From NCBI GenBank assembly GCA_026125795.1, contig JAHCKM010000001.1, positions 2,046,001 through 2,110,000 on the forward strand: a DNA stretch of 64,000 bases. Reading direction: 5' to 3'. Position numbers and translations under genes: made by a program. The notes beneath the pieces were generated by a model. It searched no databases, was not told the DNA's origin, and saw only the letters and a list, made by a program, of their open reading frames with translations. This document shows positions 1 through 64,000 of this stretch, piece after piece (within the stretch, counting starts at the first letter, position 1; the number at the start of each line of letters is the position of its first letter). The stretch comes from Burkholderiaceae bacterium. Lineage in GTDB: Bacteria > Pseudomonadota > Gammaproteobacteria > Burkholderiales > Burkholderiaceae_C.

Positions 1-403
1 CCAGCGACGTGAACGTGCAGCCGAGCATCACGTTCGTGCCGCTGGCGCGCGTGGCGTCGGCCAGGATGCGCGCCAGCACCGGCCGCATGATGCCGCCGCT
101 GCCCGGCACGTCGGGCCCGGCGATGCGCGGGGTCGGCACCTCGCCCAACGGCGCGCCGTGCGGCGCGCAGATCTTCACCCCATCCGATGCGGCGCCCTCG
201 CGCAGGAAGGCTTCCAGGATGCCGAGCTGGCGGAACGCGCGCAGCGTGGCGCCGCCCAGGCTGATGCCGGCGCCGTAGTTGCGCCAGCCGGCATCGATCT
301 CGGCCAGGTCGACATCGGCACCGAGCTTGCGCAGCTCGATCGCGGCCGACATGCCGGAAAAGCCGCCGCCGATGATCAGGATGCGTCGGGCTGCGAGTGT
401 CAT
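1..403 (-). CDS. FAD-dependent monooxygenase, N-terminal part (cut by window edge)
   Basis: The reading frame starts at an ATG at 403, preceded by GGAGG, and runs off the left edge, giving 134 visible residues. They contain the N-terminal FAD-binding Rossmann motif (ILIIGGGFSGMSAA at about residues 8-21). A later conserved stretch ending in GIMRPVLARIL resembles the region where class A flavoprotein hydroxylases bind FAD. This is the UbiH/salicylate-hydroxylase-like fold, so NAD(P)H-dependent aromatic hydroxylation is the likely activity; the substrate is unknown. It is the last visible gene of the eleven-gene minus-strand cluster and the third flavin monooxygenase in it. A dispersed GC-rich repeat lies in the 73 bp separating it from the Rieske ferredoxin gene. 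Confidence 0.85.
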   Translation of the reverse strand, partial: MTLAARRILIIGGGFSGMSAAIELRKLGADVDLAEIDAGWRNYGAGISLGGATLRAFRQLGILEAFLREGAASDGVKICAPHGAPLGEVPTPRIAGPDVPGSGGIMRPVLARILADATRASGTNVMLGCTFTSL

Positions 404-438
404 GGCAGCCTCCGACGAGCCGCCTCTAGGAGGCTGGG

Positions 439-474
439 CCCCCTCGGGGGGCAGCGAACGCAGTGAGCGTGGGG
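439..474. repeat. Dispersed GC-rich intergenic repeat, copy A
   Basis: This 36-bp segment is the reverse complement of the segment at 21613-21648 with a single mismatch. It combines a near-palindromic run of C, a short TCG or CGA centre and a run of G with a GCAGCGAACG-type arm. It sits in the gap between two genes of one apparent operon. Related elements lie near 13189, 19522, 21560, 24440, 32697, 37838 and 39846. Confidence 0.7.
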
Positions 475-476
475 GT

Positions 477-839
477 TCATGGTGTCTCCTCTAATATCGT
501 GTTAGTGACGTGCACCGTGCCGTCGTCGTGCACGGTCAGCGGCACCGACGTCAGCGCCTGGCCCAGGCACGGCCCCAGGGTGCAGCGGCCGGTCTGGATC
601 TCGAACTGCGCGCCGTGCGCGGCGCAGACGATGCGGTCGCGCGCGGCATTGAGGTAGGCGTGCTTGCGCCAGGCCATCGGGGCGCCGTGGTGCGGGCAGA
701 CGTTGAGCCAGCCGTGCAGCGCTTGCCCCTGCCGCACGACGAAGAACGCGTCGCGGCCGCTACCGCGCGGGTCGAAGCCGCGCGAGTCGCCGTCGGGCAG
801 GTCGTCGAGGTGGCACAGGTGCATGGTGGGCTCGGGCAT
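477..839 (-). CDS. Rieske [2Fe-2S] ferredoxin-like protein
   Basis: This 120-residue protein carries one Rieske cluster motif, CPHHGAP at about residues 50-56 and CAAHGAQF some 20 residues later, which supply the two Cys and two His ligands. The length fits a ferredoxin component rather than an oxygenase subunit. The start MPEPTM at 839 is chosen because its ATG overlaps the stop of the upstream VOC gene as ATGA. A longer in-frame extension to 878 would run back into that gene. It probably passes electrons to an oxygenase encoded in the same cluster (the VanA-like protein at 4205-5260 is a candidate), although no cognate reductase gene is visible. Confidence 0.85.
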   Translation of the reverse strand: MPEPTMHLCHLDDLPDGDSRGFDPRGSGRDAFFVVRQGQALHGWLNVCPHHGAPMAWRKHAYLNAARDRIVCAAHGAQFEIQTGRCTLGPCLGQALTSVPLTVHDDGTVHVTNTILEETP

Positions 840-1765
840 CAGGGCTTCGCGTCGCCCGGCGGCCCCGAGGGCGCCCACTTCTCACGGTACTGGAACAGGA
901 AGGCCTGCGAGGCATCGGCGTTCAACGCGGTCTCGCGCGCGGTCCAGCTGTCGTCGTGCAGATCCATGTCGGCGTCGTACTCGACATGACAGCCCAGCGG
1001 CGAGTTGAAGTACCAGAACCAGTTGCTGCCGTAGAGGTGGCGCCCCGGGCCCCAGAAGCTCTGGTAGCCCTTGTCGACGAAGCGCGTGCCGGCCAGCACC
1101 ACCTCGGTGGGCCCGCCCATGTGGAAGGTGAAGTGCTCGCAGCCCTTCATGAACGGCGGCGTCTGGATCATGAACAGCGTGTGGTGATCCAGCGTGCCGG
1201 CCGGACGCAGGAACGGGCCCACGTCGGTGAAGCGGTCGGTGCACACGAAGCCGAGCCGCTTGTAGAACGCCTCGGCCTTGGCGGCGTCGGGCACGAAGTA
1301 GACGACGTGCGACAGCGAGCGCGGCAGCGCCGGCATGTCCGGCGTCACGCCGATCGCGTTGGGCCCGCGCTGCGGCGCTGCGCCCGGCGCGTTGACGGCT
1401 TCCGCGGCCAGTGCGAGCGGGCGGCGCACGGTCACCTGGAAGGCGAGCGCGAAGCCCATGTCGTCCTGCGCACAGAGCACGCCGTCGCGTCGCGTGACCT
1501 CGCGGTCGCGCCGCAGCTCGGCCTCGATCGCATCGAGCGTCTTGCTGTCGGCCACGCCGTAGACCGTCTCGCGCAGCATGCTCGCGGTGCCCAGGCCGGG
1601 CGGCAGCGATGCATCGTCTTTGGCACGGATCACGACGGCGGTGCCATCGAGCGCCTCGAAGCGGCCGTGGCCTGCATCGGTCAGGCCGTAGTCGATCAGG
1701 TACTGGCGGCACGCCGCGACGTCGTCGACGCCGAAGACCAGCGCGTCCGGTCCGATGATGTTCAT
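839..1765 (-). CDS. VOC-family extradiol dioxygenase-like protein
   Basis: This 308-residue protein has two tandem vicinal-oxygen-chelate modules, the layout of 2,3-dihydroxybiphenyl 1,2-dioxygenase. The C-terminal module (about residues 150-290) keeps candidate metal ligands: His in SHVVYFVP, His in LDHHTLF, and Glu in CHVEYDAD. Ring cleavage of a catechol-type intermediate is therefore plausible, though VOC proteins also include isomerases and glyoxalases. The ATG at 1765 is preceded by AAGGAGA. It lies 23 bp downstream of an alpha/beta hydrolase gene, the usual partner for meta-cleavage products, and is translationally coupled to the following Rieske ferredoxin gene. Confidence 0.85.
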   Translation of the reverse strand: MNIIGPDALVFGVDDVAACRQYLIDYGLTDAGHGRFEALDGTAVVIRAKDDASLPPGLGTASMLRETVYGVADSKTLDAIEAELRRDREVTRRDGVLCAQDDMGFALAFQVTVRRPLALAAEAVNAPGAAPQRGPNAIGVTPDMPALPRSLSHVVYFVPDAAKAEAFYKRLGFVCTDRFTDVGPFLRPAGTLDHHTLFMIQTPPFMKGCEHFTFHMGGPTEVVLAGTRFVDKGYQSFWGPGRHLYGSNWFWYFNSPLGCHVEYDADMDLHDDSWTARETALNADASQAFLFQYREKWAPSGPPGDAKP

Positions 1766-1788
1766 CAGCAGGTTCTCCTTGAATGGGT

Positions 1789-2955
1789 TCAGGCCGCCGT
1801 GCGAGCGCCGAGGGTCTCGGCCACCCAGTCGGCGATGTAGTGGCCGGCGTTGATGCTGTTGTCGAAGCTGGCGTGCTGCACGCCGCCGCCGCGCTCTGTG
1901 AAGATCTTCAACTCGCGCTTCGGGCTGTTGACGAGCTGCTCGTAGGTGCGGTGCGCCCACTTCAGCGGGATCTGCGAGTCCTTCTCGCCGTGCGTCACCA
2001 GGAACGGCACGCGGATCTTCTCCACCACGCCGTCCAGGTGCACGTGCTCGGCGATCTTCATGAACTCGTCGATGTCCTTCGCGCCCCAGACCCAGCAGAC
2101 GTGCGCCCAGTAGTGCGGCACCGGGAAGTTGCCTTCCTTCTCGAGGCGACGCTTCTGCACGTCGCGCCAGTCGTGGTTGGCACCCCAGGCCACGCCGCAG
2201 GCGAAGCGCGGCTCCATCGCCACGGCGCGCGGGCAGTAGTAGCCGCCGAGCGAAACACCCTCGCAGCCGATGCGCTTCGGATCGACAACGTCGCGTGTCT
2301 CGAGCCAGTCGACCACGCGGCTGGCCCAGTGCTCGGCGTCGTAGCGCGCGGTCAAGCCGTGCAGCCGCAGTGCCTCGCCGGTGCCGGGCTGGTCGACGAT
2401 CAGCGACGAGACGCCGCGCTGCGCCAGCCATGCGGGCAGGCCGACCAGGTACTTCATCTCCTTGGTCGAATCGAGGCCGTTGAGCTGCACGAGGATCGGC
2501 GCGCGTTGCCCCGGTCGCAGCCCGTCGGCCGGGCGGTACAGCGCGGCGAGTTGTTTGCCCTCGTACGGAATCTCGACGCGCCGCACCGGGTCACCGAGCA
2601 GCCGCAGACCTTTCTGGAACAGCGCGAGCTCGCGCTGGTAGATCGCCATCCGGCCGGCCAAGCCATGCGCCTGCAGCCGCTCGGCGGTGGTCAGGTAGGC
2701 CGACGCACGGCGGTACTTCTCGCCCGCCGAGAGCAGGCGGCCGCGCGCCTCGTCCTCGGCCGCCAGCTCGCACAGCGTGTCGGCCATCGTGACCCAGGTC
2801 TCGCGGAAAGCCTGGGTGCCGGCGGCGTCGGGCGCCTTGGCGGCCTCCTGCAGCGGCGCGCACATCATCTCGATCTCGCCGATGCGCGCGCCCATCTCGA
2901 TGGCCAGGTTCACCGAGAGGTTCCAGACGTAGTTGGTGGGAAAGTACTTGAACAT
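1789..2955 (-). CDS. Alpha/beta hydrolase, FrsA / dihydroxypseudooxynicotine-hydrolase-like
   Basis: The 388-residue protein has a long helical N-terminal cap (about residues 1-130) and a C-terminal alpha/beta hydrolase core. The nucleophile elbow is GVSLGGYY near residue 235. THGEKDSQIP supplies the likely acid region and GGVQHASFD the catalytic His. The cap-plus-core layout matches enzymes related to 2,6-dihydroxypseudooxynicotine hydrolase, which cleave C-C bonds, and the FrsA esterases. In this operon it would be expected to hydrolyse a ring-cleavage or diketone product. The exact reaction cannot be read from the sequence. Confidence 0.85.
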   Translation of the reverse strand: MFKYFPTNYVWNLSVNLAIEMGARIGEIEMMCAPLQEAAKAPDAAGTQAFRETWVTMADTLCELAAEDEARGRLLSAGEKYRRASAYLTTAERLQAHGLAGRMAIYQRELALFQKGLRLLGDPVRRVEIPYEGKQLAALYRPADGLRPGQRAPILVQLNGLDSTKEMKYLVGLPAWLAQRGVSSLIVDQPGTGEALRLHGLTARYDAEHWASRVVDWLETRDVVDPKRIGCEGVSLGGYYCPRAVAMEPRFACGVAWGANHDWRDVQKRRLEKEGNFPVPHYWAHVCWVWGAKDIDEFMKIAEHVHLDGVVEKIRVPFLVTHGEKDSQIPLKWAHRTYEQLVNSPKRELKIFTERGGGVQHASFDNSINAGHYIADWVAETLGARTAA

Positions 2956-2973
2956 CGTGTGCTTCTTTCGCGT

Positions 2974-4200
2974 TCAGTGGGCCGAGATCGGCAGCGTCTC
3001 CATCTGCGTCTCCGCGTCCTTCAGGTAGTTGTTGACCAGCATCGCTTCGAGGAACCGGGTGTGGTCGAACACCAGGTCGCGCAGCACCGACAGCGGCCAC
3101 GGCGTGCGGTGGAACAGAGTGCCGAGATGACGCGCCATCCTGGCGTTCTTGTTGGTGTAGGCGACGCGCCGGCGGTCGTACAACGCCAGCCCTCGGGCCA
3201 GCGCGTCGCGCTGCGCAAGGTCCGCGCCTTCGAGGCACTTGGCCAGCCACCAGCCGTCCTCGATCGCCATGCCCATGCCGTAGGCCGCGTAGGGCGACAC
3301 CGGGTGCACGGCGTCGCCGACGAAGGACACGCGGCCCTTGGACCAGCTGGCAAGCGCCGGCCGGTTGTAGACCTCCCAGCGGAAGCAGTTGCGCTCGAAA
3401 TCCGTCGTCGCGGCGAGCCGGGGCAGTGGGTCGGCCCAGTCGCGCACGTGGTTCGTCAGGTGCGAGCGCACGTCGCCTTCGAACGTCTGCCCTTCGTTCC
3501 AGGGCTCGACCAGCCACCACTCCACGGCGGGCCGGCCTTCGTGCAGGATCGGGAAGAAGCTCGCCTGCACGCTGCGCGAGTGCGAGATCCAGCCCACGCC
3601 GGGCGGCAAGCCGTCGCAGTGGCACCACGCGAGCCAGACCTGGATGCCGCAGTGGAACAGGCCCAGGTCGCCGAAGGTCTGCTGCGCCACCGCGGAGCGG
3701 ATGCCGTCGGCGCCGATCAGCAGGTCGGCCTCCCACGAGCTGCCGTCGTCGAAGTGCGCGGTGATCGAATCCGCGGCCTCGACGTAGCGCGTGAAGCGCT
3801 TGTTGGCGTGCAGCAGCTCCGGCGGCGTCACCGCAAGCAAACGTTCGATCGCCGCCGAGCGCAGCATGCCGTAGTGCCAGCCAGGGATGCCGGCGCGCGC
3901 CTCGGCACGCGGGTTGAACGGCAGCCGCGCGCGCAGCCGGCCGCGGTGGTTGCGGAACTCGGTGACGCCGTAGGCGCCGAGGTGGCTGATGTCGACGCCC
4001 ATGTCGCGCATCACCGACAGCACCGGCAATGACAACAGCACCGCGCCGCCGAGCGGCTTGACGGCGTCCTGCCGCTCGAACAGTCGCACCTCGTGGCCCG
4101 CGCGGTAGAAAGCCAGCGCGGCGCTCAGGCCGCCGGGGCCGGCACCGATCACGGCCACGCGCCGGCGCGGCGCTGGGGCGAATGAGGGTGTCGTGCTCAT
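2974..4200 (-). CDS. FAD-dependent aromatic monooxygenase (salicylate/3-hydroxybenzoate hydroxylase type)
   Basis: This 408-residue class A flavoprotein hydroxylase shows all three family fingerprints: VAVIGAGPGGLSAALAF at about residues 15-31 for FAD, a GADGIRSAV motif near residue 165 (DG motif), and FVGDAVHPVSPYAAYGMGM near residue 300 for the FAD pyrophosphate. The start lies 4 bp after the stop of the Rieske oxygenase gene. It likely hydroxylates an aromatic ring with NAD(P)H and O2. Substrate assignment would need the upstream chemistry of the cluster. Confidence 0.92.
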   Translation of the reverse strand: MSTTPSFAPAPRRRVAVIGAGPGGLSAALAFYRAGHEVRLFERQDAVKPLGGAVLLSLPVLSVMRDMGVDISHLGAYGVTEFRNHRGRLRARLPFNPRAEARAGIPGWHYGMLRSAAIERLLAVTPPELLHANKRFTRYVEAADSITAHFDDGSSWEADLLIGADGIRSAVAQQTFGDLGLFHCGIQVWLAWCHCDGLPPGVGWISHSRSVQASFFPILHEGRPAVEWWLVEPWNEGQTFEGDVRSHLTNHVRDWADPLPRLAATTDFERNCFRWEVYNRPALASWSKGRVSFVGDAVHPVSPYAAYGMGMAIEDGWWLAKCLEGADLAQRDALARGLALYDRRRVAYTNKNARMARHLGTLFHRTPWPLSVLRDLVFDHTRFLEAMLVNNYLKDAETQMETLPISAH

Positions 4201-4204
4201 CGCT

Positions 4205-5260
4205 TCATGCCGCGGTGGCGGCTGTTTGCGCAGTGGCTTGCGCCGCGATCAACGCATCGAGCTTGCGGCGCGCGCGCACGGCGCCGGCGTCGCTGGGCAG
4301 CAGCACCGGCTTGAGCGACCAGAACTCGGCCGCGCCGATGCGCCGCTGCTGCGCCTCGAGCATCGGCTTGTCCTGCTGCGTGAACGCGAACTCGATGACC
4401 GGCTTGATGGCCGCGTTGGCGTGTGGGTCGATCGCGAAGTTGCGCGTGCTCCAGTACCAGTAGTGCGTGCGGCCGGCGGTCTCGGGTGTCGCCAAGTGCA
4501 GGTTGGCGGTGTCCACGCCGCGCTCGCGCGGCTCGCCCTGCAGCGTGGCGCCCACGCGCAGCAGCATCGCGCACGGCGCCGTCCACGTCACCTCGGTCCA
4601 TTGATCGGTGGGGCGGCCGTGTTCGCGCAGGTGATCGTCGAACGCGGCCGGCGCGCAGTCGCCGCTGGAGCGCCAGGTGATGCGCACGCTGCGCTCGCCA
4701 AGGTCCTCCACCTGCGCCTTGGCGCGCGTGATCGCGCCGCTGCCGAGCGACCCGGCGTGCAGGAAGTCGGCATGCGTCAGGTCCATGATGTTGTCGGCCA
4801 GCAGGCGGTAGTCGCACGCCGTCGGCAGGTGGCCGCGGATGGTGGCGTCGGCCGGCGCACGCGTCACGGTGGAGAAATCAGGGATCAGTGATTCATCGGC
4901 AGCGGCCGCATCGCCGGCCCACAGCCACAGCAGGCCGTCGCGCTCGGCCACGGCCCACGGCTTCACCGTCGCCGCCTTGGGGATCACGCCCGCACCATGC
5001 GGGTTGTGCACACAGGCGCCCGTGCCGTCGAAGCGCAGGCCGTGGTATGGGCACTGCACCGCGGCGCCGCCGTCGCACAACGTGCCGGCCGACAGCGGCG
5101 CGAAGCGGTGCGGGCAGCGGTCGTGCAAGGCGCACACGCTGCCATCGGGCCGGCGGAAGAAGACCAGCGGCTCGTCGAGCAACGTGCGGGCGAGCAATTG
5201 GCCCGCAGCCAACTCGTCGGCGAATCCAGCCACGTACCACGCACGGCGAAGGTAGGTCAT
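4205..5260 (-). CDS. VanA-like Rieske oxygenase alpha subunit
   Basis: This 351-residue oxygenase has an N-terminal Rieske domain (CPHRFAP near residue 48 and CPYHGLRF near residue 69). A C-terminal catalytic domain carries the mononuclear iron site in NIMDLTHADFLHAG (Asp/His/His). Length and opening resemble vanillate O-demethylase and related single-subunit oxygenases that perform demethylation or monooxygenation. The ATG at 5260 overlaps the stop of the MMPL transporter gene as ATGA. No reductase of the VanB type is present in the visible cluster, so electrons must come from the small Rieske ferredoxin or from a protein encoded elsewhere. Confidence 0.92.
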   Translation of the reverse strand: MTYLRRAWYVAGFADELAAGQLLARTLLDEPLVFFRRPDGSVCALHDRCPHRFAPLSAGTLCDGGAAVQCPYHGLRFDGTGACVHNPHGAGVIPKAATVKPWAVAERDGLLWLWAGDAAAADESLIPDFSTVTRAPADATIRGHLPTACDYRLLADNIMDLTHADFLHAGSLGSGAITRAKAQVEDLGERSVRITWRSSGDCAPAAFDDHLREHGRPTDQWTEVTWTAPCAMLLRVGATLQGEPRERGVDTANLHLATPETAGRTHYWYWSTRNFAIDPHANAAIKPVIEFAFTQQDKPMLEAQQRRIGAAEFWSLKPVLLPSDAGAVRARRKLDALIAAQATAQTAATAA

Positions 5261-7719
5261 GGCACGGAGCTCCGAAGTCCTTGCCCGCGGCTGCTGCACA
5301 GCGGCAGCGGACGTGCACCCAAGGCCTTGGCCTTCAGGTCGGGTGTGGCCGTTCGAGGTGCGAGGAGGAAGTGCGCCAGCGCCGGCAGCAGCACCAGCGC
5401 ACCGAGCATGTTCCACAGGAACATGAACGCCAGCAGCAAGCCCATGTCGGCCTGGAACTTGATCGGGCTGGCCACCCAGGTGATCACGCCGATGGCCAGC
5501 GTGACGCCGGTCAGCAGCACCACCTTGCCGGTGAACAGCAGCGCGCGGTAGTAGCTCTCCGACAGGCTCTTGCCCTGGCGCAGATTGGCCAGCGTGACGC
5601 TGAGGATGTAGAGCGCATAGTCCACGCCGATGCCGACGCCGAGCGCGATCACCGGCAGCGTGGCCACTTTCACGCCCATGCTCAAGCTCACCATCAGCGC
5701 CTCGGCCAGCACCGAGGTCAACATCAGCGGCAGCACCGCAACCACCACCGCGCGCCACGAGCGGAAGGTGATGAAGGCGAGCAGCATCACGGCCGCGTAG
5801 ACCAGCAGCAGCATCGTGCGCCACGCCTCCTTCACCACGATGTTGGTCGCCGCCTCGATGCCGGCCGAGCCGGCGGCGAGCAGGAACTTCACGTCGGCGC
5901 TGTCGTTGGCCGCCGCGAATGCCTGCACGTGCTCGACCACGCGCGTCAGCGTCTCGGCCTTGTGGTCGCGCAGAAAGACGTACAGCGTCAGCAGCGAGCA
6001 GGCGTCGTTGTACAGGCCGCGCGGCGCGCCGGCCGTCACGGTGTTGAGCATGTCCTGGTTGGGCAGGAACTCGTACCACTTGGGGTTGCCTTCGTTCAGC
6101 CCGGCGAGCACGCGCCGGTTCAGCAGCGCGAGCGAGTTCGTGCTCTCCACGCCGTCGAGCTGGCGCAGCTGCCACTCGAGCGCGTCGATCTTGTTCAGCG
6201 TGTCGTACAACGAGCAGCGGCCGTCGGGTGTCTTCACCATCACGGCCAGCACGTCGCTCGACGCACCGTAGGCGGCGTTGACGAACGCGACGTCGCGGTT
6301 GTAGCGGCTGTCAGCGCGCAGCTCGGGCGCGCCGGGATCGAGGTCGCCGATCTTCAACTGCTGGCTGACCGCGAAGCCGAGCGCCGCGAGCGACGCGCCG
6401 ACGGCGATCGCCAGCGCCGCGTGCCGGCGCTGCGTGTAGCGGTCCAGAAAGGCCCACAGCGGATGTTTGCCCGCGCCGGCCGCATCGGCCGCCTCGGCGC
6501 GCAGGCTGCGCTGCGCCGCCTGCGCGCTGACGCCGGTGTAGCTCAGCAGGATCGGCAGCAGGATCAGGTTGGTGAAGATCAGCACCGCGACGCCGAGCGA
6601 CGCCGCGATCGCGAGCTCGCGGATGACGGGGATGTCGATCACCAGCAGCACCGCAAAGCCCACCGCATCGGCCAGCAGCGCGGTGAGGCCGGCGAGGAAC
6701 AGGCGGCGGAACGTGAAGCGCGCGGCCACGAGCTTGGGCAGCCCGCGGCCCACGTCCTGCATGATGCCGTTCATCTTCTGCGCGCCGTGGCTCATGCCGA
6801 TGGCGAAGACGAGGAAGGGCACGAGGATCGAGTACGGATCGAGCGCGTAGCCCAGCGTGGGCAGCAGCCCGAGCTGCCACACCACGGCCACCAGCGAGGC
6901 CGTGACCACCAGCGCGGTCGAGCGCACGCAGCGCGTGTACCAGAACACCATCGCCGCGGCGATCAGCACCGCCAGCGCGAAGAAGCCGAGCACCGCGCGC
7001 ACGCCATCAATCAGGTCGCCGACGATCTTGGCAAAGCCGGTGATGTGGATGCGCACGCCCTTGGACTCGTACTTCTCGCGCAGCGCCTCCAGCCGCGCGG
7101 CGAAGGTTGCATAGTCGAGCGGTCGGCCTTCGGCATCCCGGGCCAGCAGCGGCACGTAGATCACGCTCGACTTGGCGTCGAGCGCGACGAGCTGCCCCAC
7201 CTCGCCGGAACGCGCGATGTTGGCGGCCAGCTGCTGCAGGCTGCGCGCCGAGCCGTCGTAGCCGTCGGGGATCACCGGTCCGCCCTCGAGGCCCTCCTCG
7301 GTGACGCCGACCCAGCGCGTGGTCGGCGTCCACAACGACTTCATCTGGTTGCGCGCCACACCGGGCACCAGGAAGACCTCGTCGCTGAGCTGGCGCAGCG
7401 TGTCGAGGTAGCGCGCGTCGTAGAGCGTGCCGGCCGGGTTCTCCACCGCGATGCGCACCGCGTTGCCCAGACCGGTCAGATCGGCCTGGTGCGCCAGGAA
7501 GTTGCGGATGAACGGATGGTGGGTCGGGATCGTCTTCTCGAAGCTGGCGTTGAGCTGCAGCCGCGTCGCCTGCCAGCCGAGCACCGCGGTGACCAGTGCG
7601 CAAAGCAGCAGCACCCATCCGCGGTGATTGAACAGCGCACGCTCGATCAGCGAGCCGGAGCGCGCATCGAAACCCGACGCGGCGTCGGTGCGTGCGGCAG
7701 GAACGGCGGGGGCGATCAC
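5257..7719 (-). CDS. RND/MMPL-family transporter
   Basis: The 820-residue membrane protein starts at a GTG at 7719, chosen because it overlaps the upstream stop as GTGA. It has a transmembrane helix near residues 35-52, a large periplasmic loop, a block of helices with a short conserved RND segment (FAIGMSHGAQKM), then a repeated loop-plus-helices half. The second half contains ALGVGIGVDYALYIL, typical of RND superfamily pumps. This is the MMPL/SSD-type single-polypeptide layout, not an AcrB tripartite pump. It clusters with YCF48, DUF1329 and DUF1302 genes, a combination recurrent in proteobacterial loci for hydrophobic compounds. I infer substrate movement across the envelope; the direction is unknown. 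Confidence 0.9.
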   Translation of the reverse strand: MIAPAVPAARTDAASGFDARSGSLIERALFNHRGWVLLLCALVTAVLGWQATRLQLNASFEKTIPTHHPFIRNFLAHQADLTGLGNAVRIAVENPAGTLYDARYLDTLRQLSDEVFLVPGVARNQMKSLWTPTTRWVGVTEEGLEGGPVIPDGYDGSARSLQQLAANIARSGEVGQLVALDAKSSVIYVPLLARDAEGRPLDYATFAARLEALREKYESKGVRIHITGFAKIVGDLIDGVRAVLGFFALAVLIAAAMVFWYTRCVRSTALVVTASLVAVVWQLGLLPTLGYALDPYSILVPFLVFAIGMSHGAQKMNGIMQDVGRGLPKLVAARFTFRRLFLAGLTALLADAVGFAVLLVIDIPVIRELAIAASLGVAVLIFTNLILLPILLSYTGVSAQAAQRSLRAEAADAAGAGKHPLWAFLDRYTQRRHAALAIAVGASLAALGFAVSQQLKIGDLDPGAPELRADSRYNRDVAFVNAAYGASSDVLAVMVKTPDGRCSLYDTLNKIDALEWQLRQLDGVESTNSLALLNRRVLAGLNEGNPKWYEFLPNQDMLNTVTAGAPRGLYNDACSLLTLYVFLRDHKAETLTRVVEHVQAFAAANDSADVKFLLAAGSAGIEAATNIVVKEAWRTMLLLVYAAVMLLAFITFRSWRAVVVAVLPLMLTSVLAEALMVSLSMGVKVATLPVIALGVGIGVDYALYILSVTLANLRQGKSLSESYYRALLFTGKVVLLTGVTLAIGVITWVASPIKFQADMGLLLAFMFLWNMLGALVLLPALAHFLLAPRTATPDLKAKALGARPLPLCSSRGQGLRSSVP

Positions 7720-8818
7720 TTCGCGGGCTCCGGTTCGGTGTCCACCGACAGCACGCCTTGCACGCTGAGCGCGAGCAGCGGCGCGCCGCTGCGCGGCAGC
7801 AGGCCGGTCAGTGGCGGCAGCGGCGCGCGGTGCAGCGGCACGAGCCGGTCGCCGCGCAGCGCCATCACGTAGCCGGCCTGGTTGGTGGCCAGCAGCGCGC
7901 CGTCTTCGCCGATGGCGGTGGCGGTGATCGACACCGGCATCGGCGCCGCGACCGCAGACCAGCTGGCGCCGCCGTCGCGCGAGCGCCAGACGTTGCCGCG
8001 CAAGCCGGCGAGCACGATGTCGTTCGCGCCCAGCAGCTCGGCGCTGAAGAAGCTGCCCTTGTACGGCGTCTCGATGCGGCCGAAGCTCCGGCCGCCGTCG
8101 TTCGACAGCAGCACCAGCCCCTGCTCGCCGGCGACGAGCAGCGTGTCGGCGTGGCGCCGCAGCGCGTACAGGTGCAGGCCCTTCGGGTTGTCCAGCCGCG
8201 GCATCCACGAGACCCAGCGTTCGCCGCCGTCCTCGGTGGCGAGCGCGAAGCCGTAGGCACCGACGACGACATAACGCTTGGCGTCGAGCACCAGCACGTC
8301 GAGCAGCGGCTTGTCGGCGCCGTCGGCCACCAGGCGCTCGGCGTCCTTCAGTGCGCGCGTGTCGCCGCTGGCGCGCGCCGCCTCGAGCGCGAGCTGCGCG
8401 ATGCGCTGGCCATCGAGCTTGCGCGTCCAGCTGCGACCGCCGTCGCCGCTGACGAGCACCGTGCCGGCGTGGCCGACCGCGACGCCGTGCTCGGCATCGG
8501 CAAATCGCACCGCGGTGAGCGTCACGCTGACCGGCGCAGGCGCCTGCGTCCATCGTTTGCCGCCGTCGTCGGACAGCGCCACCAGGCCGCGCTCGCCGAC
8601 GGCGACGATGCGCGCTCCGGCCTGCGCCGCGCCGATCAGCACGGCGCGCTCGACCTGCCGCACCGGAAGCGTTGATGCTGCGCGGCATCGCCGGCAGGAA
8701 CGGCACCGCCGGCGTCGCCGGCGGGGGCGGCGCCGCGGGCGTGCAGCGCCGCGCCGGCGAGCAGCGCGCTCAGCAGCAGCGTGCCCGCGCGGCGCGAAAG
8801 GACATGCCGGCAACCCAT
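7716..8818 (-). CDS. YCF48/BNR-repeat periplasmic protein, apparent frameshift
   Basis: The C-terminal frame (7716 to about 8680) encodes repeated beta-propeller blades of the photosystem-stability-factor type, such as GLVALSDDGGKRW, GTVLVSGDGGRSW and GLVLLSNDGGRSF. In that frame the N-terminus becomes an implausible arginine run. An adjacent frame instead gives a good Sec signal peptide beginning MGCRHVLSRRAG at 8818 and ending near ALHA. The two frames must join between about 8680 and 8735, a region of C and G runs, by a one-base deletion or equivalent. This may be a real lesion or a sequencing error. The gene is coupled to the MMPL gene by a GTGA overlap, and the protein is probably a periplasmic partner of that transporter. 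Confidence 0.75.
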
Positions 8819-8849
8819 GGGCAACACGTCAGCGACGGTTCAATGGCCT

Positions 8850-10202
8850 TCAGCGCACGCCTTCGCCGGCCATCGCGTCCGGCGTGAACACGCTTTCAGG
8901 GAAGCGCGGCTTGATCGCGTACTGCGAGGCCTTGGCGTTGTAGAGGTTGCCGATGAACGCCTGGCCCGACACCAGGTCGTTGAAGCCGAACGATCCGATC
9001 GGGTTGCCCGGCAGGTCCGGCGCGACGAAGGTCTGCGCCCACAGCGTCTTCCACAACTGGCCGTTGGCGTCCCAGCGATCGCCGAGCACGCAGATCCAGG
9101 TGTCCTCGTCGCAGTAGTAGCGGCTCTTGGGCGCCTGGTGGCGCTGCCCTTGGCGCAGCGTGGCCTCCACCACCCACACGCGGTGCAGCTCCCAGCGCAT
9201 GTGCTCGGGGTTGAAGTGGTTCTTCGTGATGACGTCGGCGTCGCTCTTGGGCTGCAGGAACCGGTTCGCGTTGTACGGAATGAACATCTCCTGCTTGCCG
9301 ATCAACTTCCAGTCGAAACGGTTGAGCCGTCCCGTCCAGACCTCGATCTCGTCGAAGCTCATCACGCCGGCGGCCGCCGGCGTGGGCGTGTCGCAGCATG
9401 GGTTGGGCAGCTTGCGCACGCGCCGCTGGCCGGTGAGGTACACCCAGCCCTGGCTCTTGCTGCCATCGAGGTTCTCGCGCCCGACGATCGCCTCGCCGGC
9501 GCGGATCGGCGGCCCGGCATTGATCAGCCGAATCAGCCAGAAGTCATTGCTCTTGGCGAAGGTCTCGACGCTACCGTCCTGAAAGTAGTACGGCATCTGC
9601 TGGTCGGCGCGGCCGTCGGTGGTGAGCACGGCCTTGCCGTCGGCGGTGAGCTGGTACTGGTTGATGTTGAATTCCCATGACGTCCCGCGCCAGCGCAGCA
9701 GGTGGTTCCACATCACCTCGGCGCCGGTCTTGGCAATGGGGAACGGGATGCCGCCATAGGCTCCCTCGACCACGTCGCCGTTGAGCCTGGCGCGCGTCGC
9801 GTTCTTGAACGTGTTGTCGTAGACCCATTGCGGCGCGGCCGCGGTGCGGTGGGTCTTGTAGACATCGATGCGGTAGCTGTCGGGGTACTTCTTCAGCATC
9901 GCCTTCTGCCCATCGCTCAACTTGGCGGCGTACTGCTCGACGTTCTTCGCGTTGATCGAGTACAGCGGCTTCTCGTCCTTGAACGGATCGCCGCGCCGGC
10001 CGCCGGGCTTGTCGCCGGCGATCGGCGTGATGTGACCTCCGCTCCACGCGGGGATCGTGCCGTCGTTGTTGCCGGCCTTCTCGGCGCCGAACGGCGTCAG
10101 GTCGGACTTGAGCTTGGCGGCTTCGTCGGCGGACACGGCCGCGACGGCCGGCCCGAAGGCCAGCGCGATGCACGCGGCCAAAGTGATGCGGGTGAGCGTC
10201 AT
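8850..10202 (-). CDS. DUF1329 periplasmic/outer-membrane lipid-type protein
   Basis: The 450-residue protein begins with a Sec signal peptide (MTLTRITLAACIALAFG, cleavage after AVAA) and continues with the DUF1329 signature SADEAAKLKSDLTPFGAEKAGN. The later MPYYFQDGSVETFAKSNDF and aromatic-rich stretches fit the LolA/LolB-like fold expected for this family. AGGAGG precedes the ATG at 10202. It is adjacent to a DUF1302 gene, its almost constant neighbour in proteobacteria. I infer a role in moving a hydrophobic molecule between the outer membrane and the periplasm. Confidence 0.88.
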   Translation of the reverse strand: MTLTRITLAACIALAFGPAVAAVSADEAAKLKSDLTPFGAEKAGNNDGTIPAWSGGHITPIAGDKPGGRRGDPFKDEKPLYSINAKNVEQYAAKLSDGQKAMLKKYPDSYRIDVYKTHRTAAAPQWVYDNTFKNATRARLNGDVVEGAYGGIPFPIAKTGAEVMWNHLLRWRGTSWEFNINQYQLTADGKAVLTTDGRADQQMPYYFQDGSVETFAKSNDFWLIRLINAGPPIRAGEAIVGRENLDGSKSQGWVYLTGQRRVRKLPNPCCDTPTPAAAGVMSFDEIEVWTGRLNRFDWKLIGKQEMFIPYNANRFLQPKSDADVITKNHFNPEHMRWELHRVWVVEATLRQGQRHQAPKSRYYCDEDTWICVLGDRWDANGQLWKTLWAQTFVAPDLPGNPIGSFGFNDLVSGQAFIGNLYNAKASQYAIKPRFPESVFTPDAMAGEGVR

Positions 10203-10218
10203 CGGAGACCTCCTGTGA

Positions 10219-11943
10219 TCAGAACGTGCGGCGCAGCGACAGCGCCAGGTGGTTGCGGTCGGCCAGCGGATTGCCTTCACCGAACACTGGTGTTCCGCCG
10301 GTGAGGATGGGCGAGAAGTCGACGAACGGAACCGCCTTGCCGATGTAGTGCGTGTAGGTCAGCGCGAACTGCCACACGCCGAGGTAGTTGCCCTCGAGGC
10401 CGACGTTGGCGCTGCCGGTCTTGGCGGCACCCCAGCCGGCGCCGGTGACAGAGGAGTTGCCGTCCAGCACGTAGCGCAAGCCCAGCGGCACGCTCAGGTC
10501 CAGCCCGGGCAGCGCCTGCCGGTAGCTCGGCGTGAAGATCAGCTGCAGCGCCGTGGCATCGCGCGTGGCCGCCTTGTCGAGCTCGTTGTTGGGATCGTTC
10601 TTCGACAGCACGCGGTTCCACGCGATCTCCGCCAGGAGCACGGACTCGCGCGCGATGAAGCTCGGCCCGAAGGTGGCCAGCGTCGACAGGTTGATGTGCG
10701 CGGTGCGCCCGAGCGCCGGCTGCGGCTGCGGCGCGCCGAAGCCGCCGGGGAAGAGCATGTTGGTGCTGCGCAGCGGCATGTCGTCGCGCACCGACGCTTC
10801 TGCGGCGACGTTGAAGTCGCCGAACGAGTGCGAGGCGCTGACGCCGAAGGTCTTGACGTCCTCGGGGAACTTGTAGAACCACGTGCCCGGCAACGTGCCG
10901 AACGGGCTCGGCGGGGCGGCAGGGTTGAGGTTGCCGTAGAGCTGGCCCGACTTGTCGTGGAAGCGCGCGTAGTACACGCCCAGGTCGGTCTCGCCGAGGC
11001 GCCACTTGAGCTGCAGGCCGAACTGGCCGCTGTCCTTGGGCTCCTGGTCGCCGCCCGGCGTCAGCACGTAGTTGCCGGCGATCGGCGCCGGTGGCGGGAT
11101 GCTGACGAACTCCGGCTGCTGCGAGCCCCACGGGATGTTGGCGGTGGAGAAGTAGCTGCCCGATGGCGGCAGGCGGTCGGACTCCCAGCGGAACTGCACG
11201 TAGCCGCCCACCGAGACGGCCGGCGTCACCTGCAACTGCGCCGACAGTTGCGGCACCGGGCGGATGATCTCCTTGAACTGCGCGTTGGGCGATGCCAGCA
11301 GCTTGTCGATGTCGACCGGGCCCTGTGCGCGCGCGATGCCGTTGTCGCCGAAGAACAGGCTCTCGCCGTACTGCAGCGCGTGGCGGCCGGCGCGCGTGGT
11401 CAGCTTCATGCCGTTGCCGAAACGCCAGCCGCCGAACACGAAGGCGTCGAGCACCTCGGCCTTCTCGCCGGCGATCTTCTTGGTGCGCTCGGGGAACTCG
11501 TCGAACGGCGTCTGGCCGATCGTCGGGTCGTTGTCGGCCTTGGTCTTGCGGTGCAGCTTGTCGTCGTACCAGGCGGCGCCGCTCACGCGCAGGCCGAAGT
11601 CGCGGCGCCACACCGCGTCGAACTCCGACAGCAGGTCGGCGCGCGCCGACACCACGCCCTTCTTCTGGAAGTTCTGGTCGCCGGCGTTGAAGTTGAGCGC
11701 CTGCGGGAACGAGAAGGTCGCCGGCGCCGGCGGCGGCGCACCGGTGGGCACCTGGCGGAACGAGTCCTTCAGCTTCGGATCCGCGGCCTCGGTGCGGTAC
11801 TTGGTGCTCAGGCGCACGCTGTTGTCCCAGCGCACCGACCAGTCGGGATTGCCGGTGTCGATCTCGAACGCCTGGGCCGCTCCGGCCAGCAGCGCCGCGG
11901 CGGCGGCGATGGCCGTCAGCGGCGGCAGCATGTTTCTTCGCAT
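10219..11943 (-). CDS. DUF1302 outer-membrane beta-barrel protein
   Basis: This 574-residue protein has a signal peptide ending in LAGAAQA followed by FEIDTGNPDWSVRWDNSVRL, the opening typical of DUF1302. The body alternates aromatic and charged strands and ends in Phe (SLRRTF), as expected for a beta-barrel inserted by the BAM complex. GAGGAG precedes the ATG. It lies 37 bp after the first flavin monooxygenase gene and 16 bp before the DUF1329 gene. A channel or receptor for a hydrophobic substrate is the likely role. Confidence 0.88.
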   Translation of the reverse strand: MRRNMLPPLTAIAAAAALLAGAAQAFEIDTGNPDWSVRWDNSVRLSTKYRTEAADPKLKDSFRQVPTGAPPPAPATFSFPQALNFNAGDQNFQKKGVVSARADLLSEFDAVWRRDFGLRVSGAAWYDDKLHRKTKADNDPTIGQTPFDEFPERTKKIAGEKAEVLDAFVFGGWRFGNGMKLTTRAGRHALQYGESLFFGDNGIARAQGPVDIDKLLASPNAQFKEIIRPVPQLSAQLQVTPAVSVGGYVQFRWESDRLPPSGSYFSTANIPWGSQQPEFVSIPPPAPIAGNYVLTPGGDQEPKDSGQFGLQLKWRLGETDLGVYYARFHDKSGQLYGNLNPAAPPSPFGTLPGTWFYKFPEDVKTFGVSASHSFGDFNVAAEASVRDDMPLRSTNMLFPGGFGAPQPQPALGRTAHINLSTLATFGPSFIARESVLLAEIAWNRVLSKNDPNNELDKAATRDATALQLIFTPSYRQALPGLDLSVPLGLRYVLDGNSSVTGAGWGAAKTGSANVGLEGNYLGVWQFALTYTHYIGKAVPFVDFSPILTGGTPVFGEGNPLADRNHLALSLRRTF

Positions 11944-11980
11944 CGGTCTTCTCCTCGTTGTGTCTTCGAATGGATGGAAC

Positions 11981-13102
11981 TCAGGCCGGCTGCGCGACCG
12001 TGCGCATCAGGCGCTGCATCAGCAGGCTCAGGTCGGCTCCACCGTCGGGCTGCAGGTCCCAGCGGGCGGCGGTGGTGGTGATCTCGTGCACCTGGCGCAC
12101 GCGTGCGCTGCGACGGCGCTCGAAGGCGTGGAACAACTCGTCGCGATCGCTGGTGGTGCCGAGCAGATCGGCGAGCACGCGCGCATCCTCGACCGCCTGC
12201 GCAGCGGCCTGTCCGAAGTGCGGCGGCAGCGTATGCGCACAGTCGCCCACCGCCAGCACAGGGCCGCGATGCCAGGGGCCATCGAGCACGCCGGACAACA
12301 CCGGCCGCGATGCGACCGGCGCGTCATCGGCGATGCGCGCGGCCAGCTCGCGCAGCGGCGGCGCAAACGACTGCAGTGCGCTGCGCATCTGCGCCGCCGG
12401 CGTTGCGGCATCGGCCTGCGGCACCGGCGCGCTGACGGCGATGCCGGCCATGTCGTGCTGCACAGGCAGCACCATCGCGCGACGGCCGGGGCCTCCCATC
12501 GCGATCAGCGGCCGGTCCAACCCCGGCGGGCGTTTGGCCAGCGTGTAGCGCCAGATCTGGCCGAGCGGTTGCGCCGGTGGATCGTTCGGGAACAGCGCGA
12601 TGCGCAGCTCACTGCCGGCGCCGGTGGCCAGCAGCACCAGATCGGCCTCGTGGCATGCGCCATCGGCCAGCCGCACGCGGGCATGGCCCGCGTGTTGCTC
12701 GATCGCCTGCACACGCGCGCCGCGATGCAGCGCAGCGCCGTGGTTGCGCGCGGCGCTTTCGAGCAGCGCGTGCAGGTCGCCATGCTGGATGCCGATGGCG
12801 GCCGGCCAGCGCGGCCCTGCAAGGCGCTCGGTCGGCAGCTCGAACAGGTGCCGGCCCTGACGGTCGAGCACGTCGATGCCGTGGTACGCGAAGCCGGCGC
12901 GCACGCAGTCGTCGGCGACGCCCAAGTGCGCCAGATCGCGCAGCATGCCGGGCACCACATCGATCGAGGCCGGCAGCGCGCGCGCCGCCGGCGCCTCGTC
13001 GAGCAGTTGCACGCGCAGGCCCCGGCTGGCTGCCGCCAGCACGCAGGCGAGGCCCGCGATGCCGGCACCGACCACGCACGCGCGCAGCAGGTGCTGCGTC
13101 AT
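11981..13102 (-). CDS. FAD-dependent monooxygenase (UbiH/PHBH-like)
   Basis: The 373-residue protein shows an FAD Rossmann motif (ACVVGAGIAGLACVLAAA, residues 8-25) and the C-terminal GDCAHTLPPHFGQAAAQAVE motif of class A hydroxylases. The DG motif is weak (LVLLATGAGSELR in place of a clear GADG), so its chemistry may differ from classic phenol hydroxylases. The start MTQHLL at 13102 is chosen because AAAGG lies upstream. It is the first gene of the minus-strand cluster and is divergent from the LysR gene 271 bp away. Confidence 0.88.
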   Translation of the reverse strand: MTQHLLRACVVGAGIAGLACVLAAASRGLRVQLLDEAPAARALPASIDVVPGMLRDLAHLGVADDCVRAGFAYHGIDVLDRQGRHLFELPTERLAGPRWPAAIGIQHGDLHALLESAARNHGAALHRGARVQAIEQHAGHARVRLADGACHEADLVLLATGAGSELRIALFPNDPPAQPLGQIWRYTLAKRPPGLDRPLIAMGGPGRRAMVLPVQHDMAGIAVSAPVPQADAATPAAQMRSALQSFAPPLRELAARIADDAPVASRPVLSGVLDGPWHRGPVLAVGDCAHTLPPHFGQAAAQAVEDARVLADLLGTTSDRDELFHAFERRRSARVRQVHEITTTAARWDLQPDGGADLSLLMQRLMRTVAQPA

Positions 13103-13188
13103 CGCAGCGCCTTTCGCCAAAGTGCAGGCGCGAGTTCGCCCCCCGCATGGCCGCCAGCCATTCGTTGTCTCCGTTGTGGTCGTTTGAC

Positions 13189-13255
13189 TGCCCCCAGGGC
13201 CGGGCTGCGCCCGGCCCGCCCCCCGCGGGGGTCAAGGCCGCTTGGGGCGGCCCGG
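13189..13255. repeat. GC-rich intergenic repeat with a perfect hairpin
   Basis: The divergent intergenic space holds a C/G-run element of the same general kind as the other dispersed repeats. It includes a perfect 9-bp stem with a 3-base loop at 13197-13217 (GGGCCGGGC, TGC, GCCCGGCCC). No U tract follows, so it is not a canonical intrinsic terminator. Confidence 0.5.
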
Positions 13256-13355
13256 CACGTCCTTGGGGATCGGGTTGACGAGAGATTACGGAGGCTGAGG
13301 CGCCGCGCAAAATGGTTTGTGTCCATGCGACGCATCGACGCGGCGAATACTTTTC

Positions 13356-13365
13356 GGGTTAACCC
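13356..13365. promoter_or_regulatory. Palindrome GGGTTAACCC upstream of the LysR gene
   Basis: A perfect 10-bp palindrome ends 8 bp before the GTG start of the LysR gene. LysR proteins bind partly palindromic sites in such divergent spaces, so it could be part of an autoregulatory site. The distance to the catabolic operon start (about 255 bp) argues that any activating site lies elsewhere. Confidence 0.3.
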
Positions 13366-13373
13366 TCTGCTAC

Positions 13374-14300
13374 GTGCGTTTCAACAAGCTCGACCTCAAC
13401 CTGCTCGTCGCCCTCGATGCGCTGCTCACCGAGCGCAGCATCACGCGCGCCGCGGAGCGGCTGCACCTGTCGCAGTCGGCGATGAGCAACTCGCTCGGCC
13501 GGTTGCGCGATTACTTCGAGGACGAGCTGCTGGTGCAGGTGGGCCGGCAGATGGAGCCGACGCCGCGCGCGGCGGTGTTGCGCGAGGCGGTGCGCGACGT
13601 GCTGATGCGCATCGAGACCTCGGTGGCGGCGCAGCCCGAGTTTGATGCCACCGCATCGGATCGCGAGTTCCGGCTGTTCATCTCTGACTATTCGATGGCC
13701 GTTCTGATGCCGCACGCGCTGGAGCTGGCCGCCCGGCAGCGCAGCACGGTGCGCTTCAACCTGCTGCCGCAGGTTTCGCACCCGGCGCGCGGCCTCGAAC
13801 GCGGCGAGGCCGACCTGCTGATCATTCCGAAGGCCTACACCTCGCCCGATCACCCGGCGGAGATCGTGTTCGAAGACGGCTTCGTCTGCGTCGTGTGGGA
13901 GGGCAGCAGCCACGCGCGCGAGCCGATGACCTTCGAGCGTTATGCCGGCGCCGGCCACGCGGTGATGGTGCCGGTGAACACATCGCAACCGGCTTTCGAG
14001 AGCTGGTTCGTACAGCGCTACGGCATGTCGCGGCACATCGAGTTGACAACCTACAGTTTCGCGGCGCTGCCGCTGCTGGTGGTGGGCACCGAACTGGTCG
14101 CCACCGTGCATGCGAGGCTCGCGCGGCGCCTCGCGGCGGCGCTGCCTGTCAAGCTGCTGCCGATGCCGCTGCCGATGCCTCCCTTCGAGCAGGCACTGCA
14201 ATGGCACAAGTACCGCTCGCTCGATCCCGGGCTGCTGTGGCTGCGCGGCCTGTTGCAGCAAGCCGCGCAGGCCATGCCGGTCGAGGCGGCAGCGGCGTAG
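13374..14300 (+). CDS. LysR-family transcriptional regulator (NodD-like subgroup)
   Basis: The 308-residue protein begins with the helix-turn-helix VRFNKLDLNLLVALDALLTE and continues TRAAERLHLSQSAMSNSL, the form seen in NodD, LinR and other aromatic-inducible LysR regulators. A substrate-binding effector domain fills residues 90-300. I place the start at the GTG at 13374, because family members begin with MRFNKLDLNLL and the upstream extension does not look coding. Its divergent position next to the flavin monooxygenase/Rieske/VOC cluster makes it the probable activator of that operon, responding to a pathway substrate or intermediate. Confidence 0.88.
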   Translation: MRFNKLDLNLLVALDALLTERSITRAAERLHLSQSAMSNSLGRLRDYFEDELLVQVGRQMEPTPRAAVLREAVRDVLMRIETSVAAQPEFDATASDREFRLFISDYSMAVLMPHALELAARQRSTVRFNLLPQVSHPARGLERGEADLLIIPKAYTSPDHPAEIVFEDGFVCVVWEGSSHAREPMTFERYAGAGHAVMVPVNTSQPAFESWFVQRYGMSRHIELTTYSFAALPLLVVGTELVATVHARLARRLAAALPVKLLPMPLPMPPFEQALQWHKYRSLDPGLLWLRGLLQQAAQAMPVEAAAA

Positions 14301-14328
14301 TGCGCCGGGGCCGCCGGGCCGCTGCCGC

Positions 14329-15915
14329 TCAAGCGGCCATTGCCATGTGGGCCTGCGGCACCGGCGTGCGCACGAGGTGCTCGAACGCGCTCAGCGCCGC
14401 CTTGGCGCCTTCTCCTGCGGCCACGACGATCTGCTTGTACGGCACTGTCGTGGCGTCGCCGGCGGCAAACACGCCCGCGACGCGGGTCTGGCACTTCTCG
14501 TCGACAGGCACCTCACCGAAGCGATTGAGCTCGACCGTGCCCTTCAGGAAATCGGTGTTGGGCACCAGGCCGATCTGAACGAACACGCCCTCGAGGTCGA
14601 GCTGCTGCTCGCCGCCGGCCACGCGGTCGACGTAGCGCAGCCCGCGCACCCGGTTGCCGTCACCGGTGATCTCCGTGGTCTGGGCACCGAGGCGCACGCT
14701 GACGTTGGGCAAGCTGTGCAGCTTGTCGACCAAGACGGCGTCGGCCTTCAACCGGGTGTCGTACTCCAGCAGCGTCACGTGGGCCACGACGCCCGCCAGA
14801 TCGATGGCGGCTTCCACACCGGAGTTGCCGCCTCCTATGACCGCCACGCGCTTGCCCTTGAAGAGCGGACCGTCGCAGTGCGGGCAATACGCCACGCCCT
14901 TGTTCCGGTACTCATGCTCGCCCGGCACGTTGACGTTGCGCCAACGCGCTCCGGTGGCCAGCACCACTGCACGGGCCTTGAGCACGCCGCCGCTTTCGGT
15001 GTGCACTTCGGCAAGGCCGCCGGGCTCGGTCGCCGGGTCCAGCCTGGCCACGCGCTGCAAGGTCATGACCTCCACGCCGTACTGCCGCACATGGCTTTCC
15101 AGGTCGAGGGCGAACTTGGGCCCCTGGGTCTCGAGCACGGAGATGTAGTTCTCGATGCTCAAGGTGTCGTTGGTCTGGCCCCCCAGCCGCTCGGCCACGA
15201 GCCCGGTGCGGATGCCCTTGCGAGCGGCATACACCGCCGCGGCACAGCCGGCCGGACCGCCGCCCACCACCAGCACGTCGAACGGCGCCTCGGCGTTGAG
15301 CTTGGCGGCGCCGCGCTGCGCGCTTTTGACGTCGAGCTTGGCCAGAATTTCGGCGACGCTCATCCGACCCGATGCGAACGGCTCGCCATTGAGAAAGAGC
15401 GCGGGTACGGCCATCACATCGCGCCGCTGCGCTTCGTCCTGGAACAGCGCACCGTCGATGCTGGTGCTGCGCACGTTCGGGTTGAGCGCGGCAATCATGT
15501 TGAGCGCCTGCACCACGTCCGGACAGTTGTGGCACGACAGGGACATGAAGACCTCGAAGTGCAGGTCGCCTTCGAGCGCGCGGATCTGTTCGATCGTCTC
15601 GGCGCCCACTTTGGGCGGATGACCGCCGACGTGCAGCAGCGCCAGCACGAGCGACGTGAACTCGTGGCCCATCGGCAGCCCGGCAAATCGCACCCGAGGC
15701 GCTTGTCCCGCGGCCGCGATGCCGAACGACGGCTTGAGCGCCTGCGTGGTGTCTTCGCGCACGCTCACCCGGTCCGAGCACGACACGATGTCGCTCATGA
15801 GGGCGCGCATCTCCTGGCCTGCGGGGCTGTCGTCATAGCTGGCCACCAGCTCGATCGGGCGTTGCAGCCGTTGCAGGTAGCCGGTCAACTGGGCTTTGAT
15901 GTCGTCGCTGAGCAT
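14329..15915 (-). CDS. ahpF: Alkyl hydroperoxide reductase subunit F
   Basis: The 528-residue flavoprotein has an N-terminal tandem thioredoxin-fold domain with the CHNC redox pair near residue 130. A FAD-binding motif ([19 protein letters not shown]) lies near residue 215, and a thioredoxin-reductase-like core carries CPHCDGP near residue 350 and [17 protein letters not shown] for NADH. It transfers electrons from NADH to AhpC. The start [10 protein letters not shown] at 15915 matches the family N-terminus. It follows ahpC on the same strand after 102 bp and converges on the LysR gene. Confidence 0.97.
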
Positions 15916-16017
15916 GGTCGAACTCGTTCTGGGCGTGTAGGGATCGGGTCCCGCGGGCACGGCAGCGCATGACCGCCGGCCCGCGAGTAGCTCTCGAGAG
16001 CGCCTGTCGGTGGCGGG

Positions 16018-16581
16018 TCAGATCTTGCCCACCAGCTCCAGCGAGGGCGCGATGGTCTTGTTGCCCTCCTGCCACTTGGCCGGGCAGACCTGGCCCGGGT
16101 TCTTGGCCACGTACTGCGCCGCCTTGAGCTTGCGCAGCGTTTCCTTCACATCGCGCGCGATGGCGTTGTCATGCACCTCGGCTGTCTTGATGAAACCCTC
16201 GGGGTTGATGATGAAGGTGCCGCGCAGCGCCAAGCCTTCGGCGTCGATGTGCATGCCGAACGCTCGCGTCAGCGCGTGCGTGGGGTCGCCCACGAGCGGA
16301 AACTTGGCCTTGCCCACGGCCGGGCTGGTCTCGTGCCACACCTTGTGCGCAAAGTGCGTGTCGGTGGTGATGACATAAACCTCGGCGCCGGCTTTCTTGA
16401 ACTCGGCGTGGTTCTCGGCGGCGTCTTCGACTTCTGTCGGGCAGTTGAAGGTGAACGCGGCGGGCATGAAGATGAAGACGGACCACTTGCCCTTCAGCGT
16501 GTCCTCGGTGACCTCGATGAACTTGCCGTTGTGAAAAGCCTGGGCTTTGAAGGGCTGGACTTGCGTGTTGATGACAGACAT
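16018..16581 (-). CDS. ahpC: Alkyl hydroperoxide reductase subunit C (peroxiredoxin)
   Basis: This 187-residue typical two-Cys peroxiredoxin has the peroxidatic Cys47 in FTFNCPTE and the resolving Cys near residue 166 in QVCPAKW. The FINPEGFI region and C-terminal tail match AhpC. It reduces organic peroxides and H2O2 with electrons from AhpF, encoded just downstream. An AT-rich promoter region with an OxyR-like half site lies upstream. Confidence 0.98.
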   Translation of the reverse strand: MSVINTQVQPFKAQAFHNGKFIEVTEDTLKGKWSVFIFMPAAFTFNCPTEVEDAAENHAEFKKAGAEVYVITTDTHFAHKVWHETSPAVGKAKFPLVGDPTHALTRAFGMHIDAEGLALRGTFIINPEGFIKTAEVHDNAIARDVKETLRKLKAAQYVAKNPGQVCPAKWQEGNKTIAPSLELVGKI

Positions 16582-16631
16582 GGGAAGAACTCTCCGTGGG
16601 TGGGGAACGTTGCGAATCGCTCGGATCGCGT

Positions 16632-16680
16632 GGCATAGAGTTTAACTACTGAGTGTCAGTTACGGATATTGGAAAGCTAT
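16632..16680 (-). promoter_or_regulatory. Putative ahpC promoter with OxyR-like site
   Basis: This is the only AT-rich patch upstream of ahpC. On the minus strand a CTGACA (16654-16659), a 16-bp spacer and TATGCC (16632-16637) could form a weak sigma-70 promoter. Just upstream, 16666-16680 reads ATAGCTTTCCAATAT, which resembles the OxyR element ATAG-N7-CTAT with one mismatch in the second half. A second OxyR element at the expected spacing is not convincing. Confidence 0.4.
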
Positions 16681-16814
16681 ATCGCTCCGATTGAAAGCGC
16701 GCCGGCGTGGCGCGGCGCGTTGCGCGCGCCGCGAAGAGGGCCGTGTCGAGTCAGGCGCGTGGCGCCGCATCGCCCGCCTGCAACCTCAAGCAAGGCGTGG
16801 ACGGTCGATGCGCC

Positions 16815-16964
16815 TCAGCGCGATCCGCCGCCTTTGCGAGGTCGCTTGCCGGGGTTCTTGCGATGGGTGTGGGGGCCGCGCACGCCATGCGCTCTTGGGC
16901 GCTTGCGTGCAGGTTGTGTTGCCGGACCTTTCGGCTGCGCTGCGGGGGTCTGTGAGCTGTCCAT
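16815..16964 (-). CDS. Possible 49-residue Lys/Arg/Pro-rich small protein (doubtful)
   Basis: The frame starts MDSSQTPAAQPK and ends KNPGKRPRKGGGSR, a very basic tail that could bind nucleic acid. There is no clear ribosome binding site, and third-position G/C is only moderate. It is as likely to be chance as a gene. It shares the strand of ahpC but lies upstream of the putative ahpC promoter. Confidence 0.25.
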   Translation of the reverse strand: MDSSQTPAAQPKGPATQPARKRPRAHGVRGPHTHRKNPGKRPRKGGGSR

Positions 16965-17053
16965 GATCCAGTGCGGCAAGCCACGTACCTCCGCCTGGGG
17001 TTCGGCGCCGCGATCGCCGTGGAACCTGACTCGGACCGTCGGGTCCCTTCGAA

Positions 17054-17590
17054 ATGAGCAGCACCGATCCCGCCCGATCCGCGCCTGAAGAGCCGCTGCA
17101 GAGGCTTTCCACCTGCCATGCCGGGATTCAGCATGGGTGCGCAATGCTGCTCGGTCTCGTCGAGCACCTGGCCCGCCGTGGATCGGACCGCGAGGCGCGT
17201 GCGGAGGCGGCCGAGCTGATCCTTTACTTCGACGCCGCGCCACGCCAGCACCACGCCGACGAGGAGGTCGATCTCTTTCCGGCGCTGATCGAGTCGATGG
17301 CCGGGTCCGATGCGGTGTGTTTGCGCGAGCTGATCGAGCACCTGACGGCGGAGCACCGCGAACTCGATGCACGCTGGCGGCGTGTGCGGGCGGCGCTTCA
17401 GCGCATCGTCGAGGGCGAGCGCGTGTCCATCGAGCCGGGCGAGGTCGAGGCCTTGGCCGGCCTGCATCAGCGGCACATCGAGCGCGAGGAACGTGAGCTG
17501 CTGCCGATGGCCGCTCGCCTGCTGGGCGACGACGACCTGGAGCGGCTCGGCCGCGCAATGCGTGAGCGGCGCGGCATCGCGAACGCTTGA
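17054..17590 (+). CDS. Hemerythrin-like (HHE) domain protein
   Basis: The 178-residue helical protein has a His/Glu pattern typical of hemerythrin-like di-iron proteins: CHAGIQHGC near residue 21, APRQHHADEEVDLFP near residue 62 and LTAEHRELD near residue 98. A fourth helix carries LHQRHIEREERELLP near residue 140. Such proteins bind O2, NO or iron or act in stress responses. It stands alone on the plus strand, next to the peroxide-defence genes, which is suggestive only. There is no signal peptide, so it should be cytoplasmic. Confidence 0.88.
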   Translation: MSSTDPARSAPEEPLQRLSTCHAGIQHGCAMLLGLVEHLARRGSDREARAEAAELILYFDAAPRQHHADEEVDLFPALIESMAGSDAVCLRELIEHLTAEHRELDARWRRVRAALQRIVEGERVSIEPGEVEALAGLHQRHIEREERELLPMAARLLGDDDLERLGRAMRERRGIANA

Positions 17591-17687
17591 CCGCAGCGAA
17601 GCCGCTTCCACCGCTCGCCGGCATCAACCGTCGCGTGCCCAGCCTTCAGGCACGGCGTTGTGAACGGCGCGAACGGCCTCGATCGAT

Positions 17688-18551
17688 TCAGGCCAACCCG
17701 AGCAGCCGCTTGGCGTTTTCCTTCAGGATCAGCGGCTTCACCTTGTCCTTGAAGCCGGCTTCCTCAAAGTCGGCCATCCAGCGCTCGGGCGTGATCAGCG
17801 GGAAGTCGCTGCCGAACAGGATGCGGTCCTTCAGCAGCGTATTGGCGTACTGCACGAGCTGCGGCGGAAAATACTTGGGGCTCCAGCCCGACAGGTCGAT
17901 CCACACGTTGGGCTTGTGCAGCGCGAGGCTCAGCGCCTCGTCCTGCCACGGCCAGCTCGGGTGAGCGACGATGATCTGCATGTCGGGAAAGGCCATCGCC
18001 ACGTCCTCCAGCAGCATCGGGTTGGAGTTCTGCAGCCGCAGGCCGCCGCCGCAGCGCATGCCCGAGCCGATGCCCGAGTGGCCGCTGTGGAACACCGCGG
18101 GCAGCTTGTGCTCCGCGATCACTTCATAGATCGGCCAGGCCGTGCGATCGGCCGGCAGGAAGCCCTGCACCGTGGGGTGAAACTTGAACCCCTTGACGCC
18201 GTGCTCCTCGATCAGCTTGCGTGCCTCGCGCGCGCCCATCTTGCCCTTGTGCGGATCGATCGAGCCGAACGCGATCATGATGTCGCTGTTCTTCTGCGCC
18301 GCCTCGGCAATCTCTTCGTTCGGGATGCGGCGCCGGCCGAGCTGAGACTCGGAGTCGACGGTGAACATCACGAAGCCGATCTTCTTCTCGCGGTAGTACG
18401 CCACCGTCTCGTCGATCGTCGGGCGCCGGCTCGAGCCGAAGTACTTGTCGGCCGCACGGTCGTACTCCTCGCCGTAGTTGTCGAACGGGTTCCAACACGA
18501 CACCTCGGCATGCGTGTGGGTGTCGATGGCGATCAGCGACGTGGTGTCCAT
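17688..18551 (-). CDS. Amidohydrolase-2 family metal-dependent hydrolase/decarboxylase
   Basis: The 287-residue TIM-barrel protein has the ACMSD/gamma-resorcylate-decarboxylase family pattern: HTHAE near residue 12 for the metal, KFHPT near residue 124, a SGHSG segment near residue 157, HPSWPWQDEA near residue 197 and the catalytic Asp in FGSDFPL near residue 248. Non-oxidative decarboxylation of an aromatic or unsaturated acid, or a hydrolysis, is likely. It is divergent from the crotonase/ligase/thioesterase operon and shares a 162-bp regulatory space with it. That suggests co-regulation and a role in the same pathway. Confidence 0.88.
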   Translation of the reverse strand: MDTTSLIAIDTHTHAEVSCWNPFDNYGEEYDRAADKYFGSSRRPTIDETVAYYREKKIGFVMFTVDSESQLGRRRIPNEEIAEAAQKNSDIMIAFGSIDPHKGKMGAREARKLIEEHGVKGFKFHPTVQGFLPADRTAWPIYEVIAEHKLPAVFHSGHSGIGSGMRCGGGLRLQNSNPMLLEDVAMAFPDMQIIVAHPSWPWQDEALSLALHKPNVWIDLSGWSPKYFPPQLVQYANTLLKDRILFGSDFPLITPERWMADFEEAGFKDKVKPLILKENAKRLLGLA

Positions 18552-18565
18552 GCTGTGCCCTTTTT

Positions 18566-18582
18566 AGTTCACATGAATAAGT
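18566..18582. promoter_or_regulatory. Putative MarR-type operator, left copy
   Basis: AGTTCACATGAATAAGT is an imperfect 17-bp palindrome sharing 12 of 17 bases with the site at 18667-18683. It overlaps a TATACT on the minus strand (18580-18585) that could be the -10 element of the amidohydrolase gene. A MarR regulator is encoded at the end of the neighbouring operon. Confidence 0.45.
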
Positions 18583-18666
18583 ATATAGATGCCGGCAGAT
18601 CGAGCGCCGGATCCGTGCTTCCGCAGTCATTCCGGTAAACCGGATCCGGGTTTTTCCTGATCATTA

Positions 18667-18683
18667 AGTTAACATCATGAACT
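18667..18683. promoter_or_regulatory. Putative MarR-type operator, right copy
   Basis: AGTTAACATCATGAACT has matching AGTT/AACT ends and lies 30 bp before the crotonase start codon. It resembles the left copy 101 bp away (start to start). Paired palindromes flanking a divergent promoter region are the arrangement expected for a MarR repressor of a CoA-thioester pathway. Confidence 0.45.
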
Positions 18684-18713
18684 ATCTTAAGCGTCGTCAC
18701 AAGGTCCGCTGCC

Positions 18714-19523
18714 ATGCCGCTGTCGTTCACGTCCGCCTCCGGAATCCTGGCCCAGTTCGATCTGCTGGCGGTGTCGCACGCCGACGCGGTGACCCACGTG
18801 CGGTTGAACCGGCCCGCCAAGCGCAACGCATTAAGCGACACGCTGATTCAGCAACTGCACAGCTGTTTCGTCAACCTGCCCAAGGCCACGCGCGCGGTCG
18901 TGATGAGCGGCGAGGGCGATCACTTCTGCGCCGGGCTCGACCTGTCGGAGCTGGTGGATCGCGATGCCGCCGCCGGCGTGCTGCACTCGCGCATGTGGCA
19001 CGCAGCGTTCGAACAGCTGCAGTTCGGCGGCGTGCCGGTCGTGGCGGCGCTGCACGGCGCGGTGGTGGGCGGCGGACTCGAGCTCGCGTCGTCGTGCCAC
19101 GTGCGCGTGGCCGATGAAACCGCGTACTACGGCCTGCCCGAAGGCCAGCGCGGCATCTTCCTTGGCGGCGGCGGCTCGGTGCGCATCACGCGGCTGATGG
19201 GCGTGGCGCGCGTCACCGACCTGATGATGACCGGCCGCGTGTACGACGCGCAGGAAGGCCTGCACGCCGGGCTGTCGCAGTACGTGGTGCCTGCCGGTGA
19301 GGCGCTGGCCAAGGCCATCGAGCTGGCCGAGCGCATCGCCGGCAACGCGCCGATGTCGAACTACGCGGTGATGCACGGGTTGCCGCGCATCGCTGACCAG
19401 TCCATGGGCGAGGGCCTGTTCACCGAGTCGCTGATGGCGGCGGTGGCCGAGAGCACGCCCGAGGCCAAGGATCGGCTGCGCGCGTTCCTGGACAAGCGCG
19501 CCGGCAAGGTGGTCAAGAAGTGA
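18714..19523 (+). CDS. Enoyl-CoA hydratase/isomerase (crotonase) family protein
   Basis: The 269-residue crotonase has the CoA-binding and oxyanion-hole elements VRLNRPAKRNAL (residues 28-39), FCAGLDLSEL near residue 65 and AVVGGGLELASSCH near residue 108. A GLPEGQRGIFLGGGG loop carries a possible catalytic Glu. The sequence is not that of the hydroxycinnamoyl-CoA hydratase-lyases, whose SEVNWG motif is absent. It would act on a CoA thioester made by the ligase encoded next and is first in the plus-strand operon. Confidence 0.9.
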   Translation: MPLSFTSASGILAQFDLLAVSHADAVTHVRLNRPAKRNALSDTLIQQLHSCFVNLPKATRAVVMSGEGDHFCAGLDLSELVDRDAAAGVLHSRMWHAAFEQLQFGGVPVVAALHGAVVGGGLELASSCHVRVADETAYYGLPEGQRGIFLGGGGSVRITRLMGVARVTDLMMTGRVYDAQEGLHAGLSQYVVPAGEALAKAIELAERIAGNAPMSNYAVMHGLPRIADQSMGEGLFTESLMAAVAESTPEAKDRLRAFLDKRAGKVVKK

Positions 19524-19667
19524 TCGCCGCACGGCCGCCCGAAGGCGATCAGCCCCCCGCGGGGGGAGCAGCCGCAGGCTGCAGGGGGCAGACACGGTCG
19601 ATCGCCGCACGGCCGCCCGAAGGCGATCAGCCCCCCGCGGGGGGAGCAGCCGCAGGCTGCAGGGGGC
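19522..19667. repeat. Perfect 68-bp tandem direct repeat
   Basis: The segment 19522-19589 recurs base for base at 19600-19667 with a 10-bp spacer, giving a 78-bp period. Each copy contains CCCCCCGCGGGGGG and a GCAGCCGCAGGCTGC palindrome. The first copy begins inside the crotonase stop codon and the second ends 4 bp before the ligase ATG. The whole intercistronic gap is therefore a duplicated member of the dispersed GC-rich repeat family. Confidence 0.9.
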
Positions 19668-19671
19668 GCAC

Positions 19672-21531
19672 ATGACCGTGCGAGCGGCGGTGCGTCACGC
19701 GTCGGTCGGCGGCTGTCTGGAGGCCTCGATCGAGACACGCGCCGACGGCGCGACGGTGCTTCGTTCCACCGAGCCGCTCGGACCGTACCCGCCGCGCCTG
19801 ACCGACCATCTCGAGCGTTGGGCACGCGAAGTGCCCGACCGTACGTTCGTCGCGCGCCGCGAGGCCGGCGGCGCGTGGCAGCGCATCACCTATGCGCAGA
19901 TGCTCGAGCGGGCAATGGCCGTCGGCCAAGTGCTGCTCGATCGCGGCCTGTCGGTCGAACGGCCGCTGGCGATCCTGTCGGAGAACAGCCTCGAGCACCT
20001 GACGCTGGCCATGGGCGCCCTGTGGGCCGGCGTGCCGTACGTGCCGGTGTCGCCGGCGTACTCGCTGGTGTCGAAGGATCACGCCAAGCTGAAGCACATC
20101 CTGGGCACGGTGACACCCGGTTTGGTGTTCGCCAGCGATGCGAGCTACGCCAAGGCGATCGAAGCCGCCGTGCCGGCCGATACGCCCGTGGTGCTCACGC
20201 GCGGCGAGTTGCCGGAGCGCCGCGTGTCCACGTTTGCCAGCCTGCTCGAAGCCAAGCCGGGTGCCGCGCTGCACGCCGCGCACGCCGCGGTGGGCGCCGA
20301 CACGATCGCCAAGTTCCTGTTCACCTCGGGCTCCACCAAGGAGCCCAAGGGCGTGATCAACACGCACCGCATGTGGTGCGCCAACCAGCAGATGCTGCGC
20401 CAGTGCATGCGCTTTCTCGCCGAGGAGCCGCCGGTGCTGGTGGACTGGCTGCCGTGGAACCACACCTTCGGCGGCAACCACAACGTGGGCATCACGCTGG
20501 CCAATGGCGGCACGCTGTACATCGACGACGGCAAGCCCACGCCGGGCGGCATTGCCGAGACGCTGCGCAACCTGCGCGAGATCTCGCCCACCGTGTATTT
20601 CAACGTGCCCAAGGGTTTCGAGGAGATCGCGCGCGCGATGGACACCGATGAGCAGCTGCGGCGCAGGCTGTTCGCGCGCTGCAGGGCGTTCATGTTCGCC
20701 GGCGCCGGCCTGAGCCAGGCGGTGTGGGAGCAACTCGACGCGCACGGCGTGGCCACCATCGGCGAGCGGCTGCGCATCATCACCGGCCTCGGCATGACCG
20801 AGACTGCCCCGTCGTGCACGTTCGCCGTCGGCCCCGACACGAGCTCGGGCCACATCGGCCTGCCGGTGCCGGGCGTCGAGGTGAAGCTGGTGCCCGAAGG
20901 CGACAAGACCGAGATCCGCTTCCGCGGCCCCAACGTGATGCCGGGCTACTGGCGCGCGCCGCAGCAGACGCGCGAGGCGTTCGACGAAGAGGGCTTCTAC
21001 CGCACCGGCGACGCGGTGTGCTGGGTCGACCCCAAGGACCCGCAGCGCGGCTTGCTGTTCGACGGCCGCACGGCCGAGGACTTCAAGCTCTCCACCGGCA
21101 CCTTCGTCAGCGTGGGGCCGCTGCGCGCGCGCATCATCGAGGCGGGCGATCCGTGCGTGCAGGACGCCGTGATCACCGGCATCAATCGCGACAGCATCGG
21201 GGCGCTGGTGTTTCCGCGCCTGGACGCCTGCCGCCGCCTGGCCGGCTGTGCCGACAGCGTGCCGGCACCGCAGGTGCTGCACCACCCGAGCGTGCGCGCG
21301 TTTTTCCAGGACATGCTCGACCGGCTGGCCGCGCAGAGCACCGGCAGCGCGAGCCGGCTCGAGCGCATCCACGTGCTGGCCGAGCCGCCGTCGATCGACC
21401 ACGGCGAGCTGACCGACAAGAACTCGATCAACCAGCGCGCCGTGCTGAAGCACCGGGCCTCGCTGGTGGACGCGCTGTACGAGGGAGGCAGCGCCGATCC
21501 GTTCGTGATCGAGGCGAGGGCACGCAAGTGA
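19672..21531 (+). CDS. Feruloyl-CoA synthase-like acyl-CoA ligase
   Basis: This 619-residue AMP-forming ligase has the ATP-binding P-loop FTSGSTKEPKGVINTH near residue 225, WNHTFGGNHN near residue 262, the GMTETAPSC motif near residue 373, and DGRTAEDFKLSTGTFVSVG near residue 465. The C-terminal GELTDKNSINQRAVL is characteristic of feruloyl-CoA synthase relatives. It probably activates an aromatic acid imported by the ABC system of the same operon. A close relative is encoded at 34539-36335 in the benzoate operon. Confidence 0.88.
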   Translation: MTVRAAVRHASVGGCLEASIETRADGATVLRSTEPLGPYPPRLTDHLERWAREVPDRTFVARREAGGAWQRITYAQMLERAMAVGQVLLDRGLSVERPLAILSENSLEHLTLAMGALWAGVPYVPVSPAYSLVSKDHAKLKHILGTVTPGLVFASDASYAKAIEAAVPADTPVVLTRGELPERRVSTFASLLEAKPGAALHAAHAAVGADTIAKFLFTSGSTKEPKGVINTHRMWCANQQMLRQCMRFLAEEPPVLVDWLPWNHTFGGNHNVGITLANGGTLYIDDGKPTPGGIAETLRNLREISPTVYFNVPKGFEEIARAMDTDEQLRRRLFARCRAFMFAGAGLSQAVWEQLDAHGVATIGERLRIITGLGMTETAPSCTFAVGPDTSSGHIGLPVPGVEVKLVPEGDKTEIRFRGPNVMPGYWRAPQQTREAFDEEGFYRTGDAVCWVDPKDPQRGLLFDGRTAEDFKLSTGTFVSVGPLRARIIEAGDPCVQDAVITGINRDSIGALVFPRLDACRRLAGCADSVPAPQVLHHPSVRAFFQDMLDRLAAQSTGSASRLERIHVLAEPPSIDHGELTDKNSINQRAVLKHRASLVDALYEGGSADPFVIEARARK

Positions 21532-21559
21532 CTGCCTGCACGCTGATCTCGTTGGGTTG

Positions 21560-21683
21560 CCCACCGAGGGGGACGTCAGCGCCTTCAGGCGGCCGGGTGG
21601 CGCTGATGACAGCCCCACGCTCACTTCGTTCGCTGCCCCCCGAGGGGGTGCGTCAGCGCCTTCGGGCGGCCGCGCGGCGCTGA
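21560..21683. repeat. Two imperfect copies of the dispersed GC-rich repeat
   Basis: Two related blocks, about 21560-21606 and 21637-21683, each consist of a GAGGGGG run, CGTCAGCGCCTTC, GGGCGGCC-like sequence and GGCGCTGA. Between them, 21613-21648 matches the copy at 439-474 in inverse orientation. The pair fills the gap between ligase and thioesterase genes, as the 68-bp duplication does one gene upstream. Confidence 0.7.
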
Positions 21684-21684
21684 C

Positions 21685-22104
21685 ATGAGCAAGGTCCACG
21701 TGCATCGCGTGCAGGTGCAGTTCGGCGACTGCGATCCGGCCGGCATCGTGTTCTTTCCCAACTTCTCGCGCTGGATGGACGAGTCGTCGCTGGCGTTCTT
21801 CATGAGTTGCGGCGTGCCGCCGTGGCGCGAGCTGGCCAAGACGCGCGGCATCGTCGGCACACCGCTGCTGGAGATCCACACGCGGTTCCTCAAGGCGGCC
21901 ACTTACGGCGAAACGATCGAAGTGCACACCAGCGTGGAGGAGTGGGCGGTGAAGGTGTTCCGCCACCGCCATGTCATCAAGCGGGGCAACGACCTGTTGT
22001 GCGAGGGCACCGAGGTGCGCACGTTCGTGATCCGCGATCCCGAGAACCCCGAGCGCATCCGCTCGATCCCGATCCCCGAGGACATCAAGGCCCTCTGCAT
22101 CTAG
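21685..22104 (+). CDS. 4-hydroxybenzoyl-CoA thioesterase-like hotdog protein
   Basis: This 139-residue single-hotdog protein contains FGDCDPAGIVFFPNF at residues 13-27. Asp17 is at the position of the catalytic aspartate of the Pseudomonas 4-hydroxybenzoyl-CoA thioesterase. It should hydrolyse an aromatic acyl-CoA to the free acid and CoA. With the ligase and crotonase upstream it suggests a route in which a CoA ester is modified and then released, or a safety valve that frees trapped CoA. Confidence 0.92.
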   Translation: MSKVHVHRVQVQFGDCDPAGIVFFPNFSRWMDESSLAFFMSCGVPPWRELAKTRGIVGTPLLEIHTRFLKAATYGETIEVHTSVEEWAVKVFRHRHVIKRGNDLLCEGTEVRTFVIRDPENPERIRSIPIPEDIKALCI

Positions 22105-22147
22105 GGTCCGCGAGGCCCCTCCAAGCGACCACCAGGAGACCGCAACA

Positions 22148-23287
22148 ATGACATTCGTCCGCAAACTGCTCGCCGCGGCCATCGCGCTCGGTGCATCCGC
22201 ATCCGCGCTGGCCGACATCACCGTCGGCATCAGCCTGCCGCTGACCGGGCCGGCCAACGGCCTCGGCATTCCGATGCAGAACTACATCAAGCTGTGGCCC
22301 GACAGCGTGGCCGGCGAGAAGCTGAAGGTGATCCTGCTCGACGACGCCAGCGACCCCACGCGCGCGGTGCAGAACGCACGCAAGTTCGTCACCGAGGACA
22401 AGGTCGACATCGTGATGGGCTCGTCGGTCACCGTGAACGCGGTGGCGATGTCGGAGACGGTGGCCGAGTCCAAGACCGTGCAGCTGATGTTCTCGCCGGC
22501 GGTGCTGCAGGCCGGCAAGGACACCTGGGCGTTCCGCCTGCCGCAGGGCAACGCGGTGATGGCGCACGCGGTGATCGAGCACATGAAGAAGCAGGGCATC
22601 AAGACGGTCGGCTTCCTCGGCTACACCGATGCGTACGGCGAGACCTGGCTCAACGATTTTCGCGCCGAGACGGCCAAGCTCAACGGCCCGCAGATCACCG
22701 CGGTGGAGCGCTTCGCGCGGCCCGACACGTCGGTGACCGGCCAGGCGCTGAAACTGGTGTCGGCCAACCCCGATGCGATCCTGATCGTCGCCTCGGGCTC
22801 CGGCGCCGCGATGCCGCACAAGGGCGTGGTCGAGCGCGGCTACAAGGGCAAGATCTACCAGACCCACGCCGCTGCCACGCGCGACCTGATGCGCATCGGC
22901 GGCAAGGACGTCGAAGGCGGCTTCGTCGTCAGCGGCCCGGCGCTGGTGCCCGAGCAGTTGAGCGACAACCATCCCTCCAAGAAAGTGGCGCAGGACTTCG
23001 TCAACAAGTACGAGAAAGCCTACGGCCCGGGCTCGCGCAACCAGTTTGCCGGCCACGCCTACGACGCGATCGTCGTGCTCGAGAAGACGGTGCCAGTGGC
23101 CAAGGCCAAGGCCAAGCCCGGCACGCCGGAGTTCCGCGCCGCGCTGCGTGATGCCATCGAAGGCATGGGCCGCACGGTGCTGGCGCATGGCGTGCTCACC
23201 TACAGCAAGGACAACCACTGGGGCTTCACCGTCGAGACGCCGGTGATGCTCAAGGTGGTCAACGGCGACTGGAAGATCGAGCAGTAA
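22148..23287 (+). CDS. ABC transporter substrate-binding protein (Liv type)
   Basis: The 379-residue protein has a Sec signal peptide (cleavage after SASALA) and the two-lobed periplasmic-binding fold of the branched-chain amino acid family, beginning [19 protein letters not shown]. Other signatures include [16 protein letters not shown] and [18 protein letters not shown] precedes the ATG. Homologues in aromatic loci bind aromatic acids such as hydroxycinnamates or hydroxybenzoates. The neighbouring ligase makes this likelier than an amino acid substrate. Confidence 0.9.
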
Positions 23288-23364
23288 GGGCCGGACAGCC
23301 GGCTGGCCGCGCGTCGCCTTGGCGCGCGGCGCAGGCTTGTGGCCGCACGCAACGCAACACCGAC

Positions 23365-24429
23365 GTGGACTTCACCATTGCCAGCATCCTGACGCTCGAC
23401 GGCGTCAGCAACGGCGCGATCTACGCGCTGTTGGCGCTCGCCACCGTGCTGCTGTTCGCGGTGACGCGTGTCATCTTCATCCCGCAAGGCGAGTTCGTGG
23501 CCTTCGGCGCGCTCACCTTCGCGATGCTGCAGCAGGGCAACCCGGTCGGCTCGATGTGGCAGCGTTATGGCGACTTGCCGGGCACCCTGTGGCTGCTGCT
23601 GGTGGCAGCGCTGGTGGCCGCCGCGATCGACGCCACGCGCGCGCTGCGCCACGGCCAGCCGCGTCGCGCGCTGCGTGAGGCCGCCGCCACGCTGGCGTTG
23701 CCGTTGCTGCTGGTGGTCTTGTGCCTGCTGGCCAGCCCACGCAGCTGGCCGATGGCGGCGCAGGTGGCGCTCACGCTGGGCATCGTCACGCCGCTCGGTC
23801 CGCTGGTGTACCGGCTGGCCTACGAGCGGCTGGCCGATGCGTCGGTGCTGGTGCTGCTGATCGTCTCGGTCGGCGTGCACTTCGCGCTCACCGGGCTGGG
23901 CCTGCTGTTCTTCGGCGCCGAGGGCTTTCGCAACCCGTCGTTCTGGGATGCGCGCTTCTCGATCGGGCCGCTCACGCTGAGCGGGCAGACGGTGATCATC
24001 TTCGGCACATCGATCGCGCTGATCGTGCTGCTGTGGCTGTTCTTCGAGCGCACGCTGCGCGGCAAGGCGCTGCGTGCCACCGCGGTCAACCGCACCGGGG
24101 CGCGCCTGATGGGCATCAGCGCGTCGAGCGCCGGGCGGCTGTCGTTCGCCATGGCGGCCTTCATGGGCGCGTTGTGCGGGCTCCTGATCGGACCGTCGAC
24201 CACGGTGTTCTACGACTCGGGCTTCCTGATCGGCCTGAAGGGCTTCGTCGCCGCGGTGTTCGCCGGCCTGGCGAGTTATCCGCTGGCGGCGGCCGGGGCC
24301 ATCGGCGTCGGCGTGGTGGAAGCGTTCGGCTCGTTCTGGGCCAGCGCGTTCAAGGAAGTGATCGTGTTCACCACGATCCTGCCGATCCTGTTGTGGCGCT
24401 CGCTACGCGACCCGCACCATGACGAGTGA
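23365..24429 (+). CDS. ABC transporter permease (LivH type)
   Basis: The 354-residue membrane protein begins with a GTG start and has about eight hydrophobic helices. [20 protein letters not shown] near residue 31 and [14 protein letters not shown] near residue 234 are family signatures (EAA-like coupling loop). It is longer than a usual LivH (about 290-310 residues) because of an insert around residues 75-135. It would form the heterodimeric channel with the permease half of the next gene. Confidence 0.9.
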
Positions 24430-24439
24430 GCAAGACGAC

Positions 24440-24504
24440 CGCCACACAGCCGCTCCGAAGGCGGACGCTCCCACGCGGGCGAGCGCAGCGAGCAAGGGGG
24501 CAAG
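24440..24504. repeat. Degenerate dispersed GC-rich repeat
   Basis: The gap between the two permease genes contains GCTCCGAAGGCGGACGCTCC and GGCGAGCGCAGCGAGCAAGG, recognisable as decayed pieces of the repeat family. It also supplies the GGGGG that may serve as ribosome binding site for the next gene. Confidence 0.45.
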
Positions 24505-26292
24505 GTGACCATGACGTCGCCGCGCACGCTCGTGTTCGCCGCCGTCGCGGTGCTGCTGCTGGCACTGCCGCTGTTGCCGGTGCCGGAGTTCTGGATCACG
24601 CAGCTCAACCTGATCGGCCTGTATGCCATCGTCGCGCTTGGCCTGGTGCTGCTCACCGGGGTCGGCGGGCTCACCTCGTTCGGACAGGCGGCATTCGTCG
24701 GTGTCGGCGCCTACAGCACCGCAGTGCTCGCCACCAAGCTCGCGCTGTCGCCCTGGCTCGGGCTGCTGGTGGGCGTGGTGCTCACGGTGGCGATCGCGCT
24801 CGTACTGGCTGCGATCACGCTGCGCATGTCGGGGCACTACCTGCCGCTGGCCACCATCGCGTGGGGCCTGTCGCTCAGCTACACCATGGCCAACGTCGAG
24901 GGCCTGGGCCGCTACGACGGGCTGCTGGGCATCCCCTCGCTCGAGGTGTTCGGCATCAGCCTGCACGAGGGGCGCAAGGTGTACGTGCTGATCTGGCTGG
25001 TGGCGCTGCTGGCGGCACTGGCCACGCTGCGCCTGCTCGACTCGCGCCCCGGGCGCGCGATCCGAGCGCTCAAGGGCGGCGCCGCGATGGCCGAGGCGAT
25101 GGGCATCTCGACCTACCGCTACAAGGTGGTGATCTTCGTCTACGCGGCGGTGCTGGCCGCGATTTCGGGCTGGCTGTTCGCGCACTACCAGCGCACGGTC
25201 AATCCGACGCCGTTCGGCCTGAACCGCGGCATTGAGTACCTCTTCATGGCAGTGCTCGGCGGCGTCGGCCAGGTGTGGGGCGCATTCGTCGGCGCTGGCG
25301 CGGTCAAGCTGATCGAGGACCAGCTGCAGGTGTGGCTGCCCGCGCTCACCGGAACGCAGGGCAACTATGAAGTGATCGTGTTCGGCGTTTTGATCGTGCT
25401 GGTGCTGAAGTACGCACCCGACGGCCTGTGGCCGGCGATCAATCGCCTGGTCGAGCGCTGGCTGCCGCCGCCGCGGCGCAGGAAGGACTGGGCCGATGCG
25501 CCGCGCCTGGCCGAGCGCGCGCGTCCGCACGCCGGCGAGGTGCTGCTGAAGGTGCAGGCGTTGCGCAAGGAGTTCGGCGGACTGGTGGCTGTCAACGACG
25601 TGAGCTTCGAGCTGCGCGCCGGCGAGATCATGGGACTGATCGGGCCCAACGGCGCCGGCAAGTCGACCACCTTCAACTTGCTGACCGGCGCGTTGCCGCT
25701 CACGAGCGGCAGCGCCGAGTTCGCCGGCCACACCATCGGCGGATTGCCGGCGCGGGAGATCGCCCGGCTCGGCGTGTCGCGCACGTTCCAGCACGTGAAG
25801 CTGTTGCCGGAGATGACGGTGCTGGAGAACGTCGCGCTCGGCGCCTATCAGCGCGGCGCAAGCGGCGTGCTGCGCGCAATGCTGCGGCTCGACCGCGAGG
25901 AGGAGCGAAGCTTCTTTGCCGAGGCCGAGCGCCAGCTGGTGCGCATCGGCATGGGTGCGCAGCTGCACGAGCTGGCCGGCAACCTGCCGCTCGGACCGCA
26001 GCGCCTGATGGAGATCGCGCGCGCGTTGTGCACCGACCCGGTGTTGTTGCTGCTCGACGAGCCGGCCGCAGGCCTGCGCCACCAGGAGAAGCAGGCGCTG
26101 GCCGCCGTGCTGCGCCAGCTCAAGGCCGAGGGCATCACCATTCTGCTCGTCGAGCACGACATGGATTTCGTGATGGGCCTGACCGATCGCATCGTGGTGA
26201 TGGAGTTCGGCACCAAGCTGATCGAAGGCACGCCCGCCGAGGTGCAAGCCAGCCCCGCGGTGCGGGCGGCATACCTCGGCACGGAGCATTGA
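24505..26292 (+). CDS. Fused ABC permease-ATPase (LivM-LivG type)
   Basis: The 595-residue protein joins a LivM-like permease (residues about 10-315, with GLTSFGQAAFVGVGAYS and KGGAAMAEAMGIST) to a LivG-like ATPase (about 345-595). The ATPase has Walker A GPNGAGKST, the Q-loop SRTFQHVKLL, Walker B VLLLLDEP and the H-loop VEHDMDFV. The ABC signature is atypical, NLPLGPQRLMEIARAL in place of LSGGQ or LSYGQ. Either GTG 24505 or ATG 24511 may be the start. Fusion halves are known in this transporter family. The second Liv system in the window keeps them separate. Confidence 0.92.
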   Translation: MTMTSPRTLVFAAVAVLLLALPLLPVPEFWITQLNLIGLYAIVALGLVLLTGVGGLTSFGQAAFVGVGAYSTAVLATKLALSPWLGLLVGVVLTVAIALVLAAITLRMSGHYLPLATIAWGLSLSYTMANVEGLGRYDGLLGIPSLEVFGISLHEGRKVYVLIWLVALLAALATLRLLDSRPGRAIRALKGGAAMAEAMGISTYRYKVVIFVYAAVLAAISGWLFAHYQRTVNPTPFGLNRGIEYLFMAVLGGVGQVWGAFVGAGAVKLIEDQLQVWLPALTGTQGNYEVIVFGVLIVLVLKYAPDGLWPAINRLVERWLPPPRRRKDWADAPRLAERARPHAGEVLLKVQALRKEFGGLVAVNDVSFELRAGEIMGLIGPNGAGKSTTFNLLTGALPLTSGSAEFAGHTIGGLPAREIARLGVSRTFQHVKLLPEMTVLENVALGAYQRGASGVLRAMLRLDREEERSFFAEAERQLVRIGMGAQLHELAGNLPLGPQRLMEIARALCTDPVLLLLDEPAAGLRHQEKQALAAVLRQLKAEGITILLVEHDMDFVMGLTDRIVVMEFGTKLIEGTPAEVQASPAVRAAYLGTEH

Positions 26293-26298
26293 CGACCG

Positions 26299-27033
26299 AT
26301 GAACGCCGCCGACATCCTGCTCGACGTCAGCGACCTGCATGCCGGCTACGGCAAGGCCGAGGTGCTGTCGGGTTTGGCGCTGCGCGTGACGCGCGGCAGC
26401 GTGGTCAGCGTGATCGGACCCAACGGCGCCGGCAAGTCCACGCTGCTCAATTCGCTGATGGGTCTGTTGCAGGCGCGCGGCCACATCGTGTTCGATGGCG
26501 TCTCGCTGGCCGACGTGCCGCTCGAGGAGCGTGTGATGCGCGGCATGGCGCTGGTGCCCGAGAAGCGCGAGCTGTTCGGCTCGATGCCGGTGGAAGACAA
26601 CCTCGTGCTCGGCGGCTATCGCCAGATGCGCCGCGGCGTGGCGCAGTGGCGCAGCGCCATCGATCGGGTGTATGCGCTGTTTCCGCGGTTGAAGGAGCGG
26701 CGCCTGCAGCTGGCGGGCACCTTGTCGGGCGGCGAGCGCCAGATGCTCGCGGTGGGCCGCGCGCTGATGGCTGATCCGCAGCTGCTGATGCTCGACGAGC
26801 CGAGCCTCGGGCTCGCACCGCTGGTGGTGCGCGAGGTGTTTCGCACCATCGCGCAGTTGCGCGAGAGCGGCGTGTCGATCCTGCTGATCGAGCAGAACGC
26901 GCGCGCCGCGCTCGAGGTGTCGGACCACGGCTACGTGCTCGAGACCGGCTCGATCGCGCTGCAGGGCGAGGCCGCCACGCTCGCGCGCGACTCGCGCGTG
27001 ATCGACACCTACCTGGGGGCGCGCAAGTCATGA
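26299..27033 (+). CDS. ABC transporter ATP-binding protein (LivF type)
   Basis: The 244-residue ATPase has Walker A GPNGAGKSTLLN near residue 39, the signature LSGGERQMLAVGRAL near residue 140, Walker B LLMLDEPSLGLAP and an IEQNARAAL switch region typical of LivF. It would pair with the ATPase half of the preceding fusion. It starts 6 bp after that gene and overlaps the MarR gene start as ATGA, so transporter and regulator are co-translated. Confidence 0.94.
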   Translation: MNAADILLDVSDLHAGYGKAEVLSGLALRVTRGSVVSVIGPNGAGKSTLLNSLMGLLQARGHIVFDGVSLADVPLEERVMRGMALVPEKRELFGSMPVEDNLVLGGYRQMRRGVAQWRSAIDRVYALFPRLKERRLQLAGTLSGGERQMLAVGRALMADPQLLMLDEPSLGLAPLVVREVFRTIAQLRESGVSILLIEQNARAALEVSDHGYVLETGSIALQGEAATLARDSRVIDTYLGARKS

Positions 27034-27548
27034 GCGGCGAGGGCGGCCCGTCGCCGGCGGCAGAAGGCGTGCTCGCCGCCGACAGCGCGCTCGACCTCGG
27101 CACGCTGCGCGACGTGCTGGGTTTCCATGTCACGCTGGCCAACATCACCACCGTGGGCCTGTTCGAGCGCCATGTGGGGCAGCCGTTCGCGCTGCGCAAG
27201 GCCGAGTACTCGCTGCTGATGCTGCTGCTGGCCAACGGCAGCACGCCGGCCAAGCGCCTGGCGCGCACGCTGCGGCTGTCGGCGCCGGCGTTCACCATGC
27301 TGATCGACCGCATGCAGGACAAGCAGTGGCTGCGGCGCGAACGCAACCCGGCCGACCGGCGCTCGCAGCTCATCGTGCTCAGCGCCGACGGGCAAGCGTT
27401 GGCGCGGCGCGCGCAGGCGGCATCCAAGACGATGGAAGCGAGCCTGCAACGGCGCCTGAGCCGCGCCGAGCGCGCCATGCTGATCGAGCTGCTGGCCAAG
27501 CTGTCGGGCCATCGCGACGACGAGTCCGACGACGCCACCCCGAGCTGA
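27030..27548 (+). CDS. MarR-family transcriptional regulator
   Basis: The 172-residue protein has a winged helix-turn-helix: FALRKAEYSLLMLLLANG, then TPAKRLARTLRLSAPAFTMLID as recognition region and RNPADRRSQLIVLSADGQA as the wing. MarR proteins of this type commonly repress aromatic-acid operons and release DNA on binding a CoA thioester or the acid. It ends the operon 18714-27548, and two candidate operators lie at the operon's divergent promoter. It is followed at once by tRNA-Asp. Confidence 0.92.
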   Translation: MSGEGGPSPAAEGVLAADSALDLGTLRDVLGFHVTLANITTVGLFERHVGQPFALRKAEYSLLMLLLANGSTPAKRLARTLRLSAPAFTMLIDRMQDKQWLRRERNPADRRSQLIVLSADGQALARRAQAASKTMEASLQRRLSRAERAMLIELLAKLSGHRDDESDDATPS

Positions 27549-27565
27549 CGCGCGAAGCGCTCTGT

Positions 27566-27571
27566 TATACT
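27566..27571 (+). promoter_or_regulatory. -10 element of the tRNA-Asp promoter
   Basis: TATACT, with only a weak -35 candidate upstream (CTGACG at 27545-27550, spacing 15), would start transcription about 18 bases before the tRNA. It is followed by a GC-rich GCCGCGC discriminator of the kind found at stringently controlled stable-RNA promoters. Confidence 0.55.
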
Positions 27572-27595
27572 GCCGCGCTTTCGGTCGAGCGCAGC

Positions 27596-27672
27596 GGAGT
27601 GGTAGTTCAGTCGGTTAGAATACCGGCCTGTCACGCCGGGGGTCGCGGGTTCGAGTCCCGTCCACTCCGCCA
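27596..27672 (+). tRNA. tRNA-Asp (anticodon GTC)
   Basis: The 77-base sequence folds as a complete cloverleaf. The acceptor stem GGAGTGG pairs with CCACTCC, the D-loop contains AGTCGGTTAGA, the anticodon arm CCGGC/GCCGG encloses CTGTCAC with anticodon GTC, and the T arm is GCGGG-TTCGAGT-CCCGT. The 3' CCA is encoded. It closely resembles other bacterial tRNA-Asp genes. Confidence 0.98.
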
Positions 27673-27720
27673 GGATTCATCGATCACCAGCCGCCGCCGG
27701 GTGGCTGTCAGCGACGCAAG

Positions 27721-27746
27721 CAGCCACCTTCAAGGTGGCTGTTTTC
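27721..27746 (+). terminator. Intrinsic terminator downstream of tRNA-Asp
   Basis: CAGCCACC, loop TTCAA and GGTGGCTG form an 8-bp stem extendable by TT/AA, followed by TTTT. It ends transcription from the tRNA and possibly from the preceding operon. It abuts the stop codon of the convergent minus-strand gene, and its A-rich far side could serve that gene weakly as well. Confidence 0.85.
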
Positions 27747-28116
27747 ATTGCAGCGTCGGGTGCCCGAACAGCACCGGCGCGCCCGTCACCGTGCTGATCT
27801 GGCCTGCCAGCTGCGCGGCTTGATCGCGGGCGGGGCACGAGCCCACCTTGACCGAACCGGTGCCGGCGAGTTGCAGCGTGATCCACCACGCCACCGCACC
27901 GGCGCCGGAGGGCTCGTCGAACACACGGATGTGGCGGATTGTGCCGAACGGCGCCACCACCTTGCCCTGCTGGGTGATCGTGCGCGACAGCCGATCGAAC
28001 GCCGTCAGCATTCGGCCGTGCCGCAGCGTCAACGTGGTGGGCGACTCGGCCTGCACGACCAGGGCCTCGTCGGAGCGGCGTGTGAACCAGCGCGAGACCA
28101 GCGTGCGAACGTCCAT
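27745..28116 (-). CDS. Hypothetical protein, 123 residues
   Basis: The protein starts MDVRTLVSRWFTRRSDEALV and has alternating beta strands in the middle (LTLRHGRMLTAFDRL, VVAPFGTIRHIRVFD, AVAWWITLQLAGTGSVKVG). The overall look is that of a small PH-like or beta-rich soluble domain. I do not recognise the family. There is no signal peptide, although a Trp-rich amphipathic start could touch the membrane. It stands alone, converging on tRNA-Asp. The ATG at 28116 lacks a strong ribosome binding site. Confidence 0.65.
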   Translation of the reverse strand: MDVRTLVSRWFTRRSDEALVVQAESPTTLTLRHGRMLTAFDRLSRTITQQGKVVAPFGTIRHIRVFDEPSGAGAVAWWITLQLAGTGSVKVGSCPARDQAAQLAGQISTVTGAPVLFGHPTLQ

Positions 28117-28441
28117 GGCGGTGGGTGAAAGGTGACGGTGGAACCAGGGTGGGAGTGTCGCCCAACGCAAGCAAGGAGTGCACCGAGCAAGTCTCGCAGC
28201 CCTCTGCTTGGGTGGATGTCGCCGAGTGTCTGCGGCCCCCGCTTATCCACATGGGGGGCGTCACGTCAACTCACTGTTATTGCTGCAATTGTTGCGCTTG
28301 CCGGACCGTCGCGGCGGACGGCGGCAGGTATTCGACGGCGCCGGCGGCGCCCACGATCCGTGGAGATCGGCAAAACCTGCCAGGGCTTCAGGCCGGCGTC
28401 TGGGATCGATCCACAAAGATGTCCACAGGCCGCCCGCGCCG
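28117..28441. other. Intergenic region with a perfect DnaA box
   Basis: No gene is convincing in this 325-bp space between two minus-strand genes. It contains one perfect DnaA-box sequence TTATCCACA at 28243-28251 and two imperfect ones (CGATCCACA at 28407-28415 and ATGTCCACA at 28419-28427). No AT-rich unwinding element or dnaA/dnaN neighbour is present, so an origin is unlikely. Confidence 0.5.
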
Positions 28442-30199
28442 TCACGCCGGCCCCGTGTAGAGCCGCTCGACCGCCTCGCGCACGGCTCGGCGCGACGCCT
28501 GCGCGTCGGCCGGATCGTCTTCGATGCGGCGCACCTGCGCCGCCAACTCGGGATCTTTGATGGCGCGCTCGATCCACGCCGAGTAGTCGTGTCGGCGCAG
28601 GTGGTGCAGCCACGTGTCGTCGTCGACGCCGTCGCCGATCTGCAGAAACACCAACAGGTTCTGCGCGCGCAGCTTGAGCTTGCCCTCGGGCCCGATGAAG
28701 TGGAACGAGCGATCGTTCGGCAGCTCGCCTTCGACGTACTTGCGGTGGTGGCGCCGCTGCTGCGAGCGGCTCGGCTGCAGCTGCAGCCGGTGCAGCGCCG
28801 GTCCGGCCGCCGCCAGCCACACCAGCGCTTGACCGGGCTGCAGGGCGGCAGTCTCGGGCGCCGGTTGCCCGGGCAGCGTCAGGCGGCGCCCGGTGGCGGC
28901 CGCGAACGCCTGCACCGAACGCTCGGCTTCGCCGCCAACGACGATCAAGCCATTGATCCGCTGCAGCAGCGCAGGCGCCAGGACCTCAGGGTGCACGGTG
29001 ACGAAGATCACCCGGTCCAGGCGCGCGCCGAGCTCGCAGATTGCCGGCGGCAGCTCGCGGCCCAGCATGTGATGCGCCTCGTCGACCACCAGCACGTGCG
29101 GCTGGCCGGTGCGCAGCCGGCGCTGCTCGATCAACGGCACCATCGCGGCGAAGAAGCGCGGCCTTTCCTCCAGCGGCAAGCCGAGCAGGTTGAACACGAT
29201 GTTGCTGCCGGTGGCCAGCGCCTGCGTCACCTCGTCGAGCGACAGCGGGTTCTTCTGCGTGCCCACCACCACCGCGTGGGGCGCATCGAGATAGTCGCCC
29301 TCGGGGTCGATCACGCAGAACGAATACTCCTTGTCGGCCAACTGCTCCAGCACCGCCTTGGCGGCCGTCGATTTGCCGCTGCCGGAGCGGCCGGTCACCA
29401 GCAGCGACGCATGCAGCGGGTTGACACGCAGCGGCGCATCGTCGCTGACGTGGCCCAGCACGATCTCGTGGCGCGCGGACAGGCGCGCACGGCCCGCCAG
29501 ATCGTCGGCCAGCAGCTCGTCGATCAGCTCGCGCACGCCGGCATCGCGGCGGCCCTGCGTGACGATGTCGGCAGCCTCCTTGAGCGCCGGCAACGCATTG
29601 GCCACCGCCACGGCCACCTGGCAGCGCGCCAGCAGGGCGTGGTCGTTCTCGGCGTCGCCCACGCCGATCGCGTTGTGGCGCGACAGCTCGAGCGACTTCA
29701 ACGCGGCATCGAGCCCGCTGGCCTTGTTGACGCCCGACGGCAGCACCATCACCGCGCCCTTGTTGAACACCACGCTCAGCTCGAGCCCCAGTTCGCGCAG
29801 CGCCTCCAGCACCGTGGTGTCGTGCGGCTCCCACGTGGCGACGATGGCACGCCCGACCGACAGCGGCTCCACATGGCGCCGTCGCAGCTCGTGCACGAGA
29901 GCCTGCGACGGTGCATCGCACAACAAGGTCTCCTCCGACGTGGCCGGCGTGAACAGCAGCGCGCCGTTTTCCGCCACCACGCGGTCGAACACATCCAGGC
30001 GCGCGAAGACGCGCCGCAGATCGTCGAGCTCGCGCCCGGTCACCAGCAGCAGGCGGCGGCCGCTGGCGGCCACGCGCTCGAGCGCGCCCACCATCGCGTC
30101 GGAAACAACGCCGTCGTGCGCGATCGTGCCGTCGAAATCGCAGCACAGCGCGAGGTAGCGGTGCAGGGCGGTCTTGTGGTTCTTGTGTTCAGGCGGCAT
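28442..30199 (-). CDS. HAD phosphatase fused to a HerA/FtsK-like ATPase
   Basis: The 585-residue protein has an N-terminal Cof-type HAD phosphatase (residues about 12-230) with CCDFDGTIAHDG (Asp nucleophile), LLVTGRELDDL and GVGDAENDHALL. A P-loop ATPase follows, with Walker A VTGRSGSGKST near residue 265 and Walker B HVLVVDEAHHML near residue 360. A charged C-terminal tail contains FHFIGPEGKLKLRAQNLLVF. The start MPPEHKNHK at 30199 overlaps the end of the BrkB-like gene by 11 bp. The phosphatase substrate and the polymer or target of the ATPase are unknown. Confidence 0.9.
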   Translation of the reverse strand: MPPEHKNHKTALHRYLALCCDFDGTIAHDGVVSDAMVGALERVAASGRRLLLVTGRELDDLRRVFARLDVFDRVVAENGALLFTPATSEETLLCDAPSQALVHELRRRHVEPLSVGRAIVATWEPHDTTVLEALRELGLELSVVFNKGAVMVLPSGVNKASGLDAALKSLELSRHNAIGVGDAENDHALLARCQVAVAVANALPALKEAADIVTQGRRDAGVRELIDELLADDLAGRARLSARHEIVLGHVSDDAPLRVNPLHASLLVTGRSGSGKSTAAKAVLEQLADKEYSFCVIDPEGDYLDAPHAVVVGTQKNPLSLDEVTQALATGSNIVFNLLGLPLEERPRFFAAMVPLIEQRRLRTGQPHVLVVDEAHHMLGRELPPAICELGARLDRVIFVTVHPEVLAPALLQRINGLIVVGGEAERSVQAFAAATGRRLTLPGQPAPETAALQPGQALVWLAAAGPALHRLQLQPSRSQQRRHHRKYVEGELPNDRSFHFIGPEGKLKLRAQNLLVFLQIGDGVDDDTWLHHLRRHDYSAWIERAIKDPELAAQVRRIEDDPADAQASRRAVREAVERLYTGPA

Positions 30200-31127
30200 G
30201 GTAGGTCTCGCGCCCGCGTGCCGATGGTTGCCGCGGCGCGGGTTCGTTGCCGCCGAGCGAACGCATCGAGCCGAAGGTCTTGGCGTACACCCAGGTGAAC
30301 TCGGCGCCGAGCAGGAAAATCTGCGCCGAGTAGTACACCCACAGGAACACCACGGCGATCGATCCCGCGGCGCCGAAGCCCGACGCGATGCCGGTCTTGC
30401 CAATGTACAGGCCGATCAGGAACTTGCCGACGCTGAACAGCACCGCGGTGGCCACCGCGCCCATCCACACGTCGTGCCAGCGCACCTTCACGCGCGGCAT
30501 TAGCTTGTAGATGAGCGCGAACACCGCGGTGGTCATGAACAGGCCCACCAGCTGGTTCACCGCTTGCAGCAACAACTCCCATTCGCCGAACACGCCGCCC
30601 CACCACTTGCCGAGCGCGGCGATCGCCGCGCTGAGCACGAGCGAGACCATCAGCAGGAACGCGATGCCGAGGATCATGCCGAACGACAGCAGGCGCGCGC
30701 GCAGCAGGCCCCACAAGCCGCTGGTGCCCTCGCGCGCCGGCGCGCGCCAGATGCGATCGAGGTCATCCTGCAGTTCGCCGAACACCGTGGTGGCGCCGAT
30801 CAGCAGTGTGACCACGCCCACCACCGTGCCGAGCACCCCGCGCTCGGGCTCGCGCAGGCTGTTGAGCATCTGTTCGATGGCCCGTGCCGACTCGGTGCCC
30901 ACCAGCCCGGCGATCTGCTCGAACACCTCGCCGCGCGCCGCCTCCTCGCCGAACACCAGGCCGGTCACCGACACCACGATCAGCAGCATGGGTGCGAGCG
31001 AGAACACTGTGTAGTACGACAGCGCGGCGCCCATGCTCGGGGCATAGTCGCGCACCCAGGCGCCGGCCGCGGCTTTCACGAGGCCCCACCACTCGGCGAT
31101 GGAATGCAGGCGCATGGTATGCGGCAT
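30189..31127 (-). CDS. YihY/BrkB-family inner-membrane protein
   Basis: The 312-residue protein has about six transmembrane helices. The family hallmarks are MGAALSYYTVFSLAPMLLIV near residue 30, a WVYYSAQIFLLGAEFTWVYA segment near residue 265 and the long RxxxxxLxxLR-type amphipathic stretch after the first helix. Members were once annotated as ribonuclease BN or virulence factor BrkB; the molecular role is unsettled. The start MPHTMRLHS at 31127 is used, and 31115 is an alternative. It overlaps the HAD-ATPase gene, so the two are co-expressed. Confidence 0.9.
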   Translation of the reverse strand: MPHTMRLHSIAEWWGLVKAAAGAWVRDYAPSMGAALSYYTVFSLAPMLLIVVSVTGLVFGEEAARGEVFEQIAGLVGTESARAIEQMLNSLREPERGVLGTVVGVVTLLIGATTVFGELQDDLDRIWRAPAREGTSGLWGLLRARLLSFGMILGIAFLLMVSLVLSAAIAALGKWWGGVFGEWELLLQAVNQLVGLFMTTAVFALIYKLMPRVKVRWHDVWMGAVATAVLFSVGKFLIGLYIGKTGIASGFGAAGSIAVVFLWVYYSAQIFLLGAEFTWVYAKTFGSMRSLGGNEPAPRQPSARGRETYHAA

Positions 31128-31195
31128 CAGCAAGCACCGTTCCCCATCGCGGGCACAGCGGTTGCCGCCTTTCCCGACACAGCCCTCAGCTTGCC

Positions 31196-31393
31196 GTGAC
31201 CACCGTCCCCGACCCGCCCCGTGACCCCGGGCGCCCGCCTGCGCCGGCACCGTCGCCGCCGGGCCAGTGGCCGGAAGACCCGCGCAGCGAAGAACCGGAG
31301 TTCGTCGACGAACCCGATCTGCCGGCCGGCGAGCCGAGCGGCCAGCCGACGCGCACGCCAAGCCTTCCTTGCACAAAGGAGCGCACGCCATGA
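31196..31393 (+). CDS. Small Pro/Glu-rich protein
   Basis: This 65-residue frame from a GTG reads VTTVPDPPRDPGRPP and later EEPEFVDEPDLPAGEPSG, a disordered acidic, proline-rich protein. The evidence that it is translated is its stop, which overlaps the ATG of the DUF3072 gene as ATGA. No clear ribosome binding site precedes the GTG. Function is unknown. Confidence 0.5.
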   Translation: MTTVPDPPRDPGRPPAPAPSPPGQWPEDPRSEEPEFVDEPDLPAGEPSGQPTRTPSLPCTKERTP

Positions 31394-31656
31394 CCGACAA
31401 ACGCACGATCCAGCAGGCCGATGCAGGCAACATGCGAAAGGACCCGGACGACTGGGTGAGCGGCGACGAGCCCATGACCGGCGCCCAGAAGGCGTACCTC
31501 AAGACCTTGTGCGAACAGAGCCGTCAGCCGTTCGACGACACGCTGACCAAGGCGCAAGCCTCCAAGCGCATCGATGAGCTGCACCGGATGACGCGGCGCG
31601 ACCAGGCGCCGGTCGTGGGGCGCGACGTTGCGGCCAACGGCGGCCCGCGCGCTTAG
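31390..31656 (+). CDS. DUF3072 protein
   Basis: This 88-residue protein contains the DUF3072 core: EPMTGAQKAYLKTLCEQSRQ near residue 28, then DDTLTKAQASKRIDELH, a small helical repeat also seen as a C-terminal domain in DNA-associated proteins. No signal or membrane segment is present. Function is unknown. It is translationally coupled to the proline-rich small protein upstream and converges on a thioesterase gene. Confidence 0.82.
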   Translation: MTDKRTIQQADAGNMRKDPDDWVSGDEPMTGAQKAYLKTLCEQSRQPFDDTLTKAQASKRIDELHRMTRRDQAPVVGRDVAANGGPRA

Positions 31657-31735
31657 GGTCGCACCATTCGGTCGGTGCCCGATCGCCACAGCGCAGGCCG
31701 CCACGCGCGGCGCGCGCGGGCCGCCATGACCGCCT

Positions 31736-32545
31736 TCACTCCTTGAACCAGGCCAGCTGGGTGGTGCTGGCCAGCAGGCGGCCGTGCTTCGACCAGATCT
31801 GAGCCGTCTGGTCTCCAAAGTTGCGCCCGAAGGCCTGCGCATCGGCCACGCCGAGCACCGGCTCGTCGCCCTGCGCGGCAATCTCCTCGGCCGAGGCGTG
31901 GAAGTGCACCGTCATCGTCACGGTGCCTGCCGGCACCAGCGTGCCCCGCACCTGGAACACGCGCACGAAGAACACGTCGCACAGCGCCGCCAGCGACAGA
32001 TGGTCGAGCGGCCGTCGCGGGTGGTCGGCCACCCACAACAGCGAATGCGCGGGCTGCGGCGCGGCGAACGGTTGCGCCTGCAGTTGCATCGCACCGCGCA
32101 CGAAACGGAACTCGTAGCGCTGCAGCCATGGGAGGCGAGTGCCGGTGTCCATCGGCGGCAGCGCGTCGGGCGGCGGCGCATCAGGCATCTTCGCCGGCTG
32201 GTGGGCCCAGGTCTCGCGCCGCCACGCGCAGACTAGGCTTGCGGTCGCGGCGATGGTGCCGCCTTGCGTCAGCTCCATCGACACGTGGCGCACCGACTTG
32301 CCGCTGCGCACCTCGCGCACTTCGATCTGGAACTCGCCCGCGACGAGCGCCGCGCAGTAGTTGACCGTGAGCGCAACCGGCTCGACGCCGCCGGGCTGCT
32401 CGAGCATGGCGGCCTTCAGCAGCACGGCGGCGGTGGTGCCGCCGAACGGTCCAGCCATGTTCCAGTAGGCGGCGGGCGCTTGTCCGTTGTAGCGGCCCTG
32501 GCCGGCCGATACGAGTGCGCAGGCGATGTCGAAGGGATGATCCAT
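31736..32545 (-). CDS. Acyl-CoA thioesterase family protein (double hotdog, TesB-like)
   Basis: The 269-residue protein has a double-hotdog thioesterase layout. Signatures include GPFGGTTAAVLLKAAM near residue 33, VNYCAALVAGEFQIEVREVR near residue 62 and GTVTMTVHFHASAEEIAAQG near residue 205, with QIWSKHGRLLASTTQLAWFKE at the end. It probably hydrolyses a medium-chain or aromatic acyl-CoA. It stands alone on the minus strand. The ATG at 32545 is chosen because the family begins just before FDIACALV. Confidence 0.82.
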   Translation of the reverse strand: MDHPFDIACALVSAGQGRYNGQAPAAYWNMAGPFGGTTAAVLLKAAMLEQPGGVEPVALTVNYCAALVAGEFQIEVREVRSGKSVRHVSMELTQGGTIAATASLVCAWRRETWAHQPAKMPDAPPPDALPPMDTGTRLPWLQRYEFRFVRGAMQLQAQPFAAPQPAHSLLWVADHPRRPLDHLSLAALCDVFFVRVFQVRGTLVPAGTVTMTVHFHASAEEIAAQGDEPVLGVADAQAFGRNFGDQTAQIWSKHGRLLASTTQLAWFKE

Positions 32546-32696
32546 GGCGGCGGATTGTTGCAGCGGCCGTCGGCCGCCACCGCTACGTCCGAGGTCAGAT
32601 GCCGTGTCGCGCTCGTGGTCTCGACCGGTGTTTCGTCGTCGAGCCCCGGCCAAACGGCCCGACGGCCGTTTTGGCAGAATCCGTCGCATGAGTCCG

Positions 32697-32760
32697 CGCC
32701 CAGACTCGCTTCGTTCGCCACCCCCGGCTCCGAAGGAGCCCCTTCGTGGTTGCTGGGCAC
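32697..32760. repeat. Dispersed GC-rich repeat, diverged copy
   Basis: CGCTTCGTTCGCCACCCCC, followed by GGCTCCGAAGGAGCC, resembles the ACGCTCACTTCGTTCGCTGC-type arm of the element at 21613. It lies 20 bp before the acetyltransferase ATG in the 234-bp gap that follows the divergent thioesterase gene. Confidence 0.55.
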
Positions 32761-32779
32761 AGCGGCGGCTTCGGGTGAC

Positions 32780-33295
32780 ATGACGACCGAAGCCGTGACC
32801 CTGCGCCTGGCCGATGCGGCCGATGCGGAGACGATCGCGCAGATGTCGCGCGACCTGATCGAGTCGGGGCTGGGTTGGCGCTATCGCGCCGACCGCGTGC
32901 GCCGTCTGATCGGCCGGCGCGACACCCTGGCGCTGGTGGCCTGTGGCCGCAGCGGCACCGTGGGATTCGGCGTGATGCAGTTTGACGACGAACATGCGCA
33001 CCTCACGCTGCTGGCGGTGCGGCCGTCGCACCAGCGCCAGGGCGTGGCGCGCCAGATCATGCAGTGGCTCCTGGAGTCGGCCCGTGTCGCCGGCATGGTG
33101 TCGGTGCACCTCGAACTGCGCGCCACCAACCGGCCGGCGCTGCATTTCTATCGCACGCTCGGCTTCGCGCAGACGTTGGTGCTGGCCGGCTACTACGAGC
33201 AGCGCGAGGCGGCGATCCGCATGATGGTTCTGCTGCGCGCGCCCGATGCGCAGCCGCCCGGCGACGACTGGCTGCAACGTGCCAGAAGAAGATGA
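32780..33295 (+). CDS. GNAT-family N-acetyltransferase
   Basis: The 171-residue protein has the GNAT fold, with the acetyl-CoA pyrophosphate loop in LAVRPSHQRQGVARQIMQ (Q/RxxGxG/A type) near residue 75 and the later RATNRPALHFYRTLGF motif of RimI-like enzymes. Substrate is unknown. The frame from ATG 32780 fits the conserved N-terminal strand VTLRLADAADAETIAQM. It converges on the ferritin-like gene. Confidence 0.88.
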   Translation: MTTEAVTLRLADAADAETIAQMSRDLIESGLGWRYRADRVRRLIGRRDTLALVACGRSGTVGFGVMQFDDEHAHLTLLAVRPSHQRQGVARQIMQWLLESARVAGMVSVHLELRATNRPALHFYRTLGFAQTLVLAGYYEQREAAIRMMVLLRAPDAQPPGDDWLQRARRR

Positions 33296-33339
33296 TTCGA
33301 ACCGGGCGGCGCGTTGCGCCGCCTGCTGTCCCCTTGCGC

Positions 33340-33885
33340 TCAACCAGCCATCCAGTCGCGCAACTCGTCGGCGTGTTCCTCCTCGACGGCGAGGATCTGC
33401 TCCAGCAGACGACGCGTGGTCGGATCCTTGTCGCCGATCAGCGCCACCATCTGCCGATAGGCCTCGATGGCCACGCGCTCGGCGATCAGGTTGGTGCGGA
33501 TCATGTCGTTCAGGTCTTGCGACTCGTCGTAGTCCGAGTGGCTGCGTTTCTGCAGCGTGGCGGGCTGGAAGTCGGGTTCGCCGCCGAGCTGCACGATCCG
33601 CTCGGCAATCTGGTCCGCGTGCGCCAGTTCCTCGTTGGCGTGCACCAGAAACTCCTCGGCGATCTTCGGCGAGTCGCGCCCGTGCGCGGTGAAGTGGTGG
33701 CGGCGGTAGCGCAGCACGCAGGTCAGTTCAGTGGCCAGCGCGTCGTTGAGCAGCCGCACGATGTCGTCGCGCCACGGGCCGTATGCGGGCGTGACGACGC
33801 CCTCGTCGCTGTGGCTCTTGGCGGCTTCAAGCGCTTGCGGGTCGAGTTGCAGGCGCTGCTCCGCGGGCTTGGCATCGGCTGGCAT
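33340..33885 (-). CDS. Ferritin-like (bacterioferritin-type) protein
   Basis: The 181-residue four-helix protein shows the ferritin-like di-iron pattern: ATELTCVLRYRRHHFTAHG near residue 52, HANEELAHADQIAER near residue 82, ERVAIEAYRQMVALIGDKD near residue 140 and EEEHADELRDWM near the end. It lacks the haem-ligand Met of classic bacterioferritin at an obvious place. Proteins of this group store iron or protect DNA. The ATG at 33885 follows a 217-bp space shared with the divergent gene at 34103. Confidence 0.85.
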   Translation of the reverse strand: MPADAKPAEQRLQLDPQALEAAKSHSDEGVVTPAYGPWRDDIVRLLNDALATELTCVLRYRRHHFTAHGRDSPKIAEEFLVHANEELAHADQIAERIVQLGGEPDFQPATLQKRSHSDYDESQDLNDMIRTNLIAERVAIEAYRQMVALIGDKDPTTRRLLEQILAVEEEHADELRDWMAG

Positions 33886-34016
33886 CGGGAATCCTCGCTG
33901 TGGTCGGCAATTGGGTAACGAGCAGCGTGTGCCCCATGTGCCGCGTGCACGATCGGTCGCCGGCGCGTCGGGCTGTCAGACGAGGCCGACGCGGCGCAGC
34001 TGCAGGGCGCGTCCGA

Positions 34017-34037
34017 CAGCCGATTTCCGATCGGCTG
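34017..34037. repeat. Perfect 8-bp inverted repeat in a divergent promoter region
   Basis: CAGCCGAT, TTCCG, ATCGGCTG forms a stem of 8 bp with a 5-base loop between the ferritin-like gene and the exported protein gene. There is no U tract, so an operator is likelier than a terminator. Confidence 0.4.
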
Positions 34038-34102
34038 ACAGGCGCCGCCCGGGCCGGCACGCTAACCTGACGCTTCGCCAGTCATGCAACGGAGGTTTGC
34101 CG

Positions 34103-34534
34103 ATGAACTCGAGAAACAACCTTGTGGCCGCGCTCGCAACGTGCGCGGCGCTCGCGTGCGTCGCGGTCCGGGCCCAGGAGTCCGAGATGGCCGTGCCGCC
34201 GGCGCCGCAGAACTACGGCGGCATCCAGGTGATCAACGGCGGGGTCGATCTCGACCAGGCCGATGCGATCAAGCGCATCCAGTCGCGTTATCCGTTGCGC
34301 GTGGAGATCAGCGGCCGCGGCGGCAACTACTACGTGGCAGATCGGCTCAGGTTGATCCAGCGCGGTGAGGTGTTGGCCGAGATCCCGGACGCCGGCCCCT
34401 GGCTGCTGCTGGATGTGCCGCCGGGTCGCTACACGCTGGCGGGCGACTTCGGCGGCACCGAGGTGCGACGCGACGTGATGGTGTCGACCGAGGGCGTGAA
34501 GGTGCCGATGGTCGTGCCTTCGAGCGTCGACTGA
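34103..34534 (+). CDS. Exported hypothetical protein with carboxypeptidase-regulatory-like domain
   Basis: The 143-residue protein has a signal peptide ending near VAVRAQ, a short linker, and a beta-sandwich-like region (VEISGRGGNYYVADRLRLIQ, then WLLLDVPPGRYTLAGDFGG) that resembles the starch-binding/carboxypeptidase-regulatory fold. GGAGG is well placed before the ATG. I do not recognise a named family. It is probably periplasmic. It converges on the feruloyl-CoA-synthase-like gene with only 4 bp between the stop codons. Confidence 0.75.
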   Translation: MNSRNNLVAALATCAALACVAVRAQESEMAVPPAPQNYGGIQVINGGVDLDQADAIKRIQSRYPLRVEISGRGGNYYVADRLRLIQRGEVLAEIPDAGPWLLLDVPPGRYTLAGDFGGTEVRRDVMVSTEGVKVPMVVPSSVD

Positions 34535-34538
34535 CGTT

Positions 34539-36335
34539 TCAGGCCCGCACCACACGCGCGTCGCCGTCCGCATAGAGCGCCGTCACGTCGGCGGCGCGCC
34601 GCTCGAGAACCCGGCGCTGGTTGAGATAGCCCTTGTCGGTGATCTCGCCGGCGTCGGCGTTGGGCGGTTCGGCCAGCAGCATTGCCCGCGTCGGTACCTG
34701 CGAAGAGCCGCCCCCGCCGGCGCGCATGGCGGCCAGGCCTTCGCGCAGCACGGCCGTCTTCTGCTCGGCCGACATCCCTGCCGCCTGCGGCGACGGGAAG
34801 ACCAGCAGGCCGATTTCCTCGCGATCGTGGCCGGCCACCACCACGTCGGCCGCCAGCGGGCTGAAAGCGCTGATCGCACGCAGGCGCAACGTGCCCACCG
34901 ACACCCAGGTGCCGCTGCCGAGCTTGAAGTCCTCGGCCACGCGGCCATCGAAGGCCACGCCGAGCTCGGGGCGCGCGGCATCGACCAGACGGCCGGCGTC
35001 GCCGATCAGGTAGAAGCCTTCGTCGTCGAAGGCCTTGGCCGTCAGCTCAGGAGCGTTGCGGTAGCCCGGGAACACGTTGGGCCCTTTCACTCGCATCTCG
35101 AGCTTGCCGCCGTTGGGCACGAACTTCAGTTCCACGCCGGGCAGCGGGGCGCCGATACAGCCGGCGCGTTGAATGTGCCAGTGCACGCTGGTGTTGGCCG
35201 GCGCCGTCTCGGTGGCGCCCCACGACGAGGTGAACCACAGCGGGCGTTCGCGCACGCGGCGCGCCACGGCCTCGAGGCGCTCCCACGAGCTCTGCGGCAG
35301 CGCCGCGCCGGCGTAGAACACGCCTTCGAGCCGCTCGAAGAAGTCGCGCGCGAAGCCTTCGTCGTTCTCCAGGAACGGCAGCAGCATGTCGAAGCCGCGC
35401 GGCACGTTGAAATAGAAGTTGGGTTTCACGTCGCGCAGGTTGCGCACCGTCTTGTCGATCAGCCCCGGCGCGGGCCGGCCCTCGTCGATGGCCAGGCTGC
35501 CGCCGTGCGCCAGCACCATGTTGAAGTTGTGGTTCGCGCCGAAGGTGTGGCTCCACGGCAGCCAGTCGAGCAGGTGCAGCGGATGGTGTTCAAGAAACGG
35601 CCACACCTGCTTCATCTGTTGCTGGTTGGCGGTGAGCATGCGGTGCGTGTTGATGGCCACTTTCGGCGTGCCGGTGGAGCCGCTGGTGAGCAGCAGCTTG
35701 GCCGTGTCGTCGGGGCGGATCGCCTCGAACGCGCGCTGCACCGCGGACGTCTCTCGCACATCGAGCAGTTGCTCGAAGCGCAGCGCGCCTTCGAACTGCC
35801 CCGCATGGTCGCTGAACACCACCGGCGTTTGCCCGCCCCAGGCCCGGATGGCCGCGCCGTACACACCCGGCTCGGCGGCGTAGACCAGCGCCGGATCGAG
35901 CGTTTCGAGGATGCCGCGGATCTTGCCGGTGTCTTTGGTCAGGCGGCAGTAGGCGCTCGACACCGTGCACAGCGGCCGGCCGATGTGCTGGCAGGCGAGC
36001 GCGAGCAGCGCGTGGTCGACCGAGTTGTCCGACAGCACGACCACGGGCTTGCCCGCCGGCAGCTGCATGTCGAGCAGCGCCTGGCCGATGCGGCCCGCCT
36101 GCTCGCGCACCTGCGCGTAGCTCAAGCGGCGCCAACCGCCGGCGGCGTCGCGCTCGGCCAAGAACGGTGCGGCGGGCGTCCTGGCGGCCCATTGCTCGAG
36201 CCACTCACCGACGCAGCGCGCATGCGAGCGCAGCGGCTCGGGATGCCTGAGCACGAAGCTGCCGTCGCTGCGCGCGACGCGTTGCGTCAGTGCGGGGGCC
36301 AGGGCGGAAGGATCGCCAAACAGCGCGATGGTCAT
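34539..36335 (-). CDS. Feruloyl-CoA synthase-like acyl-CoA ligase (benzoate operon)
   Basis: This 598-residue AMP-forming ligase has LLTSGSTGTPKVAINTHRM near residue 207 for ATP, WSHTFGANHNFNMVLAHGG near residue 252, SSWGATETAPANT near residue 360 and DGRVAEDFKLGSGTWVSVG near residue 440. The C-terminus GEITDKGYLNQRRVL is the feruloyl-CoA-synthase type. TTGGAGA precedes the ATG. It is the last gene of the operon begun by bclA and lies 21 bp after a LivF gene. It may extend the pathway to substituted aromatic acids. It is a paralogue of the ligase at 19672. Confidence 0.88.
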   Translation of the reverse strand: MTIALFGDPSALAPALTQRVARSDGSFVLRHPEPLRSHARCVGEWLEQWAARTPAAPFLAERDAAGGWRRLSYAQVREQAGRIGQALLDMQLPAGKPVVVLSDNSVDHALLALACQHIGRPLCTVSSAYCRLTKDTGKIRGILETLDPALVYAAEPGVYGAAIRAWGGQTPVVFSDHAGQFEGALRFEQLLDVRETSAVQRAFEAIRPDDTAKLLLTSGSTGTPKVAINTHRMLTANQQQMKQVWPFLEHHPLHLLDWLPWSHTFGANHNFNMVLAHGGSLAIDEGRPAPGLIDKTVRNLRDVKPNFYFNVPRGFDMLLPFLENDEGFARDFFERLEGVFYAGAALPQSSWERLEAVARRVRERPLWFTSSWGATETAPANTSVHWHIQRAGCIGAPLPGVELKFVPNGGKLEMRVKGPNVFPGYRNAPELTAKAFDDEGFYLIGDAGRLVDAARPELGVAFDGRVAEDFKLGSGTWVSVGTLRLRAISAFSPLAADVVVAGHDREEIGLLVFPSPQAAGMSAEQKTAVLREGLAAMRAGGGGSSQVPTRAMLLAEPPNADAGEITDKGYLNQRRVLERRAADVTALYADGDARVVRA

Positions 36336-36356
36336 CGGAGTCTCCAACAAGTGCGT

Positions 36357-37070
36357 CTAAACGCCGAGGTAGCGGCCGAGCTCGGGGCTGTCGCGCAATG
36401 CCGCGGCATCGCCCTGGATCACGATCTGGCCTTTCTGCAGCACTACCAGCGAGTCGGCATGCGTGGCCACCTTGCGGTAGTCGCGGTCGACGATCAAGGT
36501 GGCGATGCCGGCCTCGCGGATGCGCGCGATCACGCGCCAGATCTCGGCCACGATCAGCGGCGCCAGCCCTTCGGTGGCCTCGTCGAGGATCACCACGTCG
36601 GGGTGCGTCATCAGCACACGGCCGATCGACAACATCTGCTGCTCGCCGCCGGACAACTGGCCGCCCAGATGATGCAGGCGTTCGGCCAGGCGCGGAAAGG
36701 TCTGCAGCACGCGCTCGAGCGTCCAGTCGCTGCGGCCGTCGCGGCCGGGGCGCGCCGCCATCACGAGGTTCTCGCGCACGCTCAGGTTGGGGAACACGCC
36801 GCGGCCCTCGGGTACATAGCCGATGCCGGCGCGCGCCACCTCGTGGGGCCGCGCGTGAGAGAGATCCCGGCCGCCGATCGCGATGCGGCCCGAGCGACGC
36901 GCCACATGGCCGAGCAGCGTGCGGATCAGCGTGGTCTTGCCCATGCCGTTGCGCCCGAGCAGGCCCACGGTCTGGCCGCGCGCCACGCGCAGGCCCACGC
37001 CGTGCAGCACGTGGCTCGACTCGTACCAGGCGTGCAGGTCCTGCGCGTCGATCAGCAGCTCGGCACTCAC
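36357..37070 (-). CDS. ABC transporter ATP-binding protein (LivF type)
   Basis: The 237-residue ATPase has Walker A GRNGMGKTTLIR near residue 38, signature LSGGEQQMLSIGRVL near residue 136 and Walker B VVILDEATEGLAP. The residue after the D-loop stretch is atypical: VDRDYRKV occupies the place of the usual EQN/EHD switch His segment, so ATP hydrolysis control may be altered. The GTG start at 37070 overlaps the LivG stop as GTGA. It belongs to the benzoate-operon importer. Confidence 0.92.
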   Translation of the reverse strand: MSAELLIDAQDLHAWYESSHVLHGVGLRVARGQTVGLLGRNGMGKTTLIRTLLGHVARRSGRIAIGGRDLSHARPHEVARAGIGYVPEGRGVFPNLSVRENLVMAARPGRDGRSDWTLERVLQTFPRLAERLHHLGGQLSGGEQQMLSIGRVLMTHPDVVILDEATEGLAPLIVAEIWRVIARIREAGIATLIVDRDYRKVATHADSLVVLQKGQIVIQGDAAALRDSPELGRYLGV

Positions 37071-37819
37071 GTTTCTTCGACCCCGAGGTAGGCCGCCTGC
37101 ACGTCCGGGTTGGCGCGCACCGCCTGCGGCGTTCCGCTGGCCAGCACCGCGCCGTTGACCATCACGGTGATCACGTCGGCCACCCGGAACACCGCGTCCA
37201 TGTCGTGCTCGACCAGCGCGATCGCGTGGCCGGCCTTCAGCTCGCCGAGCAGCGCCAGCATGCGCTCGGTTTCCTCGGCGCCCATGCCGGCGAGCGGCTC
37301 GTCGAGCAGCAGCACCTCGGGCGCGGTGGCCAGGCACATGGCGATCTCGAGCTGGCGCCGCTGGCCGTGCGACAACGCGGCCGCAGGGCGATCGAGCACA
37401 TCGGCGAGGCCGGCGCGTGACGCCGCATCGCGCGCCGCGGGCACGGCCACCGCGCACGTGCCGGCGCTCGACCAGATCGCCCACGGCTGCTGATGGTGCG
37501 CCTGTGCGGCGAGGCGGCAGTTCTCCAGCACGGTGAAATGTGGGAACACCGTGGTGCGCTGGTAGCTCCGGCCAACGCCGGCGCGTGCGCGCCTGGGCTG
37601 AGGCCAGCGCGTGATGTCCTGGCCGCGCAACTCCACCGTGCCGCCGGTGGCGGGCAATTCGCCCGACAACACGTTGATCAGCGTGGACTTGCCGGCGCCG
37701 TTGGTGCCGATCACCGCGTGCACCTGGCCGAGCTGGAGATCGATCGACACACGATCTACCGCCACCAGGCCGCCGAAACGGCGCGTGACCTCGCGCGCGC
37801 GCAGCACGGTGGAACTCAC
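37067..37819 (-). CDS. ABC transporter ATP-binding protein (LivG type)
   Basis: The 250-residue ATPase has Walker A GTNGAGKSTLIN near residue 38, Q-loop GRSYQRTTVFPHF, signature LSHGQRRQLEIAMCL near residue 150, Walker B VLLLDEPLAGMG and H-loop VEHDMDAVF. The GTG at 37819 is chosen from the family start before VLRAREVTRRFGG. It pairs with the LivF product for import. Between it and the upstream LivM gene lies a GC-rich repeat. Confidence 0.93.
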   Translation of the reverse strand: MSSTVLRAREVTRRFGGLVAVDRVSIDLQLGQVHAVIGTNGAGKSTLINVLSGELPATGGTVELRGQDITRWPQPRRARAGVGRSYQRTTVFPHFTVLENCRLAAQAHHQQPWAIWSSAGTCAVAVPAARDAASRAGLADVLDRPAAALSHGQRRQLEIAMCLATAPEVLLLDEPLAGMGAEETERMLALLGELKAGHAIALVEHDMDAVFRVADVITVMVNGAVLASGTPQAVRANPDVQAAYLGVEET

Positions 37820-37837
37820 TGATGCACCCTTGGCACT

Positions 37838-37949
37838 TCGCGCCTTTCCCTCCGAGAGGGAATGAGCCCCTTCGGGCGGCCGGGCGGGGCTCATTGGGCA
37901 TCCTCCGCGCTGCGCGCTCCGGCATTCGCCTTGGGAGCGGCCCGGCGAC
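37838..37949. repeat. Dispersed GC-rich repeat within the liv operon (LivM-LivG gap)
   Basis: The 130-bp gap between the two genes contains CTCCGAGAGGGAATGAGCC with CTTCGGGCGGCCGGGC and a second GCGCGCTCCGGCATTCGCC block. Composition and motifs match the repeat family. No gene is present. Confidence 0.5.
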
Positions 37950-38942
37950 TCATGTCGCTTCCACCGGTTGGGCCGGCCGCCGCCGCGCCTTCAGCCGATC
38001 GGCGATGCCGATCAGGCCGCGCGGCAGCAGCGCGACGCACGCGATGATCGTCAGCCCCATGCCGAGCAGCCAGTGCTTGGCGAACGCGCCGAAGATCGCC
38101 TCCGACTTGAACAGCTCCTGCAGCAGCGCGTACGCGAAGGCGCCGATCACCGCGCCGCGCAGGTGTCCCAGGCCACCGAGGATGATCATGATCAGCACCG
38201 CGCCCGACAGGTGCCAGCTCAGCAGCTCGGGGTTGACGAAGCCGTCCTTGACCGCGAACAGGAATCCGGCGAGGCCGGCGATCGCGCCCGAGAGCGCGAA
38301 CGCGGCGAGCTTGTATGGGTAGGTGGAGAAGCCGGCGGCACGCATGCGCACCTCGTTGGCCTTGATGCCGGCCAGCGCGCGGCCGAAGCGCGAGCGCAGC
38401 AGCAGTGCGAGGAAGGTGAACACCGCCACCAGGCTCGCCAGCACGAAGTAGTACATCACCAGCGGCTGGTCGAGATCGATCAGCGTGGCGCCGCCGAGCG
38501 CGAGCACCGGCTTCACGTACAGGTAGATGCCGTCGGTGCCGCCGCCGAGCGGCGTGTCGTGGATGACGTAGTAGGCCATCTGCGCGAACGCCAGCGTCAC
38601 CATGATGAAGTAGACGCCCTGGGTGCGCAGCGACAGCGCGCCCATGAAGAGCGCATACGCCCCGGCGATTGCCACCGATGCCGGCAGCAGCCACAGCAGC
38701 GACGCTGCGTCGGCCTGCGGCGACAGCATCACCGCGACATAGCCGGCCAGCCCGAAAAACGCCGCCTGGCCGAAGCACACCAGTCCGGTGGTGCCCACCA
38801 GCAGCTCGAGGCTGAGCGCCAGGATGGCGTAGATCATCGTCTTGGCGACGAAGTCGACGCCGAAGCTGCCGGTGGCGAGCGGCCACAAGGCGAGCGCGAC
38901 GACACCGATCGCGACGGAAGCGAGGCGCCCGTTCATCGTCAT
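37950..38942 (-). CDS. ABC transporter permease (LivM type)
   Basis: This 330-residue permease has about ten hydrophobic segments, with GLVCFGQAAFFGLAGYVAVM near residue 49, LSLRTQGVYFIMVTLAFAQM near residue 100 and KANEVRMRAAGFST near residue 205 as the coupling loop. The ATG at 38942 overlaps the LivH stop as ATGA. It would pair with LivH in the benzoate-operon importer. Confidence 0.93.
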   Translation of the reverse strand: MTMNGRLASVAIGVVALALWPLATGSFGVDFVAKTMIYAILALSLELLVGTTGLVCFGQAAFFGLAGYVAVMLSPQADAASLLWLLPASVAIAGAYALFMGALSLRTQGVYFIMVTLAFAQMAYYVIHDTPLGGGTDGIYLYVKPVLALGGATLIDLDQPLVMYYFVLASLVAVFTFLALLLRSRFGRALAGIKANEVRMRAAGFSTYPYKLAAFALSGAIAGLAGFLFAVKDGFVNPELLSWHLSGAVLIMIILGGLGHLRGAVIGAFAYALLQELFKSEAIFGAFAKHWLLGMGLTIIACVALLPRGLIGIADRLKARRRPAQPVEAT

Positions 38943-39820
38943 CCCGCCTTGAACAGACCGCTGGGCTTCCACAGCAGGATGAGCGCCATCAGCACGTAGA
39001 CCAGCACGCCGGCGGCGTGCGGGAAGATCACCTTGCCGAAGGTGTCGACGAAGCCGATCAGGAGTGCGGCCAGCAGCGCGCCGCGGATCGAGCCGATGCC
39101 GCCGATCACGACGACGACGAAGCAGATGATCAGCACCTGGTTGCCCATGCCGGGATACACGCTCGACACCGGAGCCGCCACCATGCCGGCGAACACCGCC
39201 ACTGCGACGCCGGCGGCGAACACCACGCGATACAGGAAGTGGATGTCGATGCCGAGCGACTGCACCATCTCGCGGTTGGTGGCGCCGGCACGGATCGTCA
39301 TGCCCAGGCGCGTGCGCGTCAGCACGAACCACATGCCGGCCGCCAGCAGCAGGCACACGCCGGAGATGAAGAGGCGATACACCGGATAGGTCATCAGGTC
39401 GCCCAGCGGCAGCGAGCCGCTCAACCACGGCGGCGGTGCCACGCCGTGCACGTCGTCGCCCACCAGGATGCTGCGCAACTCCTCGAACACCAGGATCAGG
39501 CCGTAGGTCATCAACACCTGCTGCAGGTGCTCGCGCTCGTAGAGGAAACTGAAAAACGCCCACTCCAGCACGTAGCCCAACAGCACCGCCAGCACCAAGC
39601 CGACCAACAGCGTGGTGAAGAAGCCGCCACCCACCGTGGTGCCGACGATCGGCGCCAGCGCATAAGCCATGTAGGCGCCGATCATGTAGAAGCTGCCGTG
39701 CGCCAGGTTGATGACGCCCATGATCCCGAAGATCAGCGTCAGTCCCGAGGCGACCAGGAACAACAACAGCCCGTATTGCAGGCTGTTGAGGCCCTGGACG
39801 AGAAAGGTCTCGAGCGTCAC
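38939..39820 (-). CDS. ABC transporter permease (LivH type)
   Basis: The 293-residue permease carries LIFGIMGVINLAHGSFYMIG near residue 29, GLILVFEELRSILVGDD near residue 107, ATNREMVQSLGID near residue 177 and GGIGSIRGALLAALLIG near residue 240, all LivH landmarks. It is separated from the binding-protein gene by 151 bp containing a dispersed repeat. LivM overlaps its stop. Confidence 0.94.
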   Translation of the reverse strand: MTLETFLVQGLNSLQYGLLLFLVASGLTLIFGIMGVINLAHGSFYMIGAYMAYALAPIVGTTVGGGFFTTLLVGLVLAVLLGYVLEWAFFSFLYEREHLQQVLMTYGLILVFEELRSILVGDDVHGVAPPPWLSGSLPLGDLMTYPVYRLFISGVCLLLAAGMWFVLTRTRLGMTIRAGATNREMVQSLGIDIHFLYRVVFAAGVAVAVFAGMVAAPVSSVYPGMGNQVLIICFVVVVIGGIGSIRGALLAALLIGFVDTFGKVIFPHAAGVLVYVLMALILLWKPSGLFKAG

Positions 39821-39845
39821 TGCGCCAACTCTGAAAGTCTTCGTC

Positions 39846-39967
39846 CCTCGGGACAGGCCGCGAAGCGGCCAGGGGAGAGGCCGTGAGGGCCGGGCGCTGC
39901 GCGTACGGGTTGCCCGGACGCGCAGCGAGCCCCCTCGGGGGGCGGCCGCCAGGCGGCCGGGGGCGAC
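39846..39967. repeat. Dispersed GC-rich repeat between binding protein and LivH genes
   Basis: The gap contains CCCCCTCGGGGGGCGGCCGC near 39932, matching the core of the copy at 439, plus GGCCGCGAAGCGGCC near 39858 and other inverted blocks. It again occupies an intercistronic gap inside one operon. Confidence 0.6.
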
Positions 39968-39971
39968 CCAC

Positions 39972-41147
39972 TCACATTCTGCAACCGCGGCCCGGATCGG
40001 CCAGCGACTTGCTCGCCACGCCGATCACCTTGTTCTCCTTGCCCGACACCTGGCGCAGGTACATGTCCTGCACCGGGTTGTGCGACTTGGAGATCGTGAA
40101 CGGGCCGCGCGGGCTGTCGATCTTGGCCTTCTCCAGCGCGGCGGCGAACTCTTTCTTCTTGCTCACGTCGCCTTTCACCGCAGCCAGGCCGATGCCGAGC
40201 ATCTGCGCCGCGTCGTAGCCCTGCACGGCATAGACGTCGGGCTGCAGCTTGTAGGTCTTGGCATAGGCGAGGCGGAACGCGTTGTCGCGCGGCGTGCCGA
40301 GGGCATCGCCGTAGTGCAGCGCAGTGAGCAGGCCGTCGGCGTCGGCGCCCTGGGCCTCGAGCGTGCCGTCGGTGAGGAAGCCGGTGCCGTACAGCGGGAT
40401 GTTCTTCTTCAAGCCGGCGGCCGCGTAGTCCTTGACGAACTTCACCGCCCCGCCGCCGGCGAAGAAGGCAAACACCGCGTCGGGCTTGGTGGCCGCGATG
40501 TCGGTCAGCAGCGCCTGGAACTCGACGTTGGGAAACGGCAGGTTGAGCTCTTTGACCACCTGGCCGCCGGACTTCTCGAACGCCTCCTTGAAGCCGGCCA
40601 CCATCTCGTCGCCGGCGGCGTATTTCCAGGTGATGGTCGCCACCTTCTTGTGGCCGCGCTTGGCCACCGCCTCGCCGGTGGCATAACCGGGCTGCCAGTT
40701 GGTGAACGAGCTGCGGAAGATGTTGGGCGCGCACATCGGCCCGGTGACGGCGCCGGCGCCGGCATTGGGCACGATCAGCAAGGTGCCGCTGTCCTTGGCG
40801 GCGCGCGCCATCGCCATGGCCACGCCGGAGTGCACGGTGCCGACGATCACGTCGACGTTGTCGCGTTTGATCAGCTTGTTCACGTTGTCGGTGGCCTTGG
40901 CCGGATCGGACTCGTCGTCGACCTTGACGAACTCGATCTCACGCCCGCCGAGCTTGCCACCTTGCTCGTCGAGGTGGAGGCGAAAGCCGTTTTCGATCGC
41001 CACGCCGAGCGCGGCGAAGGTGCCGGTGTAGGGCAGCATCAGGCCGACCTTGAGCTTTGTTGATTGGGCGGTGGCACTGGCGCTGATCAGCGCCGCGGTC
41101 GCGCCGGCCATCAGCGCAGCCCAGCGCAGGGGTTTGTTGCGTGTCAT
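39972..41147 (-). CDS. ABC transporter substrate-binding protein (Liv type, benzoate operon)
   Basis: The 391-residue protein has a signal peptide (MTRNKPLRWAALMAG, cleavage near SATA) and the Liv-type periplasmic-binding fold, beginning KLKVGLMLPYTGTFAALGVA. Further landmarks are VDVIVGTVHSGVAMAMARAA and LTDGTLEAQGADADGLLTA. Homologues in box clusters are taken to bind benzoate or related acids. It starts 25 bp after the hydrolase gene, and the rest of the importer follows. Confidence 0.92.
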   Translation of the reverse strand: MTRNKPLRWAALMAGATAALISASATAQSTKLKVGLMLPYTGTFAALGVAIENGFRLHLDEQGGKLGGREIEFVKVDDESDPAKATDNVNKLIKRDNVDVIVGTVHSGVAMAMARAAKDSGTLLIVPNAGAGAVTGPMCAPNIFRSSFTNWQPGYATGEAVAKRGHKKVATITWKYAAGDEMVAGFKEAFEKSGGQVVKELNLPFPNVEFQALLTDIAATKPDAVFAFFAGGGAVKFVKDYAAAGLKKNIPLYGTGFLTDGTLEAQGADADGLLTALHYGDALGTPRDNAFRLAYAKTYKLQPDVYAVQGYDAAQMLGIGLAAVKGDVSKKKEFAAALEKAKIDSPRGPFTISKSHNPVQDMYLRQVSGKENKVIGVASKSLADPGRGCRM

Positions 41148-41172
41148 CGTGGTGTCTCCTGTGGTGGGGCCT

Positions 41173-42015
41173 TCAGGCCGTGGGTTGGTGTTGTGGTTGC
41201 CCGGCGCTCGCGTGAACGGCGAGGAAGCGCGCCACCTCGTCGATCACGCGCGCGGGCTGGTCACGGTGCGGCGAGTGGCCGCACCGGGGGATCTCGACCA
41301 GCCGCGTCTGCGGCAGCCGGCGTGCGATGGCGTGGATCTGGTCGAGCGTGCCGTATTCGTCATCGATGCCCTGCATGGCAAGCAGCGGGCAGGTGATGCC
41401 TTCGATCTCCCTTTCGATGTTCCAGCGCATGAACGGCCCGTGTAGCCAGATGTCGTTCCAGCCTCGGAACGCCGAATCGACGTCGGCGTGATGGCGCGCC
41501 AGGCGGCCGCGCAGATTGGTGAACTCGAAGTCGAGCAGCGATTGTTCGATCGCGTGCAAGGCCTTGGGCTCAACATAGAGGTGTGGCGCCATGACCACCA
41601 AGCCCGATACCTGTTTCGGATAGCGCGCCGCATGCAGCAGCGCAATGGAACCGCCGTCGCTGTGCCCGAGCAGCCACAGCGGGCGGCGCGTGCCATCGAG
41701 GTGCAGCGCCGCCAGCAGCGCCGGCAGCACCTCGTGCGCCTGGCGGTGCATGAAGTCGACGTCCCAGCGCTCGTCGGGATGGCGCGGCGTCGAGCGGCCG
41801 TAGCCCGGGCGCGAGTACACCAGGCCGTGCACGCCGGCGGCGTCGCACAGCGCAGCGGGGAAGTCGCGCCACATCGCCAGCGAGCCCAGCCCTTCGTGCA
41901 GGAACACCAGCAGCGGCGCGTCGGGGCGCGCATGCGCCGGCAGCACACGCTGCAGTTCGATGCGCACGGGGCGGCCGCGCCATCGGAGCTCGACGAATTC
42001 GACCGGTTGCTGCAT
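41173..42015 (-). CDS. Alpha/beta hydrolase of the benzoate operon
   Basis: The 280-residue hydrolase has an oxyanion HEGLGSLAMW near residue 40, nucleophile elbow LGHSDGGSIALL near residue 115, acid region GIDDEYGTLDQ near residue 217 and catalytic His in IPRCGHSPHRDQP near residue 243. It lies 5 bp after bclA. Hydrolases of this kind are frequent in box clusters. A role in hydrolysing a CoA thioester, lactone or dead-end product is plausible but unproven. Confidence 0.87.
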   Translation of the reverse strand: MQQPVEFVELRWRGRPVRIELQRVLPAHARPDAPLLVFLHEGLGSLAMWRDFPAALCDAAGVHGLVYSRPGYGRSTPRHPDERWDVDFMHRQAHEVLPALLAALHLDGTRRPLWLLGHSDGGSIALLHAARYPKQVSGLVVMAPHLYVEPKALHAIEQSLLDFEFTNLRGRLARHHADVDSAFRGWNDIWLHGPFMRWNIEREIEGITCPLLAMQGIDDEYGTLDQIHAIARRLPQTRLVEIPRCGHSPHRDQPARVIDEVARFLAVHASAGQPQHQPTA

Positions 42016-42020
42016 CGCGT

Positions 42021-43604
42021 TCAATGCGAGGCGGCCGCTTCGCGCTCGCGCAGCCGAAAGCGCTGGATCTTGCCGGTGGCGGTCTTCGGCAACTCGGCCA
42101 GGAACTCGATCTGGCGCGGGTACTTGTGCGGCGCGAGTTTATTCTTGACGAAGGTCTTCAGCTCGTCTTCGAGCGCGGCGCCGGCGTCGTGGCCCGGCTT
42201 GAGCACCACGAAGGCCTTGGCCCGGGTCAGCCCCTCGGCGTTGGCGATGCCGATCACCGCCGCCTCCAGCACCGCCGGGTGCTGCGCCAGCGTGGCCTCC
42301 ACCTCGAACGGTGACACGTACTGGCCGCTCACCTTGAGCATGTCGTCGCTGCGCCCGGCATAGGTGTACGTGCCGTCGGCGTTGCGCACGTACTTGTCGC
42401 CGCTCTTGGTCCACGCACCCTGGAACGTGGCGTTCGACTTCTCGCGGTTGGCCCAGTACATCAGCGCCGCGCTCGGGCCGCTGATGTAGAGGTCGCCGAC
42501 CTCGCCGTCGGCCACCGGCCGGCCGTCGTCGCCGCGCAGCTCGATGGTGTAGCCGGGCACCGGCCTTCCGGTGCTGCCGTAGTGCACGTCGCCGGGGCGG
42601 TTGGACAAGAAGATGTGCAGCATCTCGGTCGAGCCGATGCCATCGATCACCTCGCAGCCGAAATGTGCCTGGAAGCGTTGGCCGAGTTCGCTCGGCAGCG
42701 CCTCGCCGGCCGATGAGCACAGGCGCAGCGCCACGTCGCTGCGCCGGGGCAACGCAGGCGAGGCCAACATGCCGGCATAGCCGGTGGGCGCGCCGAAGAA
42801 GACCGTGGGCTTGACGCCGAGTGCGCCGGTCCAGCGCTTGAACACCGCATCGGGCGTCGGACGCTCGGCCATCAGCAACACCGAGGCGCCGGCCCACAGC
42901 GGAAAGGTCAGCGCGTTGCCGAGCCCGTAGGCGAAGAACAGCTTGGCGGCCGAGAAGCAGACGTCGGTCTCGTTCAGGCCGAGCACGTCCTGACCGTACA
43001 GCTCGGCGGTCCAGTACAGGTTGGCGTGGGTGTGCACCGTGCCCTTGGGCCGCCCGGTGGAGCCCGACGAATACAACCAGAACGCCGGCTCGTCCGCGGC
43101 CGTGTTGGCGGGTGCCGCCATCGGATCCACCGCTGCGAGGCGCAGCGCCAGATCGGCCTGGCCGTCGGCGAGCGCCGCGCCGGGGTGCGACACCCACACC
43201 TCGCGCACCTCGTGGTTGGCGCCGGCCAGGGCGGTTTGCAGCGCCGGCAGCAGCGCGCCGGAGGTCAGCACCAGCTGCGCGCGGCTGTGCGCCAGCATGT
43301 AGGCCATGTCGTCCGGCGTCAACAGCGTGTTGATCGCCACCGGCACCACGCCGGCGTACAGGCAGCCGAGAAAACTCACCGGCCAGTGGTTGTTGTCATG
43401 CATCACGAGCAGCACGCGTTCGTCGCGATGCACGCCGGCGGCGCGCAGCGCGGCGGCCATGCAGCGCGCTTGGCGCGCCAGATCGCCGTATGTGAGCGAA
43501 CCGCGGTCGTCGATGTAGGCCACCTTGGCGGCATGCGCCGCATGGCGCTGGAACAGCGCGGCAGCGAAGTTGAACTCGGCGGGTGGTGCGGTGGCAGCGG
43601 GCAT
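42021..43604 (-). CDS. bclA: Benzoate-CoA ligase
   Basis: The 527-residue ligase has the ATP P-loop YSSGSTGRPKGTVHTHANLY near residue 168, FFAYGLGNALTFPLWAGAS near residue 215, IDGIGSTEMLHIFLSNRPGD near residue 325, the hinge GRSDDMLKVSGQYVSP near residue 415 and the catalytic Lys in PKTATGKIQRFRL near residue 512. These are hallmarks of benzoate-CoA ligases (BadA/BclA). It makes benzoyl-CoA, the substrate of BoxAB. GAGGAG precedes the ATG. It is divergent from boxR and has a strong predicted promoter bracketed by BoxR-type sites. Confidence 0.95.
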   Translation of the reverse strand: MPAATAPPAEFNFAAALFQRHAAHAAKVAYIDDRGSLTYGDLARQARCMAAALRAAGVHRDERVLLVMHDNNHWPVSFLGCLYAGVVPVAINTLLTPDDMAYMLAHSRAQLVLTSGALLPALQTALAGANHEVREVWVSHPGAALADGQADLALRLAAVDPMAAPANTAADEPAFWLYSSGSTGRPKGTVHTHANLYWTAELYGQDVLGLNETDVCFSAAKLFFAYGLGNALTFPLWAGASVLLMAERPTPDAVFKRWTGALGVKPTVFFGAPTGYAGMLASPALPRRSDVALRLCSSAGEALPSELGQRFQAHFGCEVIDGIGSTEMLHIFLSNRPGDVHYGSTGRPVPGYTIELRGDDGRPVADGEVGDLYISGPSAALMYWANREKSNATFQGAWTKSGDKYVRNADGTYTYAGRSDDMLKVSGQYVSPFEVEATLAQHPAVLEAAVIGIANAEGLTRAKAFVVLKPGHDAGAALEDELKTFVKNKLAPHKYPRQIEFLAELPKTATGKIQRFRLREREAAASH

Positions 43605-43695
43605 CACGGGACTCCTCGACAGCAAGAACGGCACTCTCCGCCTGTGGCGCCGGAGCACGCTCCATGCGGGAAGCGCCTTGCGGTACAGCACACGA

Positions 43696-43709
43696 TGCAT
43701 TATTGTGCG
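43696..43709. promoter_or_regulatory. Candidate BoxR operator 1
   Basis: TGCATTATTGTGCG fits TGCA-N6-TGCA with one mismatch. It lies at the predicted bclA transcription start (about 43712 on the minus strand) and covers TATTGT, a possible boxR -10. The BzdR/BoxR family is known to bind TGCA-containing palindromes of this spacing. Confidence 0.65.
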
Positions 43710-43718
43710 TGCGCTGCG

Positions 43719-43747
43719 ACGATAGTTTTGTCGCCGCGGCCTGTCAA
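43719..43747 (-). promoter_or_regulatory. bclA promoter
   Basis: On the minus strand a perfect -35 TTGACA (43742-43747) is followed by a 17-bp spacer and a -10 TATCGT (43719-43724). The boxC promoter has exactly the same hexamers and spacing. Operator 2 touches the -35 and operator 1 covers the start point. Confidence 0.8.
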
Positions 43748-43760
43748 GCACTATATTGCA
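43747..43760. promoter_or_regulatory. Candidate BoxR operator 2
   Basis: AGCACTATATTGCA fits TGCA-N6-TGCA with one mismatch. It overlaps the end of the bclA -35 element and the first base of the boxR start codon, so bound BoxR could block bclA and interfere with its own gene. Confidence 0.65.
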
Positions 43761-44752
43761 TGAGCCGATCCACAGCCGCACGATCGCCCCGGCCGTCGAA
43801 GCCGCAGGTTGCCACTGGACGCAAGGCAAAGAAATCGGTCCGGACCCGGGCTGCCGCCGCGGACAAACCCGCACCCAAGCCCAATGGCCACGACCCGCTG
43901 CTGGCGGCGCTCGGCGAACGCGTGCGCGGCCTGCGCGCACGGCGCGGGCTCACGCGCAAGGCGGTGGCGCAGGCCGCCGGGGTGTCGGAGCGCCACCTCG
44001 CCAACCTGGAGTACGGCATCGGCAACGCCTCGTTCCTGATCCTGCAGCAGGTGGCGCAGGCGCTGCAGTGCCCGCTGGCCGAGCTGGTGGGCGACGTCAC
44101 CACGTCGTCGCCCGAGTGGCTGCTGATCCGCGAGCTGCTGGAGATACGCAACGAGTCCGAGCTGCGGCGTGCGCGCATTGCGCTCGGCGAGTTGTTCGGT
44201 ACCAAGGGCGATGCGCGCGCGCGCAGCCGGCGCATTGCGTTGATCGGTCTGCGCGGCGCCGGCAAGTCCACGCTCGGCCAGATGCTGGCCGACGACCTGG
44301 AGTTCCCGTTCGTCGAGCTGTCGCGCGAGATCGAGAAATTCGCCGGCTGCACGATCCGCGAGATCCACGACCTGTATGGCACCAATGCGTACCGTCGCTA
44401 CGAACGGCGCGCGCTGGAGGAGGCGATCCAGATCTATCCCGAGGCGGTGATCGCCACGCCGGGCGGCATCGTGTCCGATGCGGCCACCTTCAACGAGCTG
44501 CTGGCGCACTGCACCACGGTGTGGCTGAAGGCCAACCCGGAAGACCACATGCAGCGCGTGGCTGCACAGGGCGACATGCGGCCCATGGCGGCGAGCGCCG
44601 AGGCAATGGACGATCTGAAGCGCATCCTTGCCGGCCGGTTGCCGTTCTATGCCAAGGCCGACCTCAGCTTCGACACCAGCGGCCAGCCGCTCGAGCGCGC
44701 GTTCCAGGGTCTGTGCGCGCAGGTGCGCAGCGCCATCGGCCTCGCGCGCTGA
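43760..44752 (+). CDS. boxR: BoxR regulator: XRE-type DNA-binding domain fused to shikimate-kinase-like domain
   Basis: The 330-residue protein has an unstructured basic N-terminal extension (about 45 residues), an HTH_XRE domain (VRGLRARRGLTRKAVAQAAG, then GVSERHLANLEYGIGNAS) and a shikimate-kinase-like domain with the P-loop IALIGLRGAGKSTLGQML near residue 155. This is the BzdR/BoxR layout, in which the kinase-like domain senses benzoyl-CoA and releases repression. It lies between bclA and boxC. There is no evident ribosome binding site at the ATG. The extension is longer than I expect for the family. Confidence 0.93.
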   Translation: MSRSTAARSPRPSKPQVATGRKAKKSVRTRAAAADKPAPKPNGHDPLLAALGERVRGLRARRGLTRKAVAQAAGVSERHLANLEYGIGNASFLILQQVAQALQCPLAELVGDVTTSSPEWLLIRELLEIRNESELRRARIALGELFGTKGDARARSRRIALIGLRGAGKSTLGQMLADDLEFPFVELSREIEKFAGCTIREIHDLYGTNAYRRYERRALEEAIQIYPEAVIATPGGIVSDAATFNELLAHCTTVWLKANPEDHMQRVAAQGDMRPMAASAEAMDDLKRILAGRLPFYAKADLSFDTSGQPLERAFQGLCAQVRSAIGLAR

Positions 44753-44807
44753 TCGGCTACCAGCGGCGGCATTGCCGCGCCGCATGACCCGGCGCACAGT
44801 AGGTGGC

Positions 44808-44836
44808 TTGACAGGTCCGTTGATATGCACTATCGT
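44808..44836 (+). promoter_or_regulatory. boxC promoter
   Basis: TTGACA (44808-44813), a 17-bp spacer and TATCGT (44831-44836) predict a start near 44843, giving a leader of about 57 bases before boxC. The hexamers and spacer length equal those of the bclA promoter. The -10 lies inside operator 3. Confidence 0.8.
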
Positions 44837-44839
44837 GCA
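44826..44839. promoter_or_regulatory. Candidate BoxR operator 3
   Basis: TGCACTATCGTGCA is a perfect TGCA-N6-TGCA site. With flanks it is a perfect 6-bp inverted repeat, ATGCAC-TATC-GTGCAT, covering the -10 of the boxC promoter. Confidence 0.75.
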
Positions 44840-44867
44840 TCAATCGCGGACGATCCCGCGCACCTGA

Positions 44868-44881
44868 GGCACTATAGTGCA
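44868..44881. promoter_or_regulatory. Candidate BoxR operator 4
   Basis: GGCACTATAGTGCA fits the motif with one mismatch and contains the palindrome GCACTATAGTGC. Its centre lies 42 bp from operator 3, four helical turns, which would suit co-operative binding. It is in the boxC leader, 18 bp before the start codon. Confidence 0.7.
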
Positions 44882-44899
44882 TAAACCGCAGGAGACCGC

Positions 44900-46561
44900 A
44901 TGAGCACCGCGCCCCTCGTCGACTACCGCACCGACCCCTCGCTGTACCGCCACTGGAAGCTGAGCTTCGACGGGCCGGTCGCCACGCTGGCCATGGACGT
45001 GTCGGAAGACGCGGGCCTGAGGCCGGGCTACAAGCTGAAGCTCAACAGCTACGACCTCGGAGTCGACATCGAGCTGCACGACGCGCTGCAGCGCATCCGC
45101 TTCGAGCACCCCGAGGTGCGCTCGGTGATCGTCACGAGCCTGAAGGACCGCGTGTTCTGCTCCGGCGCCAACATCTTCATGCTCGGGCTGTCGAGCCATG
45201 CGTGGAAGGTGAACTTCTGCAAGTTCACCAACGAGACGCGCAACGGCATCGAAGACAGCTCCGAGCACTCGGGCCTGAAGTTCGTCGCCGCGCTCAACGG
45301 CTCGTGCGCCGGCGGCGGCTACGAGCTGGCTCTGGCCTGCGACGACATCGTGCTGATCGACGACCGCTCGTCGTCGGTGTCGCTGCCCGAAGTGCCGCTG
45401 CTCGGGGTGCTGCCGGGCACCGGCGGCCTGACGCGCGTGACCGACAAGCGGCACGTGCGCCACGATCTGGCGGACATCTTCTGCACCACCACCGAAGGCG
45501 TGCGCGGCCAGCGCGCGCTGCAGTGGCGGCTGGTTGACGCGGTGGTCAAGCCGGCGCAGTTCGGCGCCGCGGTGCAGGAGCGCGCCCGCAAGCTCGCCGA
45601 CGGCAGCGACCGTCCGGCCGACGCCAGGGGCGTGGCGCTGCCGCGCATCGAGCGCACCATCGCCGGCGACGCGGTGACCTACGAGCACGTGCAGGTCCAG
45701 ATCGACCGTGCACGCCGCACCGCCACCCTAACGGTGAAGGCGCCCGGCGCCACACCAGCAGCCACCGACATCGCCGGCATCGAATCCGCCGGCGCGGCCT
45801 GGTGGCCGCTGGCGATGGCGCGCCAGCTCGACGATGCGATCCTGCACCTGCGCACCAACGAACTCGACATCGGGCTGTGGCTGCTCAAGACCACAGGCGA
45901 TGCCGCGCCGGTGCTGGCGCTCGACCAGGCGCTGGCGCGGCACGCGAAGCACTGGTTTGTGCGCGAGACGCAGGGCCTGCTGCGCCGCACGCTGGCGCGG
46001 CTCGACGTATCGGCACGCACGCTGTTTGCGCTGATCGAGCCGGGCTCGTGCTTCGCCGGCACGCTGGCCGAGCTGGCGTTCGCCGCCGACCGCGCCTACA
46101 TGCTGGCACTGCCCGACGACGAAGCGCGGGCGCCCAAGCTGACGCTGTCGGACCAGAACTTCGGCGCCTATCCCATGGCCAACGGGCAGGCGCGCCTGGT
46201 GCGCCGCTTCTACGGCGAGGCCGAGCCGCTGCGTGCGGCCAAGGAGACGATCGGGCGCGCGCTCGACGCCGATGCCGCGCTCGCGCTCGGGCTGGTGACC
46301 TCGGTGCCCGACGACATCGACTGGCCCGACGAGACCCGCATCGCGATCGAGGAGCGTGTGGCGATGTCGCCCGACGCGCTGACCGGCCTGGAGGCAAACC
46401 TGCGTTTCGGTGGACACGAGAACATGGCCAGCCGCATCTTCGGCCGCTTGACCGCCTGGCAGAACTGGATCTTCATCCGTCCCAACGCGGTCGGCGAGAA
46501 AGGCGCGCTCAAGGTCTACGGCAAGGGCGAGAAAGCGCAGTTCGACTGGAACCGCGTGTGA
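44900..46561 (+). CDS. boxC: Benzoyl-CoA-dihydrodiol lyase (2,3-epoxybenzoyl-CoA dihydrolase)
   Basis: The 553-residue protein of the crotonase superfamily has two related halves. Landmarks are VRSVIVTSLKDRVFCSGANI near residue 74, NGSCAGGGYELALACDDIVL near residue 133 and PEVPLLGVLPGTGGLTRVTD near residue 164. It opens the ring of the BoxAB product, yielding 3,4-dehydroadipyl-CoA semialdehyde and formate in the box pathway. AGGAG precedes the ATG. It is the first gene of the boxCBA operon. Confidence 0.97.
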   Translation: MSTAPLVDYRTDPSLYRHWKLSFDGPVATLAMDVSEDAGLRPGYKLKLNSYDLGVDIELHDALQRIRFEHPEVRSVIVTSLKDRVFCSGANIFMLGLSSHAWKVNFCKFTNETRNGIEDSSEHSGLKFVAALNGSCAGGGYELALACDDIVLIDDRSSSVSLPEVPLLGVLPGTGGLTRVTDKRHVRHDLADIFCTTTEGVRGQRALQWRLVDAVVKPAQFGAAVQERARKLADGSDRPADARGVALPRIERTIAGDAVTYEHVQVQIDRARRTATLTVKAPGATPAATDIAGIESAGAAWWPLAMARQLDDAILHLRTNELDIGLWLLKTTGDAAPVLALDQALARHAKHWFVRETQGLLRRTLARLDVSARTLFALIEPGSCFAGTLAELAFAADRAYMLALPDDEARAPKLTLSDQNFGAYPMANGQARLVRRFYGEAEPLRAAKETIGRALDADAALALGLVTSVPDDIDWPDETRIAIEERVAMSPDALTGLEANLRFGGHENMASRIFGRLTAWQNWIFIRPNAVGEKGALKVYGKGEKAQFDWNRV

Positions 46562-46713
46562 GCGCCGCATCCGCCTGCTGCGCGGCCACAGCACGCGCCG
46601 GCGATGCTCGCCGTACGCCAGTACGGCTGCGCTTCTCGGCGCACGCTGAGGCCGCTCGCGACGGCGGCTGCCGCACTCACTGCATCAACTGAACACTCCA
46701 TGGAGAGGCCTTC
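46562..46713. other. boxC-boxB intercistronic region
   Basis: This 152-bp gap contains an inverted CGTAC/GTACG pair near 46611-46623 within a GC-rich segment and a GGAGAGG ribosome binding site for boxB. I see no promoter or gene, so boxB is presumably read from the boxC promoter. Confidence 0.5.
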
Positions 46714-48141
<1,428 letters not shown>

Positions 48142-48183
48142 AGCGCAGGCCAAGAGGCATGATGCAGCCTGGGATTCGCTGAG

Positions 48184-49455
48184 ATGGACATGGCCGTAGC
48201 CGACGACGTGCTGAACCAGCACGTGATCGACCCCGAGATCTGCATCCGCTGCAACACCTGCGAGGCCACCTGCCCGGTGGGCGCGGTCACGCACGACGCG
48301 CGCAACTACGTGGTCGACCCGGCCAAGTGCAACCACTGCATGGATTGCATCCCGCCGTGCCCCACCGGCTCGATCGACAACTGGCGCCGCGTGCTGAAGG
48401 TGCGGGCGTACACCGTCGAGGAGCAGCTGAGCTGGGATGTGCTGCCGGCCGAGGTGCCGCTGGAACAGCAGCGCGGCGAGGGCGGCGTCGACGTGGCCGT
48501 GCAACCGGCGCCGGCCGCGCCGCCGGCCGTGCAGCCCGAGCCGGGCGAGAGTGTGTTCAGCAGCGCGGCGTTCAACGCCACGCTGCCGCCGTGGTCGGCC
48601 GCGCATGCCTACGCCAACCTCTACGGGCCGAAGAACCCGACCACCGCCACCGTGGTGGGCAACTTCCGCGTCACCGAGGTCGGCAAGGAGTACGACACCC
48701 ACCATATCGTGCTCGACTTCGGCGCGATGCCGTTCCCGGTGCTCGAAGGACAGAGCATCGGCATCGTGCCGCCGGGCACCGACGCCCAGGGCCGCGCGCA
48801 CCACGCGCGCCAGTATTCGATCGCCAGCCCTCGCAACGGCGAGCGCCCCGGCTACAACAACCTCTCGCTCACCGTGAAGCGTGTGCTCGAGGACCACCAG
48901 GGTCGTCCGGTGCGCGGCGTGGCGAGCAACTACCTGTGCGACCTGAAGATCGGCGACACGGTGCAGGTGATCGGCCCGTTCGGCACCAGCTTCCTGATGC
49001 CGAACCATCCGCGCTCCAACATCGTGATGATCTGCACCGGCACCGGCTCGGCGCCGATGCGCGCCATGACCGAATGGCGGCGCCGCCTGCGCGCCTCGGG
49101 CAAGTTCGAGGGTGGCAAGCTGATGCTGTTCTTCGGCGCGCGCACCAAGGAGGAGCTGCCGTACTTCGGCCCGCTGCAGAGCCTGCCCAAGGACTTCATC
49201 GACATCCACCTGGCGTTCTCGCGCACCGCCGGCGCGCCCAAGACCTATGTGCAGGACCTGATGCGCCAGCGTGCGGCCGACCTCGGCGCGTTGCTGAGGG
49301 ACACCAACACCTGCATCTACGTGTGCGGCCTGAAGGCGATGGAAGACGGCGTGTTGCTGGCGCTGCGCGACGTGGCGCAGCAAGCCGGCCTGTCGTGGGA
49401 CACGCTGGGTGCCGCGCTCAAGCGCGAAGGCCGCCTGCACCTCGAGACCTACTGA
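48184..49455 (+). CDS. boxA: Benzoyl-CoA 2,3-epoxidase reductase subunit A
   Basis: The 423-residue protein has two [4Fe-4S] motifs at the N-terminus ([12 protein letters not shown] near residue 20, [12 protein letters not shown] near residue 49). A variable linker rich in Ala/Pro follows, then a ferredoxin-NADP reductase-like module with [11 protein letters not shown] (FAD) near residue 213 and [20 protein letters not shown] (NADPH) near residue 285. It feeds electrons from NADPH to BoxB. ATG 48184 is used, and 48190 is possible. It ends the boxCBA operon. Confidence 0.97.
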
Positions 49456-49497
49456 CGCAAGCCCGCGTCACGTCCGGCGCGCTATCCTGCGTCGGAC

Positions 49498-51068
49498 ATG
49501 GCAAATCCCTCAGTGCGCAGCGCACGGCGCAGCGGCAACGCGCTGCCCGACGGCGCTCGGTTGGGGGAGTTCGAGCTGCGCAGCGTGATCGGCGAAGGCG
49601 GCTTCGGCATCGTCTACCTCGCCTGGGACCATCTGCTGCACCGGCAGGTGGCGATCAAGGAGTACATGCCGTCAACGCTGGCGACGCGTTCGCGAACCAC
49701 CGCCGACGTCACGCCGCACTCCGACAAGGTGGCCGAGACCTTCCAGCTCGGCCTGCGCAGCTTCATCAACGAGGCGCAGCTGCTGGCGAGCTTCGATCAT
49801 CCGTCGCTGCTCAAGGTGTACCGCTTCTGGGAGGCCAACGGCACGGCGTACATGGTGATGCCGTACTACCAGGGCACGACGCTCAAGCGTGCGCTGATGG
49901 CGCTGAACGCGCCGCCCGAAGAGGGCTGGCTGCTGACGCAGCTGGGCCACCTGCTCGATGCGCTGGAGGTGATGCACGAGGCGCACTGCTACCACCGCGA
50001 CATCGCGCCGGACAACATCCTGCTGCTCGACGAAGGGCACCCGTTGCTGCTGGATTTCGGCGCCGCGCGGCGCGTGATCGGCGACGCGACGCAGGCGCTG
50101 ACCGCGTTCCTGAAGCCCGGTTATGCGCCGGTGGAGCAGTACGCCGAGATGCCGTCGATGAAGCAGGGCGCCTGGACCGATCTGTACGCGCTGGGCTCGG
50201 TGGTGCACTACGCGGTGATGGGCCACACGCCGCCGGAGTCGGTGGCGCGCCTGGTCACCGACACCATGGTGCCGGTGCAGCAAGCCGCCGCCGGCCGCTA
50301 CAGCGCGCGTTTCTTGCGCGCCATCGATCATGCGCTCGGCGTGCGCCCGCAGGACCGGCCGCAAAGCGTGGCCGAGCTGCGCGCCGAGCTGGGCCTGCAG
50401 CAGCGCGTGCCGCGCCTGCGCAAGCCGGGCGACATCCCCACCGCGCCGCAGCCGTTGGACTCGCGCCCGGCGGCGTTCGACGACGACGCCACGCGGCCGC
50501 CCGAGGCGCCCACGGTCGTGCCGCTGCAGGCCACGCCGCGCGCGATGCCGCCGACGTCGGCGCGCGCGCCGTGTCGCAGCGCCGCCTGTGGGTCGGCGCC
50601 GCGTTGTTGGCGACGGCGGCGATCGGCATCGGGGGTGGTGGGCCCTGCGGCCGGCGGCGCTCCCCGGTCGCAGCGCCGCCGGCACCCGCTGCACCGGACA
50701 CGGCCGCGACGGCCGCGGGCGACGGCGCGGCAGCGGGCCGGTCCGAAGGCCCGGCCACCGAGCCGTCGAAGCCGCCACCCGGGCAGATCGACGCCACCGA
50801 GGCCGTGGCGCCGCCGCCACTGAGCACCGCCGATGAGCCGCCGCAGACCGCGGCTGAACCGCCCCCAAGAACCGCGGCTGAATCGACCCCAAAGGCCGAG
50901 GCTGAATCGCCGCCGGCGCCGCGCAGCGAGGCGGCCAAGCCGCCACGGCCAACCGCCCCTAAATTGAACTCGCAAAACCCACGCTGCACGGAGATCATTG
51001 CGCGTGTGTCGCTCGGCGAGCCGCTGAGCGCTGCAGAGCGCGCCATCTTGCAGGGGGAGTGCCGATGA
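49498..51068 (+). CDS. Ser/Thr protein kinase with membrane anchor, apparent frameshift
   Basis: Frame one (49498 to about 50560) encodes a full kinase domain: glycine loop IGEGGFGIVY, Lys in VAIKEYM, HRDIAPDNILLL and DFGAARRV. After that the plausible protein lies in another frame: a transmembrane segment (RRLWVGAALLATAAIGI), a long Pro/Ala/Glu-rich region and a C-terminal CTEIIARVSLGEPLSAAERA. The frames must join at the GC dinucleotide tract 50560-50569, by gain of two bases or loss of one. The second frame is real because its stop overlaps the next ATG as ATGA. The rejoined product would be about 520 residues; as written the kinase frame ends at 50823. Confidence 0.82.
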
Positions 51069-52288
51069 ACGCTTCGTGGACACGCGCAGCCGTGCAATGG
51101 GCCGCCACCGGCGCCGTGCTCGTGATGCTGGGCGGCGCCGGCTGCCAGAGCACCGGGCCCACCGTCATCAGCAACGAGCTGCCGTTCGACGAGGCGGTCT
51201 CCGCCGCCACCGACGGTCTGGTGGCGCAGACGCAGAAGCTGCCGGCCTTCCTGGCCAAGGTCGAGGCCAAGGTCGGGGCCACCGTGGCGCGTCGTGCGGT
51301 GGTGGTCGATCCGATGCTCGACGCCGCGTCCGGCCAACAAACGCAGGTGACGCGCCAGCTCGAGCAGCGCGTGACCGATCGGCTGCGCAACCAGCACCAG
51401 CAGTTCGAGGTGCTGGCGTTCCAGGGGCCCAACCTCGCGCGCACCCAATACCTGCTCACCGGCACGTTGGTGCGGCAGCCCGGTGCCGGTGCCAAGCGAC
51501 CGTTCATGATCAACCTGGCGCTGGTCGAGATGGCATCGCGCAACGTGCTGGCTCAGGCCAGTGCGCTGGCGCGCGATGACGGGCTGGACACCACGCCGAC
51601 CGCGTACTACCAGGACAGCCCGATCCTGGTGAAGGATCAGGTGATCGACGGCTACATCCGCACCGCGCAGACCGCCCCTGGCCAGCCGGCCAACGCGTAC
51701 TACCTCGAGCGCGTGGCCGCTGCCGCGTTGATCAACGACGCCACCAATGCCTACAACGCAAGCCAGTACAACGATGCGCTCGGCCTGTACCGTCAGGCCG
51801 TCGCCACGCCGGCCGGCGAACAGCTGCGCGCGTTGAACGGCGTCTACCTGTCGAGCTGGCGCCTCGGTCGCATCGCCGAGGCCGAGGAGGCTTTCGGACG
51901 CGTGGTGGCGTTCGGCCTGGCCAATCGCAACCTCGGTGTGAAGTTCCTCTTCAACCCCGGCAGCACCGAGTTCTGGTCCGACCCCAAGGTCAACGGGCCG
52001 TATGCGCTGTGGCTGCGCCAGATCGCGCGCCAGGCCGGCGCCGCCAAGGTGTGCATGAACGTGGTGGGCCACACCAGCCGCACCGGCTCCGAGCAGACCA
52101 ACGATCGGCTGTCGCAGGCGCGCGCCACGGTGATCAAACAGAAGCTCGACGCCGAGGTGAGCGACCTGGCCACGCGCACGCGCGCCAGCGGCGTGGGCTG
52201 GCGCGAGAACATCATCGGCACCGGCAGCGACGACGTGAGCGACGCGCTCGATCGCCGCGTCGAATTCAAGATCACCAACTGCACTTAG
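51065..52288 (+). CDS. OmpA-like lipoprotein
   Basis: The 407-residue protein has an N-terminal lipoprotein-type signal (MLGGAGC, modified Cys near residue 28), a CsgG/penicillin-binding-protein-activator-like middle with QYLLTGTLVRQPG, a TPR-like section (NASQYNDALGLYRQAVATPA) and a C-terminal OmpA peptidoglycan-binding domain (NVVGHTSRTGSEQTNDRLSQ). It is translationally coupled to the kinase gene. I infer that the pair senses or modifies the envelope; the kinase target is unknown. Confidence 0.87.
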   Translation: MNASWTRAAVQWAATGAVLVMLGGAGCQSTGPTVISNELPFDEAVSAATDGLVAQTQKLPAFLAKVEAKVGATVARRAVVVDPMLDAASGQQTQVTRQLEQRVTDRLRNQHQQFEVLAFQGPNLARTQYLLTGTLVRQPGAGAKRPFMINLALVEMASRNVLAQASALARDDGLDTTPTAYYQDSPILVKDQVIDGYIRTAQTAPGQPANAYYLERVAAAALINDATNAYNASQYNDALGLYRQAVATPAGEQLRALNGVYLSSWRLGRIAEAEEAFGRVVAFGLANRNLGVKFLFNPGSTEFWSDPKVNGPYALWLRQIARQAGAAKVCMNVVGHTSRTGSEQTNDRLSQARATVIKQKLDAEVSDLATRTRASGVGWRENIIGTGSDDVSDALDRRVEFKITNCT

Positions 52289-52309
52289 AGATTCGCGCGC
52301 CGAGTTTCT

Positions 52310-53644
52310 TCAGTGCAGTTTCACGCGCGGCTCCGTGCGGCTCGTGAGCACTCGCGACGCGGTACCGAGCGTGGTGCGCCACCAGCCGTGCACCGCCAGC
52401 TCGTGCAGCTTGTACAGCGACAGGTACATCAGGCGCGCGAACAAGCCTTCGACCCACAGGTTGCCGCCGACCAGCGCACCCATCAGGTTGCCGACCGTCG
52501 TGTGCTGGCCGAGCGACACCAGCGAGCCGAAGTCGCGGTACTGCCAGGGCTTCAGGGGCAGGCCGCGCAGGTGGCGCGGCAGTTGCTTGGCCAGGTGCGA
52601 GGCCTGCTGGTGGGCCGCCTGCGCACGCGGCGGCACCGTGCCCTGGCGCCCCAGCCACGGCGCCGCGGCGCAGTCGCCGATGGCGAACACGCGGTCATCG
52701 CGCGTGGTCTGCAGCGTCGGCCGCACGACGAGCTGGTTGAGCTTGTTGGTCTCCAGCCCGGCGAGCTCGTGCATCCACTGCGGGGCCTTCACGCCGGCGG
52801 CCCAGACCACGAGCTGGGCCGAGACGAAACTGCCGTCGGCCAGCTCGACGCCGTCGGCGCGCACCGCGCTGACCTTGGCATTGCAGCGCAGCTGGATGCC
52901 CAGTCCCTTGAGCAGGTCGGCCGCGGCTTCGGCGATGCGCTCGGGCAGGCCGGCGAGGATGCGCGGCCCGGCCTCCAGCAGGTGGATCTGGAAGTCGCGC
53001 TCCGGATCGATCCGGTCGAGTCCGTAGGTCACCAGCAGGCGCAGCGCCTTGCGCAGCTCGGCCGCCAGCTCCACTCCGGTGGCGCCGGCCCCGACGATCG
53101 CCACCGCCACCTGGTGCGGGCCTTGCTGCGTGGCTTGCACATGCGCGCGCATGCAGGCATTGACCATGCGCTCGTGGAAGCGATCCGCTTCCTCCGGCGT
53201 TTCCAGCGCGATCGCGTGCTCGTGCACACCCGGTGTGCCAAAGTCGTTGGTGTGGCTGCCGGTGGCGATCACCAGCGTGTCGTAGCCGCGCACGTACGGT
53301 GGCGTGATGGGCTTGCCTTCGTCGTCGAGTGCCGGCGCCACGTGCACCTCGCGCCGTTGGCGATCCAGCGCCACCATGCTGCCCAGCCGGTAGCGGAAGT
53401 GATGCCAGTGCGATTGCGCCAGATAGTCGATCGCATGCGTGTGCAGGTCGATGCTGCCGGCCGCGATCTCGTGCAGGTGCGGCTTCCAGAAATGCGTGCG
53501 CGCCTTCTCGATCAGCGTGATGTGCGCGCGGCCGCGCTTGCCCAGCATGCGCCCCAGGCGCGTCACGAGCTCGAGCCCGCCCGCACCGCCGCCGACGACG
53601 ACGATGCGATGAGGCCCCCGATGCTCGTTGTTGTTTTCGGTCAA
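52310..53644 (-). CDS. Type II NADH dehydrogenase (NDH-2)
   Basis: The 444-residue flavoprotein has IVVVGGGAGGLELVTRLGR near the N-terminus for FAD, VAIVGAGATGVELAAELRKA near residue 180 for NADH, and FAIGDCAAAPWLGRQG near residue 310. A C-terminal amphipathic/hydrophobic region (MYLSLYKLHELAVHGWW) is typical of membrane-bound NDH-2. I favour the TTG at 53644, 8 bp after the preceding stop. A GTG at 53698 inside that gene would add 18 residues. It would oxidise NADH and reduce quinone without proton pumping. Confidence 0.9.
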   Translation of the reverse strand: MTENNNEHRGPHRIVVVGGGAGGLELVTRLGRMLGKRGRAHITLIEKARTHFWKPHLHEIAAGSIDLHTHAIDYLAQSHWHHFRYRLGSMVALDRQRREVHVAPALDDEGKPITPPYVRGYDTLVIATGSHTNDFGTPGVHEHAIALETPEEADRFHERMVNACMRAHVQATQQGPHQVAVAIVGAGATGVELAAELRKALRLLVTYGLDRIDPERDFQIHLLEAGPRILAGLPERIAEAAADLLKGLGIQLRCNAKVSAVRADGVELADGSFVSAQLVVWAAGVKAPQWMHELAGLETNKLNQLVVRPTLQTTRDDRVFAIGDCAAAPWLGRQGTVPPRAQAAHQQASHLAKQLPRHLRGLPLKPWQYRDFGSLVSLGQHTTVGNLMGALVGGNLWVEGLFARLMYLSLYKLHELAVHGWWRTTLGTASRVLTSRTEPRVKLH

Positions 53645-53652
53645 ACCGAGAG

Positions 53653-54690
53653 TCAGGTCACGCGTCCAAACCACCACAGGCTCAGGCCTGCGGCGCACAC
53701 CGCCAGCAACGCGCCGAGCGCGGCGAACAGCGCGGTGATCTCGGTCTCGCGCTTTTCCACCACCAGCTTGCTCGACAGGCTCTGGTAGACCTTCTTCAGG
53801 TCCTCGGCGGTGCCGGCGAAGAAGTATTCGCCGCGCGTCAGCAGCGACACCTGCTTCAGCGTCTCTTCGTCGAGGCGCACGCGCATGCTCCAGCCTTCAA
53901 AGCCGATGATCTCGCCTTCCTTCGTGCCCATGCCCACGGTGTAGATGCGCACGCCGCGGTCGGCCGCGAGCTTGGCCATCTCGAGCGTGTCGGGGCCGGT
54001 GGTGCGCTGGCCGTCGGTGAGCAGGATGATCGCGGCCGAGTTGTACGAGCCCGGTTCCACCGGCTTGAATTCGGGCTTGTCCTGCTTCTTGTCGCCGAAG
54101 CCCGGCGGCATCGGCCGGGCGCCGGTGATCTGCGACAGATCGAAGCCGCCGTCGGGAAACAGCGTGGCCAGCGACAGCACGATGCCCGAGCCGATTGCGG
54201 TGGCGCGCTGCAGCTGAAAGCGATCGATCGCGGCGATGACGTCCTCGCGGCTCAGCGTGGGCGCCTGCACCACCGCCGCGGTGCCGGCGAACGACACCAC
54301 GCCGACGCGCACCGAGTGCGGCAGCTCGTTGACGAAGCCCTTGGCCGCCTCCTGCGAGGCGACCAGCCGGCTCGGCTTGATGTCGGTGGCACGCATGCTG
54401 CCCGACACGTCCATCGCCAGGATGATGGTCTCCTGCGCCGACGGCAAACGGATCACTGCAAGCGGGCGCGACACCGCGAACAGCAGCGTGCCGAGCGCCA
54501 GCCACAGCAGCAGCGGCGGCACGTGTCGGCGCCATCCAGGGCCCTTGCCGAGCGCCTGCTTGACCAGCGCGACGCTCGCGAAGCGCACGGTGTTCTTCTT
54601 GCGCCGGTGCAGCAGCCACAGGTACATCATCACCAGCAGCGGCATCGCCGCGGCCAGCACCCAGAGGGCTTCAGGCCACAGAAACTTCAT
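53653..54690 (-). CDS. VWA-domain membrane protein (BatA-like)
   Basis: The 345-residue protein has two N-terminal transmembrane helices with LHRRKKNTVRFASVALV between them. A von Willebrand A domain with a complete MIDAS site (DVSGSM near residue 92, later Thr and LTDGQRTTG near residue 205) and a C-terminal transmembrane helix (LFAALGALLAVCAAGLSLWW) follow. It is encoded in a MoxR-DUF58-VWA set, in which the MoxR ATPase is thought to act as a chaperone for metal- or cofactor-dependent assembly. Its start overlaps the DUF58 gene by 20 bp. Confidence 0.93.
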   Translation of the reverse strand: MKFLWPEALWVLAAAMPLLVMMYLWLLHRRKKNTVRFASVALVKQALGKGPGWRRHVPPLLLWLALGTLLFAVSRPLAVIRLPSAQETIILAMDVSGSMRATDIKPSRLVASQEAAKGFVNELPHSVRVGVVSFAGTAAVVQAPTLSREDVIAAIDRFQLQRATAIGSGIVLSLATLFPDGGFDLSQITGARPMPPGFGDKKQDKPEFKPVEPGSYNSAAIILLTDGQRTTGPDTLEMAKLAADRGVRIYTVGMGTKEGEIIGFEGWSMRVRLDEETLKQVSLLTRGEYFFAGTAEDLKKVYQSLSSKLVVEKRETEITALFAALGALLAVCAAGLSLWWFGRVT

Positions 54691-55687
54691 GGTGCGGTTC
54701 CATTGCAGGGGCGGCGGCACCGCGCAAGTGCGCCGGCATGTGTGCGCCGCTGCGCTGCCGTGCGCGTTGGCGGCGCAACGCGACGAAACGCAGCAGCGAT
54801 TCGAGCAGATCGTCGTTGGTGGCGAGCTCCAGGGTGTCGACCTGCGCCTTGGCCAGGGCGGCTCGCAGCGCCGCCTCGTGCTGATCGGCCAAGGCCGCAA
54901 AGCGCTGGCGGAACGACGGATCGTTGGTGTCGACGAACAGCTGCTCGCCGCTCTCGGCATCTTCGATCGTGACCAGGCCCACGTTGGGCAGCTTCATTTC
55001 CAGCGGGTCGTACAGCCGCACGGCCAGCACCTCGTGCCGGCGCGACAGGCGGCCGAGCGCGTCTTCCCAGCCCGGCGCGCTGATGAAGTCGGACACCACG
55101 AAGATCATCGAGCGGCGTCGAATCAGCGTGTCGGCCGAGCGCAGCAGGTCGGCCAGCACGGTCTGCTGCGCCGGTGGCGCGCCGCGACGTCTGCGTCGCT
55201 GGGGCTTTGGCGGCGCGGGCCGGTTGCGCATGCGCTGGATCAGCTCGAGCACATGGTTGCGGCCCGCGCGTGCCGGCAGCATGCCGTCGACCTGGTGGCT
55301 GTACAGCAGCGCACCCACCCGGTTGCCGTGGCGCGTGAGCAGGCGCGCCAGCACGGTGACGAAGCTCTCCGACACCGACAGCTTGGTGCGATCGTCGGAG
55401 CCGAAGTCGATCGAGCCCGAGAGATCGAGCAGGAACCAGGCGCTCAGCTCACGATCTTCGGTGAACTGGCGCACGTGCGGCTCGTCGAGCCGGGCCGTGA
55501 CGTTCCAATCGATGTGACGCACGTCGTCGCCGTGCTGGTAGGCGCGCAGGTCGGCCAGGTCGAGCCCGGCGCCGCGCCACAGCGTGCGGTAGTCGCCTTG
55601 CAGCAACCCGTCGAGGCGGCGGATGACCGTCCACTCCAACTGACGCAGCAACTGGTCAGGTGTGGCGGTCGAGACGGCCTCGGGCAT
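54671..55687 (-). CDS. DUF58 domain protein
   Basis: The 338-residue protein carries the DUF58 core: GDYRTLWRGAGLDLADLRAY near residue 31, DDVRHIDWNVTARLDEPHVR near residue 54, then a VWA-like fold with WFLLDLSGSIDFGSDDR near residue 84 and SMIFVVSDFISAPGW near residue 193. It sits 19 bp after MoxR and overlaps the VWA gene, so the three are co-expressed. No membrane helix is seen. Confidence 0.93.
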   Translation of the reverse strand: MPEAVSTATPDQLLRQLEWTVIRRLDGLLQGDYRTLWRGAGLDLADLRAYQHGDDVRHIDWNVTARLDEPHVRQFTEDRELSAWFLLDLSGSIDFGSDDRTKLSVSESFVTVLARLLTRHGNRVGALLYSHQVDGMLPARAGRNHVLELIQRMRNRPAPPKPQRRRRRGAPPAQQTVLADLLRSADTLIRRRSMIFVVSDFISAPGWEDALGRLSRRHEVLAVRLYDPLEMKLPNVGLVTIEDAESGEQLFVDTNDPSFRQRFAALADQHEAALRAALAKAQVDTLELATNDDLLESLLRFVALRRQRARQRSGAHMPAHLRGAAAPAMEPHHEVSVA

Positions 55688-55706
55688 CGCTGTCTTGCTG
55701 TGTGGA

Positions 55707-56714
<1,008 letters not shown>

Positions 56715-56759
56715 CGGTGGCGGTTGTTGAATTGACTGAAGTGAATGGAGCGGCGGCGA

Positions 56760-57734
56760 CTAGAACGGCGGCAGGCCGGCTGCGGCGGCCGCGTTCTCGA
56801 TCGGCACAGCAAATCCGATGCCGATGAAGGTGCGCGCTTCGGTGGGGTTCATGATCGCGGTGACGATACCCACCACATGGCCGTCCGTCGTGACCAGCGG
56901 GCCGCCCGAGTTGCCCGGGTTGGCGGCGGCGTCGAACTGGATCAGGTTGGTGAGAATGCGCTTACCCTCGGGGGAGCGGAACTCGCGCTTGAGCCCCGAC
57001 ACCACGCCTTGCGACACCGACGGCCCGATGCCGAACGGATGGCCGACCGCAATGACCTCGTCACCGGGACGCAGGCCGCCGGTGGAGCGCATCGTGGCGG
57101 CTTCCAGTTCATCGGGACGCGATGCCGCCTGCAGCACCGCGAGGTCGTTTTCCGGCTGCACGTTGATCAGCGACGCTTCCGACTCCATGCCGTTGGCGTA
57201 GGTGATCTTGATGCGCGAGGCCCCGTGCACCACGTGCAGGTTGGTCAGGATGATGCCCTTGTCGACGATCACCACGCCCGAGCCGACGCTCTTGTGCTGC
57301 TCGCCTTCCTTCGGGTCGGGGCGGCCGGGCGGCTGCTCGCCGACCACGCGCACCACCGAGCCGATCACCGCCTCGTAGGCGTTGGCCGCGGCCGACTGCA
57401 GCGGCTCCTTGGCGATCGACTCGCGCATCGCATGGTCGATCTGCTCGAAGGTGGGAATCTGGCGCTCGCGCAAGGTCCACGCCGGCCAGCCGGCGACCAC
57501 GGCCAGCAGCACCGCCAGCGCAGCCCAGGCCCAGCGTTCGTTGCGTTTGATCGCGGCACCGCTGCGCCGGCCGGTGCGCGCCCACCAGCCGGGCGGATCG
57601 GCGCTGTCGTCGGGTTCTTCGTTCGGGGCTTCGCCCGCAAGCTCGCGGCCGGCAGCGGCACGCGTGCGATCGGGCGTTCGGCTGTACAAGGGCACGCGCT
57701 TCATCGTCACCGGCTCGTCAGACAACCCCGACAT
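56760..57734 (-). CDS. DegP/HtrA-type (S1C) serine protease, membrane anchored, no PDZ visible
   Basis: The 324-residue protein has a charged cytoplasmic start, one transmembrane helix (WAWAALAVLLAVVAGWPAW near residue 63) and a trypsin-like domain with the triad His in LTNLHVVHG, Asp in NDLAVLQ and Ser in NPGNSGGPL. It ends soon after the protease fold at AAAAGLPPF, so PDZ domains common in HtrA proteins are absent. ATG 57734 is used; the ATG at 57704 would shorten it by ten residues. It probably cleaves envelope proteins. Confidence 0.9.
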   Translation of the reverse strand: MSGLSDEPVTMKRVPLYSRTPDRTRAAAGRELAGEAPNEEPDDSADPPGWWARTGRRSGAAIKRNERWAWAALAVLLAVVAGWPAWTLRERQIPTFEQIDHAMRESIAKEPLQSAAANAYEAVIGSVVRVVGEQPPGRPDPKEGEQHKSVGSGVVIVDKGIILTNLHVVHGASRIKITYANGMESEASLINVQPENDLAVLQAASRPDELEAATMRSTGGLRPGDEVIAVGHPFGIGPSVSQGVVSGLKREFRSPEGKRILTNLIQFDAAANPGNSGGPLVTTDGHVVGIVTAIMNPTEARTFIGIGFAVPIENAAAAAGLPPF

Positions 57735-57846
57735 GGGATTGCGAGCCGCCAAGGTACCACGATGGCGGCGCGAGTGCACCGGCCAGTTAAGGTTATGCCC
57801 GCCGTCTCGATGGATGATTGATGTGGCACAGCGGAAATCGGCGACC

Positions 57847-58674
57847 ATGCCCTGGATCGACACCCATTGCCACCTCGACGCGGCCGAGTTCGATGCCGAC
57901 CGCGTCGCCGTGTGGCAGCGCGCGCGCACGGCCGGCGTGGCGATGGCGGTGATCCCGGCAGTCGCGGCGTCGGATTTCGACGCCGTGCGGTCGCTGGCCC
58001 ATGAACTGGGCCTGGCCTACGCGCTCGGCATCCACCCGCTGTGCGTCGATCGGGCAGAACCGGTGCACCTGGAGCAGTTGCAGGATGCGCTGCGGCGCCA
58101 CGCAGCCGATCCGCGCCTGGTGGCGGTGGGCGAAATCGGGCTCGATTGGTTCGTCCCCGGGCTCGACCGCGCGCGCCAGCAGCATTTTTACCTGGCGCAA
58201 CTGAAGCTGGCGCGCGCCGCCGGCCTGCCGGTGATCCTGCATGTGCGCCGCTCGGCCGACGGGTTGCTGGCCGGGCTGCGGCGCATCGACGTGGCCGGTG
58301 GCATCGCGCATGCCTTCAACGGCAGCGCCGAACAGGCGCAAACGTGCGTCGCGATGGGCCTGCGGCTGGGTTTCGGCGGCGCGATGACGTTCGACCGCGC
58401 TCTGCAGATCCGGCGGTTGGCCACAGCCTTGCCCGAGCACGCGCCGGTGCTGGAGACCGACTCGCCCGACATCCCGCCGCAATGGCTGTACCGCACCGCG
58501 TCGCAGCGCGCGCAGGGCGAGCGAGCGCAGCGCAACGAGCCCGGCGAGCTGCCGCGCATCGCCGCCACGCTGGCCCGGTTGCGCGGCTGGTCGCTCGACG
58601 AGACGGCGACAATCACCGGCGCGAACGCAGGCGCGGCGTTGCCGCGCCTGGCGGCGCTGATGGAGGATCAATGA
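57847..58674 (+). CDS. TatD-family metal-dependent hydrolase
   Basis: The 275-residue TIM-barrel nuclease has IDTHCHLDAAEFDADR at the start for the metals, GIHPLCVDRA near residue 60, AVGEIGLDWF near residue 94, ILHVRRSADGL near residue 133, AHAFNGSAEQA and LETDSPDIPPQWL near residue 205. Members act as 3'-5' DNases or RNases. It is divergent from the protease gene and starts an apparent four-gene plus-strand operon with overlapping genes. Confidence 0.94.
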   Translation: MPWIDTHCHLDAAEFDADRVAVWQRARTAGVAMAVIPAVAASDFDAVRSLAHELGLAYALGIHPLCVDRAEPVHLEQLQDALRRHAADPRLVAVGEIGLDWFVPGLDRARQQHFYLAQLKLARAAGLPVILHVRRSADGLLAGLRRIDVAGGIAHAFNGSAEQAQTCVAMGLRLGFGGAMTFDRALQIRRLATALPEHAPVLETDSPDIPPQWLYRTASQRAQGERAQRNEPGELPRIAATLARLRGWSLDETATITGANAGAALPRLAALMEDQ

Positions 58675-59186
58675 GTCCGCGGCGTCGCCCGACGCGCCTG
58701 CAAGGCCTGGCCCCGGTCGCGGCGCCGCACACCCGCGTGCTGGTGCTCGGCAGCTTTCCGAGCGAGGCCTCGCTGGCCGCGGGCCAGTACTACGCGCACC
58801 CGCGCAACCAGTTCTGGATCATTCTGTCCCGGTTGTGGCGCACCGACCTGTGCGCCATGCCGTACGCCCGGCGGCTCGAAGAGGTGCGCGGTCGCGGCCT
58901 CGGCATCTGGGACGTGTATGCCAGCTGCCAGCGCGAAGGCAGCCTCGACAGCGCGATTCGTTCGGCGCAGCCCAATGATCTCGCCGGCCTCGTGCGACGC
59001 CTGCCGGAGCTGCGCGCGATCGCGCACAACGGCGGGGAGTCGGCGCGCACGATGACGCTCACGCGCGCGCTGGTGCCCGAGGTCGTGCGGCTGCCGTCGA
59101 CCAGCCCGGCCAACGCCAGCTGGTCGCTGCAGCGCAAGCTCGACGCATGGGGAGCGCTGTTCGCGGCGCACGGGTTGTGCGGATGA
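58671..59186 (+). CDS. Mug-like DNA glycosylase (hypoxanthine/uracil type)
   Basis: The 171-residue protein has the uracil-DNA-glycosylase superfamily core of the TIGR04274 type. RVLVLGSFPSEASLAAGQYY near residue 22 holds the active-site loop; AHPRNQFWIILSRLW, GLGIWDVYASCQREGSLDSA and VVRLPSTSPANASWSL near residue 140 follow. It probably excises deaminated bases. The start overlaps the TatD stop as ATGA and its own stop overlaps the next start, so DNA-metabolism genes are coupled here. Confidence 0.9.
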   Translation: MSPRRRPTRLQGLAPVAAPHTRVLVLGSFPSEASLAAGQYYAHPRNQFWIILSRLWRTDLCAMPYARRLEEVRGRGLGIWDVYASCQREGSLDSAIRSAQPNDLAGLVRRLPELRAIAHNGGESARTMTLTRALVPEVVRLPSTSPANASWSLQRKLDAWGALFAAHGLCG

Positions 59187-59947
59187 GGTCGTTGCCCGAG
59201 GCCACGATCTCCGAGCAGGACGGCGTGCGCTACCTGCACCTCGACACGCCGTGGGTGCAGGGCGCGATGCTGCTGAAGCAGCCGCGCACGCTGGTGCTCG
59301 AATACGTGCAGCGCATGATGGCGTGGATGTTGTGGCGCGCGCCCGAAGGGCTGGCGCAGGGCCGCGCGGTGCAACTCGGCCTCGGCGCCGCAGCGATCAC
59401 GCGCTTCACGCGCCAGGTGCTGCGCATGCCGACCACGGCCGTCGAGCTCAACCCGGCGGTGATCGCCGCCTGCCGGCGCTGGTTCCGGTTGCCCGACGAC
59501 GATGCGCTGCTCAGCGTGCGCCAGGCCGATGCGGCGACCTGGCTGCGCAGCGACGAGGCGCCGCGCGGCGAGGTGAGCGTGTTGTGTGTCGATCTGTACG
59601 ATCATGAAGCCGCCGCCCCGGTGCTCGACGATGAAGCCTTCTATGCCGACTGCCGTGCGTTACTGGCCGAGGGCGGCCTGATGACGGTCAACCTGTTCGG
59701 GCGGCGTGCCAGCTTCGGCCGTTCGATGGCGCGCATCGCGGCCGCCTTCGGCCCGCAGCATCTGTGGCACCTGTTGCCAACCCGGGAAGGCAACACGATT
59801 GCGGTAGCAACACACACGGTGCCTGCGCCGGATCGTGGCACCTTGCTGGCGCGGGCGGATAACATCGAGTCCCGCTACGGATTGCCGGCGCGCAAATGGT
59901 TGCGGCTGGTCCGACCATGGCAACCGCAAGCCCCGCCCGATCGCTGA
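59183..59947 (+). CDS. Spermidine-synthase-like methyltransferase-fold protein
   Basis: The 254-residue protein has a Rossmann fold with QLGLGAAAITRFTRQVLR near residue 70, TTAVELNPAVIAACRRWF near residue 91 and VLCVDLYDHEAAAPVLDDE near residue 132. This resembles polyamine aminopropyltransferases but lacks the full active-site signature, so a different role is likely. It is coupled by ATGA to the glycosylase gene upstream and overlaps the GspE/PilB gene by about 31 bp. Confidence 0.85.
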   Translation: MRSLPEATISEQDGVRYLHLDTPWVQGAMLLKQPRTLVLEYVQRMMAWMLWRAPEGLAQGRAVQLGLGAAAITRFTRQVLRMPTTAVELNPAVIAACRRWFRLPDDDALLSVRQADAATWLRSDEAPRGEVSVLCVDLYDHEAAAPVLDDEAFYADCRALLAEGGLMTVNLFGRRASFGRSMARIAAAFGPQHLWHLLPTREGNTIAVATHTVPAPDRGTLLARADNIESRYGLPARKWLRLVRPWQPQAPPDR

Positions 59948-61758
59948 ACCCGACTGCCCGCCCGCGCAGCGCCGCGCGGGCCGTGCCGGAGCGCGGCAAG
60001 CTCGAGTGGCGCACCCTGCTGGCCTGGCTGCGCGAAGACGGCCTGATCGGACACGACGATGCGGAAGGCGTGGTCAAGCGCTTTGGCGGCGCCGACTCGA
60101 GCCAGCATCCGCTGGTGCGCTTGGGGCACGCGGGCCTCAAGCGCCACGGCACGCAGACCCCGCTCGACACCGAGGCGCTGACGATGTGGCTGGCGCAGCG
60201 CTTCAGCCTGCCGTATCTGCGCATCGATCCGCTCAAGGTTGATGTCGGCCGCGTCGCCGACGTGATGAGCGTGCACTACGCCGAGGTGCGGCGCGTGCTG
60301 CCGGTGACGGTGGGCGCGCACGAGGTGGCCATCGCCACCGCCGAGCCGTTCGACAACGCCTGGGTGCCCGAGATCGAGGCGCACACGCGCAAGAGCGTCA
60401 AGCTGGTGGTGTCCAACCCGCAGGACATTGCGCGCTACACCACCGAGTTCTTCTCGCTCGCCAAGAGCGTGCGCGCGGCTCAGAAGACCGGCGAACAATC
60501 GGCGGCCGCCAACTTCGAGCAGCTGGTGGAGCTGGGCCGGACCAACAAGCAGCTCGACGCCAACGACGCCGGCGTGGTGCAGGTGGTGGATTGGCTGTGG
60601 CAATACGCGTTCGATCAGCGCGCCAGCGACATCCACCTCGAGCCGCGGCGCGACATGGGCGCGATCCGCTTTCGCATCGACGGCGTGCTGCACACGGTGT
60701 ACCAGGTGCCGATGACGGTGATGAGCGCGATGACGGCGCGCATCAAGCTGCTCGGTCGCATGGACGTGATCGAGAAGCGGCGTCCGCTCGATGGGCGCAT
60801 CAAGACCAAGCGGCCCGACGGCGTGGAGGGCGCCGGGCAGGAGGTGGAGATGCGCCTGGCCACCATACCGACCGCGTTCGGCGAGAAGATGGTGATGCGA
60901 ATCTTCGATCCCGACACCGCGGTCAAGAGCGTGGAAGGGCTCGGGTTCTCGGCGCACGACGGCGAGCGCTGGCAGCAGCTGATCTCGCGGGCGCACGGCA
61001 TCATCCTCGTCACCGGACCCACCGGCAGCGGCAAGACCACCACGCTGTACTCCACGCTGAAGAAGCTCGCCACCGACGAGGTCAACGTCTGCACGATCGA
61101 AGACCCGATCGAGATGATCGAGCCGGCGTTCAACCAGACGCAGGTGCACGGCGCCATCGACATGGGCTTCGCCGAAGGCGTGCGCGCGCTGATGCGGCAG
61201 GACCCCGACATCATCATGATCGGCGAGATCCGCGACCTCGCGACCGCCGAGATGGCGATCCAGGCTGCGCTCACCGGTCACCTGGTGTTCAGCACCTTGC
61301 ACACCAACGATGCGGCGTCGGCCATCACGCGGCTGGCCGATCTCGGTGTGCCGCCTTATCTGATCAGCGCCACCGTGATCGGCGTGCTGGCGCAGCGCCT
61401 CGCGCGCACGCTGTGCCCGGCCTGCAAGAAGCCCGACGACGACACCTCGCGCGACATGCTGGCCGAGATCGCCAAGCCGTGGCGCTTGACCGGTGGCGTG
61501 CGCATGTACAAGCCGGTGGGCTGCCTCGAATGCCGGCACACCGGCTACCGCGGCCGCGTGGGCTTGTATGAACTGATGCAGCTCACGCCGCAGGCGCACG
61601 AGCACATTCATCCGCACTACGACATCCCGGCGCTGCGCCATCAGGCGCTGAAGGACGGCATGCGACCGTTGCGCCTGGCCGGCACGATGAAGATCGCCGA
61701 AGGCGTGACCACCATCGAAGAAGTGCTGCGCTCGACGCCGGCCTGGTCCGAAAAGTAG
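59917..61758 (+). CDS. GspE/PilB-family secretion ATPase
   Basis: The 613-residue ATPase has an N-terminal GspE/PilB domain (KLEWRTLLAWLREDGLI to about residue 160) and a central domain with ASDIHLEPRRDMGAIRFRID. The catalytic core has Walker A VTGPTGSGKTTTLYSTL near residue 370, the Asp box FNQTQVHGAIDMGFAEG and Walker B IIMIGEIRD. A tetracysteine zinc site is formed by CPACKKP and GCLECRHTG. ATG 59917 is used; 59896 is possible. No pilin, platform or secretin gene is nearby, so it may be an orphan or serve a system encoded elsewhere. Confidence 0.93.
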   Translation: MATASPARSLNPTARPRSAARAVPERGKLEWRTLLAWLREDGLIGHDDAEGVVKRFGGADSSQHPLVRLGHAGLKRHGTQTPLDTEALTMWLAQRFSLPYLRIDPLKVDVGRVADVMSVHYAEVRRVLPVTVGAHEVAIATAEPFDNAWVPEIEAHTRKSVKLVVSNPQDIARYTTEFFSLAKSVRAAQKTGEQSAAANFEQLVELGRTNKQLDANDAGVVQVVDWLWQYAFDQRASDIHLEPRRDMGAIRFRIDGVLHTVYQVPMTVMSAMTARIKLLGRMDVIEKRRPLDGRIKTKRPDGVEGAGQEVEMRLATIPTAFGEKMVMRIFDPDTAVKSVEGLGFSAHDGERWQQLISRAHGIILVTGPTGSGKTTTLYSTLKKLATDEVNVCTIEDPIEMIEPAFNQTQVHGAIDMGFAEGVRALMRQDPDIIMIGEIRDLATAEMAIQAALTGHLVFSTLHTNDAASAITRLADLGVPPYLISATVIGVLAQRLARTLCPACKKPDDDTSRDMLAEIAKPWRLTGGVRMYKPVGCLECRHTGYRGRVGLYELMQLTPQAHEHIHPHYDIPALRHQALKDGMRPLRLAGTMKIAEGVTTIEEVLRSTPAWSEK

Positions 61759-61850
61759 CGGCGCCACGCGCACGGTCGCACCAGCGGTGTGCCTGTGCGC
61801 GCTTTGCACTTACGTGGAAACCCACAATGGGGCCATCTGGTGCCGCCGCC

Positions 61851-61856
61851 TAGAAT
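61851..61856 (+). promoter_or_regulatory. Possible -10 element of the tctBA operon
   Basis: TAGAAT lies 40 bp before the tctB start codon. A good -35 at the right spacing is missing, so this is a weak call. The GAGGAGA ribosome binding site for tctB lies at 61881-61887. Confidence 0.35.
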
Positions 61857-61895
61857 CGCCGCCCAAAGGGCCGCGGCCCACGAGGAGACCTCCAC

Positions 61896-62366
61896 GTGAA
61901 GATCAAGAGCCAGAAGGACTTCTGGTCTGGGTTGATGTTCGTCGTCGTGGGCCTTGGATTCGCCTGGGGTGCCACGTACTACAGCTTTGGCACGTCGGCG
62001 CGTCCCGGACCGGGTTATTTTCCGCTCGGGCTCGGGCTGATCCTCTCGGCCCTCGGTGCACTCACGCTGTTCGAAGCGCTGACCATCGAAACCGATGACG
62101 GCGAGCCGATCGGTGCGTTCGCATGGAAGCCGCTGATCACCATCCTCGTCTCGGTGCTGTTGTTCGGCTTCCTGCTGCCGCGACTGGGCATGGCGCTGAC
62201 GATTCCGGTCCTGGTGATCATCTCGAGCCTGGCGGGCGACGAGTTCCACTGGCGCGACGCCATCATCAACAGCATCGTGCTCGCGATCGGGTCCTGGCTG
62301 ATCTTCATCCTCGGGCTGAAGCTGGTGATTCCGGTGTGGCCCACCTTCCTGCCGTTTGCCAGATAA
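61896..62366 (+). CDS. tctB: Tripartite tricarboxylate transporter small subunit TctB
   Basis: The 156-residue protein has four transmembrane segments. It begins KDFWSGLMFVVVGLGFAWGA and includes RPGPGYFPLGLGLILSALGA near residue 36, which is the TctB signature. With TctA it forms the membrane part of a secondary importer that needs a periplasmic TctC-type binding protein. No such gene is adjacent. It begins a two-gene operon with tctA, 9 bp downstream. Confidence 0.95.
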   Translation: MKIKSQKDFWSGLMFVVVGLGFAWGATYYSFGTSARPGPGYFPLGLGLILSALGALTLFEALTIETDDGEPIGAFAWKPLITILVSVLLFGFLLPRLGMALTIPVLVIISSLAGDEFHWRDAIINSIVLAIGSWLIFILGLKLVIPVWPTFLPFAR

Positions 62367-62375
62367 GGGGCTCGC

Positions 62376-63881
62376 ATGGATCTGTTCCAGAACCTCGGCA
62401 TCGGCTTCCAGACCGCGCTGTCGCTGCAGAACCTGCTGTACGCCTTCATGGGTGCGGTGCTCGGCACGTTGATCGGCGTGCTGCCGGGCCTCGGGCCCGT
62501 GGCCACCATCGCGATGCTGCTGCCCAGCATCTACGCGCTCGACCCGACCCCGGCGCTGATCATGCTGGCCGGCATCTACTACGGCTCGCAGTACGGCGGC
62601 TCCACCACCGCAATCCTGATCAATGTGCCGGGCGAGTCGGCGTCGGTGGTGACCGCGATCGACGGCTATCAGATGGCGCGCCAGGGGCGCGCCGGTGCAG
62701 CGCTCGCCGCCGCGGGCCTCGGCTCGTTCTTTGCCGGCTCGGTGGCCACGCTGGTGGTGGCCGCGTTCGCGCCGCCCCTGACCGAGCTCGCATTCAAGTT
62801 CGGTCCCGCCGAGTATTTCGCGCTGATGGTGCTGGGCCTGATCGGCGCCGTGGTGCTGGCCTCGGGCTCGCTGATCAAGGCCATCGCAATGATCATCCTC
62901 GGGCTGTTGATGGGGCAGATCAACACCGACGTGATCTCCGGCGTGCCGCGCTACAGCTTCGACATCCCGGAACTGACCGACGGCATCGGCTTCGTCGCCA
63001 TCGCGATGGGCGTGTTCGGCTTCGGCGAGATCATCGCCAACCTCGGCCGGCCGGCCGAACACCGAGAGGTGTTCACCAAGGACGTGAAGGGCTTGTGGCC
63101 CACCAAGGATGACTTCAAGGCCGCATGGCCGTCGGTGCTGCGCGGCACGGCGCTCGGCTCGATCCTCGGCGTGCTGCCCGGCGGGGGTGCATTGCTGTCG
63201 AGCTTCGCCACCTACACGATGGAAAAGAAGATCGCGGGCCCGACCGGCCGCTTCGGCAAGGGCGACATCCGTGGCGTGGCGGGGCCGGAGAGCGCCAACA
63301 ACGCCGGCGCGCAGGCTTCATTCATCCCGATGCTCACGCTCGGCATTCCGCCCAACCCGGTGATGGCGCTGATGGTCGGTGCGATGACGATCAAGGGCAT
63401 CCAGCCGGGGCCTCAGGTGATGACCAGCAACCCGTCGCTGTTCTGGGGCCTGATCGCCAGCATGTGGATCGGCAACCTGATGCTGATCATCCTCAACCTG
63501 CCGCTGATCGGCATGTGGATCAAGCTGCTGACCGTGCCCTATCGGTTTCTCTTTCCGGCCATCCTGACGTTCTGCTGCATCGGCCTGTACACGATCAACA
63601 ACACGAACTTCGACGTCTACATGGCCGTCATCTTCGGCCTGATCGGCTACCTGTTCTACAAGCTCGGCTGCGAGCCGGCACCGCTGCTGCTGGGCTTCAT
63701 TCTCGGGCCGATGATGGAGGAGAACCTGCGACGAGCGTTGCTGCTCAGTCGGGGTGACTGGTCCACCTTCCTCACGCGGCCGCTGTCGGCCGGCCTGCTG
63801 ATCGCCTCGGCGCTGATGATCGTGATCGTCGCGCTGCCGTCGATCAAGGCGAAACGGCAGGAGGCGTTCCAGGGAGACTGA
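62376..63881 (+). CDS. tctA: Tripartite tricarboxylate transporter large subunit TctA
   Basis: This 501-residue membrane protein has about twelve helices. It carries the TctA hallmarks ALLGTLIGVLPGLGPVATIA-like sequence near residue 30, YYGSQYGGSTTAILINVPGE near residue 67 and ESANNAGAQASFIPMLTLGI near residue 306. It is ion-coupled and imports carboxylates delivered by a binding protein. A strong intrinsic terminator follows 21 bp after the stop. Confidence 0.97.
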   Translation: MDLFQNLGIGFQTALSLQNLLYAFMGAVLGTLIGVLPGLGPVATIAMLLPSIYALDPTPALIMLAGIYYGSQYGGSTTAILINVPGESASVVTAIDGYQMARQGRAGAALAAAGLGSFFAGSVATLVVAAFAPPLTELAFKFGPAEYFALMVLGLIGAVVLASGSLIKAIAMIILGLLMGQINTDVISGVPRYSFDIPELTDGIGFVAIAMGVFGFGEIIANLGRPAEHREVFTKDVKGLWPTKDDFKAAWPSVLRGTALGSILGVLPGGGALLSSFATYTMEKKIAGPTGRFGKGDIRGVAGPESANNAGAQASFIPMLTLGIPPNPVMALMVGAMTIKGIQPGPQVMTSNPSLFWGLIASMWIGNLMLIILNLPLIGMWIKLLTVPYRFLFPAILTFCCIGLYTINNTNFDVYMAVIFGLIGYLFYKLGCEPAPLLLGFILGPMMEENLRRALLLSRGDWSTFLTRPLSAGLLIASALMIVIVALPSIKAKRQEAFQGD

Positions 63882-63902
63882 GCAGGCACGCTCGAGCACT
63901 CG

Positions 63903-63926
63903 AAGCCCCGGCCCGCCGGGGCTTTT
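63903..63926 (+). terminator. Intrinsic terminator of the tctBA operon
   Basis: AAGCCCCGG and CCGGGGCTT form a perfect 9-bp stem around the loop CCCG, ending in a TTTT run. It lies just after tctA. Confidence 0.92.
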
Positions 63927-63960
63927 GCATGGGCGGCACTATGCTTGCGGTCTCCAACGC

Positions 63961-64000
63961 ATGAGCGCCTCCCCCGAGAACCCTGCCGGCAGTGCCCTGG
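63961..64000 (+). CDS. Possible start of the next gene (cut by window edge)
   Basis: An ATG at 63961 opens a frame reading MSASPENPAGSAL to the end of the window. A TATGCT at 63942-63947 could be its -10 element. Only 13 codons are visible, so no product can be named. Confidence 0.35.
   Translation, partial: MSASPENPAGSAL

Follow-up and report, generated by a model that had tools for sequence, protein, structure and literature searches.

The operon at the start of the DNA stretch analysed here (64,000 nucleotides, hereafter the window) is very probably a flavonoid-degradation operon of the fde type, with an AmeABCD-type envelope cassette at the place of FdeA and three added accessory oxygenases (Table 1). 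At plant roots, flavonoids act both as signals and as toxins, and to our knowledge few bacterial routes that mineralise them have been characterised. An earlier note on this DNA had called the operon uncharacterised and matched to no named pathway, a description that synteny with a characterised pathway would overturn. Such synteny was found for the enzyme core: its gene order and sequence identity are those of fde, and the envelope set follows the AmeABCD order, making the operon a variant of a known pathway. We judge that note to have been right in recognising one catabolic unit beside one LysR gene, with hydroxylation, extradiol cleavage, C–C hydrolysis and possible demethylation, and a hydrophobic substrate served by its own envelope set.

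Table 1. Features of the operon and its surroundings. Positions are those of the window, or of locus L021 where so marked (L021 position = window position + 18000); percentages are amino acid identities.
Feature	Position	Strand	Basis or remark
LysR-type regulator, FdeR-like	ORF 13317..14300, likely start ~13374	+	Pfam HTH_1 and LysR_substrate
Divergent intergenic region	13103..13376	.	Likely LysR operator and operon promoter (predicted)
FMO1, accessory FAD monooxygenase	11981..13102	-	FAD_binding_3; 30% to FMO3
DUF1302 outer-membrane protein, AmeA-like by position	10219..11943	-	Pfam; AmeA is reported as a DUF1302 protein
DUF1329 protein, AmeB-like by position	8850..10202	-	Pfam
YCF48-like protein, AmeC-like by position	7716..8813	-	Pfam PSII_BNR
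MMPL/RND transporter, AmeD-like by position	5257..7719	-	Pfam MMPL
DdmC/VanA-type Rieske oxygenase, candidate O-demethylase	4205..5260	-	Rieske and VanA_C
FMO2, rare accessory FAD monooxygenase	2974..4200	-	FAD_binding_3
Alpha/beta C–C hydrolase, FdeB by position	1789..2955	-	80% to L137
VOC-type extradiol dioxygenase, FdeC	839..1765	-	84.5% to L137
Rieske ferredoxin, FdeD	477..839, start 839 or 824	-	Pfam Rieske
FMO3, FdeE-type flavonoid 8-hydroxylase (predicted)	1..403; whole gene L021:17276-18403	-	73% to L137
MFS	L021:16093-17259		Outside window, after FMO3
IS110-type element	L021:14604-16097		Between MFS and cyclase
Cyclase	end at L021:13743		Outside window
Cupin	L021:13143-13724		Outside window
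FAA hydrolase	end at L021:12134		Outside window
Epimerase	L021:11202-12134		After FAA hydrolase; 48% to L137 epimerase

An fde-type enzyme core next to a divergent LysR gene

All the families that the note had listed, as eleven co-directional genes plus LysR, were recovered with Pfam (FAD_binding_3 three times, Rieske with VanA_C, Rieske ferredoxin, Glyoxalase/VOC, S9-like alpha/beta hydrolase, MMPL, YCF48-like, DUF1329 and DUF1302), but the layout needed amending. The LysR gene is divergent, since it lies on the plus strand and the eleven genes on the minus strand, transcribed from about 13102 towards base 1. The operon is also larger than eleven genes, the eleventh (FMO3) being truncated by the window edge, with five more beyond it (MFS, cyclase, cupin, FAA hydrolase and epimerase). 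With the start codons that we picked as plausible, no gap between neighbouring genes exceeds 73 bp anywhere from FMO1 to MFS, and 4-bp overlaps join YCF48 to MMPL (GTGA) and MMPL to the VanA-like gene (ATGA). The gaps and overlaps from which a single unit had been deduced are thus there to be seen; co-transcription itself we infer from them. The MFS and cyclase genes are separated by a 1494-bp IS110-family transposase stretch, of which the genome has four identical copies.

Our reference for the fde operon, described for naringenin degradation in Herbaspirillum seropedicae, was L137, a genome from the genus of Herbaspirillum huttiense. It shares the order hydrolase–VOC–ferredoxin–FMO–MFS–cyclase–cupin–FAA hydrolase–epimerase, from which the window operon differs only by the IS110-type insertion, and the VOC protein, hydrolase and FMO3 are 73–85% identical between the two, so that an FdeC-type VOC and an FdeE-type FMO are present in one operon. 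In a phylogenetic tree, FMO3 falls within the clade of Herbaspirillum FMOs. The regulator is likewise of FdeR type, being divergently oriented and 54% identical to the LysR adjoining the fde operon in L137. Residues expected of active enzymes are invariant in the alignments: Ser, Asp and His of the hydrolase (83 of 83 rows), whose best PDB match is 2,6-dihydroxypseudooxynicotine hydrolase; the two His and one Glu examined in the VOC protein (91 of 91); and C-x-H and C-x-x-H of the ferredoxin (87 of 87). Families, gene order, conserved catalytic residues and the orthology of the core to fde are thereby shown at the sequence level. The published names (fdeA for the first gene, FdeC for the ring-A dioxygenase, FdeD for the Rieske carrier, FdeE for the monooxygenase and FdeR for the LysR), as found in the fde, ifc, AmeABCD and DUF1329 literature used for comparison (PMC11069340, PMC11303751, PMC8552027, PMC10799723, PMC6394551, PMC13101534), fit the observed gene set. 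The first gene of L137 is a PF13557 member, in agreement with the phenol-degradation protein likened there to an FdeA relative.

The arrangement is widely shared. Of 80 named loci of relatives, 70 have the hydrolase, VOC, ferredoxin and FMO3 genes arranged as here, so their grouping is more than chance; all eight core genes were found in 40 of the 80, several of which are short contigs, and in exactly this order in 32 of those 40.

The intergenic region between LysR and FMO1 holds 13 T-N11-A sites, compared with a mean of 6.75 after dinucleotide shuffling, where 14 of 2000 shuffled sequences had as many. Such sites, 14 as published, characterise the fdeR–fdeA region in the literature, and we too counted 14 in L137; there, however, chance alone would give 12.3, and a count of 14 is reached in 673 of 2000 shuffles, so the L137 count lends no support. 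A GC-rich palindrome at 13236–13252 has one match in the window, with 0.12 expected.

We also compared the operon with the ifc cluster for isoflavone degradation in Variovorax sp. V35, which resembles it in having an FMO 8-hydroxylase, a VOC dioxygenase, a DHPON-hydrolase-like protein and a cupin; ifc-type loci also have MMPL genes nearby, as here. The gene order differs, however, and the window VOC and FMO3 are 65–68% and 36–37% identical to ifc-type proteins, compared with 84.5% and 73% for those of fde type. When all three window FMOs were considered as IfcA counterparts, FMO1 (29–30%) and FMO2 (26–28%) were also distant from the four ifc-type FMOs, and no IfcA-type FMO (about 36% identical to FdeE) was found in the operon. 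As a check on scale, the L137 VOC is 63.7–66.4% identical to four VOCs from the genus Variovorax and the L137 FMO 35.0–35.8% to their FMOs, where the ifc paper prints 65.8% for IfcB/FdeC and 36.3% for IfcA/FdeE. Homologues of this kind can differ in range, IfcA having been reported to accept isoflavones only and FdeE to be broad, and the natural substrate of this variant might be a related polyphenol, such as a chalcone, a dihydrochalcone, a xanthone or the like, and not a flavonoid. With the VOC protein and hydrolase 80–85% and FMO3 73% identical to the Herbaspirillum copies, we consider this distinctly improbable.

An AmeABCD-type cassette at the place of FdeA

The window operon differs from Herbaspirillum fde in having a DUF1302–DUF1329–YCF48–MMPL set instead of the FdeA porin, and in its additional FMO1, FMO2 and VanA-like oxygenase. 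FdeA does not come first here, and no FdeA-like gene was matched in the window or L021 at E 1e-3. By family and order, the set is like AmeABCD of Castellaniella defragrans (DUF1302, DUF1329, YCF48/COG4447-like and MMPL/RND), which however is located within a monoterpene island and not a flavonoid operon. Because DUF1302/DUF1329/MMPL sets accompany monoterpene genes in published reports, a steroid or terpenoid pathway was considered, but the fde orthology of the core enzymes makes this so exceedingly improbable that we ruled it out.

Among the 80 named relatives, 34 loci carry the full ame-type set, 22 the porin FdeA and none both, and the entry module changed at least 12 times on the enzyme tree. 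Piscinibacter caeni, Aquabacterium terrae and Methylibium rhizosphaerae are examples of cultured species with the ame-type operon. With the ame-type set present instead in 34 of the 80, we take FdeA to be an exchangeable part. This bears on the direction of transport. AmeABCD of Castellaniella is reported to confer monoterpene tolerance and was interpreted as an exporter, and the set in the window could by analogy be a protective efflux system for flavonoids or their intermediates that takes no part in uptake. Yet the set replaces FdeA and is never found alongside it, as expected of parts that share one job, and deletion of a DUF1329 gene was reported to impair growth on phenanthrene. We therefore regard efflux without uptake as somewhat doubtful, if still of appreciable probability. 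A literature search that covered a minority of subscription journals returned no paper linking fde genes with DUF1329/AmeABCD or with a Rieske O-demethylase; what is new is the alternation of FdeA with an ame-type entry module, together with the accessory slot described below, the pathway itself being already known.

Accessory oxygenases

Matches to FMO1 occur in 14 of the 80 named loci, and every one of these also carries the full ame-type set. A further slot for accessory genes precedes the hydrolase and is occupied here by the VanA-type Rieske oxygenase and FMO2. Copies of FMO2 at 86% identity were found solely in two of the 80 loci (L029 and L030), with a 29% match in a third (L040). Order-wide searches at E 1e-80 detected FMO2 and the VanA-like protein each in one of 300 genomes, the window's own; as genomes were drawn evenly from the larger group and at most six candidates were scored per genome, these searches say only that close copies are rare.

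The VanA-like protein is 41% identical to dicamba O-demethylase DdmC (137 of 336 aligned residues) and retains the Rieske C-x-H/C-x-x-H motif and the mononuclear iron residues. It differs from DdmC in having Leu and Val in place of Asn230 and Trp285, which we take to be the residues holding the dicamba carboxylate, and this makes a small substrate bearing a carboxyl group less likely; the window operon, moreover, is without a ferredoxin-reductase gene. O-demethylation of methylated flavonoids is a putative extra activity of the operon, and the additional oxygenases may let it accept a wider flavonoid range.

Within an fde operon, VanA-like, FMO1 and FMO2 could instead work at a later stage and, in place of the intact flavonoid, attack fragments of B-ring or phenylpropanoid type that resemble ferulate, vanillate or hydroxybenzoate. 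Vanillate demethylation is the classical reaction of VanA enzymes, the best PDB match of FMO2 is 6-hydroxynicotinate 3-monooxygenase, a small-ring enzyme, and aromatic-CoA genes, boxABC included, lie elsewhere in the same 64-kb window. The Leu and Val substitutions tell against such substrates, however, and in 7 of the 80 loci the VanA-type gene directly precedes the ring-attack genes, away from the tail genes; we hold this later role to be unlikely. We also considered the genes at 18714–21531 as a hydroxycinnamate branch and do not claim them as such, the top model for the hydratase, among the best 25 of 49, being a general crotonase.

Proposed working of the operon

The fde-type operon most probably serves to hydroxylate the flavonoid A ring at C8 and to open it by meta-cleavage, the FdeE/FdeC and IfcA/IfcB reactions being taken from the literature. 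The FdeR-like LysR would sense a flavonoid and switch on the divergent operon, and the DUF1302–DUF1329–YCF48–MMPL set would move the hydrophobic compound across the envelope, presumably inwards. The DdmC/VanA-type enzyme may strip O-methyl groups, preferably the A-ring 7-O-methyl, and FMO3 would add a hydroxyl at C8, next to the free 7-OH. Meta cleavage of the resulting catechol ring by the VOC enzyme would be followed by C–C bond cleavage by the hydrolase at the FdeB position, and the cyclase, cupin, FAA hydrolase and epimerase may process the fragments further. The parts of FMO1, FMO2 and the VanA-like oxygenase in this scheme are putative.

We tentatively combine these points, aware that the whole is rather doubtful, into a fixed A-ring-cleaving core with an exchangeable entry module (FdeA porin, AmeABCD-type RND cassette or, at a small number of loci, a TonB receptor) and a slot that accommodates accessory O-demethylases and extra FMOs. 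Here the range would be extended, with the Rieske enzyme freeing the 7-OH of methylated flavonoids for FdeE and the RND set serving uptake; FdeD would keep the extradiol dioxygenase active and not serve the monooxygenase.

Outside Herbaspirillum, too, many Burkholderiales have cores of the fde type, in which the enzymes are kept and the entry part is swapped. The VanA-like oxygenase is a testable candidate for a first step on methylated flavonoids, and the operon provides a setting for testing in which direction AmeABCD-type RND cassettes transport.

Operon layout and regulatory region

The operon represents a variant of an already described pathway, fde-type flavonoid degradation (naringenin in Herbaspirillum seropedicae), and every gene family that the earlier note had read from the sequence alone, monooxygenases, Rieske proteins, VOC protein, hydrolase and envelope genes, was borne out by Pfam. 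From FMO1, the first of its three FAD monooxygenases, through the MFS gene, intergenic gaps are at most 73 bp and two junctions have 4-bp overlaps, sizes that depend on start codons picked by hand. The window covers contig positions 2046001-2110000; beyond its edge, in the adjoining stretch L021, follow the rest of FMO3 (FdeE-type), the MFS gene, an IS110-family transposase gene on the other strand, and genes for a cyclase (PF04199), a cupin, an FAA hydrolase and an epimerase with 48% identity to its counterpart in L137, our Herbaspirillum fde reference. The IS110-type element has one end inside the MFS stop codon and the other ~57 bp short of the likely cyclase start. The MFS protein can be aligned with relatives over its full length, and the cyclase from its probable start onward, so both look whole at the sequence level despite the insertion; the element may uncouple the operon's last four genes. 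T-N11-A sites number 13 in the LysR–FMO1 gap, where 6.75 would be expected, a count reached by 14 of 2000 dinucleotide shuffles; in L137 the number of such sites was not above chance.

Features of the operon and its surroundings (window positions unless marked L021)
Feature	Position	Strand	Remark
Operon	~13102 to base 1 and beyond	-	
GC-rich palindrome-like stretch	13236-13252		between LysR and FMO1; one window match, 0.12 expected
LysR regulator gene	13317-14300		divergent from operon
IS110-type element	L021:14604-16097		just outside window; 1494 bp, IS-type stretch common to four identical copies in genome; between MFS and cyclase genes
Benzoate-CoA ligase family	42021-43940	-	NCBIfam
boxC	44900-46561	+	NCBIfam
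boxB	46714-48141	+	NCBIfam
boxA	48184-49455	+	NCBIfam

Enzymes and their relatives

The paper on ifc (isoflavone degradation, Variovorax sp. V35) gives 65.8% identity for IfcB versus FdeC and 36.3% for IfcA versus FdeE; as a check, L137 compared with four ifc stand-ins from the genus of Variovorax sp. YR216 (L138–L141) yielded 63.7–66.4% for the VOC protein and 35.0–35.8% for the FMO. In an FMO tree of 103 rows, built by a quick method that leaves the deep branches uncertain, FMO3 fell inside a large clade holding Herbaspirillum FMOs, FMO1 in a 13-row clade with other FMO1 proteins, and FMO2 with those of relative loci L029 and L030 only.

Residues that we take to be catalytic, assigned from the families, were fully kept: for the VOC protein, His, His and Glu (presumed extradiol iron ligands) in 91/91 rows; for the hydrolase, Ser, Asp and His in 83/83; for the ferredoxin, the Rieske ligands in 87/87; and for VanA-type proteins, the Rieske ligands plus iron-site N, D, H, H in 16/16. 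The best solved relative of the hydrolase is 2,6-dihydroxypseudooxynicotine hydrolase, which, according to the ifc paper, is likewise closest to the ifc hydrolase, whose deletion is described there as without effect on daidzein degradation. The VanA-like protein is identical to dicamba O-demethylase DdmC at 137/336 aligned residues and retains the metal ligands, but has Leu and Val in place of Asn230 and Trp285.

Among 89 loci, gathered by VOC and thus biased toward ferredoxin–VOC adjacency, both genes were present in 85 and adjacent in 83, the ferredoxin adjoining FMO3 in 72/83; where VOC and FMO3 adjacency disagreed, it stayed beside VOC (9/9). This hints that FdeD serves the dioxygenase FdeC, a pairing opposed to the published FdeED reading.

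Accessory slot and proposed order of demethylation

A variable slot lies between the hydrolase gene and the ame-type set (a DUF1302-DUF1329-YCF48-MMPL envelope cassette). It holds a VanA-type gene in 7/80 loci (L026, L027, L028, L037, L040, L041, L045), with two such genes in L037 and an added VanB-like gene in L045, FMO2 (86%) in L029 and L030, and a universal-stress/hemerythrin fusion in four (L027, L035, L062, L076). Outside the slot, six more loci carry VanA-type genes, at 47% next to VanB-like genes in L092 and L099 and at 31–34% in L032, L075, L080 and L098. Eleven loci, FdeA-type and TonB-type ones among them, have a SnoaL-like gene. FMO1 matches occur in 14/80 loci, all 14 with the full ame-type set.

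According to the ifc paper, IfcA took formononetin and biochanin A, both 4'-O-methyl isoflavones, as substrates, whereas 4',7-dimethoxyisoflavone was not accepted, so that a free 7-OH seems to be needed for hydroxylation, and by analogy with IfcA also for that by FdeE. O-demethylation by the VanA-like enzyme would come first, freeing the 7-OH ahead of the FdeE step. That this enzyme, FMO1 and FMO2 instead act on later fragments, not on the intact flavonoid, we consider rather unlikely.

Spread and neighbouring genes

The 761-kb Diaphorobacter sp. HDW4B plasmid NZ_CP049906.1 (L150) carries an ame-type fde operon in full, its genes annotated under generic names. The hydrolase had matches in 14 of 60 relatives (E 0.001), with only one close outside the window's own genome (83%; next, 45%). 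In a plasmid collection, FdeC-like VOC genes were seen on seven Bradyrhizobium plasmids (~62%; five listed from soybean) and five Roseomonas mucosa plasmids (63–64%).

The window also carries aerobic benzoyl-CoA (box) genes (42021-49455), all exceeding NCBIfam cut-offs, which could process the benzoate released when the B ring of a flavonoid is unsubstituted. At 17688-27548 lie genes for an amidohydrolase, a crotonase, a PRK12582-like acyl-CoA synthetase, a thioesterase and a branched-chain-amino-acid-type ABC transporter, and at 34539-36350 a second PRK12582-like synthetase gene.

Entry modules

The ame-type set has the same order (DUF1302, DUF1329, YCF48-like, MMPL) as AmeABCD of Castellaniella, which is reported to confer monoterpene tolerance and was interpreted as efflux; a DUF1329-YCF48-MMPL cluster from a benzene culture was tied by its authors to nanopods and transport. 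Stretches with ifc-type VOC genes (L138, L139, L140, L142) contain, or have at their edge, MMPL genes sharing 77–83% identity with that of the window, so ame-type sets may accompany ifc as well.

Among 80 named loci, 34 have the full set, always in one gene order, and six a partial one; 22 have the porin FdeA, which was never found together with the ame-type set (0/80). Seven have a TonB receptor (elsewhere in the locus in L069 and L074) and one a fused TRAP transporter, both searched with queries drawn from these same loci that may miss distant kinds; ten, some of them short contigs, have no module of these kinds. On a hydrolase + VOC tree (82 rows, 65 with a module label), at least 12 module changes were required versus 24.1 with shuffled labels, and well supported branches alone forced five changes for ame and four for FdeA. 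Judged by these comparisons, the entry module partly tracks ancestry and has been repeatedly exchanged.
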